From Chloroflexota bacterium (GTDB lineage: Bacteria > Chloroflexota > Anaerolineae > Promineifilales > Promineifilaceae): a DNA stretch of 33,144 bases. Shown piece after piece: positions 1-33,144 of this stretch. The notes under the pieces were generated by a model that was not told the DNA's origin, ran no database searches, and saw only the letters and a program-made list of their open reading frames with translations. The translations under genes and the position numbers were made by a program. The DNA is taken from positions 1-33,144 of the forward strand of contig JAGNBF010000089.1 of the NCBI GenBank assembly GCA_018004935.1, written 5' to 3'. Within the stretch, counting starts at the first letter, position 1; each line of letters starts with the position of its first letter.

Positions 1-80
1 TATCCACGCTTGATCTCATACTGTGACCACCCCTTTTATCCCGTTACGGATAGTTTTGAGAAGGGTGTTTAAATAACAAC

Positions 81-170
81 TTAGGAGTTACGCGCTGTGG
101 CCAGTGTCCTCACTGAGCCACACCGAGCACGGTCAGGAGACCGGCTCGAGCAACCCCGCAAGTCCTGAAC
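81..170 (+). repeat. Dispersed 90-bp intergenic repeat, family R1 copy A
   Basis: This 90-bp stretch aligns nearly end to end with 8993-9082 and, in inverted orientation, with about 24797-24886. The arms hold a TTAGGAGTTACGCG-like left end and a CGCAAGTCCTGAAC-like right end that can partly pair. The centre is GGTCAGGAGACC flanked by GAGC and GCTC, so it can fold into a hairpin. It lies in the leader before the first gene. The rest of positions 1-283 shows no gene. No transposase accompanies it, so a MITE or REP-like element is likely. Confidence 0.7.
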
Positions 171-283
171 TATAAGATTGGTGCAACCTCGAGAGGCAAC
201 CAATCTGTTAAATGTTGGCTATTTAAAACACATTCTTTGATAGTAGGGGAACACAGAAAACTCGGGTTCTAAGGAATGTTGCT

Positions 284-2329
284 ATGCGTGTACGATCGCA
301 GTTTTTTATCTGGTTGATGCTTGTTTTGGTGGTGATTACGCTTCCTCAGGTTGAAGCCCAATCAGCTATTGATGAAATTAGCGTTGTAGATGTAGAGACC
401 ACCGGTTTTCCTCAACTGTTGGTTCATTTTCGTGCGCTAGATCGTTTGCGTCAGCCTATTTCTGGCCTGACAACGGCGGCCTTTGATGTGCAAGAAAGCG
501 GGACTTCTGTTATTCCTGATAGCATTCTGGAAACAGAAGGGGAGTTATGGGTTCATTTTGTTATTGATGCCGGTTCTAGTTTAGGCCCAACCAGCATTCG
601 GTGGCAGAATACAAAGCAGGCTATTCTAGAGTTTGTCGAAACTCGCCCCTGGATGAATGAAAATTTGGATCATGTTGCTATTACTGCGGTGGAAGCCAGC
701 GGCCGCAGAGAACTTATTGCCTTCTCTACCGATTCTAACAGCATTGCCACCATTGTGGATGATTATGCCCCACCTGGGGGAACCGCTTATTCCAATCCCC
801 TGCCAGTCATCAATGATATTGTCAGTGAATTGAACAGTTTGCCGCAAACAGAGGGTGATGCCAAAGTTGTGGTTTTCCTTACGGCTACCTTGGAACGGGT
901 TACGCCAACCGTTGCCGCAGAAATTACTGAGACGGCTCTGGCAACCGGTATTTACGTTTATACGGTCAATACACGTGGGGGCAGTGATAGCCGGACCGGC
1001 GATGATGTAGTCGAAGCGTTAGCCACAGATACGTATGGCCGTTATATCCGTTATGCCAGTACTACTAGTATGACATTGGCTTACGAGAATCTGGTAGGTC
1101 ATCGGCACCTCTACGAACTTTCCTATCGCTCGGTGAATAACATCTCCGGGACCCGTCCGGTTATCGTCACAGCCAATGTTGGGGGTGTAGGAGCCGTCAG
1201 TGATTCTGGTTCCTATGACATCACGATTGATCCCCCCCGTGTGCAGATTACTTCCCATGAAGGGGAGGGCAAAATAATTGTTTGTGAAACAGAAGTTTAT
1301 ACCACTGATTTTGGTTCTGTTTGTACTCAGCCCGAAACAGTATTGGCCACGGTTACTTATGCCGATGGGTACATTCGCCGGGTACGTCAGGCTACTTTAC
1401 TCGTAAATGGGGTGGAACGTGGTCAGTTGACGAATCCCGCCTATGATGGCATGGAATTTTCTTGGGACTTACGTGAGGTTGAGAACCGCGGCCGCAATTC
1501 TTTTACCCTACAAGTAGAAATTGTAGATGAACTCGGTATGCCAGGTACTAGCTTACCGGTACAGGTAGATGTAGATGTTATTGCTCCGGAATCTCCTCCG
1601 ACAGTAGTGATGAATCCTACCGAATTTGCTACTGCCATTGCGCCTTTTATTCCCACACCGACGCCGGATCCCTGTGAAAACGCCACAAATCAAACAGTGT
1701 GTGTGCTTGGTCAGGGATTCAAAGATAATGCCATTGCTTTAATGAGTTTGAGCATTGCTTTTGGTGCGGTTGCTTTTAGTGGGGTCATTTTGTGGCGTAA
1801 CTGGGATCGTCCGGCTATGGTCAATGCCCGCAATACCGTTCGTGGCGTAGTAGATAGTTTAACCAAACGGTATCGTGGCCCGACAGAAGCCAAAGCCTAC
1901 CTGGAAGTGCTCCAGGGGGATGTGAATGTGGGTAAATCGTTGGAGGTGTTTGGTGACACCCCGATTGGCCGTTCCAAACAACATGCGGAACTGCTGTTCC
2001 AACAACATGATGATACCAGCCCCATTAGTCGCCTCCATTGCTCTATCATTGACCATGAAAGCCATTTTGTGATTAAAGATGAAGACAGTGCCAATGGCAC
2101 CTTTGTTAATGGTCGCCGCTTGCAACCGATGACGGAGGAACCATTGCATGATGGGGATGAAATTGAATTGGCCCGTGTAGAACGTGGTGGTGTGCGCCTT
2201 CGTTTCCGCAAAGCGAAACCGGCTGATTTGGATAGTGGGTATACGGAGCCATTTGGGGTTACCCGGCCCACGGCTCCCCCGCAACCACCACCCGGTTCAC
2301 CCTACCAACAAGGCAAAGGGCCACATTAG
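284..2329 (+). CDS. Membrane protein with vWA-like extracellular domain and cytoplasmic FHA domain
   Basis: 681 residues. A hydrophobic signal segment (about 6-25, ending VEAQ) leads into a vWA-like fold (about 88-235). Its metal site looks degenerate: the first motif is D95-A-G-S-S rather than DxSxS, and the usual TDG loop reads LTATLE. After a beta-rich stretch, one transmembrane helix (about 482-504) is followed by a C-terminal FHA domain (about 540-640) with the expected GR (IGRSKQ, near 561), S582-x-x-H585 and N604-G605. FHA domains bind phosphothreonine, so the cytoplasmic end probably reads the kinase encoded next while the outer part binds an unknown ligand. AAGGA at 271-275 supports the ATG at 284. 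It opens the signalling block. Confident for topology and FHA; the vWA call is weaker. Confidence 0.85.
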   Translation: MRVRSQFFIWLMLVLVVITLPQVEAQSAIDEISVVDVETTGFPQLLVHFRALDRLRQPISGLTTAAFDVQESGTSVIPDSILETEGELWVHFVIDAGSSLGPTSIRWQNTKQAILEFVETRPWMNENLDHVAITAVEASGRRELIAFSTDSNSIATIVDDYAPPGGTAYSNPLPVINDIVSELNSLPQTEGDAKVVVFLTATLERVTPTVAAEITETALATGIYVYTVNTRGGSDSRTGDDVVEALATDTYGRYIRYASTTSMTLAYENLVGHRHLYELSYRSVNNISGTRPVIVTANVGGVGAVSDSGSYDITIDPPRVQITSHEGEGKIIVCETEVYTTDFGSVCTQPETVLATVTYADGYIRRVRQATLLVNGVERGQLTNPAYDGMEFSWDLREVENRGRNSFTLQVEIVDELGMPGTSLPVQVDVDVIAPESPPTVVMNPTEFATAIAPFIPTPTPDPCENATNQTVCVLGQGFKDNAIALMSLSIAFGAVAFSGVILWRNWDRPAMVNARNTVRGVVDSLTKRYRGPTEAKAYLEVLQGDVNVGKSLEVFGDTPIGRSKQHAELLFQQHDDTSPISRLHCSIIDHESHFVIKDEDSANGTFVNGRRLQPMTEEPLHDGDEIELARVERGGVRLRFRKAKPADLDSGYTEPFGVTRPTAPPQPPPGSPYQQGKGPH

Positions 2330-2348
2330 TCATCGTTCGGGAATACCG

Positions 2349-2410
2349 TGGGTGGCACGGTTGGGAGATCGGTCACAGCAAACGTAAAAGTTATTTGCGG
2401 GTGAACTCTT
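2349..2410 (+). repeat. Dispersed repeat, family R2 (single copy)
   Basis: This ~62-bp segment begins 20 bp after a stop codon. It matches 8230-8292, also placed after an FHA-gene stop, sharing the GATCGG-cacagcaaacg and AAAGTTATTTGCG blocks. It shares the GGAGAtCGG core with family R1. Function unknown; it could be REP-like or act at mRNA 3' ends. Confidence 0.6.
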
Positions 2411-2465
2411 CGTAGTAAACAGCGAACAGTAAAATTGGTTAATGGGTAGACTTTTTGGAAAAGAA

Positions 2466-2518
2466 CCTTCCGAAGGTGAATACGAAAGTACCGACTGCTA
2501 GACACAGCCTTCGGAAGG
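2466..2518. repeat. Inverted repeat CCTTCCGAAGG ... CCTTCGGAAGG
   Basis: CCTTCCGAAGG at 2466-2476 and CCTTCGGAAGG at 2508-2518 are exact reverse complements separated by 31 bases. They lie about 70 bp upstream of the kinase start. They could form a hairpin or a two-site operator. No T-tract follows, so it does not look like an intrinsic terminator. Confidence 0.5.
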
Positions 2519-2589
2519 CCAGGTGGTTACGGGTCGGGCGCAAAATTTTATGAGATTGTATTTGTTCAATAATAGAAGGGACCACGCTA

Positions 2590-3522
2590 ATGAAAGGGGC
2601 AAAAATCTATAGTGGGTATTATACTTTACGCGATCCTATTGCTTCTGGGGGCTATGCGACGATTTACCGGGCCATAGAACAGAACCATCCCGAAGAAGTG
2701 GCAGTTAAAATAGGGATTGTTTCTAGCGACCCTGGTTATGCGGCTTCATTGTTACAGGAGGCGCGTATTCTCGAGGGTTTACAGCATAGAGGGATTGTCC
2801 GTTTACGACTTATCCCCCGTGAAGGGCGTAACGGTGTGGCTTCGGCCAGAGCGGTAGAGTTACAAGGAAACCCGTATTTTTTTGTGACCGAATATTTACG
2901 CGGGGGAACTCTGGATCATTATCTCAAAGGGGCCGGTAAGATAACAGTAATGGAAGCGGCCGCGATTGGTGCCCAAATTGCCGAAGCGCTTCACTACTTG
3001 CACAGTAAAGGGTATGCCCATAATGATCTTAAACTGGAAAATGTGGTTTTTCGCACCCCTTTGGTACGCGGTCAGCCCTTTGATCCTACTTTGGTGGATT
3101 TTGGTATTGCCACGCGTATTACCTTACAAACTGATGCTGGCACAACCTACATCATGTCTCCGGAGCAAATTTCCCTGATTCGTAATGGTGGCTCTGGCTA
3201 TAAAGAGGATCCTGATCATAAAAAAGTGGATGTTTGGGGTTTGGGTGTTATGTTATACCGCATGTTAGGAGGCCGTCTGCCTTTTGATAGTCGTCATCAA
3301 AAGACACTAACTACCCAAATCCTAAATGAGCGGCCCCCAGCCTTACAAACATTGGCCCCTACTGTACCCAGTGAAGTAGATGATCTGATTGTTAACTATT
3401 GTTTGAACAAAGATCATCAACGCCGCATTGATTTAGGGGAATTGTGGCGGCAACTAAGCCGCCTGGGACATGAAGGCGTCGTACAAACAACCAAAAAAGG
3501 CTGGTTTTCCTGGGGTGATTGA
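2590..3522 (+). CDS. Cytoplasmic Ser/Thr protein kinase with HND catalytic loop
   Basis: 310 residues, essentially only a Hanks-type kinase domain and no membrane segment. Visible motifs are a glycine-rich loop (ASGGYATIYRA), K40 in VAVK, the catalytic loop H144-N145-D146-L-K-L-E-N, DFG at D170, and MSPEQ in the P+1 region. The catalytic Asp and Lys are kept, but the Arg of HRD is Asn, so it is not an RD kinase and may not need activation-loop phosphorylation. The stop overlaps the next ATG by one base (TGATG), coupling it to a PP2C phosphatase, a classic kinase/phosphatase pair. Likely targets are Thr residues read by the neighbouring FHA proteins (inference). It differs from the three C-terminal kinases of the window, which keep HRD and carry membrane anchors. 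Confidence 0.9.
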   Translation: MKGAKIYSGYYTLRDPIASGGYATIYRAIEQNHPEEVAVKIGIVSSDPGYAASLLQEARILEGLQHRGIVRLRLIPREGRNGVASARAVELQGNPYFFVTEYLRGGTLDHYLKGAGKITVMEAAAIGAQIAEALHYLHSKGYAHNDLKLENVVFRTPLVRGQPFDPTLVDFGIATRITLQTDAGTTYIMSPEQISLIRNGGSGYKEDPDHKKVDVWGLGVMLYRMLGGRLPFDSRHQKTLTTQILNERPPALQTLAPTVPSEVDDLIVNYCLNKDHQRRIDLGELWRQLSRLGHEGVVQTTKKGWFSWGD

Positions 3523-5348
3523 TGGCACAGCAAGGACGTAAATCAAGTGAAACGAAACGGGTAGAGGAACCAGCGGCTGGTCATGTTGGCTGGCCTTTAC
3601 AATATGGTTCTCATCAAGCGCAAGGGCGTCGGCCAAACATGGAAGATGCCGTAATGGTGCAACACCTCTCGACTGGGGGTGGACTCCCTTTAACTGTTGC
3701 CATCGTGGCTGATGGTATTGGTGGCAATGCCTATGGGGAACGGGCCTCAGCGCTTACTGTGGAAACGTTGTTCAATATCATCCGCCAATCTCCAGTCAAA
3801 GATCCGGCTCATATTTCCGCTTTGTTGCGCCAGGCGCTAGAAAAGGCTAACCGATCGGTTTATGAGGAAGGGCGGAATGACAAAGACAAGCAGGGGATGG
3901 GGTCTACGGCGGTGGTGGTTGCCGTTTATGAGCAACAACTTTATTTAGTTAATGTGGGAGATAGTCGAGCTTATCTGGTGCGGAATGGCGGAACCCATCA
4001 ATTGACGCAAGATCACACCTGGGCGCGGGAGATGGTTAGCCAGGGTAAACTCAAACCGAAAGAGGCTGAATCTCATTATAAAGCCGGAGAATTGGTTCGT
4101 TCCGTTGGTTATCTGCCAGAAGTAAAAGTGGACATGGGGATTTATTTCCCTAATGCCCAGGTGACAGAAGAGCAAGCGGAACAGGTTCCTTTTTTACGCC
4201 TGGAAGTGGGAGATCGGGTGGTTTTATGTTCGGATGGGTTGATAAAGGAACATCATAATGGGGCTGGTTTTTATGTGACGGGGCCGGAAATAGCGGAGAT
4301 GGTAGCCCAATATGAACCGGCCAAAGCGGCTGAGGCTTTGGTGAAACGGGCGATTAGCCGGAATGCGGATGATAATGTGAGTGTGGCAGTTTTAGAGACG
4401 CCGGGAAGCCAACGTGTTGTACCTTATCAGAAATATGCGCTGTATGCTGGGGGTGGGTTAGGTATTTTGTTGGTTTTTATGCTGATAGTGGTTTTGTTCG
4501 CGGCCGCGGTTCGGAGTGACAATAAAGAGAATGATGAGGTGACACAAGTGCCCATCGCGTTGTTACCCGGTGATGAGACAGGGACGATAACGGAAACGCC
4601 TACCCGGGCACCCATTGATCCCGCAGATGCGGCTTATGAGGTAACTGTCGTGACTGCGGCCGCGGGTGCTCGCTGGCAAGATGGTAGTGCCCCTTTATCC
4701 CAACAAATTATGACCATCGTTGGGGATCAAAGTACGTTGATAACCGGTGGTGATGGCAGTATGGAACTGTTATTGCCAGGTGATGGACACCTTTTTATAG
4801 GGGTAGATACAAATATTACGTTTCAAACACCGAAGGATGAAGCGCTTATTTTGGAAATTGGGCAGGGGGCACTTGTCATCCAGACAAATGGGCAACCGGT
4901 GAAGATACAAAACGAGTTTAATGTTTGGGGACAAATCCAAATGGGCCTGGTTGGGGTGATGAACACTCAAAACCCGTTCCGTTTTGAGGTTGCTTGTTTT
5001 CAAGGGCCTTGCGTTTTGCATGGCGATTTAGGCGGGGAATTGGTGTTGGAATCGGGGCAGGCGGGATTTGTCGGAGGGAATGGACGGCCAGCGTTGGCAC
5101 CCGATGGTATAAAAAATGAGTTGTATCTGTTTGCTGAGGTTGTCCCTACGCCTACAGCAACGGCTACGCCAACTTTCACCCCTACCGCCACAAATACAGC
5201 GACGCCCACGAATACGCGGCCGCGGCCTACCGCTACTTTTACCCCAACAAGCACATCTGTGCCTGTCTCAACCGATACTCCTGTCCCACCCCCACCTGGA
5301 GGAGGTGGTGGACTACCTGCGCCAACCCCAACTACGGGTCGTGAATAA
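3522..5348 (+). CDS. PP2C Ser/Thr phosphatase with transmembrane helix and extracellular FecR-like domain
   Basis: 608 residues from the ATG overlapping the kinase stop; a TTG one codon upstream is the alternative start. The N-terminal PP2C domain (about 20-290) is complete: RPNMEDA, D64-G-I-G-G, GSTA, VGDSRAYL, SDGL (D238) and the final D-N pair at D284. A transmembrane helix (about 304-328) follows. The outside part has a FecR-like beta domain (about 370-530, with GQGALVIQTNGQPVKI and later GQAGFVGG), then a Thr/Pro-rich stalk and a Gly-rich end. The catalytic domain is inside and probably removes phosphate from targets of the adjacent kinase, possibly tuned by what the outer domain senses. 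Two HIP-like octamers fall at the end of the membrane helix and just after it, and a third lies in the stalk. Confidence 0.9.
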   Translation: MAQQGRKSSETKRVEEPAAGHVGWPLQYGSHQAQGRRPNMEDAVMVQHLSTGGGLPLTVAIVADGIGGNAYGERASALTVETLFNIIRQSPVKDPAHISALLRQALEKANRSVYEEGRNDKDKQGMGSTAVVVAVYEQQLYLVNVGDSRAYLVRNGGTHQLTQDHTWAREMVSQGKLKPKEAESHYKAGELVRSVGYLPEVKVDMGIYFPNAQVTEEQAEQVPFLRLEVGDRVVLCSDGLIKEHHNGAGFYVTGPEIAEMVAQYEPAKAAEALVKRAISRNADDNVSVAVLETPGSQRVVPYQKYALYAGGGLGILLVFMLIVVLFAAAVRSDNKENDEVTQVPIALLPGDETGTITETPTRAPIDPADAAYEVTVVTAAAGARWQDGSAPLSQQIMTIVGDQSTLITGGDGSMELLLPGDGHLFIGVDTNITFQTPKDEALILEIGQGALVIQTNGQPVKIQNEFNVWGQIQMGLVGVMNTQNPFRFEVACFQGPCVLHGDLGGELVLESGQAGFVGGNGRPALAPDGIKNELYLFAEVVPTPTATATPTFTPTATNTATPTNTRPRPTATFTPTSTSVPVSTDTPVPPPPGGGGGLPAPTPTTGRE

Positions 5349-5369
5349 TCAAACAAAAGGACAAAGTTT

Positions 5370-7166
5370 ATGAAACGTTTAAAACTTTTACACTCTGGAT
5401 TTATGTTATTAGTCACGATTTTTATCGCCGCGTTTCTCTTGACCCTTTTCACATCCTTTGCCGCCGGGGGGGATCCGGCTGTACCTCAGGTCACGATTAG
5501 TGCCGTACCTGATGTCCATAGAGTAGCGCCGGGAAATGATGTCTATTTCAACCCCAGCAATGGGGGGGTGATTACCGCTGTTGTACATATAAGCGGTACA
5601 ACCCCGCTCACTTTTACGACTGCTCCCGCTTTTAATCGCCCAGGCGAGGTGTTCACCTATACATCCAGCCCCGCTTCTCCCGAGCTTTCCTATACGGTAG
5701 CCAACAATAGCGGTAGTCAGTTGGGAATCACATACACGGTAGTTAACTCCTATGGCCTGAGCACAGAGACAATTAACTATATTCGAGACATTACAACCCC
5801 CGTTACGGTAATGACAACGACTTATGGGGTTATCACCTCAAATATTTCTTCCCCGCTTCTTCTGGCAGGAACGGTTAGCGACGCTGGTTCAGGCATTGGT
5901 AAAGTGCGCATAAACCCCGCCGGGGCTGGTTATGTGGATGCGGTTTTAGGTGATACGGGTGATCATATAACCAATACTACCTGGAGCTACCAATGGCCTA
6001 TCCCCTCGGCGAATGGTACCAGTTATCAATTTCAGTACCGAGGTGTAGATAATTTGGGGCTGACTGAAGATACTCAGGCGCAGGCAATAATTGTAGATAA
6101 TGTTGCTCCCCCCATCCCGGGTACGCCCACTATTACTGTTCAGGGGACAACCTTGCATATCGTCTGGGGAAATTCAACCGGGGCAGTGGGATACCGTCTT
6201 ACCCTTTATGAAGGTAATGATGTCATAACGGTGGATCGTGCCACTACAACATATGATTATGTGGGCACCATTGGAGAATCCTACTCGGCTAAAGTTGAGG
6301 CTTATGACAATGTACATAATTACAGTGCGTCCACACCTACCTCAAACCAGGTGTTTTTAGGTAGGATTTTTATGCCGCTTCTTAGCTGGCCTATTGCTGG
6401 TTATAGTGATGTAACCGGGTCTTTTAATATTAGTTCTGCACGTTTGGCAGGAATAACCACATTTATTCAAGACGTAACCGTAAACTTTAGCACCCTCACC
6501 TTCTTCCCCGTACCGCCAGATGAAATGCGGATATGGCGGAGTGATCAGAATGAACCAACAACCTGGGCAAACTATAATGAGGAAGGGACATTGACGTTGA
6601 GTAACGCCATTGGTTTACAGACCGTGTATGCCCGGTTTCATTGGGCTGGAGTTACTAATCCGTCCAACCGGGTTGAGGCGTCTATTTTTTATATCCCCAA
6701 TGGAGATTTTGCCGGAGGGGTTGACATATTACAGAATAGTGGGTGGGTTCTGACGAGTAATACTCTGCCTTATTCTGTCGCGGGGGGGAAATTGATTCTG
6801 GGTAGTCCTGCATATGGTTGTACCAATGTACCCATTGGCGATGCTCAGGCTAATTTTGCTCTCAATATTCCGGCCAATTCCAATTACAAATTGTATGTGG
6901 ATGCGGATGTATACACCTATGACCAACTGCCCGACCCTAATCAAGCTATTTATGACGCTTTTGAAATCCACGTTGGTAGTAATGTGAATCGTTTTGGCAA
7001 CCCAGTGGCCCCAATTGATTGTTCTATACTTCGTACGATAAATGTTAGTGCATCAATTAGCCTGCCAACAGGGTTAACTAACATCAGTTTGCGCAATGTG
7101 ACACGGTTTGATAATTTGTTTAATACCTATACTGAGATTGACAAGGTATGGGTTGATATACAGTGA
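5370..7166 (+). CDS. Large secreted or anchored protein with Ig-like and FN3-like domains
   Basis: 598 residues. A strong N-terminal hydrophobic segment (about 10-32) is a signal peptide or anchor; no other membrane span is seen. The rest is beta-rich: an Ig-like stretch (about 35-240), a fibronectin type III-like module (about 246-328, with WGNSTGAVGYRLTLYE and YSAKVEAYDN), and a C-terminal region resembling ligand- or sugar-binding beta-sandwich domains. AAAGGACAAAG before the ATG is a good ribosome site, 22 bp after the phosphatase gene. The function is not recognisable; a surface ligand or adhesin role fits. It contains no GCGGCCGC octamer, unlike most large genes here, which may mean a later arrival. 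Confidence 0.7.
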   Translation: MKRLKLLHSGFMLLVTIFIAAFLLTLFTSFAAGGDPAVPQVTISAVPDVHRVAPGNDVYFNPSNGGVITAVVHISGTTPLTFTTAPAFNRPGEVFTYTSSPASPELSYTVANNSGSQLGITYTVVNSYGLSTETINYIRDITTPVTVMTTTYGVITSNISSPLLLAGTVSDAGSGIGKVRINPAGAGYVDAVLGDTGDHITNTTWSYQWPIPSANGTSYQFQYRGVDNLGLTEDTQAQAIIVDNVAPPIPGTPTITVQGTTLHIVWGNSTGAVGYRLTLYEGNDVITVDRATTTYDYVGTIGESYSAKVEAYDNVHNYSASTPTSNQVFLGRIFMPLLSWPIAGYSDVTGSFNISSARLAGITTFIQDVTVNFSTLTFFPVPPDEMRIWRSDQNEPTTWANYNEEGTLTLSNAIGLQTVYARFHWAGVTNPSNRVEASIFYIPNGDFAGGVDILQNSGWVLTSNTLPYSVAGGKLILGSPAYGCTNVPIGDAQANFALNIPANSNYKLYVDADVYTYDQLPDPNQAIYDAFEIHVGSNVNRFGNPVAPIDCSILRTINVSASISLPTGLTNISLRNVTRFDNLFNTYTEIDKVWVDIQ

Positions 7167-7207
7167 CCTGTGGATGTGAACCATCCTGAATGCGCGAAAA
7201 TCTTTCA

Positions 7208-7349
7208 CTAGTGCTTTGTTAAGAAGGAAATTGGATTTTTAGGACACGGATTGCACGGATAAACACAGATTTCTTTTTCTTTTAATCCGTGAAATCCGTG
7301 TTCATCCGTGTCCCATAAAACTCGAACTTTCAACTTAACCGAGCACTAG
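7208..7349. mobile_element. MITE-like element with imperfect ~33-bp terminal inverted repeats
   Basis: This 142-bp unit starts CTAGTGCT and ends AGCACTAG. The terminal ~33 bases are about three-quarters complementary. Inside is a second, nearly palindromic pair, GGACACGGATTGCACGGAT and ATCCGTGTTCATCCGTGTCC. It has no coding capacity and sits in the 367-bp gap before the YukD-FHA gene; the rest of that gap shows nothing I can name. A non-autonomous transposable element is the simplest reading. Confidence 0.6.
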
Positions 7350-7533
7350 GGCAAGTCATTAAATATAACCTGCATTAGATTTGATCCCTTTTGCTTCCTG
7401 TGACTCTTTGGGTTTGTGCGAAATCAAACGGGATGATTCCAAGCGATTGGTCACGGTAAAGCCCAAAGTTGTTTATGAGTAAACCTATAGTAAATATTTT
7501 CCGAAGGTTTACCGGACACAATTTGAGGAAGTT

Positions 7534-8148
7534 ATGAGTTTGGTGGTGGTGACATTGCAGTATCAGCAACTGCAAATGGATATGGAGTTACCGCTAGAGA
7601 TACCTCTTGGGGTATTGGCCCCTGCTCTGTGGCGGGAGACTGGTTGGCAGAAAGGGATGTTGAAGCCGGTTGAGCCAATGACAACAACGGGAAGGGTGGT
7701 ACCCTCGGGCAATATAATCAGGCCACAGGATACGTTGCAAATGGCTGGTGTGGTGCATGGTGATGTCATTGATCTGGCGATTACTGAGGCCCCGGCTATT
7801 GACCTGGGGAAACGGGGCGATTTTACGGAGTTAGCCTCGGTAAGAGCATACCTGCAAAGCATGGAAACGGGTGCCGTGTTTCCATGCGTCAATACCCATA
7901 ATATGGTAGGACGTGCCCCAGAAATGGGGATTAACCTGGCCCATTTGCCACATCGAGATGCTGTATCCCGGCTTCATGCCAACATTTTGTACCGGGAAGA
8001 TGGTTACTGGCTGAAAGATGAAAATAGCCGTAATGGTACTTTTGTAGATGGGCGGCGTTTGTCGCCTGGGGACAGAATCCATTTGCGTGATGGATTTACC
8101 TTGCAGTTTGGTGAAGGTGGGCCGATATTGGTGTTCCGGCAACCGTGA
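7534..8148 (+). CDS. YukD/EsaB-type ubiquitin-like domain fused to FHA domain (type VII secretion)
   Basis: 204 residues. The first ~83 (VTLQY...DMELPLEIPLGVLAP, then LQMAGVVHGDVIDLAI) show the ubiquitin-like YukD/EsaB pattern: a beta hairpin, an ELP-type helix lead, and the closing G-V-x-x-G-D-x-I-x-L strand. A short linker leads to a canonical FHA domain with G126-R127, S145-R-L-H148 and N167-G168. In Firmicutes YukD is free and FHA domains sit on EssC; here the motor lacks FHA and the domain is joined to YukD instead. That suggests it docks to the motor and brings phosphothreonine control (inference). GAGGA at 7525-7529 supports the start. It immediately precedes the WXG100 and motor genes. 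Confidence 0.85.
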   Translation: MSLVVVTLQYQQLQMDMELPLEIPLGVLAPALWRETGWQKGMLKPVEPMTTTGRVVPSGNIIRPQDTLQMAGVVHGDVIDLAITEAPAIDLGKRGDFTELASVRAYLQSMETGAVFPCVNTHNMVGRAPEMGINLAHLPHRDAVSRLHANILYREDGYWLKDENSRNGTFVDGRRLSPGDRIHLRDGFTLQFGEGGPILVFRQP

Positions 8149-8228
8149 GGTGATTCATCTGTCAGGTATAGGTGTATGGGTTTATGACTTTGGTAGAACT
8201 TGTTGATACTAAGGGTTTGCTCAAAATT

Positions 8229-8362
8229 AAGTTGGGTAGCGTGGTCAGGAGATCGGCCACAGCAAACGCAAAAGTTATTTGCGAGCGAACTCTAAGTGAG
8301 CGTCTAAAAATAACTTGGGTGGCGCGGTCAGGAGACCGGGCACAGCAAAACGGGAAGTTATT
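8229..8362 (+). repeat. Tandem pair of family R2 repeats
   Basis: Two ~51-bp direct copies (8229-8279 and 8312-8362) each run from AAGTTGGGT or AACTTGGGT through GGTCAGGAGAyCGGsCACAGCAAA to AAGTTATT. They are separated by 32 bp. The first copy with its spacer matches 2349-2410. Facing AAGTTATTT and AAATAACTT segments allow a hairpin across the spacer. It fills much of the gap between the YukD-FHA gene and the WXG100 gene. Short reading frames through it are repeat-derived and not believed. Confidence 0.65.
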
Positions 8363-8400
8363 CTTGGACAATTACTAAGGTTGAGCGTGGATGTGTATTC

Positions 8401-8408
8401 GCGGCCGC
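8401..8408. repeat. Intergenic GCGGCCGC octamer in a 14-bp palindrome
   Basis: One of only two octamers outside genes. Here the palindrome extends to TTCGCGGCCGCGAA, about 100 bp upstream of the WXG100 start. Because no protein is encoded here, it shows the motif is kept as DNA. Confidence 0.8.
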
Positions 8409-8458
8409 GAAAGGGTGGCTTCTCTGTTCCTTTCCTTTCAACCTTTTGCCGGGCGCTG

Positions 8459-8486
8459 GTTACAGGTTTTAGAGCTTTTCTAATAT
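8459..8486 (+). promoter_or_regulatory. Candidate sigma70-like promoter for the WXG100 gene
   Basis: GTTACA (8459-8464) and TAATAT (8481-8486) are 16 bp apart and 23 bp upstream of the ATG, just before AAGGAG. Each box matches four of six consensus bases. It is plausible only because the gene is expected to be strongly and separately expressed. Confidence 0.25.
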
Positions 8487-8509
8487 CTACTCAATAAGGA
8501 GAAACAAAC

Positions 8510-8788
8510 ATGGCAACACTTCATTTCGATACCGATGCAGGCAGAAATGCCTCAACTACCATTCAAACAGGGTGTGATTCGTTAAATGATCAATTAAATG
8601 CGTTAAATAGCCGCGTGAACAGCCTCGTCGGCTCTGAGTGGATGGGCAATTCAGCTAATCAGTTCAAGGGCGAATTCGATTCTTGGGCAACCCAGTTACG
8701 GGCTTGTACAGACAACCTGGCTACGCTGAAAACACGCCTGGACACAGAGATTGCCGAATGGGAAGCGGCCGCGCAAGGGCTGGCCTGA
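8510..8788 (+). CDS. WXG100 family protein, EsxA-like
   Basis: 92 residues, the normal WXG100 size. The helix-turn-helix hairpin shows the turn motif W44-M-G46 and a second helix ending E83-W-E, in the place of the YxxxD/E secretion signal. Its N-terminus MATLHFDTD resembles the MP[IV]LHMET[DE] start of the four larger proteins downstream, offset by one residue at the turn. Such proteins are both substrates and activators of type VII secretion motors. AAGGAG just upstream is a near-perfect ribosome site, and a terminator follows, so it is probably made in excess over the motor. A HIP-like octamer encodes AAA near the C-terminus. Confidence 0.93.
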   Translation: MATLHFDTDAGRNASTTIQTGCDSLNDQLNALNSRVNSLVGSEWMGNSANQFKGEFDSWATQLRACTDNLATLKTRLDTEIAEWEAAAQGLA

Positions 8789-8794
8789 TCTTAA

Positions 8795-8845
8795 TGGGAT
8801 TGTGCCCTTTCTTACTGGAGAGGGCACGCCCATTTTTATTTTGTT
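8795..8845 (+). terminator. Rho-independent terminator after the WXG100 gene
   Basis: TGGG (8795-8798) and GTGCCCT pair with AGGGCAC (8821-8827) and CCCA (8829-8832), directly followed by TTTTTATTTTG. It begins seven bases after the WXG100 stop and would limit transcription into the motor gene. Confidence 0.8.
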
Positions 8846-8881
8846 AACCCTGGACTGTAACCACAAATCTTCGGGCGACTG

Positions 8882-8908
8882 GATGGGTAGGGGAGTACCC
8901 TGCCCATC
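8882..8908 (+). promoter_or_regulatory. Strong hairpin in the leader of the motor gene
   Basis: GATGGGTAGGG and CCCTGCCCATC form an 11-pair stem (one G-U) around a five-base loop. No U-tract follows. It lies between the terminator and repeat R1 copy B in the 336-bp gap before the EssC-like gene and may affect mRNA stability or processing. Confidence 0.45.
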
Positions 8909-8992
8909 ATCAGGTAAACCCAATCATGTATTCGATAGTGGCGGTTTTTGTTTGTCAGAAGGCGAACCGTCTGGAAAGGTTGCTTTATTACC

Positions 8993-9082
8993 TTAGGACT
9001 TATGTGCTGTGGCCGGTGTCCTCACCGAACCACAACGAGTATGGTCTCCTGACCGTGCTCGAGCAACCGCGTAAGTCTTAAC
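8993..9082 (+). repeat. Dispersed 90-bp repeat, family R1 copy B (central 12 bp inverted)
   Basis: It aligns over its whole 90 bp with copy A at 81-170, but the central GGTCAGGAGACC of copy A reads GGTCTCCTGACC here, at the same offset of 50. The outer arms GACTTATGTG and CGCGTAAGTC pair. It ends about 42 bp before the motor start. Confidence 0.7.
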
Positions 9083-9124
9083 CTGAGCCAGACTGAAAAT
9101 TCAGCCTCATCGAATTACTAGTTG

Positions 9125-12100
9125 ATGCAGATTATGTCTGATAACAATCGTGCCCGGACACTCCCTGATGCCAATGTAAAATATTTGATTAAACAGTATG
9201 CGCGGAAGCGGGAGCCGTTGCCGGAAGCCCAGATCAAAATTCGTAGCCCCAAAAATTTGCCTTCTTTGCCCGAAAAACCATCCCTGGCCAATTATTTAAC
9301 GATGATGATGTTTCCTATTATGAGCGGAGCTTTTGGTTATATAGGCTCTGTGGCTTTGGGTACAGAGAGTTCGGGGGTACGGGTTTTATTAACGGCCGCA
9401 CCCATGTTTTTTGTGGCGTTAATCACCATGAGTTTGCAACGTTACAGTTACAAGCAAAAGGTTAAGACGATTACGGCTGAACGGGATAGATTATTTAATG
9501 GCTATGTAGCTGATCTGCAAAAGATTGAGCAGGACCTGGTGCAGTATGGGCGGCAACAACAACATATTTTGCATGGTGAGAACCCTTCTTTGGAGGAATT
9601 GAACCGACGGGTGCAACAGCGTATGTCGGTGTTATGGGAACGGCGCCCTAATGACAATGATTTTTTAGCTTTGCGGGTAGGCACAGGAGAATGGCCCAAT
9701 ACGGTAAAGGTGCAGGCTCCGGATGGGGATCCTGATGATTCGCGTATTGTCAGTGCCCAGCGTATCGCCCAAAAATATTTAGTAATTCCCGACATGCCGA
9801 TTTTGGTGAATCTGAATCGGTTGGGTTCGGTGGGGGTGCGGGGAAATCGGCCTACGGAAGCGCTTTATCTGGCATTTGCTATGTTGTCGAGCCTGGCCGT
9901 GCATCATAGCCCGGATGAGGTTCATTTATATGTGTTTAGTCATCGCCCAGACGCGGCCGCGTTGTGGCAATGGGTGCGTTGGCTTCCTCATACCAATATT
10001 TTGTACAGCACGGGGGCTAAAACTCGCCTTTCTTTATCTCCCAGTACCGATGAAGCTATTCTGGTGGATCACCTTTCCCCCTTACTGCGGAACCGCGCCG
10101 ACCGAGAACGTCGTTCCGCCGATTTATACGGCCAGAGTCAACCCCACTTAATCCTAATATTTGACCGCACCACCGATCTGCTGACCCATAAAGTTGTACA
10201 GATGGCCTTGAATCACAATCCTGATATGCGTGAAAACGAATTGCAGGTCAGTGCTATTTTTATTGATAGTGTACCTCGGGGTGTTAGTGCGGTAGTGACA
10301 TTACAAGGCGAGACATTGGAATACCGGGAGACTTATGCCGGGCAGGCGCGGCCGCCGGTCACGCAAGTGAATGCGGAATTGGTAGATGCCAAACGGATGG
10401 AACAATTGGCCCGGCGTATGGCCCCATTACGGACGGAAGCCAGTTTGCACAAAGGGGCGGGGGGGTTGCCAGGTAGTTTGCGGTTGGTACAACTGTTTAA
10501 TGCCATCCAACCGGACAAGGTAGATTTGAGCCGCCTTTATCAGGCAACCTATAACCCTAAACAGATTATGTCTTTTCCGATTGGGCTGAACACTGATCTG
10601 AAACCGCAATATGTAGTGCTACGAGAAAAAGGTCAGGATGGGTTTGGTACTCATGCTATGTTAGCCGGGGGGACAGGTAGTGGGAAAAGTGTGACCTTAC
10701 AAACCCTGGTTTTGAGCATGGCGCTGACCCATTCCCCCCGCTATCTCAATATGGTTCTGGCAGATTTCAAAGGGGGAGCTTCGGAACTGGCTAAGGTAAA
10801 AACATTGCCCCATGTGGTAGGTTTTGTGACAGATTTGAACCGTTCCCTGGTAGAGCGGTTTCGTATAGCCCTGGAAAGTGAGATTGCTTATCGCCAGAAA
10901 TTATTTGATACAGCCAAAGATAGGATTGGGGTGGCGGTAGCTGGTATTTATCATTACAACACGTTGAAAATGGTGGAGCCATTACCCCATTTGGTGGTGG
11001 TAATTGATGAGTTTGCCAAAGCGCTGGCCATTAATCCAGAGTTCCAGCGGGCTATTGATTTGATTGCGTCGCAGGGGCGAGCGTTGGGGGTTCATCTGAT
11101 TCTGAGTACCCAGCGTGGTACTGATTTTGGCCCTAAGATTCGACCCAATATTGATATTCGTATGTGTCTGAAGGTGAATGGCCGGGATGATAGTATGGCT
11201 ATTTTTGGCCGCCCGGAGGCTTTTACGGAGTTGCAACGGCCTGGACAGGGGTATATTCAGGTAGGAGATAATGAAATCTTTGAGATGTTCCAGGCCGGGC
11301 GGGTAGATTTACCTTATCAACCGGATGGGCAGGTGGTCGCGGCCGCGAATGAAGATTTTGTTATTAACCGGGTAGGGCCTGATGGTCGGCGGCAGGAGTT
11401 GTACAAACATAACGCGGGCAAACAGCCCAAAGTACAAGCCGTTAATACCCAATCTGAAGCCGAAAAGTTGGTTGAACATATTCAGACTTATTGCCAGCAA
11501 CACAATTATCCCTCTGTACGCATGATCTGTTTACCCCCCTTACCGGGAGCAGATGATTTGGATTTACAGCGACTGATCATTCAGCAACCGGTTTATCGTT
11601 CCTGGCAAGGGCGTGGTTGGTCAGAAATAAAACAGCCGGAACGCCGCCTGTGTGTGGCGATGGGGTTGTCGGATTTACCGGCGCAACAGGCGCAGAATCC
11701 CCTTGTGGTGGATTTGAAAACAGGCGATGGTAACTTTTTGGTGGTGGGACCAAAAGATTCAGGCAAAAGTTTGTTTTTGCGGCGTCTTGTGTTGGGTCTG
11801 GCTTTGACCCATCGGCCTGATGAAGTTCAGGTGTATATTCTGGCACGGGGGAATAGTTTGCAGTCATTAGGGGAATTACCCCATTGTGAACCAGCTATTT
11901 TTGCCAGTGATACAGAGCGTATTCAGCGGTTATTGAGTTTTTTACGCCAGGAAATTCAACAGCGGGAGCGCCGTCTCATTGAAGCACGAGTGGATTCATT
12001 AGAAACCTTGCGTCGCCAACAGCCGGATCTGGTTTTACCCGCTTTGATTGTCATTTTTGAAGATTTCCCCGGTTTTAAAGGTGATTTTGAAGACAAACTT

Positions 12101-13348
12101 ACTGAAGTGCAGAGCCTGATAGCGGATGGGAAAAAGGGAGATGTGCATTTTATCTTGGGGGGGAATTCGTTGGCAGGTATTCATACCCGTATTCAGGAGC
12201 ATGTGCGCCAACGGCTGGCTTTGGGGTTGAAGTCGGCAATGGAAAATATGGAAGTCCTGGGGCGTAAATTGGAAGCGGTGGAGCCAATTTCTGGACGGGG
12301 ATATGTGACGGTAGGTACGGAGTTATTTGAATGTCAGGTGGCTACGGCTCCAGACACCAATCACCTGGCTAAACGGATGAATGAGATGTGGTCTGGAGCG
12401 CGGCCGCGTTCGGTTGATCCTCTGCCTTTCCATCTGTTTTTGCCGGAATTGTGGCACAAAGCGGGTCATGAAGAAGTGGATTACATGGCTACGGCTCCCA
12501 TTGGTCGGACGTATGACACATTGGAACTGGTGCGGTTGAATCTATTTGATCTGGAGCCATTTTTCATTGTGTCTGGACCGCCCGGTGGCGGTAAGACGCA
12601 GGCGTTAATTACGTTGTGCCTCGCGGCCGCGATGACAATCCCCCCTGAGCGTTTAGAAATGGTTGTCTTGTCATTTAAACGGGGTTTGCGGGGGATACGA
12701 CATTTGCCCCAGGTACGTTATGCAGAACAGGCAAGTACCGCAAAGAAACTGTTAGAAGAAATATATGAGGCACTTGATACCAAGGCCAAAGCTTTGGAAA
12801 ATGCCAGCGAAGAGATATTACCGACAACCAATGATTTGACGAAGGCGTTGCCTAAAAAAACGCTCATTGTTGTAGATGGGTTGATGAACCTGATGAACCA
12901 GGCAGAGTTGGTGAAGGTGTTGGATAATTGTGCCGAGCGCGGCCGCAATCTTCATTTGACTATTGTTTTAGCAGATACAGGTACCAATTTGGGGCAAGTT
13001 AAAACCCAAACCGTCTTTAGTATGAGTAAGGTGTTGAAATCGGCTTTTAACTATAATTGTGGCCTGGTTTTTTCTGCCGAAGCCGCCGATATGACACCCC
13101 TGAATAATTTGCATATGCGGATGAGTCAACAACTACTCCGTTTTCACAAACCCACTTTGGGCAAAGGACGGGGCGTTTTGGTTTATCAAAATCAAGAAGT
13201 TGTCATGCAGGTAGCTTCGATTATGTCTATTACCGGGGAACCGGAGAAGACTCACCTGGAACCGTTGATCCACCAGATTGAACGTACATTCTCCCCGCCC
13301 CCAGTCAGCCAGGAGGAAGCCGATGCCCATTCTACACATGGAAACTGA
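9125..13348 (+). CDS. essC: EssC/EccC-type type VII secretion motor (FtsK/SpoIIIE family, three ATPase domains)
   Basis: About 1407 residues, the usual size for full-length EssC/EccC. Two membrane helices lie near 57-100 with no N-terminal FHA domain, which is more EccC-like than Firmicutes EssC. ATPase 1 has a canonical Walker A GGTGSGKS (about 515) and Walker B VVVIDEF (about 623-630). ATPase 2 has GPKDSGKS (about 875) and LIVIFEDF (about 973). ATPase 3 has GPPGGGKT (about 1151) and TLIVVDG (about 1246), which lacks an acidic residue after the Asp. The motor would engage WXG substrates and drive export. Start choice is uncertain: ATG 9125, ATG 9134 and TTG 9122 are all weakly supported. Its end overlaps the first large WXG gene by 26 bp. 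Six HIP-like octamers lie inside. Confidence 0.93.
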   Translation: MQIMSDNNRARTLPDANVKYLIKQYARKREPLPEAQIKIRSPKNLPSLPEKPSLANYLTMMMFPIMSGAFGYIGSVALGTESSGVRVLLTAAPMFFVALITMSLQRYSYKQKVKTITAERDRLFNGYVADLQKIEQDLVQYGRQQQHILHGENPSLEELNRRVQQRMSVLWERRPNDNDFLALRVGTGEWPNTVKVQAPDGDPDDSRIVSAQRIAQKYLVIPDMPILVNLNRLGSVGVRGNRPTEALYLAFAMLSSLAVHHSPDEVHLYVFSHRPDAAALWQWVRWLPHTNILYSTGAKTRLSLSPSTDEAILVDHLSPLLRNRADRERRSADLYGQSQPHLILIFDRTTDLLTHKVVQMALNHNPDMRENELQVSAIFIDSVPRGVSAVVTLQGETLEYRETYAGQARPPVTQVNAELVDAKRMEQLARRMAPLRTEASLHKGAGGLPGSLRLVQLFNAIQPDKVDLSRLYQATYNPKQIMSFPIGLNTDLKPQYVVLREKGQDGFGTHAMLAGGTGSGKSVTLQTLVLSMALTHSPRYLNMVLADFKGGASELAKVKTLPHVVGFVTDLNRSLVERFRIALESEIAYRQKLFDTAKDRIGVAVAGIYHYNTLKMVEPLPHLVVVIDEFAKALAINPEFQRAIDLIASQGRALGVHLILSTQRGTDFGPKIRPNIDIRMCLKVNGRDDSMAIFGRPEAFTELQRPGQGYIQVGDNEIFEMFQAGRVDLPYQPDGQVVAAANEDFVINRVGPDGRRQELYKHNAGKQPKVQAVNTQSEAEKLVEHIQTYCQQHNYPSVRMICLPPLPGADDLDLQRLIIQQPVYRSWQGRGWSEIKQPERRLCVAMGLSDLPAQQAQNPLVVDLKTGDGNFLVVGPKDSGKSLFLRRLVLGLALTHRPDEVQVYILARGNSLQSLGELPHCEPAIFASDTERIQRLLSFLRQEIQQRERRLIEARVDSLETLRRQQPDLVLPALIVIFEDFPGFKGDFEDKLTEVQSLIADGKKGDVHFILGGNSLAGIHTRIQEHVRQRLALGLKSAMENMEVLGRKLEAVEPISGRGYVTVGTELFECQVATAPDTNHLAKRMNEMWSGARPRSVDPLPFHLFLPELWHKAGHEEVDYMATAPIGRTYDTLELVRLNLFDLEPFFIVSGPPGGGKTQALITLCLAAAMTIPPERLEMVVLSFKRGLRGIRHLPQVRYAEQASTAKKLLEEIYEALDTKAKALENASEEILPTTNDLTKALPKKTLIVVDGLMNLMNQAELVKVLDNCAERGRNLHLTIVLADTGTNLGQVKTQTVFSMSKVLKSAFNYNCGLVFSAEAADMTPLNNLHMRMSQQLLRFHKPTLGKGRGVLVYQNQEVVMQVASIMSITGEPEKTHLEPLIHQIERTFSPPPVSQEEADAHSTHGN

Positions 13349-14339
13349 GCAGGTGCGTGCGGCCGCAACTGAATTGATTGCGGCCGCGAATGCTCTGACA
13401 GATCAAGACAATACGTTAAACCAGATGATACAAAATCTTGATTTTTCTTGGCAAGGGCCGAGTGCTACGCAGTTCTTCCAAGAGCTGGCGCCCATGCTAC
13501 AGCAATTGCGTCAATTGGCTGAGGCTGGAACGACATTAGGTATACGGGTGCACCAGGAAGTGACAGAGTGGGAGATTGCTGATGGGCAAGGTGGTATGGG
13601 TCCAGGCGGGATTGTAATAGGGCCGGATGGCAAACCCCGATTCGACCATGATGGTAAAACTTCTCCGGGCATGGATTTTATCAGCGGCCGCGAATGGCAA
13701 ACGGGGGATCAATTTGACCCCGAATATACTGGTTTTGGGGCTACATTGATTGATGGTCAGTGGGAAACCGGCAAAGCGGCTTACAACGAAACCCTCTCTG
13801 GACGCTATGGCACTATTGAAATGCGCGGCTTAGGTTATGAAGCCGGAGCCGATGGCTCAGTCACTATCGGCGAAGATGGGTTATTGGCTGTCGGTGGGGT
13901 AAGCGCTGGGGCCTATCTGGCACAAGCTGGGTATCAAGGCGAGTTTGGTCCCGGCTACGCTACAGGGGAAGTAACGGTTGGGGCGAATGTATGGGCTGAA
14001 GGAGAGTTTGAGTTCAACCCGTTAGAAGGAGATGTGGAATTTGAAGGCGAAGTAGGGGCTTTTGCCGGTGTGAATGCTCAGGGTGAAGTGGGTGCAGATT
14101 TCGGCCCATTGGGAGGAAGTGTGGGGGGGCAAGTTGGTGTTGGTGTTGGTGCTGGCGCTAACATTGATGTGGGTTTTGACGATGGTGTTTTTGAACTGGA
14201 TTTTGGTGCCTATGCTTATCTGGGTGTTGGTGGAGGTGTAGATTACTCAATTGAGTTGGATGTGCCAGAACTGGTAGGCAATATTGTAGATGTGGGCGAG
14301 GATGTGGTAGATAGCTCCTGGATGCCCTGGAATTGGTAG
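13323..14339 (+). CDS. WXG-type secreted protein 1 with Gly-rich beta C-terminal domain
   Basis: 338 residues, starting at the ATG behind AGGAGG (about 13311-13316), inside the end of the motor gene, so probably translationally coupled. Residues 1-90 form the shared WXG-type module (MPILHMETE, W43-Q-G45, E82-W-E84). A linker follows, then a repetitive Gly/Ala-rich domain (about 150-320) of alternating small and acidic residues ending in DSSWMPWNW. This resembles Gly-rich domains attached to type VII substrates elsewhere; its function is unknown, with a membrane-inserting or structural role as guesses. Three octamers lie in the gene, two of them within 30 bp in the module. Being first after the motor, it may be a core substrate rather than a variable effector. 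Confidence 0.8.
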   Translation: MPILHMETEQVRAAATELIAAANALTDQDNTLNQMIQNLDFSWQGPSATQFFQELAPMLQQLRQLAEAGTTLGIRVHQEVTEWEIADGQGGMGPGGIVIGPDGKPRFDHDGKTSPGMDFISGREWQTGDQFDPEYTGFGATLIDGQWETGKAAYNETLSGRYGTIEMRGLGYEAGADGSVTIGEDGLLAVGGVSAGAYLAQAGYQGEFGPGYATGEVTVGANVWAEGEFEFNPLEGDVEFEGEVGAFAGVNAQGEVGADFGPLGGSVGGQVGVGVGAGANIDVGFDDGVFELDFGAYAYLGVGGGVDYSIELDVPELVGNIVDVGEDVVDSSWMPWNW

Positions 14340-14401
14340 TATGACAACTTGTTTGAGGGTCTCTGCGCCAGATGTTGCAAGGTAGGACAAAATAAGTTTG
14401 G

Positions 14402-14508
14402 CTCTTGGGAAATTTAAGGGGTTGACGGGCAACCTTTGTGGTTGCCCACAAGGGCAGGTATAAGATCAGCCCCTACAATGAACGTTATCCCACAAAGTCC
14501 CAAAGACC
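14402..14508 (+). mobile_element. MITE-like repeat, family R3 copy 1
   Basis: About 107 bp with ends CTCTTGGGAAATT and a right end CCCAAAGACC, complementary to each other. An inner palindrome, GGGCAACCTTTGTGGTTGCCC, is included. Related copies are at 15246, 22853 and 24903. It lies just before the DUF1795-like gene. Confidence 0.65.
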
Positions 14509-14568
14509 TGATAGGTTGAACCTCGGAAGAGATGTTTGGTTTCTTTCTTTAAGGGAGTAAATGGAGAT

Positions 14569-15042
14569 ATGACCGAATATTTTAAGCAATTTATAGGGCC
14601 TGGATTTACGATGCTTGTGCCCACTGATTGGTATATCGCTTCAACCCCACAATACCAGGCCGCTTTTGTGGCACCAGAGGCTGGAGCGGTGAAATCAAAT
14701 GTGGTGGTTTCGATTAACAAAGCCGCTGAAGGGGTGACAATAGGGGCGTTGAGCGCGGCCGCGAAAGCCAAACAAAGCCAGGAATACCCCCAATATCAGG
14801 TCATAGATGAAAAAGATTTATCTAAAGAGGGCTATCAGGCCCTGGAGCGGCGCTATCAATGGTTCAATGCCGAACATAAAGCCATTATCCTACAACGGCA
14901 AATTATCATGATGGTGGATCAGGTGGTCTATACCCTTACCACGACGCAAAAATATGATGGCCAGGGTGACAAAGAAACCGACCAGATTTTTACCCAAATG
15001 CTTAACACCTTCCGCATCAGACCAGAACCACAGGATCAATAA
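14569..15042 (+). CDS. DUF1795/DcrB-like protein, possible substrate chaperone
   Basis: 157 residues from ATG 14569, with GGAG only two bases before it and AAGGGAG further up; an in-frame TTG at 14536 is the alternative. There is no signal peptide or membrane span. The opening FTMLVPTDWYI, the VVVSINKAAEG strand and the closing TQMLNTFRI fit the DUF1795/PsbP-like alpha/beta fold. Proteins of this family (Eag) act as effector-specific chaperones in type VI secretion. Its place between two WXG-type substrates makes a chaperone role for type VII cargo attractive, but that is inference. An octamer encodes AAA in the middle. Confidence 0.7.
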   Translation: MTEYFKQFIGPGFTMLVPTDWYIASTPQYQAAFVAPEAGAVKSNVVVSINKAAEGVTIGALSAAAKAKQSQEYPQYQVIDEKDLSKEGYQALERRYQWFNAEHKAIILQRQIIMMVDQVVYTLTTTQKYDGQGDKETDQIFTQMLNTFRIRPEPQDQ

Positions 15043-15070
15043 AATCATTGTATCTATACAGGTGGTGTAC

Positions 15071-15126
15071 GGCTCTGCCTGAGCTTGTCGCAGGCGGAGC
15101 CAGGCTTCGACAAGCTCAGCCTTCGA
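15071..15126. repeat. Hairpin repeat with CTGAGCTTGTCG / CGACAAGCTCAG arms
   Basis: GGCTCTGCCTG and CAGGCGGAGCC form an 11-pair stem (one G-U) at 15071-15101. The loop sequence CTGAGCTTGTCG recurs inverted as CGACAAGCTCAG at 15108-15119, allowing an alternative fold. This GCTTCGACAAGCTCAG motif is a widespread bacterial dispersed repeat. It follows the DUF1795 gene by 28 bp. Confidence 0.6.
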
Positions 15127-15245
15127 GAACGTATTATCGTTACAAATCATTATAAACTGTTCGCGGTCAGTTAATGCGCTTTTACGCTGTGGCCGGTCTT
15201 CTGACCGAGTCACCAATATGTGACCGTGATGGATATAAAAAACGG

Positions 15246-15367
15246 GGTCTTTGGGATTTCAGGGGGTTGACACCATCTGTAGGGGCAACCCTTGTGGTTG
15301 CCCTCGGCGGGGCAGGCACAAGGCCAGCCCCTACATGTAGCCGCACCCCACGAATTCCGAAAGAACC
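15246..15367 (+). mobile_element. MITE-like repeat, family R3 copy 2
   Basis: About 122 bp, starting GGTCTTTGGGATTTC and ending GAATTCCGAAAGAACC, which are near-complementary. Internal GGGGCAACCCTTGTGGTTGCCC and GGCCAGCCCCTAC palindromic blocks are present. It ends 26 bp before the CHAP protein start, so it supplies that gene's leader. A fragment similar to family R1 (GCTGTGGCCGGT) lies upstream at about 15180-15215. Confidence 0.7.
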
Positions 15368-15393
15368 AAAAAACAAAGAACTCGGAGCGTATC

Positions 15394-16587
15394 ATGCCCA
15401 TTTTGCACATGGAAACAGACATCGTGCGTGGCGTAGGTAATCAATTGCAACAAACAGCCGATCTGTTGTCTGAGCATACACAACAATTCAATACAACCAT
15501 ACAAACCTTGAGTAGCCATTGGCAAGGCCCCAGTGCTGAAATTTTTATCTCCGATATTCACCCCATCTTACACCAACTCAACCAACTCTTTGACACCGGC
15601 ACCACCCTCAATCACCGCCTTCAACGCGAAGTAGACGAATGGGAACAAGTTGACAATCAACGTGGACTTAACAGCTTATTAGATAGCATATTTGCAGGAA
15701 CCATACCTGCAATAGCTATACTTACACAAGGTGACAATACAAAAGGATCTGTCTTAGGTGCAAATACAGTCTCTTCGTCTACGGATTTTGAACCATTGCC
15801 CTGGTCTGAGAAGTTTGCCAAACTTGAAGAGCTAGAGAGAGAAATTGCTTCACAAGAACAAAATCTAAACGGACAATCTTCTTTTGATGAAGCCGAAGAA
15901 CGGATCAAAGCTATTGACGAACAAGTGGCTGAGCTTGAAGTGGAAAAACAGCAGGCACAAGCAGAAGCCAATAAATGGTATAACAAAGTTTTACCTGATT
16001 GGCCGTTGACTACAGATGATGATGGTGTCCCCTGGCGTGTTAAAGCAGATAACTCTGAAGACGAAATAGCTCGGTCTGAACGTTCAATTGAAAACTTACG
16101 TCAATCGCGAGAAGATCTTGTAAATTTACAACAACAGCATCAAACATTAAATTCATTAAAAGAACAACGTAATTCATTGGATGCGTTGATTAGTGAGGGT
16201 ATTCCACAGGATGGTCCTGCTGATAAGTATCCGTATTTTCCAGGTCAAATTGATACAAACTGTACAAAATATGCATCCCAAAAACGATATTTCCCTCAAA
16301 ATGTTAGCGGAAATGCTTATGAATGGCCTGTTCAAGCGAAAGAGGCTGGTTATGAAGTGGGATCTTATCCAGTAAAAGGGTCCGTTGTTGCATTTCAGCC
16401 GGGTATAAAAGGAGCTCATGCTCAGTATGGTCATGTGGCTATAGTAGAAGAAGTTCGCCAATTAGATGACGGTACTTATGAGGTTCTCTATTCGGATAAT
16501 CATCACGTACCTCCTAAGCCACCGGCAAAACTTAAATATACTCAGGGTGATTCTGGCATTTCATTTATCTATGATCAACAGAGGTAG
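15394..16587 (+). CDS. WXG-type secreted protein 2 with coiled coil and C-terminal CHAP amidase domain
   Basis: 397 residues from ATG 15394, after GGAG at 15384-15387. Upstream in-frame codons lie in a repeat and are not believed. Residues 1-90 are the shared module (MPILHMETD, W43-Q-G45, E82-W-E84). A charged coiled coil follows (about 145-265). The last ~120 residues match a CHAP (NlpC/P60-like) fold with C290 in NCTKYAS, H347 in GHVAIVEE and N369 in SDNHH, a plausible Cys-His-Asn triad. CHAP enzymes cut peptide bonds in peptidoglycan, so it could open the wall for the machine or act as a toxin on neighbours. The part after the module is visibly AT-richer than its neighbours and lacks octamers, suggesting C-terminal module exchange. 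Confidence 0.85.
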   Translation: MPILHMETDIVRGVGNQLQQTADLLSEHTQQFNTTIQTLSSHWQGPSAEIFISDIHPILHQLNQLFDTGTTLNHRLQREVDEWEQVDNQRGLNSLLDSIFAGTIPAIAILTQGDNTKGSVLGANTVSSSTDFEPLPWSEKFAKLEELEREIASQEQNLNGQSSFDEAEERIKAIDEQVAELEVEKQQAQAEANKWYNKVLPDWPLTTDDDGVPWRVKADNSEDEIARSERSIENLRQSREDLVNLQQQHQTLNSLKEQRNSLDALISEGIPQDGPADKYPYFPGQIDTNCTKYASQKRYFPQNVSGNAYEWPVQAKEAGYEVGSYPVKGSVVAFQPGIKGAHAQYGHVAIVEEVRQLDDGTYEVLYSDNHHVPPKPPAKLKYTQGDSGISFIYDQQR

Positions 16588-16660
16588 TTATTAACGACTT
16601 GCTTTGTTTCAATGTATCTTATTAAGTTTGTTCTACAAAGACTTTCAGGTGGACAGTAAT

Positions 16661-17482
16661 ATGCCTATTTTGCATATGGAGACGGATGTAGTGGGAGAGG
16701 TGGCGCAGGGGGTGGCGTTGCTGGCCGGGTTGGTGAATGAGGAAGGGAGCACGATGCGCCGGGCGGTGTGGGGGGTGGTAAATAGCTGGCAGGGAGGCGC
16801 GGCCGCAGACTTTGAATGGGAAGTAAATCACCTGCTTACTACCCTGTCCCGGCTGGAAGAAGAAGCCCTGCTTCTGGGCCAACGCCTGCGCCGCGAAATT
16901 GAAGAATGGGAAGATGTCGATCGCCAGTTAAGTGGTAGCTCTAATATGACTTTGCCGGGTTGGTCGCCCTCTCCTTTCCCGTTACGGCCTGGACCAGAGT
17001 TCCTACCCGATAATCCCCAAATGCCTTATCCTTTCCCACATCCTGAGGAGCCTTTCCCCATCCCCTTGCCGGATATTATCGGCAAACCAGATGAGGTCGG
17101 TAGAGTTGTCCCTCTGACAGGAACGGCAACCCCACCTATTATTCCCCCCGATCACCCTGCCACCTCTGACCCAATGGATAAACCTGGCATTGCATCCGCC
17201 AAACCTAATAGTGAAAAACCCAATCTCGCAACAGAGTCAGGAACAGTGACACCCCCCATTATTCCCCCTGATCATCCATCTGCAAACCCGGCCGACAAAC
17301 CACGTGTTTCCCCTGTTAAGCCGGTTGTGGAGAATCCAGAACCCAAAATAGGAACAATGCGGCCGCACCCCCCCATTGATTCCCCTGTCGCGGCCGCAGA
17401 CCCTGATGACAAACCATTACCGCATCAGCGAAAAACCCCTGGTTCTTCTGGTCCCTATCGCCCAGAAGACCCTACCAGTTAA
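16661..17482 (+). CDS. WXG-type secreted protein 3 with proline-rich repeat tail
   Basis: 273 residues from ATG 16661, after AGGTGG. The first 90 residues are the shared module (MPILHMETD, W43-Q-G45, E82-W-E84), ungapped against its paralogues. The remainder is Pro-rich and probably disordered, with about three imperfect repeats of TPPIIPPDHP followed by PxDKP, the first two exactly 120 bp apart in DNA. No enzyme domain is visible. It could be a secreted wall-spanning spacer, a scaffold, or a carrier that lost its toxin domain. Three octamers are present, one inside the third repeat. Confidence 0.75.
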   Translation: MPILHMETDVVGEVAQGVALLAGLVNEEGSTMRRAVWGVVNSWQGGAAADFEWEVNHLLTTLSRLEEEALLLGQRLRREIEEWEDVDRQLSGSSNMTLPGWSPSPFPLRPGPEFLPDNPQMPYPFPHPEEPFPIPLPDIIGKPDEVGRVVPLTGTATPPIIPPDHPATSDPMDKPGIASAKPNSEKPNLATESGTVTPPIIPPDHPSANPADKPRVSPVKPVVENPEPKIGTMRPHPPIDSPVAAADPDDKPLPHQRKTPGSSGPYRPEDPTS

Positions 17483-17540
17483 ACCCCTCGTGCCACAACA
17501 GACACAGTAAGGTCAATCCTTACCCCATCAGGAGGAAATA

Positions 17541-18710
17541 ATGCCAGTTTTACACATGGAAACCGATAGTGTGAGAAGTACCGGGCAGGCATTAGGGAGC
17601 GCGGCCGCACTCCTGGCTGATCAAATGTTTGATCTACAGGTTAGCATTAACTCGCTGGCCAATGGTTGGCAAGGTCCCGCCAGTGAGATGTTCATCGCAG
17701 AAATCACCCCATGGTTACGCCAACTTACCCAACTGACCGATGAAGTGAGCACCCTGCGCGACCGTGTGTTTCGGGAAGCCGATGAATGGGAACGGGTAGA
17801 TAGTATGATGGGTGGTGCGGCCGCGACCTTGGGTGCTTTATTTGCACAGCAAGTTCACCAGGCCGCCATGCAAACAGCCATAGGTGTCATGGCACGTGAC
17901 TTAGCTGAAATCGCACATACGACTGCCATATTCCACGATATGTCTCCCATATCGCCTGATAGCTGGCGCAGTGATTGGCAATGGCATTTTGATCCAATTG
18001 ATATGATTGACTGTATACCACAAGGAGCACGACCTGACGGGGCACCATCAACTGAATTAAGTAATGCAATGGCACAACTATCAGATCTGGTTTCGCATGG
18101 CATAGACGATATTGACCCTGTAACGGAACAGAAATTACTGGAGACAATCGCAAACCAGCGTGGTCTCACTTATGAGCAAGTTGTAGGCGACTACCGCAAA
18201 TTCCTAGGCTTAATCAAGGACAACCCTCCTGCGCCTACAGACCGGGCAGAATATTGGGGAACCATACAGCAATTACGCTTTGGCACAGTCGTGGGAGATA
18301 GTTTAGGCATTGATGCTGTATTTGGGTCACTTTTAAGTCCAACCGGTGGTCTTGTTGGCCCTTCAGAAGGACGAGTCATTCATGATGTTCTCTACAGACC
18401 AGATTCAGCTCTTGCCTATCATGGTATCTACCACGACGCCGCAGGCTTTTTTGCCCGAGAACCTTATAACCTGACGCCCAGCTATGAATATGTATTGACC
18501 ATAGAAGAAGATAGACGATTTGAAGGGCCATTTGCTCCTATCCTTGACATGGATAAGTTCAAAGCATTGGATGGGCAGGAAACAGGAATTGCCTTTTGGC
18601 ATGAGTTGCTTAAGATAAATGGCAAAAACCCCGCTGGTTCTTCTTCCGATCTTCCTAAATCTAGAGGAGCTGGAGGAGGTGGGGGTGGCGGCGGAGGTGG
18701 GGCGTGGTAA
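17541..18710 (+). CDS. WXG-type secreted protein 4 with unknown C-terminal domain containing YHDAAG motif
   Basis: 389 residues behind AGGAGG (about 17531-17536). Residues 1-92 are the shared module (MPVLHMETD, W43-Q-G45, E82-W-E84). A small-residue helical stretch (about 95-130) could touch membranes. The C-terminal domain (about 250-370) has RVIHDVLYRPDS and YHGIYHDAAGFF, placing H294, H298 and D299 close together, followed by a Gly-rich end (GGGGGGGGGG-AW). I do not recognise the family; the His/Asp cluster suggests a hydrolase-type effector but this is not shown. No obvious immunity gene follows: the next gene is an FHA membrane protein after a 338-bp gap. Confidence 0.75.
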   Translation: MPVLHMETDSVRSTGQALGSAAALLADQMFDLQVSINSLANGWQGPASEMFIAEITPWLRQLTQLTDEVSTLRDRVFREADEWERVDSMMGGAAATLGALFAQQVHQAAMQTAIGVMARDLAEIAHTTAIFHDMSPISPDSWRSDWQWHFDPIDMIDCIPQGARPDGAPSTELSNAMAQLSDLVSHGIDDIDPVTEQKLLETIANQRGLTYEQVVGDYRKFLGLIKDNPPAPTDRAEYWGTIQQLRFGTVVGDSLGIDAVFGSLLSPTGGLVGPSEGRVIHDVLYRPDSALAYHGIYHDAAGFFAREPYNLTPSYEYVLTIEEDRRFEGPFAPILDMDKFKALDGQETGIAFWHELLKINGKNPAGSSSDLPKSRGAGGGGGGGGGGAW

Positions 18711-18771
18711 CAAGAACGTTATTCATACACATGGCTGGTGAGACTGTTAATACCCAGGTAAAATGAAGACT

Positions 18772-18850
18772 TGAGTTTAGAATTCAGAACAAGAACAAGA
18801 AGAATTTCTAAAGTGATTTTCTCTTGCTCACTCCTCTGACTCTAAACTCC
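18772..18850. repeat. Inverted repeat in the gap after protein 4
   Basis: GAGTTTAGAATTCAGA near 18772 pairs with CTCTGACTCTAAACTC near 18833. The 338-bp gap 18711-19048 otherwise holds an octamer at 18938 and a direct repeat near 19000, but no gene. Confidence 0.45.
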
Positions 18851-18998
18851 AGGTAAATATACATGTGTGGGGAAAATTCATCTTGTGCCCTTGTCGCCCC
18901 AATTACTCAAATCCCTTATTTGAATAGGGTTTTGTTTGCGGCCGCATCCTGTTGCGTGTCGTAACTTCTTCAATTTTGACCCGGCATGGGCATTGACT

Positions 18999-19032
18999 GG
19001 CTATAACCTAATTGTTCATATAGGCTATAACC
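18999..19032 (+). promoter_or_regulatory. Direct repeat GGCTATAACC x2, possible operator
   Basis: GGCTATAACC occurs at 18999-19008 and 19023-19032, 24 bp apart, ending 16 bp before the next start. TTGACT lies at 18993-18998. The spacing of about two helical turns would suit a regulator dimer, or the TATAAC boxes could be promoter parts. Weak evidence. Confidence 0.3.
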
Positions 19033-19048
19033 AGAACACACCCATGTC

Positions 19049-20401
19049 ATGTCGAATGGGCGGAGCTTGCCCCAAAACCGGATACCCCTTATGCCACATT
19101 TTCTGATACGCCCCTTATTACCAGATGGTTATCGCCCACGCTGGTTGGTGCTGTTCCTAGTTTGCCTGAGTGGTGGTCTTCTTTTTCTCTGGTTAATGAC
19201 CCCGATGGGTAGGGCGCAGGCGCAAACCGCCGCCCTTGAAATTGAGAGCGACCCACCAATAGTTGTTTTGGGCACAAACCATACGCTCACTGTTACCATT
19301 TATTACACAATTCCGGCAGATGTACCCGTAACGACACCGTACACTCTTTATTACTTTGTGCCGGATGAACAAAATGGTTTGATGTTGAGCCAAACAGACC
19401 CCGGTGATCTTTCCACTGGCAATGGTTTGCATCCATTGACGAATCAGCCAGTTCGTTTTTGGGATATTATTCCGGGCATTCAACCTACCAGATTATTTAC
19501 GGTTCATCTGAATGTCTTGGAATTCGCTACCACGGGAGTGTTTACTCATATAACCGAGTTGGTCAACGCGGCCGCGCCCAATACTGTTATCGTCTCCGCG
19601 ACAGCCACAACGGTATTAACCACTGCTGTTCCTATCCCTAATGGTCTCCCCACCCTGGCAACGCCAACCGTCTCTTTGACGCCAACAATCCCTATTACCC
19701 TGGTTACTCCTGTTCCTCCGCCATCCACGATCCCCCCTTCCCCTATCCTGACACCCTCTCCCCCTATACCACCATCTACCTGGACACCCCAACCAACGGT
19801 GACACCTACCCTGGCTCCAGAAATAGTAGCTTCGCCAACGATAACCATACCTCAAGTCATCGCCACATTACCATCACCCCCGAGTCCATACCCGGCAGAC
19901 TTATTCAATAAGAGTGGGTTGTTTCTGATCTTGTTACTATTTATGGGATTATTGGTTGTGGTAGGTTTGGGCGGGATTCTCTTTTTGTGGTCAAGGAATC
20001 GGCGCAAACCTACCCCCCGGCCAATCATTCCGAAATCATCATTGCCGACCATTGCTTTGCCCGCGGCCGCGTCCCCTTCTGCCCTACCTGAAGCCTACCT
20101 GACCGATGTTACCGGCAAACCGCTGGCTATCACCACTCCCACCTTTACCATAGGCCGGGCCACTGACAACCAACTTGTGATAGATGCCCGCTTCCCCGAG
20201 TGGGAAACCGTCTCCCAATACCATGCCACCATCAGTCGCTCCCCCAGAGGTTATATCATCGAAGACCGGGGTTCACGGAATGGCCTGCGTGTGCAAGGCC
20301 GTCCGACCCCCAAAAATTTGCTCCAAAATGGGTATACTATCCATTTAGGTGACGTATCATTTACTTTTCATCAACCCGCGGAATCAGGAGGGCGTGCATG
20401 A
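19049..20401 (+). CDS. Membrane protein with beta-rich outer domain, Thr/Pro stalk and cytoplasmic FHA domain
   Basis: 450 residues from ATG 19049; ATG 19091 is an alternative and neither has a clear ribosome site. A signal peptide (about 31-59, ending AQA) leads to a beta domain (about 60-190), a long Thr/Pro-rich stalk (about 195-285), one membrane helix (about 290-315) and a cytoplasmic FHA domain (about 355-448) with IGRA, SQYHAT and SRNG motifs intact. It mirrors the first gene of the window in topology and would read phosphothreonine inside while contacting something outside. Its stop overlaps the next start (ATGA), so it is coupled to the zinc-ribbon/pseudokinase/PP2C protein, its likely partner. 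Confidence 0.85.
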   Translation: MSNGRSLPQNRIPLMPHFLIRPLLPDGYRPRWLVLFLVCLSGGLLFLWLMTPMGRAQAQTAALEIESDPPIVVLGTNHTLTVTIYYTIPADVPVTTPYTLYYFVPDEQNGLMLSQTDPGDLSTGNGLHPLTNQPVRFWDIIPGIQPTRLFTVHLNVLEFATTGVFTHITELVNAAAPNTVIVSATATTVLTTAVPIPNGLPTLATPTVSLTPTIPITLVTPVPPPSTIPPSPILTPSPPIPPSTWTPQPTVTPTLAPEIVASPTITIPQVIATLPSPPSPYPADLFNKSGLFLILLLFMGLLVVVGLGGILFLWSRNRRKPTPRPIIPKSSLPTIALPAAASPSALPEAYLTDVTGKPLAITTPTFTIGRATDNQLVIDARFPEWETVSQYHATISRSPRGYIIEDRGSRNGLRVQGRPTPKNLLQNGYTIHLGDVSFTFHQPAESGGRA

Positions 20402-22041
20402 TCACCTGCCCTAATTGCCAAAGCCAAAACCAACCCGGCAAACGTTTTTGCACCAGTTGTGGTCTGGCCTTGCCCAACGCACAACTGCCCGAAAATACCC
20501 GGCAACTGCCGGATAATAGTGCCATACCGCCGGATAGCGGCCGCAATACCAAACCCTTGACCAGCGCTCCATCATTTACCCCCCTGCCTGATGGTGCCAT
20601 CATCGCCGAACGTTTCCTGGTGCGACAACAATTAGAATCTACCCCTTACATCTTTAGTTATGTTGTAGAAGATACCACCAATCCCGAACGACCCGACTAT
20701 TACATTCTACGAGATGCTCAAGAATATGGTCGCTTTGGCATTGAGATGGATATAGCTAATTTGCCTTTAAAAGGACCAGGGTTGCGGCCGCCCTTTCACC
20801 TCTTTCAACAAGCTATTGGTGGCATCACCCGTACCTTTCTGGTTTACCCACAACCCAGTACCCCCTTGCGCAATCTGCCCCTACCCTTAGAACTACCCAA
20901 AGTGGTTAATTGGGGTGCCACTCTAGCCAAGGCTTTAGCCGCACTACACCAACACCAAATCGTTTTTGGACAGATGACACGGCAAGATATTCAGGTAGAT
21001 GGAGATAATATTTTTCTGGCCGATTTTTCTCATTGCCTCAAACCAGGCACTCCCTCCTTATACCAGGAAGATGTCCGTTATTTGGCGCTTATTCTTCATA
21101 AATTGCTTGGCGGCGAAAACTCAGATACACCTGTCATTAACTTGCCAGAACCACTCCAACAGTTATTAACCCAACACATTAACCGCAGTCTGGTTCTGAC
21201 AGCCCCCGAATTTGCCCAGGCCCTGGTTCAAATTGCCGGTAACTTGCGCCGACCATCGGCTGTTGACTTACGAGTAGGACGACGTACCGACGTGGGCATG
21301 ATACGTCAACTCAATGAAGATAGCCTATTGGTGATGGACATCGTTTGGAATAACCGGTCTGTGAGTAACCCCATAGGTTTATTTGTGGTGGCAGATGGCA
21401 TGGGAGGGCATGAAGGGGGGGAAGTTGCCAGCGGTATGGTGACACAAACGATAGCTCAACAGGCAATGGTGGCTTTATTAGAGCCAAATACGGGTCTTAT
21501 CAAATCTACTGTGGATGTATCTCAATGGCTGAGTGAGGCAGTACAAACCGCCAATCTGAAGGTATTTCAACAGAGCGAGCAGGCACAAAATGATATGGGG
21601 TCAACGGTTGTAGCTGTTTTGATGCAGGGTAACCAAGCCACGATTGCCCATGTAGGCGATAGCCGTGTTTATCATATCCATGCCGAAGGAATTCGGCGCA
21701 TTACCATAGACCATTCTCTGGTGGAGCGTTTAGTTGCAACCAATCAGATCAGCCGAGAAGAAGCCCGACACCACCCCCAGGCCAATGTCATTTACCGCAC
21801 AATGGGTGACAAAAAGAAGGTAGATGTGGATATTAATGTGGTTCCTATTCCTTTGGGTGATTATTTGCTTCTCTGCTCGGATGGTCTGAGTGGAATGGTA
21901 ACGGATGAGCGTATTCACCAAATCGTTATCACTGCTACCTCCCCTCAATCTGCCTGTGATCTGCTTATCCAGGCGGCTAATGCGGCGGGCGGAGAAGATA
22001 ATATTACCGCAATACTTATAAGGCCAGAGGCTATTCAATAA
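20398..22041 (+). CDS. Zinc ribbon, kinase-like (pseudokinase) and PP2C phosphatase fusion
   Basis: 547 residues. A four-Cys zinc ribbon (C4, C7, C18, C21) comes first. Residues about 65-270 thread onto a protein kinase: GAIIAERFLVRQQL resembles the start of the N-lobe, ALAALHQHQIVFGQM the helix before the catalytic loop, and LADFSH (D209) the DFG strand. The catalytic HRD Asp and the DFG Gly are missing, so it is probably a pseudokinase. The C-terminal PP2C domain (about 290-545) is complete: RQLNEDS, D333-G-M-G-G, GSTVVAV, VGDSRVY, SDGL and EDN. The pseudokinase may position substrates or regulate the phosphatase. It overlaps the FHA gene by four bases and is followed five bases on by a second PP2C. 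Confidence 0.85.
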   Translation: MITCPNCQSQNQPGKRFCTSCGLALPNAQLPENTRQLPDNSAIPPDSGRNTKPLTSAPSFTPLPDGAIIAERFLVRQQLESTPYIFSYVVEDTTNPERPDYYILRDAQEYGRFGIEMDIANLPLKGPGLRPPFHLFQQAIGGITRTFLVYPQPSTPLRNLPLPLELPKVVNWGATLAKALAALHQHQIVFGQMTRQDIQVDGDNIFLADFSHCLKPGTPSLYQEDVRYLALILHKLLGGENSDTPVINLPEPLQQLLTQHINRSLVLTAPEFAQALVQIAGNLRRPSAVDLRVGRRTDVGMIRQLNEDSLLVMDIVWNNRSVSNPIGLFVVADGMGGHEGGEVASGMVTQTIAQQAMVALLEPNTGLIKSTVDVSQWLSEAVQTANLKVFQQSEQAQNDMGSTVVAVLMQGNQATIAHVGDSRVYHIHAEGIRRITIDHSLVERLVATNQISREEARHHPQANVIYRTMGDKKKVDVDINVVPIPLGDYLLLCSDGLSGMVTDERIHQIVITATSPQSACDLLIQAANAAGGEDNITAILIRPEAIQ

Positions 22042-22046
22042 AAATT

Positions 22047-22844
22047 ATGTATATTGATGTTTGGGGTGAGACAGACCCAGGACAAGCTCGTCCTGATAAT
22101 CAGGACAACCTCTTTTTTGTGCATGGGCAAGGGTCTGATGTGTCGCCCCGGCAGATACAACAGAGTGGTCTATTGTTGGTCATTGCTGACGGTTTTGGCC
22201 AGGGGACATTAGGGCAGGAAGCCAGCCGTTATTTGCTCCATGATGTGGTACAAGGATATTACCGTGCTGGGAGTCATAACGCGCCAGAAAATCTACGCAT
22301 AGCCATTTGTGATGCCAATGAAAACGCGGCCGCACATTTTCCCCAGCAAAACGCGGCCGCAACGCTTATCGCGGCTGTCATTATGCAAAACCAACTTCAT
22401 CTGGCCCACATTGGTGAATGTCGGGCCTATCTTTTACGTCAGGGTACGATGCGCCAACTTACCACTGACCATGTGGAGCGAGGGCAGGTGACTCGTTACC
22501 TGATTGCTGATCGCCAAGCTCAACCAGACCTGCTATTACCCATTGAATTATATCCTGGGGATCGGTTGCTTCTTTGTTCAGATGGTCTGTACGATCCCTT
22601 TCCAGACGCGGCCGCGATCCATCAATTGGCCCGTTCTGGTTCACCCCAACGGTCCGTACGCCGCCTTATTGAGAAAGCCAACCAACAGGGTGGCCCAGAC
22701 AATATCAGCGTCATCATTGCCGATGTTCAAAATGCACATCCCCTGGCGGGCTGGCAAAAAGTAATACTCCTGGGACTCACTGTGTTAGCCTTGCTGGCTT
22801 GCCTGGGATTTATCGCCGAAATCATCCGTGTGTTATCCAACTAA
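22047..22844 (+). CDS. PP2C-family phosphatase, C-terminally membrane-anchored, partly degenerate
   Basis: 265 residues. It shows a PP2C frame: RPDNQDN, D48-G-F-G-Q (normally DGxGG), CSDGL and GGPDNIS, with the main metal-binding Asp residues present. However GDSRAYL reads GECRAYL, and the usual M-G-[ST]-T strand is replaced by N-A-A-A-T, where AAA comes from a GCGGCCGC octamer at 22353. Activity may be reduced. A single membrane helix (about 235-258) ends the protein, with the catalytic part inside. It starts five bases after the previous stop, with no clear ribosome site, so coupling is likely. Three octamers fall in this short gene. Confidence 0.8.
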   Translation: MYIDVWGETDPGQARPDNQDNLFFVHGQGSDVSPRQIQQSGLLLVIADGFGQGTLGQEASRYLLHDVVQGYYRAGSHNAPENLRIAICDANENAAAHFPQQNAAATLIAAVIMQNQLHLAHIGECRAYLLRQGTMRQLTTDHVERGQVTRYLIADRQAQPDLLLPIELYPGDRLLLCSDGLYDPFPDAAAIHQLARSGSPQRSVRRLIEKANQQGGPDNISVIIADVQNAHPLAGWQKVILLGLTVLALLACLGFIAEIIRVLSN

Positions 22845-22852
22845 ACTAATTC

Positions 22853-22973
22853 GGCTCTTTGGCAATTGAGGGGTTGTCACCCCATGTAGCATCAACCCTT
22901 GTGGTTGCCCTCGCCGGGCGGGCACAAGGCTTACCCTTACAGTACCGCTCACCCCATAAAATCCCAAAGACCC
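22853..22973 (+). mobile_element. MITE-like repeat, family R3 copy 3
   Basis: About 121 bp, from GGCTCTTTGGCAATT to AAATCCCAAAGACC, with the inner CAACCCTTGTGGTTGCCC block. It fills nearly the whole space between the preceding stop and the zinc-ribbon gene. Confidence 0.65.
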
Positions 22974-22990
22974 CCTAATTCCTTTTGCTT

Positions 22991-23779
22991 ATGACAACCA
23001 GACCACCTACTTCCTCATTGTCCGAAATTCCGATAAACGTTTGGCAACAGATGGCGACCAAATTGGTTATGCTAGGGCAGGCAACAATGCAAGCCTATGC
23101 GGCCGGAGAATTGGATCATCCGTCATTGCTTCCGTTGTGTATGGAAATTGTCAGCCTGGAGCCACAGTTGTTCCCGAGCAAAACTGAAATGGATGACCCT
23201 GCCCCGTCCCCTGTGGTCGCCCCGGTTCCCTCTGAATCGGTGAGTCTGCCCGAACCAGCGCCGGTTCTAAAACCACGGTTGCCTGAACCGGAGATAGCCC
23301 CTGCCCTGAATAAGGGAACGCCCACCCTCGTGACCCATTACACGCCGCCGCCATCTGCGCCGGTGTTGACCTGCCAACAATGTGGGACGCCGTTAGTGCC
23401 AGGGCGTAAATTTTGCACCCGTTGTGGGGCATCCGTTATGCCAACTGGGGCGATTACGCCTGCCAACCAGAGTCAACCCAGTACAGCTACGCCTACCAAG
23501 GTTAAGTGTACTTCCTGCAATGAGGTGGTACCGCCTGATGCCCTTTTTTGTACCAATTGTGGTTACCAACTGCGGCCGCAAAATCCCGGTGTGCCTGTTT
23601 CGCGGCCGCTGGCACCGACGGTAGTAATGTCTCCCCCCATCCCGACCGCCGGAATTATTCCTTCCTCAGTGGGAACCCCCTCTAGCTCCATTACCCAATA
23701 TTGCAACAATTGTGGGTTGGGTTTACCGGCAACTGTAACGGTTTGCCCGGACTGTGGTAGCCGTGATATTGGCAATTAA
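22991..23779 (+). CDS. Triple zinc-ribbon protein
   Basis: 262 residues from ATG 22991 (TTG 22985 also possible). A short helical N-terminus (about 10-60) and a Pro-rich linker precede three CxxC...CxxC zinc ribbons: CQQCG...FCTRCG, CTSCN...FCTNCG and CNNCG...VCPDCG. There is no enzyme domain. It is an adaptor-like protein, probably mediating contacts among the signalling proteins, several of which carry the same ribbon type. The next gene starts three bases after its stop, with no clear ribosome site. Confidence 0.75.
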   Translation: MTTRPPTSSLSEIPINVWQQMATKLVMLGQATMQAYAAGELDHPSLLPLCMEIVSLEPQLFPSKTEMDDPAPSPVVAPVPSESVSLPEPAPVLKPRLPEPEIAPALNKGTPTLVTHYTPPPSAPVLTCQQCGTPLVPGRKFCTRCGASVMPTGAITPANQSQPSTATPTKVKCTSCNEVVPPDALFCTNCGYQLRPQNPGVPVSRPLAPTVVMSPPIPTAGIIPSSVGTPSSSITQYCNNCGLGLPATVTVCPDCGSRDIGN

Positions 23780-23782
23780 TTC

Positions 23783-24757
23783 ATGGTAATGACATCTATT
23801 TCTGCTCCCCAATGTGCTTATTGTGGCACGACCAACCGACCAGAAGCCCGGTTTTGTTATCAATGCGGCCGCGCTCTTGCCCCCCTCGTCAATGGTCTCA
23901 ATCCGGCCCTGACGCCTACCATGCCTCTGCCCCTGTTCCCCCCCAAAGGGATCACATTGCGGTATGGTTTTCAGTCTGACAGAGGCCGGGAGCGGCAAAA
24001 CCATGAAGACAGTCTGATTACTGTGCAATTAACCGGTATGGTAGAGGGATTTATTCCGGTGACGTTGGGCCTGTTTGCCGTGGCAGATGGTATTGGGGGG
24101 AGCGAAGCCGGAGAAATTGCCAGCCGCATGGCGCTCTATTACCTGTCTTGGGAAATTGTGGAACGGACCTTTAAACGAGTGACGGTCAGTGCTAATCATT
24201 CCCCGTACCATTTGGACCGACGATTAAATACTGGTTGGTTAGAGCGAACACTAAAGGCGAGCATTGTCAGGGTGAACCAGGCACTTTACCAGATGCGCCA
24301 ACAACGCGGCAACAATATGGGAACAACCCTCACGGCCGTTTTGAGCCTGAACGAGTACGCGGCCGCGGCCAATGTGGGTGATAGTCGTACCTACCTCTGG
24401 CGGCAGGGGCAGTTGCAACAACTGACTACCGACCATTCTCTGGTCGCCGCCCTCATGGCCGCTGGGGAAATTACGGATGAAGAATCCCTTTACAACCATA
24501 CCCAAAAAGGTATCATTTACCGCAGTTTGGGTGAAAGAGAGAACGTCGAAGTGGACACACATCATTTGCAGTTACAAACCGGTGATGCCCTGGTTTTGTG
24601 CTGTGATGGGTTATGGGAAATGATTCGCCCCACAGGGATTGCCACCATTCTCGGTTACGAAACCGACCCCCAACGGGCCTGTGATGAGATGGTTTACCGG
24701 GCTAATCTCGCTGGGGGTAAAGATAATATTTCCGTTGTTGTCGTTGCTGTTTCGTAA
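23783..24757 (+). CDS. Zinc-ribbon PP2C Ser/Thr phosphatase, soluble
   Basis: 324 residues from ATG 23783; ATG 23789 is also possible. One zinc ribbon (C11, C14, C25, C28) precedes a full PP2C domain (about 55-324) with RQNHEDS, D102-G-I-G-G, MGTTLTAV, VGDSRTYL, CDGL and GKDNIS. No membrane helix is seen. It is the third PP2C of this block and the fourth in the window. The ribbon probably brings it to shared partners. Octamers fall in the ribbon (encoding C-G-R) and just before the VGDSR strand (AAA). Confidence 0.88.
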   Translation: MVMTSISAPQCAYCGTTNRPEARFCYQCGRALAPLVNGLNPALTPTMPLPLFPPKGITLRYGFQSDRGRERQNHEDSLITVQLTGMVEGFIPVTLGLFAVADGIGGSEAGEIASRMALYYLSWEIVERTFKRVTVSANHSPYHLDRRLNTGWLERTLKASIVRVNQALYQMRQQRGNNMGTTLTAVLSLNEYAAAANVGDSRTYLWRQGQLQQLTTDHSLVAALMAAGEITDEESLYNHTQKGIIYRSLGERENVEVDTHHLQLQTGDALVLCCDGLWEMIRPTGIATILGYETDPQRACDEMVYRANLAGGKDNISVVVVAVS

Positions 24758-24796
24758 CAGTTTTTGTGACCTGTTATGTGGCTGTACTCAGTTTCT

Positions 24797-24886
24797 GGTG
24801 TGACGCTACGGGATGGCTCGAGCCGATCTCCTGATCGTGCTCGTTGTGGCCTGGTAGGGACACCGGTCACAGCCCGTAAGTCCTAA
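24797..24886 (-). repeat. Dispersed 90-bp repeat, family R1 copy C (inverted orientation)
   Basis: Read on the minus strand, this aligns with copy A at 81-170, including TTAGGACTTACGGGCTGTG, the GATCAGGAGATC centre and CGAGCTCG-like flanks. It is separated by only 16 bp from R3 copy 4. Confidence 0.6.
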
Positions 24887-24902
24887 GGTCACAAAATGCT
24901 TT

Positions 24903-25013
24903 GGTTCTTTGGGAATTCCAGGGGGTTGACGCCAGATGTAGGGGCTGGCCTTGTGCCAGCCCCGTGTGGGGCAACCACAAGGGCTGTCCGTACCCCACAA
25001 AACCCAAAGAATC
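24903..25013 (+). mobile_element. MITE-like repeat, family R3 copy 4
   Basis: About 111 bp with left end GGTTCTTTGGGAATTC and right end AAAACCCAAAGAATC. It holds the inner GGGGCTGGCCTTGTGCCAGCCCC palindrome and a GGGGCAACCACAAGGG block. It ends about 21 bp before the vWA gene start. Confidence 0.7.
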
Positions 25014-25034
25014 AATGCTTTTAGGTTATACACC

Positions 25035-26291
25035 TTGAATGAACTTATATTAACCGTTACCTTAAACAAATCAGCCTATCCTGTACTGGATACGGAACAG
25101 CTTGGTTATGTGCTGGTAGAAGCCAGACCGACAATCCCGGCTGGTCAGGAACAATCGCGTCCGCCACTCAATTTGGCCCTGGTGTTAGATCGTAGTGGTT
25201 CTATGGCCGGGGAAAAATTAGATAACCTGAAACGGGCGGCGCGGCTGGTAGTACAGCGGTTATCCCCTCAGGATATGCTCACGATTATCCTGTTTGATGA
25301 TCGGGCAGACATATGGGTTCCCTGCCAATTTGTGAGGGACCCTCAAATGTTTTTGGCGCGGATTGAGGCGATTCAGGAACGAGGTGGCACACACTTATCC
25401 ACTGGTCTGGCGGCCGGTTTACAACAGTTACAAACTGTAGCCGGAGCGGGGCGGGTGAATCGCCTGATTTTACTGACGGATGGAGAAACGTGGGAAGATG
25501 CCGATAAGTGCCGCGAATTGGCGCGGCAGGCGGGACAATCTGGGGTGGTCATTACCGCTTTGGGGTTAGGTGAAGAATGGAACCAGCAACTTTTGACTGA
25601 TATAGCCGTTTTCTCTGGGGGAAACTGGCATTATATTGATGATCCGGCCCAGCTCGCGGCCGCGTTTCAGAATGTTGTATCTACCATGCAAGCCACCACC
25701 ATCACCAACGTGAATCTGATTTTACGGTTACTGGAAGGGGTGCGGCCGCGAACTGTCTGGCGCGTTACCCCTCTCATTGACCGCCTCTCTCATCAGGCCC
25801 TCTCCGCCCGAGATGTCCAGGTTTATTTGGGTGATTTACAAATTGGCGGACAATCTGCTCTGGTAGAATTGACCTGGCCCCCACGCCAGGCAGGACATTA
25901 CCGTCTGGCGCAGGCCGAACTCCGGTATGATCAGCCTTTAGAAGGTCTGATGGGACAAAAAGTCCAACAGAATATTCTGGTTTCGTTTGCTCAAACTGGG
26001 GATACTCCCCCGGATGGCCGAGTGATGAATGTGGTGGAAAAAGTAACCGCCTTTAAACTTCAAACCCAGGCACTGGCTGATGTTTCCTTAGGACACATGG
26101 CCCAGGCAACACAGAAATTGCGTGCGGCCGCGACCCGCCTCCTCAGTTTAGGTGAGGAAGAAAAAGCTCAGGAAGCGCTTAACCTGGCGGAACAACTTAA
26201 TGCCGGTCAAGCCCTCTCTGCCCGACAAACTAAACGGTTTTATAGTGCGACTCGTAAGCTGGATACGGGTGAGTTACTACCGGGAACTTAA
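25035..26291 (+). CDS. vWA domain protein with intact MIDAS
   Basis: 418 residues from TTG 25035, chosen because upstream codons lie inside an R3 repeat and homologous proteins usually begin a few residues before this strand. The vWA domain (about 45-225) has a complete metal site: D52-R-S-G-S, the Thr of GGTHLST (about 119) and D149 in LLTDGE. A beta-sandwich segment (about 235-340) and a helical C-terminus (about 345-418) follow. No signal peptide or membrane span is seen, so it is probably cytoplasmic, with metal-dependent binding to a partner in the signalling block. Three octamers are present. Confidence 0.85.
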   Translation: MNELILTVTLNKSAYPVLDTEQLGYVLVEARPTIPAGQEQSRPPLNLALVLDRSGSMAGEKLDNLKRAARLVVQRLSPQDMLTIILFDDRADIWVPCQFVRDPQMFLARIEAIQERGGTHLSTGLAAGLQQLQTVAGAGRVNRLILLTDGETWEDADKCRELARQAGQSGVVITALGLGEEWNQQLLTDIAVFSGGNWHYIDDPAQLAAAFQNVVSTMQATTITNVNLILRLLEGVRPRTVWRVTPLIDRLSHQALSARDVQVYLGDLQIGGQSALVELTWPPRQAGHYRLAQAELRYDQPLEGLMGQKVQQNILVSFAQTGDTPPDGRVMNVVEKVTAFKLQTQALADVSLGHMAQATQKLRAAATRLLSLGEEEKAQEALNLAEQLNAGQALSARQTKRFYSATRKLDTGELLPGT

Positions 26292-26366
26292 ACATTGAGT
26301 AGCATGGGTGTCATCCTATAGCTGTACAAGAAATTGACTCGTCAGGTACTAAAAGAGGTAAACGTA

Positions 26367-27320
26367 ATGAACCCCATTTGTCAACAATGTGGTACGCCCA
26401 ATATTTCTGGCGCAGCTTTTTGTGATAACTGCGGCTCCCAATTTTTATCAGGAGATAGTTCTGGTAATTCCACCCTGGCCCCTACACAAGTACCACCTTC
26501 TCCACCTGTGGTTGTGGCTTCTGCGGGGCCATCCCCACTCGCCAGAGCCACTACCTGTTCTATCTGTGGTGTTCCCTATCAGGCAGGAGAAGCTTATTGT
26601 GGCAACTGCGGCGCACCCCTTCCTCAAGCCTCTTCTTCTCCACCAGTAGTCAATTACCCAGCACCTCCTGTCATGACTCCCGTCGCGGCCGCGGGCAATA
26701 TTTGCCCCCAATGCGGTACCCCTAATGAAGCAAGTTCCGTTTTTTGTGATAATTGTGGCGCTAGCCAATCCGCACCAACACCCGGTGTTTACGCATCCGG
26801 CGGCGTTTACCCACCGCCCCCCCCACCGCCGCCGGTTACTTATCCTCCCGCGCCCCCGATCCCTTACCCTCAACCGCAGAGCCAGGGTAATTACGGAAAT
26901 CCGCCGATGCCCCCTGTGCATGTGCTTCCGCAGAACCAAAGCAACTATCCACCTCCGAACCCAAATCCCTATGAACAAAGACCACAATCTGCGTCCACCC
27001 CTCGATTGGTGCTCCAGGCCAACAATGTGGTACTACCTTTCCCGGCAGGCAAAACGGTGCTGATTATTGGGCGAGAAGATGCCGTAAGTGAACACTTTCC
27101 GGAACTTGACCTGGGACCTTATGGGGCCGAGCAACTGGGTGTATCGCGTAGTCATGCTCGTTTTACGGTTCAGGGTAATCAGGTTTTTATAGAAGATATG
27201 CAGGCTGTTAATTACACCTTTGTTAATCGGCAAAAACTAGCACCTCATACCCGCCACATCCTACAAAATGGTGACGAAATTCGTTTAAGTAAGATGGTAC
27301 TACTCTTTTACCTTCAATAA
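26367..27320 (+). CDS. Triple zinc-ribbon FHA domain protein
   Basis: 317 residues from ATG 26367, preceded by AGAGG at 26354-26358. Three zinc ribbons (CQQCG...FCDNCG, CSICG...YCGNCG, CPQCG...FCDNCG) alternate with Pro-rich linkers (about 1-135). A long Pro/Tyr/Asn-rich disordered stretch (about 140-210) leads to a C-terminal FHA domain (about 215-317) with IIGRED, SRSHAR and a VNYTFVN turn where NG is usual. No membrane segment is present. It is a soluble phosphothreonine reader probably linking kinases to other zinc-ribbon partners. Confidence 0.85.
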   Translation: MNPICQQCGTPNISGAAFCDNCGSQFLSGDSSGNSTLAPTQVPPSPPVVVASAGPSPLARATTCSICGVPYQAGEAYCGNCGAPLPQASSSPPVVNYPAPPVMTPVAAAGNICPQCGTPNEASSVFCDNCGASQSAPTPGVYASGGVYPPPPPPPPVTYPPAPPIPYPQPQSQGNYGNPPMPPVHVLPQNQSNYPPPNPNPYEQRPQSASTPRLVLQANNVVLPFPAGKTVLIIGREDAVSEHFPELDLGPYGAEQLGVSRSHARFTVQGNQVFIEDMQAVNYTFVNRQKLAPHTRHILQNGDEIRLSKMVLLFYLQ

Positions 27321-27647
27321 CGATGCCTTTGCGTAACCGTTCAGTCCTGCCTGGCCGTAAAACGACCGGGCTGTTGTTACCACGGCCATTGGCCTGGCGT
27401 TTCAGCCTGTAGAGTTTGGTCAGTTTTTCCTGGTGGTCAAATCACCGGGCGGGGTGACTGAATACTTACGTCTTTGTAACAATTTGGGTAAACCTGGGGA
27501 AGGTTATATTCATTATTGAGTTGTGACTAAAGGCCTTTCACACAAGGAACAGGGCTTTTCCAAAGTCTGATTTTTTAGCCCTGGCCTTATATCAGTGATG
27601 GCTTTCCCCCACCTCTGACCCCGCCCCCAGGGCGGGGAATTGGATAA

Positions 27648-27689
27648 TGTGTCGTTTTTTGAGGGCGTACGCCCTCAAAAAACGACACA
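27648..27689. repeat. Perfect 42-bp palindrome
   Basis: The left 21 bases, TGTGTCGTTTTTTGAGGGCGT, are followed without a spacer by their exact reverse complement. The order is T-run, GC stem, A-run on either strand, so it does not have the form of an intrinsic terminator. It could extrude as a cruciform. Confidence 0.85.
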
Positions 27690-27700
27690 AATAGGTTCTC

Positions 27701-27793
27701 CCTAACCCCTTTCCCGGGGGTGAAGGGGCTAGGGTCGTTACTGGACAAATTCCTGTCCCTAACTCCCTTCCCGGGGGTGGAAGGGGGTTAGGG
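27701..27793. repeat. Two related GC-rich hairpins
   Basis: CCCTAACCCC...GGGGCTAGGG (about 27701-27734) and CCCTAACTCCC...GGGGGTTAGGG (about 27757-27793) each have a TTCCCGGGGGTG centre and are separated by about 22 bp. They are probably a common dispersed hairpin repeat in tandem. Confidence 0.5.
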
Positions 27794-27857
27794 TGTTTTC
27801 GATTCGTGATATATCCAATTAACTTTGGAAAAGCCGTGATACAAGGAATAATTTATC

Positions 27858-28868
27858 ATGCCACTGACAACGGGTTATGTTTTAAATGATCGTTATCGCA
27901 TTGTGAAACAAATCCAACGTGGTGGTTTTGGTGCTGTTTACCGAGCCTGGGATGTAGTGTCCCGGCAACCTTGTGCCGTTAAAGAAAATCTGGAAACCAA
28001 TCTCAAATCTCAGGAGCAGTTTCAGCGGGAAGCTACTTTGATGAGCAATTTGCATCATCCTAGCCTGCCCCAAGTGACTGATCATTTTGTCATTCCTGAG
28101 CAAGGGCAATATTTGGTGATGGATTTTGTGGAGGGCCAAAATCTAGAGCAGATTTTGCAACAACAAGGGCGACCGTTTCAAGAAAGTGAGATTATGGAAT
28201 GGGTGGATCAGGTATGTGATGCTTTACATTATTTGCATACCCGCCAACCCCCCATCATTCATCGGGATGTGAAACCCGCTAATATCATTATTAACAGCCA
28301 GCGCCGGGCAATACTGGTGGATTTTGGTATCTCCAAAGTATATGACAAACGGTTGACTGCTACTGGTGCGGTAGCGGTTACACCCGGTTATAGCCCCCCA
28401 GAGCAATATGGGCGTGGTCAGACGGAAGCCCGGACGGATATCTATGCTCTAGGGGCTACTGTCTATGTTTTGCTGACGGGCAACCGGCCTCCCATTAGTC
28501 TGGAGCGTATGGCGAATATGAAAAGTATGCCTGCTCCGCGTCAGGTTAACCCGCAAATTTCGGGAATGGTGGATCAGGCAGTGATGAAGGCGATGAATGT
28601 GATGCTGGTAGATCGGTATAGTACCATCGCTGAGTTTCGACAGGTGTTGAGTTTTCCGCGCTCAGGGGTGGCGGTAAAGTTGGATGCGGTGCGAACACCT
28701 TTGCCCGTGGCACCGGTTACACCTGTAGTAGCGAATGGGGAGAAGGTTCGCGGCCGCAGTCGGTGGCCGCTCATTTTATTGTTCGGGGGCATTTTTCTGG
28801 CCGCGTTGTGTACCATTGTCGTGGTTATACTCCTGGTATTATTGGAAGCGGGCATTTTAGGGACATAA
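27858..28868 (+). CDS. Membrane-anchored Ser/Thr protein kinase 1 of three tandem paralogues
   Basis: 336 residues. The kinase domain (about 10-270) has GGFGAVYRA, K42 in CAVKEN, H135-R-D137-V-K-P-A-N, DFG at D155 and SPPEQYG. A linker leads to one membrane helix (about 305-330) and almost no outside part, so it is the ectodomain-free member of the set. AAGGA nine to ten bases upstream supports the start. The next kinase follows after five bases. It probably phosphorylates Thr sites read by the FHA proteins. One octamer lies just before the membrane helix. Confidence 0.93.
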   Translation: MPLTTGYVLNDRYRIVKQIQRGGFGAVYRAWDVVSRQPCAVKENLETNLKSQEQFQREATLMSNLHHPSLPQVTDHFVIPEQGQYLVMDFVEGQNLEQILQQQGRPFQESEIMEWVDQVCDALHYLHTRQPPIIHRDVKPANIIINSQRRAILVDFGISKVYDKRLTATGAVAVTPGYSPPEQYGRGQTEARTDIYALGATVYVLLTGNRPPISLERMANMKSMPAPRQVNPQISGMVDQAVMKAMNVMLVDRYSTIAEFRQVLSFPRSGVAVKLDAVRTPLPVAPVTPVVANGEKVRGRSRWPLILLFGGIFLAALCTIVVVILLVLLEAGILGT

Positions 28869-28873
28869 ATTTC

Positions 28874-31330
28874 ATGCCGCTCATTCAAGGACAGTTATTA
28901 AATAACCGTTATCGTATTGCTCGCCTTATTGGTCAGGGTGGTTTTGGGGCGGTTTATCGGGCCTGGGACACGGCCATCAACCAGCCTGTAGCCATCAAAG
29001 AAAACCTGGATACCGGCCAAGAAGCCCAAAAACAGTTTTATCGGGAAGCCTCATTTTTAGCCCGTTTACGTCACCCCAATCTGCCCCGGGTGACAGACCA
29101 TTTCACCATGCCTGGTCAGGGTCAATATTTGGTGATGGATTTTGTCGAAGGGCAAAACCTGAAGGAATTGTTGCTCACCCGAGGACAACCATTTAGCGAA
29201 GTAGAGGCTTTGCCCTGGATTGAACAGATTTTCGACGCTTTAACTTATTTGCATGGCCTGACTCCGCCCATCATTCATCGGGATATTAAACCCGCCAATA
29301 TCATCATCACCCCAGACGGGAAACCGATGTTGGTGGATTTTGGGATTTCCAAAATTTACAATCCCGACTTTTCCACCACTGTGGGGGCTAAAGCTGTTAC
29401 GCCGGGTTATAGTCCGCCAGAGCAATATGGCGGAGGTATGACGGATGCTCGGGCAGATATTTATGCTATGGGAGCCATGCTGTACACGATGCTTACCGGC
29501 AAAGAACCGCCGGAGAGTGTGCAACGAATGGCCGGAGCGGTGAAGATGACGGCTCCGCGCCAGGTGAATGCCCAGATTACCCCAACTCTGGAAGCGGCTA
29601 TTCTGAAAGCGATGGAAGTAAATACTACTCAGCGCTTTCAAAATGTGGCTGAATTTCGGCGGGCGTTGCATCATTCGCTGGCTGTTCCCTTGCCGAAAAA
29701 GAAACGAGGTGGCCTGATCTGGCTGTTGGTGGGTGGGGGGATGATTATGGTGTTAGGGGTGGCTATTTTGTTGGCTATGCTGTTGACAACGATAAACGAT
29801 GACCCTACAAAAATTCCTACCGAACTGGCTACGGTAACGGAGGAGATCGCGGCCGCGCCCACAGAAACGATGGCCGTTACGGAGACGCCTTCCCTGACTC
29901 CTTCATTAACTGCAACGGTTACCGCCTTTCCCCCTACAAATGAGGTTGTGGCTCCAACCGAAGAGCCTACGGCTACGCCCACCTTTACCCGTACTTCTAC
30001 GCCCACTCGCACCGCCACAGCTACACGCACGAGTGCATCGGCTTCTGTGGGTGTGTCCCCAACTTTTACCCTTTCGTCTACTTCAACAACAGCGCCTGCG
30101 GCCGCGGGCTGTTCTATGGGGGGTGGTTCGGCTAGTTCCGGTGGGGGGTTGCCTCTTACTTTTGAGTCGTTTGGTAATTGGGTGCGGGGCAATGAGAACA
30201 ATGGGGCCATTGTGTCTACAGGGGAGCGGGTGCATGGCGGCGCGGCCGCGGCACGCATTTGTTACAACTTCCCGGCGGAGAGCAATGATTACGTTGTTTT
30301 TCTCCAATTTAATGCCATAAGCGGCTCTCCCAATGCCTTACAACTTTGGGTTTATGGCGATGGTACTGGTCATTATTTCAATATTTGGATTCAGGATAGT
30401 GATAGCCAGACATGGCAAGTGCCCATGGGTCGTCTCACGCATACGGGTTGGCAACAGATGACTGGTTTCATTCAAACCGGTCAGGTCTGGCCCTGGCAGG
30501 CAATCAGTGGCACGGATAATGGCATTGTGGATTACCCTATCCAATTTCGTGCCTTTGTTATAGATGATCGCCCTGACACGTTTACCGGCGAGAGTATCAT
30601 TTATGTGGATGATTTAACGGCAACGACGCTAGATCCAGGCAATTTACCGCCAACGGCCACACCTGGGTCAGGAAATGCGGCCGCGACAGCCACGCCTTCT
30701 GCTGTAGGGACAACCATCTCGGTTGCAACCTTGCCCCCCGGCAGTGTCGGCCAAATTTTATACACCGCCAGCAATACCCTGATGACCACCAATCCCGATT
30801 GGAGTATGGGGAGAGAAGTGGGTACAGTTTCCAGTAATACCTGTGGCACAACGGCTACGACTGTCAGTGGTCAAAGTTACAACCTGTTCCGAGGGTATCG
30901 CTGTGGTATACCCCAAACCATCAGCACTTGTGCTTCACCTAACGGGGCGTATGAAATTGTGATTGATGCCCAAGACCCCAATAACGCCAGCCTGTTAGTG
31001 CGTCCCACAGGGAATGCCAGTGCCGTGCAATTTGTTTATCAAGGGGTATTAGATCTACAGGACGGATTACAATGGTCCCCTGGCAGTACCACCTTTCTTT
31101 TTAGCATTGGTACCGATACCTATGCCGGTTATCCCTCTGGGGGTTATGACCATATTTTGTCCCAGGGATATGAACCATTTTTCTCTCCTAATGGGTCCAG
31201 CCTGTTGTACCGAAAGCCGGTGGGACCTGGCGTTTATGATATTTTTGTCAGTAATGCGGATGGTTCCAATGAGCGTAATGTGACGAATGCGTCTAGTGTC
31301 AACAAAACGTGCGCCGTATGGCGGAATTAA
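28874..31330 (+). CDS. Receptor-like Ser/Thr kinase 2 with carbohydrate-binding-like and beta-propeller-like ectodomain
   Basis: 818 residues from ATG 28874, five bases after the previous stop; codons further up overlap the preceding gene. The kinase domain (about 10-270) has GGFGAVYRA, AIKEN, H135-RD-I-K-P-A-N and VDFGIS. A membrane helix (about 280-305) and a Thr/Pro stalk (about 310-410) follow. The outside part begins with a beta-sandwich (about 425-590) resembling carbohydrate-binding CBM11/CIA30-type folds, then a region (about 625-818) with SPNGAYEIVI, LQWSPGSTTFLFS and FFSPNGSSLLYRKP strands typical of TolB/PD40 propeller repeats. It likely senses a wall sugar or extracellular ligand. 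Four octamers lie between the stalk and the second outer domain. Confidence 0.9.
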   Translation: MPLIQGQLLNNRYRIARLIGQGGFGAVYRAWDTAINQPVAIKENLDTGQEAQKQFYREASFLARLRHPNLPRVTDHFTMPGQGQYLVMDFVEGQNLKELLLTRGQPFSEVEALPWIEQIFDALTYLHGLTPPIIHRDIKPANIIITPDGKPMLVDFGISKIYNPDFSTTVGAKAVTPGYSPPEQYGGGMTDARADIYAMGAMLYTMLTGKEPPESVQRMAGAVKMTAPRQVNAQITPTLEAAILKAMEVNTTQRFQNVAEFRRALHHSLAVPLPKKKRGGLIWLLVGGGMIMVLGVAILLAMLLTTINDDPTKIPTELATVTEEIAAAPTETMAVTETPSLTPSLTATVTAFPPTNEVVAPTEEPTATPTFTRTSTPTRTATATRTSASASVGVSPTFTLSSTSTTAPAAAGCSMGGGSASSGGGLPLTFESFGNWVRGNENNGAIVSTGERVHGGAAAARICYNFPAESNDYVVFLQFNAISGSPNALQLWVYGDGTGHYFNIWIQDSDSQTWQVPMGRLTHTGWQQMTGFIQTGQVWPWQAISGTDNGIVDYPIQFRAFVIDDRPDTFTGESIIYVDDLTATTLDPGNLPPTATPGSGNAAATATPSAVGTTISVATLPPGSVGQILYTASNTLMTTNPDWSMGREVGTVSSNTCGTTATTVSGQSYNLFRGYRCGIPQTISTCASPNGAYEIVIDAQDPNNASLLVRPTGNASAVQFVYQGVLDLQDGLQWSPGSTTFLFSIGTDTYAGYPSGGYDHILSQGYEPFFSPNGSSLLYRKPVGPGVYDIFVSNADGSNERNVTNASSVNKTCAVWRN

Positions 31331-31354
31331 GTTGAATGTTTTCCAGGCAAACCC

Positions 31355-33144
31355 ATGTCATTAGATAAAGGGCAGATTTTACAAGGTCGTTACCGTATAG
31401 TGGAGTTAATTGGCCAGGGCGGCTTTGGGGCGGTGTACCGGGGGTGGGATATGACGCTGGGTCGCCCTTGTGCTGTTAAGGAAAACCTGGACACTAGCGA
31501 AGAAGCGCAACGGCAATTTCAGCGCGAAGCGACGCTTCTGGCTAAATTAAGCCATCCCAACCTGCCCCGTATGGCGGATCATTTTTTTGTGCCCGGCCAG
31601 GGACAATATCTGGTCATGGATTTTGTGCAGGGGCAAAGCCTGAAACAGCATCTGGTAGAACGCGGCCGCGCCCTTAGTGAGGCGGAGATATTACCCTGGA
31701 TTACTCAGGTATGTGAAGCCCTTATTTACCTGCATAGTCAAACCCCCCCCATCATTCATCGCGATATTAAACCGGATAATATCATTGTGACCCCAGAAGG
31801 GCGGGCCATGTTAGTGGATTTTGGCATCTCCAAGGTATATGATGCCCAGTTTTCCACGACTATGGGAGCACGGGCGATTACTCCCGGCTTTAGTCCGCCA
31901 GAACAGTATGGTATAGGTAAAACGGCTCCTCATACAGATGTCTATGCCATTGGGGCAACGCTTTATATGTTATTGACCGGGCAACAGCCCCCGGAAAGTG
32001 TGGCGATTATTGCCGACGAGAGCGCTTTGCCACCCCCGCGCCAGATAAATCCTACTATCTCGATACGCACGGAGCGGGCCATTCTGTTGGCGATGGATGT
32101 CTCTACGACGCGCCGGTTGCCGAACGCGGCCGCGTTGCTGACAGCACTTCAAGCTAACTCGCAGGGTTTACCTGGAATCTTACCCATCAATCGTCGCCGG
32201 ATAGGCCTGGTGGTTATAGGGGTAATAGGCATTTTAATTCTGGTTGCGGCCGCGTTTCTACTCCGGTCTTTCTCCACTGCGGACACCACTCCTACCCCTG
32301 TGGTGCCTGTCGCGGCCGCTACAACCCCCATCACCACCCTCATCACCCCTGCGCTTAGCACCACCCCTAACCCCGCCTTATTAGATGAGGACCAAGATGG
32401 TTTGACCAATGCTCAGGAAGATCAACTTGGCACCGATCCGATGAACTCTGATACAGATGGTGATAACCTGGATGACGGAGCCGAACAGTTACAGCATCAG
32501 ACTGATCCCCTAAACAAGGACAGTGATGCTGATTTATTGACCGACGGAGATGAGATTGAGCAGTACCTGACTAACCCCACACTGGCTGATAGCGATGGTG
32601 ATAACCGTACCGATGCCATAGAATTGGCGGAAGGAACAGACCCCTTGGTAGCACCAACCACAACCCCCTCGCCATCCCCTTCCGCCATTGCCACACCGAC
32701 AGATCATCCCCCTGCCACTCCTACCTCAACCGTCACCCCGGCCTGTCCGGCTATTTCTGGGCCTTTTGCTAATGCCTGGGGCCAGGTGAAAAATGACATT
32801 GGCTGTGCCGCCAATAATGCGGTTGCCGGAGTTATCGTGGAAGAAAACTTTGTGGGTGGCAAAATGTTCTGGCGTGAACCAATTGATTATGCCCAGGCGT
32901 TGGTTTTATTTGACAATGGCACATGGCGTATTTACAGCCATGCCCCTTACAATGAAGGAGACCCCGAATACCCCTGTACAGATGCCAATACTCCGGCTCA
33001 ATCTCCGCCCACTCCTCGGCGGGGATTTGGCACAATGTGGTGCGATATTTCCGCCATTCGTAATGGGTTAGGAAATGCAACGGATGTGGAAAGAGCGTTT
33101 AATGGGACAATGCAGAGTTTTGAGAATGGTTTCATGGTAGCTAC
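31355..33144 (+). CDS. Receptor-like Ser/Thr kinase 3 with calcium-type repeats in the ectodomain (3' end outside the window)
   Basis: At least 596 residues, open to the window edge with no stop. The kinase domain (about 10-270) has GGFGAVYRG, CAVKEN, HRDIKPDN and VDFGIS and is closely similar to the two preceding kinases. A membrane helix (about 283-305) and a Thr-rich stretch follow. Residues about 343-415 hold several D-x-D-x-D-G-type units (DEDQDGLTN, DSDTDGDNLDDG, DSDADLLTDGDE, DSDGDN) like thrombospondin type 3 calcium repeats. A Pro/Thr stalk and a further outer domain (from about 455, with several Cys) are cut off. It starts 24 bp after the previous stop without a clear ribosome site. 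Four octamers are present. Confidence 0.92.
   Translation, partial: MSLDKGQILQGRYRIVELIGQGGFGAVYRGWDMTLGRPCAVKENLDTSEEAQRQFQREATLLAKLSHPNLPRMADHFFVPGQGQYLVMDFVQGQSLKQHLVERGRALSEAEILPWITQVCEALIYLHSQTPPIIHRDIKPDNIIVTPEGRAMLVDFGISKVYDAQFSTTMGARAITPGFSPPEQYGIGKTAPHTDVYAIGATLYMLLTGQQPPESVAIIADESALPPPRQINPTISIRTERAILLAMDVSTTRRLPNAAALLTALQANSQGLPGILPINRRRIGLVVIGVIGILILVAAAFLLRSFSTADTTPTPVVPVAAATTPITTLITPALSTTPNPALLDEDQDGLTNAQEDQLGTDPMNSDTDGDNLDDGAEQLQHQTDPLNKDSDADLLTDGDEIEQYLTNPTLADSDGDNRTDAIELAEGTDPLVAPTTTPSPSPSAIATPTDHPPATPTSTVTPACPAISGPFANAWGQVKNDIGCAANNAVAGVIVEENFVGGKMFWREPIDYAQALVLFDNGTWRIYSHAPYNEGDPEYPCTDANTPAQSPPTPRRGFGTMWCDISAIRNGLGNATDVERAFNGTMQSFENGFMVA

Follow-up and report, generated by a model that had tools for sequence, protein, structure and literature searches.

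The gene at positions 7534-8148 of the window (the whole stretch of DNA analysed, 33,144 nucleotides, which is one entire contig, G000:C85, from an 8-Mb Chloroflexota genome) encodes a soluble protein in which a YukD-type ubiquitin-like domain (UBL) is fused to an FHA domain, as a sequence-only reading of this DNA had proposed. We interpret this UBL-FHA protein, with a probability of roughly 0.5, as the TsxB (EsaB/YukD) subunit of a type VII secretion system (T7SS) in Chloroflexota, acting as a two-headed adaptor that would connect the secretion motor to a phosphorylated partner. The features of the locus are summarized in Table 1.

Table 1. Features of the window, with the evidence used to assign them
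Feature	Position	Strand	Evidence
vWA-like + FHA protein, two hydrophobic stretches, 681 aa	284..2329	+	FHA; weak vWA; homology to the window's vWA protein; hydropathy
Soluble Ser/Thr kinase, HND catalytic loop, DFG, 310 aa	2590..3522	+	PF00069; motifs; neighbourhoods
PP2C phosphatase, one hydrophobic stretch, 609 aa	3519..5348	+	PF13672; hydropathy
UBL-FHA protein (TsxB/EsaB-like), 204 aa	7534..8148	+	ORF; Pfam YukD + FHA; homologues in 31 genomes
YukD/EsaB-type ubiquitin-like domain, aa 4-79	7543..7770	+	PF08817; PDB profile matches; hhalign
FHA domain, aa 125-193, GR126-127, S145-R-x-H148, N167-G-T169	7906..8112	+	PF00498; residue conservation
WXG100 protein (EsxA/TsxA-like), 92 aa	8510..8788	+	PF06013 E 4.9e-10
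EccC/EssC-type motor without FHA, 1408 aa, Walker A at aa 516, 876 and 1152	9122..13348	+	TIGR03928; PDB alignments; motifs
WXG100-headed protein, putative substrate	13278..14339	+	WXG100/PPE
WXG-headed protein with CHAP, putative cell-wall-acting substrate	15292..16587	+	PF05257 E 2.7e-13; WXG profile
WXG-headed protein, putative substrate	16604..17482	+	WXG profile built here; no Pfam match at E 0.01
WXG100-headed protein, putative substrate	17541..18710	+	PF06013 E 1.1e-4, below cut-off; WXG profile
Three Ser/Thr kinases, one hydrophobic stretch each, at 27858, 28763 and 31355	27858..33144	+	Pkinase (28763); kinase profile; HRD/DFG; hydropathy

A ubiquitin-like and an FHA domain on one chain

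The start codon of the UBL-FHA gene, an ATG, is directly preceded by an SD-like GAGGAAG. Pfam assigns residues 4-79 of the product to YukD (E 1.7e-9; 38.7 bits against a curated cut-off of 27) and residues 125-193 to FHA (E 2e-15). In the PDB, a profile of the N-terminal domain matched the UBL of two mycobacterial proteins, EccD3 (E 0.003) and EccD1 (E 0.014), and hhalign related the same domain to free YukD-like proteins (98%, E 2.5e-13). The sequence-only reading had made its identification depend on a match between residues 1-83 and YukD, and because the N-terminal domain matches YukD and the EccD UBL by Pfam, by profile and by hhalign, that identification stands. A single-sequence AlphaFold model of the protein was too poor for use (mean pLDDT 36). 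The two-domain frame is common to the homologues of the protein, and both the UBL and the FHA halves are under purifying selection, with pairwise dN/dS values among close homologues of 0.04-0.15 for the whole protein and below 0.3 for each half. When the protein was searched against plasmids with tblastn, matches were obtained in the FHA domain only.

EsaB/YukD (TsxB) of Bacillota T7SSb and T7SSc is likewise a soluble PF08817 UBL encoded beside WXG100 and EssC/EccC motor genes, but it is described as a small single-domain protein. Since the protein of the window carries a C-terminal FHA domain as a second domain on a 204-residue chain, it is classed as a variant of TsxB rather than as a plain member. 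The cytoplasmic UBL of EccD, in mycobacterial T7SSa, has the same fold and is related by profile, but is fused to a multi-helix membrane domain, whereas the UBL described here is fused to a soluble FHA domain. EccD-like proteins combining a UBL with 10-11 transmembrane helices also occur in Chloroflexota (L081, L082). Other YukD-headed fusions, with domains called by eye, are encoded in the phylum at L144 (7948-9294, minus strand) and L145 (7677-9194, minus strand); these two types join YukD to a ParA/MinD-like ATPase part, or to a membrane helix and WD40-like repeats.

Distribution, motor and origin of the fusion

Across the Chloroflexota genomes sampled, UBL-FHA proteins were found in 31, belonging to five families, and nearly all of the genes adjoin a T7SS motor or its WXG100 gene. 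Of the 52 genomes of the window's family, 19 carry full-length or motor-adjacent UBL-FHA genes, and a T7SS motor, called at a score clearly exceeding the FtsK background (about 130 bits), was likewise found in 19. UBL-FHA occurs in 18 of these 19 motor-bearing genomes, the exception being G460, whose contigs end at the motor, and in one of the 33 genomes without a detected motor (G021), where it lies beside a WXG100 gene on a contig that stops just past that gene. Outside this family, UBL-FHA proteins were found in two genomes of family f23 (G418 and G447) and in families f40, f50 and f76. One locus (L130) yielded neither a motor in the 19 kb read nor a Pfam YukD match, and for L134 and L136, the most diverged members, the UBL was recognised only through full-length alignment. 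In several relatives, the UBL-FHA gene and the motor are divergently transcribed.

A window-type motor and UBL-FHA also occur together in another family of the same class, at the G418 and G447 loci (L078, L146), where WXG100 and WXG-headed genes separate the two. Giant EccC-like motors of about 2,900-2,960 residues, each then followed by a UBL-FHA gene, are encoded at L131, L134 (9948-18677, minus strand; seven FtsK/SpoIIIE stretches), L135, L159 and L162, and comparably large frames are present in other families of the phylum; the EccC/EssC motors known so far are about 1,300-1,500 residues long.

The motor of the window is an EccC/EssC-type multi-ATPase membrane motor, which together with the adjacent WXG100 gene (8510-8788) marks the locus as a predicted T7SS in the broad sense. 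It matches TIGR03928 with 593 bits, under the equivalog cut-off of 778, and the EccCa and EccCb models, all under their equivalog cut-offs, and it aligns with EccC and YukB structures in the PDB. The motor had been proposed to lack FHA, and this is borne out by the absence of a Pfam FHA match and by the starting points of pairwise PDB alignments, in which motor residue 74 is already paired with residue 271 of the YukB construct of solved structure, and motor residue 35 with residue 19 of EccC3. The stretch of roughly 200 residues in which EssC carries its FHA pair is absent, and the motor thus does not have the N-terminal FHA domains of T7SSb. No Pfam match to EsaA, EssA or EssB was obtained among the 20 window proteins scanned, a scan that diverged forms could escape.

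The sequence-only reading had further suggested that the FHA domain moved from the motor onto YukD, a claim that we reject as unsupported. None of the Chloroflexota motors examined gave an FHA match, whether the associated UBL is free (L079, L080), fused to membrane helices in the manner of EccD (L081, L082) or fused to FHA, and Bacillota T7SSc, T7SSg and T7SSh motors are also reported to be FHA-less (PMC11217815). In addition, the FHA domain of UBL-FHA shows no special kinship to that of EssC, whose FHA structures it did not match in the PDB comparison. A separate acquisition of FHA by the UBL is no less likely than transfer from the motor. In the motor tree, whose deepest splits are weak (72) and whose root is arbitrary, at least two changes between the fused and non-fused states are needed.

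Phosphothreonine-binding residues and the proposed adaptor

The window protein presents the FHA signature for phosphothreonine binding (GR, S-R-x-H, N-x-T). Across 24 proteins, the window protein among them, GR (126-127), SR (145-146) and N167 never vary, and H148 and T169 are each present in 22 of the 24; by these residues, this intact class should bind phosphothreonine. Ten proteins from the f40, f50 and f76 loci, which correspond to Chloroflexus/Roseiflexus/Herpetosiphon-like families, have lost the GR and N positions and retain S145 and H148, in an alignment that is uncertain near GR and with an FHA domain that is weakly detected. The L165-type gene of a Chloroflexus-like genome is of this eroded kind, and the L162-type gene of the Herpetosiphon-like genome has intact FHA residues. 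Because the binding residues are eroded in these ten proteins, phosphate binding is not universal for the UBL-FHA architecture, and with most of these residues lost in part of the phylum, the FHA domain there probably acts without phosphothreonine binding.

Kinase, PP2C and vWA genes share loci with UBL-FHA, and both the vWA-FHA gene and the soluble kinase remain its neighbours in the nearest relatives (L062, L063, L125-L128). The window also holds further PP2C genes and a vWA protein, and its last kinase, at 31355, runs off the contig end. Zinc-ribbon, PP2C, vWA and FHA proteins are encoded in a run at 20398-27320, beside the T7SS genes, which suggests a large phospho-signalling module. Between the WXG-headed putative substrates lies a gene for a DcrB-family protein (PF08786; 14536-15042), for which a chaperone role is a guess.

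EccD is reported to touch the first ATPase domain of EccC through its UBL, and EssC to bind the EssB pseudokinase through its FHA domains (PMC11217815, PMC10765036). By joining these two contacts, we infer that UBL-FHA could bridge the motor and a phosphorylated partner; this bridge, its partner and its phosphate dependence are all proposed by analogy. The UBL would dock on the cytoplasmic base of the motor, much as in the EccD-EccC contact just described, and the FHA domain would bind phosphothreonine on a partner, for which one of the co-encoded kinases or the membrane-bound vWA-FHA protein is the most likely candidate. Tethering of this partner to the motor would then be controlled by kinase and PP2C phosphatase, and the tether would be a separate bridging protein, whereas EssC carries its own FHA domains for a similar job. 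UBL-FHA may in this manner form a phospho-switch of the T7SS, and the phosphorylation-dependent motor assembly that had been suggested from the sequence would have the same conditional standing. A stricter version, which we put forward tentatively, is a phosphorylation-operated coupling pin, with the UBL always on the motor, the FHA domain docking a membrane partner only when this is phosphorylated, kinase and PP2C serving as the on/off switch, and the eroded lineages representing constitutive versions.

The relationship of the N-terminal domain to the EccD UBL and to free YukD-like proteins, the FHA-less motor, the adjacency to motor or WXG100 genes in five families, the presence of UBL-FHA in 18 of the 19 motor-bearing genomes of the window's family, the invariance of GR, SR and N in 24 proteins and the kinase, PP2C and vWA genes of the loci argue for the adaptor. 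Against it, kinases also adjoin systems with a free UBL, so that kinases alone do not point to the FHA domain; the gene is divergent from the motor in several relatives; and the binding residues are eroded in the ten proteins described above. This erosion bears on a different account, in which the FHA domain acts constitutively as a structural clamp, keeping the UBL within the complex and not reading phosphorylation, like the FHA domains of EssC and MxiG, which lack phosphothreonine binding and serve as assembly modules (PMC10765036). The two-domain architecture stays in the ten Chloroflexota proteins despite the eroded residues, and judging from this class, the FHA domain may be such a clamp in some lineages. 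A pure clamp, however, would not need GR, SR and N, and their invariance in the window protein and 23 others across divergent sequences counts against this account, which we consider rather unlikely.

More doubtful is a GarA/OdhI-like role as a soluble inhibitor or signalling adaptor under phospho-regulation, which would act on kinases, transcription or substrates and not on motor assembly. The FHA part does score against GarA, OdhI, EmbR and FhaB in the PDB, several kinases and phosphatases are encoded in the locus, and the UBL-FHA gene is often divergent from the motor; the UBL half, however, is specifically of the T7SS YukD/EccD type, and the adjacency of the gene to the motor is kept across families. 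A conjugating role, with the UBL half attached to targets in a bacterial ubiquitination-like pathway, was rejected as scarcely credible: the same genome does have a YukD-like UBL beside E2-like, JAB and RING-like genes, but in UBL-FHA the linker and FHA domain follow in the same chain, so that there is no free C-terminal glycine, and no E1, E2 or JAB match was obtained among the 20 window proteins scanned. The former gene group (L068, 8735-12610 on G000:C36), with a UBL ending in TAGRS and with E2-like (UQ_con), two JAB and RING-like genes, is a bacterial ubiquitination-like operon, and a solo UBL of this type is present in most genomes of the window's family.

Relation to described systems

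The gene content of the locus is closest to that of Bacillota T7SSc (PMC11217815), as both comprise a WXG100 protein, a UBL protein, an FHA-less motor, a kinase, a PPM phosphatase and a vWA protein. This likeness is one of gene content; TscB of T7SSc is small, with no FHA domain reported, and T7SSc has the EspG-like TscG. The N-terminal FHA domains of EssC in T7SSb are also FHA modules serving a T7SS motor, but they are located on the motor and are without phosphothreonine-binding residues (PMC11217815), whereas here TsxB bears the FHA domain and has kept these residues. TseJ, TsfJ and TsjJ of T7SSe, f and j resemble UBL-FHA as separate FHA-containing components of systems with kinases and/or phosphatases; however, the N-terminal domain described for TseJ and TsfJ is DUF6382 and not a UBL, and the motors of T7SSe, f and j carry FHA as well.

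The only YukD fusion in a 2006 survey of prokaryotic UBL fusions is a 12-helix membrane fusion (PMC1779556), and the 2024 survey by Garrett, Higginson and Palmer is confined to Bacillota and Actinomycetota (PMC11217815). No report of a YukD-FHA fusion was found in a full-text search of the open-licence literature. The UBL-FHA fusion, a T7SS TsxB with a second domain, thus appears not to have been described previously, a provisional statement because it covers open-licence literature and, among phyla, Chloroflexota alone.

EsaB/YukD is essential in T7SSb, where its role is unclear (PMC11217815). The natural fusion of UBL to FHA beside motors in several families joins two modules that are otherwise scattered among T7SSs, and it predicts a shared site of action for EsaB and the FHA domains. 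The occurrence of intact and eroded FHA domains in related loci makes phospho-control of T7SS assembly directly testable, and Chloroflexota, a phylum outside the 2024 survey, is added to the described T7SS types.

What the first reader, a model, noticed from the sequence alone, without database searches (positions are those of the whole stretch)
20398..22041. Zinc ribbon, pseudokinase and PP2C in one chain
The kinase-like segment has lost the HRD Asp and the DFG Gly while the PP2C half is intact. A dead kinase fused to a live phosphatase is an unusual regulatory architecture.
Basis: partly seen in the sequence, partly recalled or inferred. Interest (0 to 1): 0.6.

Follow-up and report, generated by a model that had tools for sequence, protein, structure and literature searches.

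The report
Dead kinase fused to a phosphatase
One bacterial protein joins a zinc-binding knob, a kinase-shaped domain that has lost its catalytic parts, and an apparently working phosphatase; relatives in other bacteria keep the same layout, so the dead kinase probably steers the phosphatase rather than being debris.

Summary
ORF 20398-22041 (547 aa) carries a zinc ribbon (C4-C7-C18-C21), a kinase-like segment (61-290) and a complete Stp1-type PP2C (291-545). Pfam sees no kinase there. Family profile-profile comparison (97.8%, E 1e-12, controls under 1%), a profile search of PDB sequences, and an AlphaFold model (PknB Z 15.2) all say kinase fold.

HRD is FGQ, the catalytic Lys and Asn are Thr and Asp, DFG is DFS, and the activation segment shrinks to 14 residues.

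It is not a one-off. At least 44 of 400 Chloroflexota genomes have a match spanning the whole layout. Plasmids of Deinococcus and Nostocales carry divergent versions. Most relatives put a zinc ribbon inside the pseudokinase N-lobe. The pseudokinase part is under purifying selection (dN/dS 0.04-0.21).

Genes nearby encode FHA, vWA and active kinases, a TerY-P-like triad; here they sit beside a type VII secretion-like locus. Best reading: the pseudokinase, with the ribbon, docks the phosphatase onto its FHA/kinase partners. That step is inferred. Kinase-PP2C and zinc-ribbon-PP2C fusions, and eukaryotic pseudokinase-phosphatases, are in print; I found no description of this architecture in the open papers searched.

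The parts
20398..22041 (+). gene: zinc ribbon + pseudokinase + PP2C, 547 aa
   Evidence: ORF; start and overlaps
20407..20460 (+). zinc ribbon, C4-x2-C7...C18-x2-C21
   Evidence: Pfam Zn_Ribbon_1 E 9.6e-6; positions
20482..20574 (+). low-confidence linker, residues 29-59
   Evidence: pLDDT under 50 in most of it
20578..21267 (+). kinase-like segment (pseudokinase), residues 61-290
   Evidence: hhalign 97.8% to active kinases; PDB profile search; VIA Z 15.2 to PknB
20710..20712 (+). R105 at the position of the VAIK lysine (inferred from predicted strand beta-3, 101-106)
   Evidence: strand in full-length model; position; the multiple alignment of this region is unreliable
20965..20988 (+). catalytic-loop equivalent FGQMTRQD (HRDxKxxN in active kinases)
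21022..21030 (+). DFG equivalent D209-F210-S211
21070..21072 (+). D225, the alpha-F aspartate kept in 33 of 39 sequences
21268..22032 (+). PP2C (Stp1/IreP type), residues 291-545
   Evidence: NCBIfam NF033484 251.7 bits over cut-off 230; tPphA Z 33.1, 231 residues, rmsd 1.8
21313..21321 (+). PP2C motif N306-E307-D308
   Evidence: invariant in 7-sequence alignment
21394..21408 (+). PP2C motif D333-G-M-G-G
21658..21666 (+). PP2C motif D421-S-R423
21880..21885 (+). PP2C motif D495-G496
21997..22002 (+). PP2C motif D534-N535
19049..20401 (+). upstream gene, predicted membrane protein (by eye) with C-terminal FHA, overlapping the start
   Evidence: FHA E 4e-12; GR, SxxH and NG present (sequence)
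22047..22844 (+). second PP2C; GDSR is GECR
   Evidence: PP2C_2 E 1.1e-13; sequence
22985..23779 (+). protein with three zinc ribbons
23783..24757 (+). zinc ribbon + PP2C without pseudokinase
24951..26291 (+). vWA protein
   Evidence: VWA E 1.5e-20
26334..27320 (+). zinc ribbons + FHA
27858..33142 (+). three kinase genes with HRD and DFG intact (27858-28868, 28871-31330, 31355 to the window end)

Best explanation
The protein is a PP2C phosphatase whose built-in pseudokinase, with a zinc ribbon, works as a docking and targeting module. The pseudokinase keeps the kinase fold but has lost catalysis and the activation segment. It would bind the FHA protein encoded immediately upstream, and/or the active kinases of the locus, and so hold the PP2C on their phosphothreonines to reset the signal. 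Shown here: domain layout, kinase fold, lost catalytic residues, conserved PP2C residues, conservation and purifying selection of the pseudokinase, and neighbouring FHA, vWA and kinase genes. Inferred: lack of kinase activity, phosphatase activity, partner binding, and any role beside the type VII secretion-like genes.
For: Kinase fold with the catalytic machinery gone. PP2C intact. Pseudokinase dN/dS 0.041, 0.090 and 0.209 in three sets against 0.028, 0.050 and 0.083 for the PP2C part, so it is retained for a function. An FHA gene lies directly upstream in the window, in two family members (L157, L158), in two Deinococcus plasmids and two Nostocales plasmids. In five fetched Chloroflexota loci (L152-L156) and an Oscillochloris contig (L037) the gene directly downstream is a kinase, followed by vWA and FHA. 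Precedents read: phosphorylated MviN pseudokinase binds FhaA (PMC11898655, passages); EssC FHA domains contact the EssB pseudokinase in T7SSb (PMC11217815, passages).
Against: No binding or activity data. The vWA/FHA/kinase neighbourhood is not specific to the pseudokinase version: 5 of 10 Chloroflexota loci with another PP2C have vWA and FHA too. Two of 21 pseudokinase loci (L161, L163) showed no such neighbour. In EssB the FHA partners lack the pThr site, so that precedent is not phosphorylation-dependent. The zinc ribbon's place differs between relatives, and partner co-variation was not tested.
Confidence: 0.5

Rival explanations
1. Nucleotide-responsive switch: the pseudokinase still binds ATP or another nucleotide (R105 in beta-3, DFG Asp kept) and changes the PP2C's activity allosterically.
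For: Predicted five-stranded N-lobe with alpha-C; DFG Asp kept in the window and in 19 of 39 sequences in all. DYD pseudokinases with beta-3 Arg are modelled to bind ATP (PMC12599244, section 12 read).
Against: Glycine-rich loop is gone by eye; DFG Asp lost in 20 of 39 sequences, and 31 of 39 carry a zinc ribbon where beta-3/alpha-C would be. N-lobe pLDDT only about 62-77.
Confidence: 0.2
2. EssB-like structural part of the neighbouring type VII secretion-like machine: the pseudokinase is a scaffold for the EssC-like ATPase.
For: EssC/EccC-like ATPase, YukD-FHA fusion and WXG100-like proteins lie upstream; EssB also has all motifs degraded and a shortened activation loop (PMC12599244, section 4).
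Against: No FtsK, WXG or YukD match in any of 21 pseudokinase-PP2C loci outside the window; no YukC family match at E<=1; no obvious membrane anchor.
Confidence: 0.1
3. The kinase-like segment still transfers phosphate or another group by a non-canonical route, making a two-way enzyme.
For: SelO and SidJ show that degraded kinases can have new chemistry (PMC12599244, section 4); two Deinococcus relatives keep an Asp at the HRD position.
Against: Catalytic Asp, Lys and Asn lost and activation segment nearly absent in the window; variable residues at these places across relatives.
Confidence: 0.07
4. Evolutionary relic: kinase and PP2C genes fused, the kinase then decayed and now serves only as a spacer.
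For: Adjacent kinase and PP2C genes occur in Anaerolineae-type loci, a plausible source of a fusion.
Against: dN/dS 0.04-0.21 over the pseudokinase; homologous segment kept in seven family groups of the phylum.
Confidence: 0.08

Closest known systems
Stp1/IreP-family PP2C phosphatases (NCBIfam NF033484; PstP, tPphA)
   Same: PP2C half scores over the curated cut-off (251.7 vs 230) and superposes on tPphA (Z 33.1)
   Different: Those solved are single-domain catalytic parts; here a zinc ribbon and a pseudokinase precede it
NCBIfam NF011149 / PRK14559 serine/threonine phosphatase (642 positions; cyanobacterial, Sll1033-like by recall)
   Same: Two stretches match; long N-terminal part before the PP2C
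   Different: 143 bits against a cut-off of 374; whether its N-terminal part is a pseudokinase was not tested
TerY-P triad (vWA TerY + STY kinase + PP2C), as described in PMC4978471
   Same: vWA, kinase and PP2C in one locus, together with FtsK and WXG genes as in that description
   Different: Several kinases and PP2Cs, FHA proteins, and a pseudokinase on one PP2C; no TerD-type family among the window ORFs scanned
T7SSc (TscD kinase, TscE vWA, TscF PPM; PMC11217815)
   Same: Kinase, vWA and PPM genes beside an EssC-like ATPase, YukD and WXG100
   Different: Chloroflexota; ATPase below the EssC model cut-off (592.9 vs 778.4); TscF not described with a pseudokinase in the section read
EssB/YukC and MviN pseudokinases
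   Same: Degraded kinase fold; shortened activation loop (EssB); FHA-linked
   Different: Membrane proteins, not joined to a phosphatase domain (recalled)
TriTryp kinatases (PMC2175518)
   Same: Pseudokinase domains with HRD Asp lost, in one chain with a phosphatase domain called active there
   Different: Eukaryotic, DSP-type phosphatase plus LRRs, two pseudokinase domains
PP2C-kinase fusions of Pseudomonas and Deinococcus (PMC1262709)
   Same: PP2C and kinase domains in one chain; D. radiodurans listed
   Different: Reported as kinases, PP2C at the N-terminus in the pseudomonads; catalytic loss not discussed in the passages read

Membership tests
Hanks-type kinase superfamily (as pseudokinase) | protein kinase fold | tested here: met
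   C-lobe confident, N-lobe moderate
Hanks-type kinase superfamily (as pseudokinase) | loss of the HRD Asp | tested here: met
   Q192; Asp absent in 37 of 39 sequences
Hanks-type kinase superfamily (as pseudokinase) | no phosphotransfer activity | not testable with these tools
   needs an assay
Active Hanks-type kinase | intact HRD, catalytic Lys/Asn, DFG and activation segment | tested here: not met
   FGQ, T, D, DFS, 14-residue segment
Stp1/IreP PP2C | score over the NCBIfam cut-off | tested here: met
   251.7 bits vs 230
Stp1/IreP PP2C | conserved acidic motif residues | tested here: met
   D308, D333, D421, D438, D495, D534 invariant in 7 sequences; their roles as metal ligands are recalled
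Stp1/IreP PP2C | phosphatase activity | not testable with these tools
   needs an assay
NF011149 / PRK14559 phosphatase | score over the curated cut-off | tested here: not met
   143.1 bits vs 374
TerY-P triad | vWA, STY kinase and PP2C genes together | tested here: met
TerY-P triad | the vWA protein is TerY itself | not tested
   only the general VWA families were matched
EssB/YukC | match to the YukC family | tested here: inconclusive
   no such row at E<=1, but distant members can be missed
TriTryp kinatase | DSP phosphatase plus LRR | tested here: not met
   PP2C instead, no LRR family
DLHK pseudokinase | HRD Asp and the loop Asn retained | tested here: not met
   Q192 and D197; family definition from PMC12599244, section 13
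CP1 pseudokinase | linked COG3899 ATPase domain | tested here: not met
   no ATPase family on the chain; definition from PMC12599244, section 10

The most novel reading that the evidence does not exclude
An unnamed, old and widespread bacterial enzyme family in which a pseudokinase, usually itself holding a zinc ribbon inside its N-lobe, is the in-chain selector of a PP2C phosphatase: a phosphatase that finds its kinase or FHA partners by wearing a kinase's shape.
Probability: 0.35. Interest if true: 0.65.

Novelty: new variant of a known kind. Interest (0 to 1): 0.47.

Why it matters
Most bacterial pseudokinases have no known function (PMC12599244). Here one is joined to an enzyme with a simple assay, next to genes for FHA proteins and active kinases, so its job can be tested by deleting one domain. 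It also shows that plain Pfam surveys of PP2C architectures (as in PMC12088040) can miss such pseudokinases, because Pfam does not see this one.

Tried and rejected
Pfam alone gives no kinase for residues 61-290, and the genome-wide Pkinase scan of the own genome did not list this gene among its 65 matches; I did not take that as absence, because profiles and structure say otherwise. PADLOC matches are generic kinase/PP2C similarity and were not used. A defence reading was not pursued further.

One fusion or several: the PP2C tree of 77 rows (28 with pseudokinase) needs 5 label changes; the Deinococcus and Nostocales rows form their own clade; one clade for all 28 is not rejected (p-AU 0.233). 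The test for the Chloroflexota rows alone did not finish and was not repeated. The control PP2Cs were every second locus of L039-L115 plus L040 and L044, own-genome PP2Cs, and the partner PP2Cs of five loci.

The neighbourhood comparison (vWA in 12 of 21 pseudokinase loci, 5 of 77 control loci, but 5 of 10 Chloroflexota controls) was rejected as evidence specific to the pseudokinase. The sets are not matched for phylum or locus length, the 21 loci were picked by me, and the controls were not all checked for a pseudokinase.

The beta-3 Lys column of the 39-sequence alignment is unreliable; R105 rests on the predicted strand only. 'No published description' rests over open-licence PMC papers; subscription papers, among them the original TerY-P paper and the Sll1033 paper, were not held.
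Full report
What is there. ORF 20398-22041 on the + strand encodes 547 residues. A ribosome-binding-like AGGAGG precedes the ATG, the gene overlaps the stop of the FHA gene 19049-20401, and a second PP2C gene starts 5 bases after its own stop, so it reads as part of an operon. Pfam finds the zinc ribbon (residues 4-22, E 9.6e-6) and the PP2C (E 1.2e-15), and nothing for residues 61-290 at E<=1. NCBIfam puts the PP2C in the Stp1/IreP family above its cut-off (251.7 vs 230 bits). The best solved relatives by sequence are bacterial PP2C chains at E 3e-36 to 1e-35; by structure tPphA, Z 33.1 over 231 residues, rmsd 1.8.

Is 61-290 a kinase? Three lines agree. (1) A family alignment of 29 sequences against 12 active kinases of the same genome gives 97.8% and E 1.2e-12 by hhalign; PP2C, FHA, vWA and FtsK controls give at most 0.1%. 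With only three sequences (window, L011, L036) the value is 97.3%, and the highest control is 0.7%. (2) A 4-sequence profile searched against PDB sequences gives, in the 60 rows shown of 614 at E<=1, protein kinases or kinase-domain proteins, best E 1.2e-5, among them the pseudokinases ErbB3 and PAN3 (that these two are pseudokinases is recalled). (3) AlphaFold on 61-292 with four sequences folds the C-lobe well (blocks mostly 70-92) and not the N-lobe. Of the 1000 chains re-aligned, 998 reach Z 8 or more; the rows listed are kinases, best PknB Z 15.2, 125 residues, rmsd 2.0. The full-length model (7 sequences, mean pLDDT 77.4) adds a five-stranded N-lobe with a short alpha-C at moderate confidence. 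Caveat: AlphaFold knows kinases well, and four to seven sequences are few.

How dead is it? Aligned with the four kinases of the window: HRD is FGQ, HRDxKxxN's Lys is Thr and Asn is Asp, DFG is DFS. Between the DFG Gly position and the alpha-F Asp there are 14 residues against 37-42, and no APE motif. Over 39 sequences the HRD Asp is absent in 37 (the two exceptions are Deinococcus), the DFG Gly in 33, the DFG Asp in 20, while the structural alpha-F Asp is kept in 33. The lysine of VAIK seems to be R105, from the predicted strand only.

How widespread? The pseudokinase segment alone finds full relatives in 2 further genomes of 52 in its own family group (L010, L011; the fourth match, L012, is weak and lies in an ordinary kinase-like ORF). 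With the family profile A3, 322 of 400 Chloroflexota genomes match, mostly through PP2C alone. 44 of 400 have a listed row covering model positions 71 or lower to 529 or higher of 536 (my count from the printed table, which was cut, so a lower bound), in family groups f1, f22, f25, f35, f48, f61 and f64. Of the 43 besides the window I aligned 29 (L121-L150 without L128), all without HRD Asp, and scored three more (L159, L160, L163), all matching the pseudokinase profile. The own genome has a second copy (L162, 4961-6838). Named relatives: a Chloroflexi MAG, an Oscillochloris MAG and a MAG titled Poribacteria (L036-L038). Plasmids of Deinococcus radiodurans, D. wulumuqiensis, Trichormus variabilis and Tolypothrix carry an FHA gene followed by a PP2C with a degenerate kinase in front.

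The zinc ribbon moves. 31 of 39 sequences have a CxxC...CxxC ribbon within the pseudokinase region, where beta-3/alpha-C should be. The window, L010, L011, L021, L129, the two Deinococcus and the Trichormus sequences do not. 30 of the 31 open frames checked have a ribbon in the first 120 residues, and 28 of 31 count in both tests; for short frames such as L121 that is one and the same ribbon.

Is the pseudokinase kept for a reason? Yes. Counting by Nei-Gojobori, dN/dS (ratio of means) is 0.041, 0.090 and 0.209 in three groups of close relatives (6, 5 and 4 sequences), against 0.028, 0.050 and 0.083 for the PP2C part. Some dS values are near saturation (up to 3.14 in the second group, where one of 10 pairs was unusable).

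Neighbours. In the window: FHA, this gene, PP2C, zinc-ribbon protein, zinc ribbon-PP2C, vWA, zinc ribbon-FHA, then three kinases with intact motifs. In L152-L156 and L037 the order is PP2C, pseudokinase-PP2C, kinase, vWA, FHA. Tolypothrix has vWA, FHA, pseudokinase-PP2C, kinase. Among 21 pseudokinase-PP2C loci, kinases are seen in 14, vWA in 12 and FHA in 11; among 77 loci of other PP2Cs, 53, 5 and 14; but among the 10 Chloroflexota loci of those 77, 7, 5 and 5. So the kinase-PP2C-vWA-FHA set is a Chloroflexota habit that also exists without the pseudokinase (L040, L044, L053, L056, L087). It corresponds to the TerY-P triad described in PMC4978471 (passages read), which there too may sit with WXG and FtsK genes, and to the TscD/E/F set of T7SSc (PMC11217815, section 8 and passages).

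Mechanism. With catalysis and activation segment gone but the fold, a constrained sequence and FHA/kinase neighbours kept, a binding role is the economical reading: the pseudokinase brings the PP2C to the FHA protein or kinases of its own locus. Bacterial precedents are MviN-FhaA (PMC11898655, passages) and EssB with the FHA domains of EssC (PMC11217815, passages). The FHA protein upstream has the residues usually needed for phosphothreonine (GR, SxxH, NG; my reading with the motif recalled). I give this 0.5. A nucleotide-dependent switch, a secretion scaffold, odd chemistry and a relic are the rivals; the relic is disfavoured.

What is known. PP2C joined to kinase domains was reported in 2005, D. 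radiodurans included (PMC1262709, passages). Zinc-ribbon PP2Cs are noted for Chloroflexota and Cyanobacteriota among others, and PP2C-Pkinase proteins mainly for Pseudomonadota (PMC12088040, section 3.4 and passages). Trypanosomatid kinatases join pseudokinases to a DSP phosphatase (PMC2175518, passages). A 2025 review of bacterial pseudokinase families has no hit for PP2C, zinc or Chloroflexi and 'phosphatase' only in its references (PMC12599244; sections 4 part 1, 10, 12 and 13 read). I therefore call it a new variant of a known kind, not a new kind.

Noticed in passing
window 7534-18710: Type VII secretion-like locus in a Chloroflexota genome: a YukD-FHA fusion, an EssC/EccC-like ATPase (592.9 bits, below the EssC cut-off 778.4) and several WXG100/PPE-like proteins with long C-terminal parts.
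   Followed up: partly
window 15292-16587: Protein with a WXG-like start (by eye) and a C-terminal CHAP domain (E 2.7e-13), which could be a secreted cell-wall hydrolase.
   Followed up: no
window 22047-22844: The adjacent PP2C has GECR in place of GDSR and a very long branch (2.02) in the PP2C tree; perhaps a weakened or specialised phosphatase.
   Followed up: no
L040, L044, L053, L056, L087: Kinase-PP2C-vWA-FHA gene sets with a PP2C that lacks a pseudokinase in the two read (L040, L044), kinase and PP2C genes overlapping or nearly so.
   Followed up: partly
L158:7263-8653: The family relative of this gene is split over two reading frames, a frameshift or an assembly error.
   Followed up: no
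L038:2405-4669: Directly after its pseudokinase-PP2C gene the Poribacteria-titled contig has a kinase and a vWA domain in one chain.
   Followed up: no
L162:187-16283: The second own-genome copy lies beside a vWA gene and six kinase ORFs.
   Followed up: no

Follow-up and report, generated by a model that had tools for sequence, protein, structure and literature searches.

In a 33,144-base stretch of Chloroflexota DNA (the window, which is a single entire contig, C85, of a 7.98 Mb genome), the sensing and signalling halves of receptor kinases are, to judge from sequence, mixed beside a secretion-system locus, because the outer parts of the tandem kinases K1, K2 and K3 are unrelated and relatives mount them on different kinases. 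Modular receptor kinases are already known. Exchange of outer parts between kinase classes, rather than just among K1-K3, is well supported by the trees, and we consider it probable that K1-K3 form one sub-family serving a neighbouring cassette of vWA, PP2C and FHA genes, with outer parts that are interchangeable modules traded with other kinase classes.

Table 1. Features of the window, in order of position.
Feature	Position	Strand	Remarks
Membrane FHA protein of type VII-like locus	284..2329	+	
Kinase of type VII-like locus	2590..3522	+	no membrane helix found
Receptor-type PP2C	3519..5348	+	phosphatase, membrane helix residues 313-331, outer domain ~4671-5144 common to kinases
YukD ubiquitin-like + FHA protein	7534..8148	+	
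EssC/EccC-like FtsK ATPase	9122..13348	+	
WXG100-like protein	13278..14339	+	just under cut-offs
CHAP-domain protein	15292..16587	+	
WXG100-like protein	17541..18710	+	under cut-off
Membrane FHA protein of cassette	19049..20401	+	
Zinc-ribbon PP2C phosphatase	20398..22041	+	
PP2C phosphatase	22047..22844	+	
Zinc-ribbon protein	22985..23779	+	
Zinc-ribbon PP2C phosphatase	23783..24757	+	
vWA protein	24951..26291	+	
Zinc-ribbon FHA protein	26334..27320	+	
K1 Ser/Thr kinase	27858..28868	+	membrane helix residues 311-329, no outer domain
K2	28874..31330	+	kinase ~28910-29635, membrane helix ~29723-29785, Thr/Pro-rich linker, outer part
K2 FlaA-like beta-sandwich ectodomain	30149..30643	+	Pfam PF04620, PDB profile matches to FlaA chains; limits as cut for searches
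K2 propeller-like ectodomain	30704..31327	+	PD40 in 8/13 aligned members; limits as cut for searches
K3	31355..33144	+	kinase ~31391-31996, membrane helix ~32207-32263, outer part; contig end cuts K3
K3 TSP3_bac repeats	32390..32647, approximate	+	Pfam match
K3 LGFP-like module	32720..33142	+	LGFP matches in aligned members, PS1-chain profile matches

K1, K2 and K3 are real Ser/Thr kinase genes that follow one another on the + strand, separated by 5 and 24 bases. HRDxKPxN and DFG are intact in every one of them, and hydropathy places a single membrane helix in each; they have the kinase fold, the HRD and DFG motifs and the helix that mark Hanks-type receptor Ser/Thr kinases. K1 lacks an outer domain because it stops 7 residues past its helix. 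The start of K2 is at 28874, a longer frame from 28763 running into K1, and the frame of K3 is still open at the contig end, with about 20 residues missing judged by its nearest relative. The sequence-only reading had described tandem kinases followed by no outer part, by a CBM-like plus propeller-like part, and by a calcium-repeat plus further domain. Much of this layout holds, and the individual domains can be named more closely. The first K2 domain is a FlaA-like sandwich (PF04620, E 4.9e-9, 38.4 bits against a cut-off of 25), matched in 13/13 members aligned with the K2 outer part, and the propeller is a weak PD40 match in K2 itself (E 0.041, under cut-off) with a best E of 6.5e-5 among the aligned members. 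The calcium repeats of K3 are TSP3_bac repeats (E 3.9e-7, Pfam). A Pfam search of the module that follows them gave no match for K3 itself; we call it LGFP-like from matches in 7 of the 11 members aligned with it (best 1.3e-6) and from profile matches to PS1 chains (E 0.0045 and 0.016). Single-sequence structure prediction gave a mean pLDDT of 35.9 for the K2 outer part and 38.0 for the K3 module. As a separate observation, two open frames of 1043 and 859 aa (L007 on C77 and L005 on C175) each carry two kinase domains in a single chain.

The kinase domains had also been called near-identical. This was wrong, because their identities are 56.7-62.9% in protein and 61-65% in DNA. Among the 65 protein-kinase matches of the genome, K1-K3 lie inside a 17-kinase clade (SH-aLRT 100), and in a 35-row tree with relatives they fall in a 7-row subclade of moderate support (90/89), together with the genome's own C70 and C131 kinases and two kinases of G032, a relative of another genus. 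By a clear margin, the row nearest K2 in the 35-row comparison is one kinase of that genus, G032 C665 (68%), which is 58% identical to K1 and 64% to K3, values at least as high as those among the window's own copies. K2 is thus closer to a copy elsewhere than to K1 or K3, the outcome that the sequence-only reading had named as speaking against it, and K1 and K3 come close to a tie. Placing K1, K2 and K3 in one clade lowers the lnL by 4.88 (AU p = 0.335, not rejected), and the tree neither supports nor rejects a local duplication of just these three. Among the named entries of the genome collection, the kinase that matches K2 best is from an Anaerolineales MAG (49%), and six weaker named matches come from several phyla. 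These matches and the Thr/Pro-rich linkers point to a likely origin in Chloroflexota.

The outer part of K2 is single-copy in its own genome, where a search for a second copy found none, and it is matched in 59 of 396 class genomes, its own counted (E <= 1e-20). We examined 32 rows bearing it, made up of 29 of the relatives' 65 matches and three rows from another search: a kinase is present in 20 of these (19 genes), and in the other 12 FlaA-like rows the frame was read without a kinase match, in some since the contig begins there. On a kinase tree of 83 rows (65 own kinases and the 18 relatives with enough kinase), the K2-outer-part label needs 8 changes. The K2 kinase itself sits in a 10-row clade (98) that contains none of the 18 relatives carrying a K2-type outer part, and the 11 relatives that combine FlaA, propeller and kinase all lie outside it. 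Forcing the 12 FlaA + propeller kinases into one clade was 707 log-likelihood units worse (AU p = 4.5e-44; the AU tests were run on quick trees). The carriers are also more clustered than expected by chance, with only 2 of 500 label shuffles as low. In two relatives (G324 and G238) the K2-type outer part is mounted on a C66_2592-type kinase from the wider clade, and the own kinase C218_59335, whose outer part differs, groups with the carriers of G010 and G328 (96).

Compared with the LGFP-like module of K3, that of a G015 kinase from another class is about 72% identical and that of the own kinase C140_8983 is 40% identical. On a 70-row tree 5 changes are required for the 7 kinases that carry this module, which are likewise clustered beyond chance (as few changes in 6 of 500 shuffles), and placing them in one clade is rejected (AU p = 6.9e-11). 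The comparison of kinase phylogeny with ectodomains in relatives, which the sequence-only reading had proposed as its check, therefore finds the two incongruent, with a single kinase origin rejected for both the K2 and the K3 parts. Orthologous kinases can differ in the same way: C131_723 and its G032 orthologue on C411 are 84% identical (99/95), and the former carries an FGE-like fragment and the latter a WD40 propeller, with the reservation that C131_723 may be a broken gene because its FGE-like part is a fragment. Both C131_723 (L128:45-1505) and C70_2921 (L028:2885-3787) lie close to contig starts and appear truncated, either past the kinase domain or within the FGE-like part. As a control in the opposite direction, C140_1747 and G032 C148 (100/96) keep one M14-like outer part, at 67% identity in the kinase and 51% in the outer part. 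Of the proposed duplication with ectodomain exchange, the exchange is thus borne out and the local duplication of just K1-K3 is not.

How recently might such exchanges have taken place? We looked for near-identical DNA tracts linking outer parts from different genes, as recent exchange would leave, and found none; the comparison reported matches outside kinase domains or above 85% identity, leaving aside neighbouring-frame overlaps and one frame listed twice, and those lying outside kinase domains share 66-77% identity along 65-664 bases. This would suit an ordinary paralogous expansion, in which old, diverged kinases received their outer domains by ancient independent fusions and have no special tie to one another or to the cassette, as would kinase identities of just 57-63% and the presence of TSP3 and FGE-like parts on several kinases of the genome. 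We regard such an expansion as unlikely, if the most serious of the alternatives, as it does not account for an orthologue pair with different outer parts or for kinases that adjoin vWA, PP2C and FHA genes in the loci fetched for vWA.

The most unusual part is that kinases share an outer domain with a phosphatase. The outer domain of the receptor-type PP2C is 56-57% identical to that of the own kinase C140_10818 and 38% identical to that of C140_12686, and the DNA of the PP2C and C140_10818 is 72% identical over 311 bases outside the kinase domain. A search of 298 class genomes (E <= 1e-6) located this domain in 4, the window's own genome included; G029 also has it, found by a separate route, and in G304 it is likewise on a kinase. 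In three relatives (G029, G034 and G021), a receptor kinase bearing a homologous domain (28-34%) lies between the small kinase and YukD, the same position that the receptor PP2C phosphatase takes in the own genome, for a tally of one phosphatase against six kinases. A by-eye label for the domain, "FecR-like", was dropped, as Pfam finds nothing there. We propose, tentatively, that one outer sensor has been placed on opposite enzymes, such that a swap would turn the response to its opposite sign or create kinase/phosphatase pairs that read a single cue in push-pull fashion. PASTA-bearing PP2C phosphatases, as described in PMC12088040, likewise show one outer domain type on both kinases and PP2Cs; unlike in those, the outer domain here is of another type, and a kinase takes the same gene slot in relatives.

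The cassette upstream of K1 spans 19049-27320 and comprises an FHA protein, three PP2Cs, zinc ribbons, a vWA protein and a zinc-ribbon FHA protein. It recurs in the loci we read: among 16 vWA loci, a kinase is present in 16, PP2C in 14, FHA in 14 and EssC in 1, the window itself. For the 10 loci fetched for their vWA gene the counts are kinase 10, PP2C 9, FHA 10 and EssC 0, and for the six in which a kinase was not known beforehand they are 6, 5, 6 and 0. With kinase, PP2C and FHA beside vWA and no EssC, the cassette is separable from the secretion system. In G035, G038 and G036 (L171, L173 and L175) a core of PP2C, vWA, zinc-ribbon FHA and kinase stands in identical order, and G037 has vWA, FHA and kinase in a locus cut by the contig start. 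The genome as a whole has 10 PP2C_2 matches, 4 of them on the window's contig, and 27 FHA matches. By eye, GR and SxxH are kept in the four FHA domains, and the zinc-ribbon FHA has NY in place of the usual NG. It is from this vWA/PP2C/FHA cassette that we infer several outside cues feeding one inside pathway, as the sequence-only reading had it; a pathway shared by K1-K3 is plausible, if unproven.

The type VII-like locus (284-18710, which also includes a DcrB-like protein) holds an EssC/EccC-like ATPase that matches the family profile over almost its whole length at E 1.2e-177, with a score of 592.9 bits that stays under the equivalog cut-off of 778.4. Its two WXG100 candidates score 26.8 and 22.9 bits against 27.3, the first also 35.4 against 44.85, and its YukD (PF08817, E 1.7e-9, 38.7 bits against a cut-off of 27) is fused to FHA. 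G029 and G034 have counterparts of the locus, and G021 has one as far as its contig end, where no ATPase is in view. The ATPase itself has near full-length matches in G029, in G034 on two contigs, and in G057 (29%), whereas FtsK matches in other relatives are partial or multi-domain. Type VII loci that combine a kinase, a phosphatase and FHA are already known; what links K1-K3 and the cassette to this one is adjacency. That they are its dedicated regulator, as TscD-type kinases may be in T7SSc, we consider somewhat less likely still than paralogous expansion. The genes are adjacent and on the same strand, and PMC11217815 describes a type VII locus that includes a kinase, a PPM phosphatase and vWA; however, the type VII module already contains a kinase and a receptor enzyme, no vWA match shows in the type VII stretches read in G029, G034 and G021, and the cassette is found repeatedly in loci that lack EssC. 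It is very improbable that K1 and K3 are broken, K1 as a truncated receptor in an array that is partly an assembly product, for although K1 has no outer part, the contig end cuts K3, and C70_2921 and C131_723 look truncated, the K1 motifs are intact, its stop comes just after the helix with the K2 start 5 bases on, and the final 500 bases of the window have no match elsewhere in the genome.

Collectively, these data lead us to favour a sub-family of kinases that serves the cassette and trades its outer parts. A single membrane helix and a Thr/Pro-rich linker would connect each module to its kinase, and the most likely ligand of each outer domain is a glycan or protein of the envelope or surface. 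Ligand binding would cluster the kinase, which would then phosphorylate cassette proteins; FHA proteins would bind the phospho-threonine and PP2Cs would reset the signal. Such a series, from ligand through clustering and phosphorylation to FHA reading and PP2C reset, is the standard logic for parts of this kind. K1, with no outer part, may be an amplifier or a partner, and the output may include the adjoining type VII-like secretion locus. The same kinase, phosphatase and FHA logic operates in the threonine phosphorylation pathway of the T6SS. Its kinase and FHA protein are cited in PMC11217815. Unlike in the T6SS, the ATPase here is EssC-like, and no T6SS family exceeded its cut-off in the window scans (NCBIfam covered 8 window proteins).

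Several other known systems resemble parts of this one. K1-K3 share the kinase-helix-outer-part layout of the Hanks-type receptor kinases PknB and StkP, which carry PASTA repeats, and the K2 kinase has profile matches to chains of StkP (E 8.9e-37) and PknB (E 1.4e-33). A Pfam search of K1-K3 gave no match to PASTA repeats, and their scores of 199-226 bits against the NF033483 cut-off of 450 place them outside the PASTA (PknB/Stk1) kinases. Varied outer parts on bacterial kinases, WD repeats in Chloroflexus among them, are reported in PMC1262709. In the T7SSc and T7SSe of Gram-positives, an ATPase, WXG100, YukD-like protein, kinase, PPM phosphatase and vWA/FHA proteins share one locus, for which a similar phospho-signalling logic is raised (PMC11217815, whose main text does not mention Chloroflexota); unlike there, the window has several kinases with different outer parts and a YukD fused to FHA. 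Actinobacterial GAP1-N2 systems, described in PMC7159879, likewise place a kinase (often with a zinc ribbon), PP2C and vWA side by side; here, unlike in those, FHA proteins are added, and no GTPase appeared in the Pfam scans of the window. The TerY-P triad is another possible comparison; neither of the two papers that the literature search listed for it mentions TerY. A search for earlier reports of such swaps in Chloroflexota returned general papers only, with subscription journals mostly outside its scope.

The genome offers kinases and a phosphatase whose sensor and catalytic halves have recombined in nature, so that pathway specificity under a change of ligand is testable by domain swaps. 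If the proposal for the phosphatase is true, a kinase and a phosphatase that share one sensor would be a simple case of evolutionary sign inversion.
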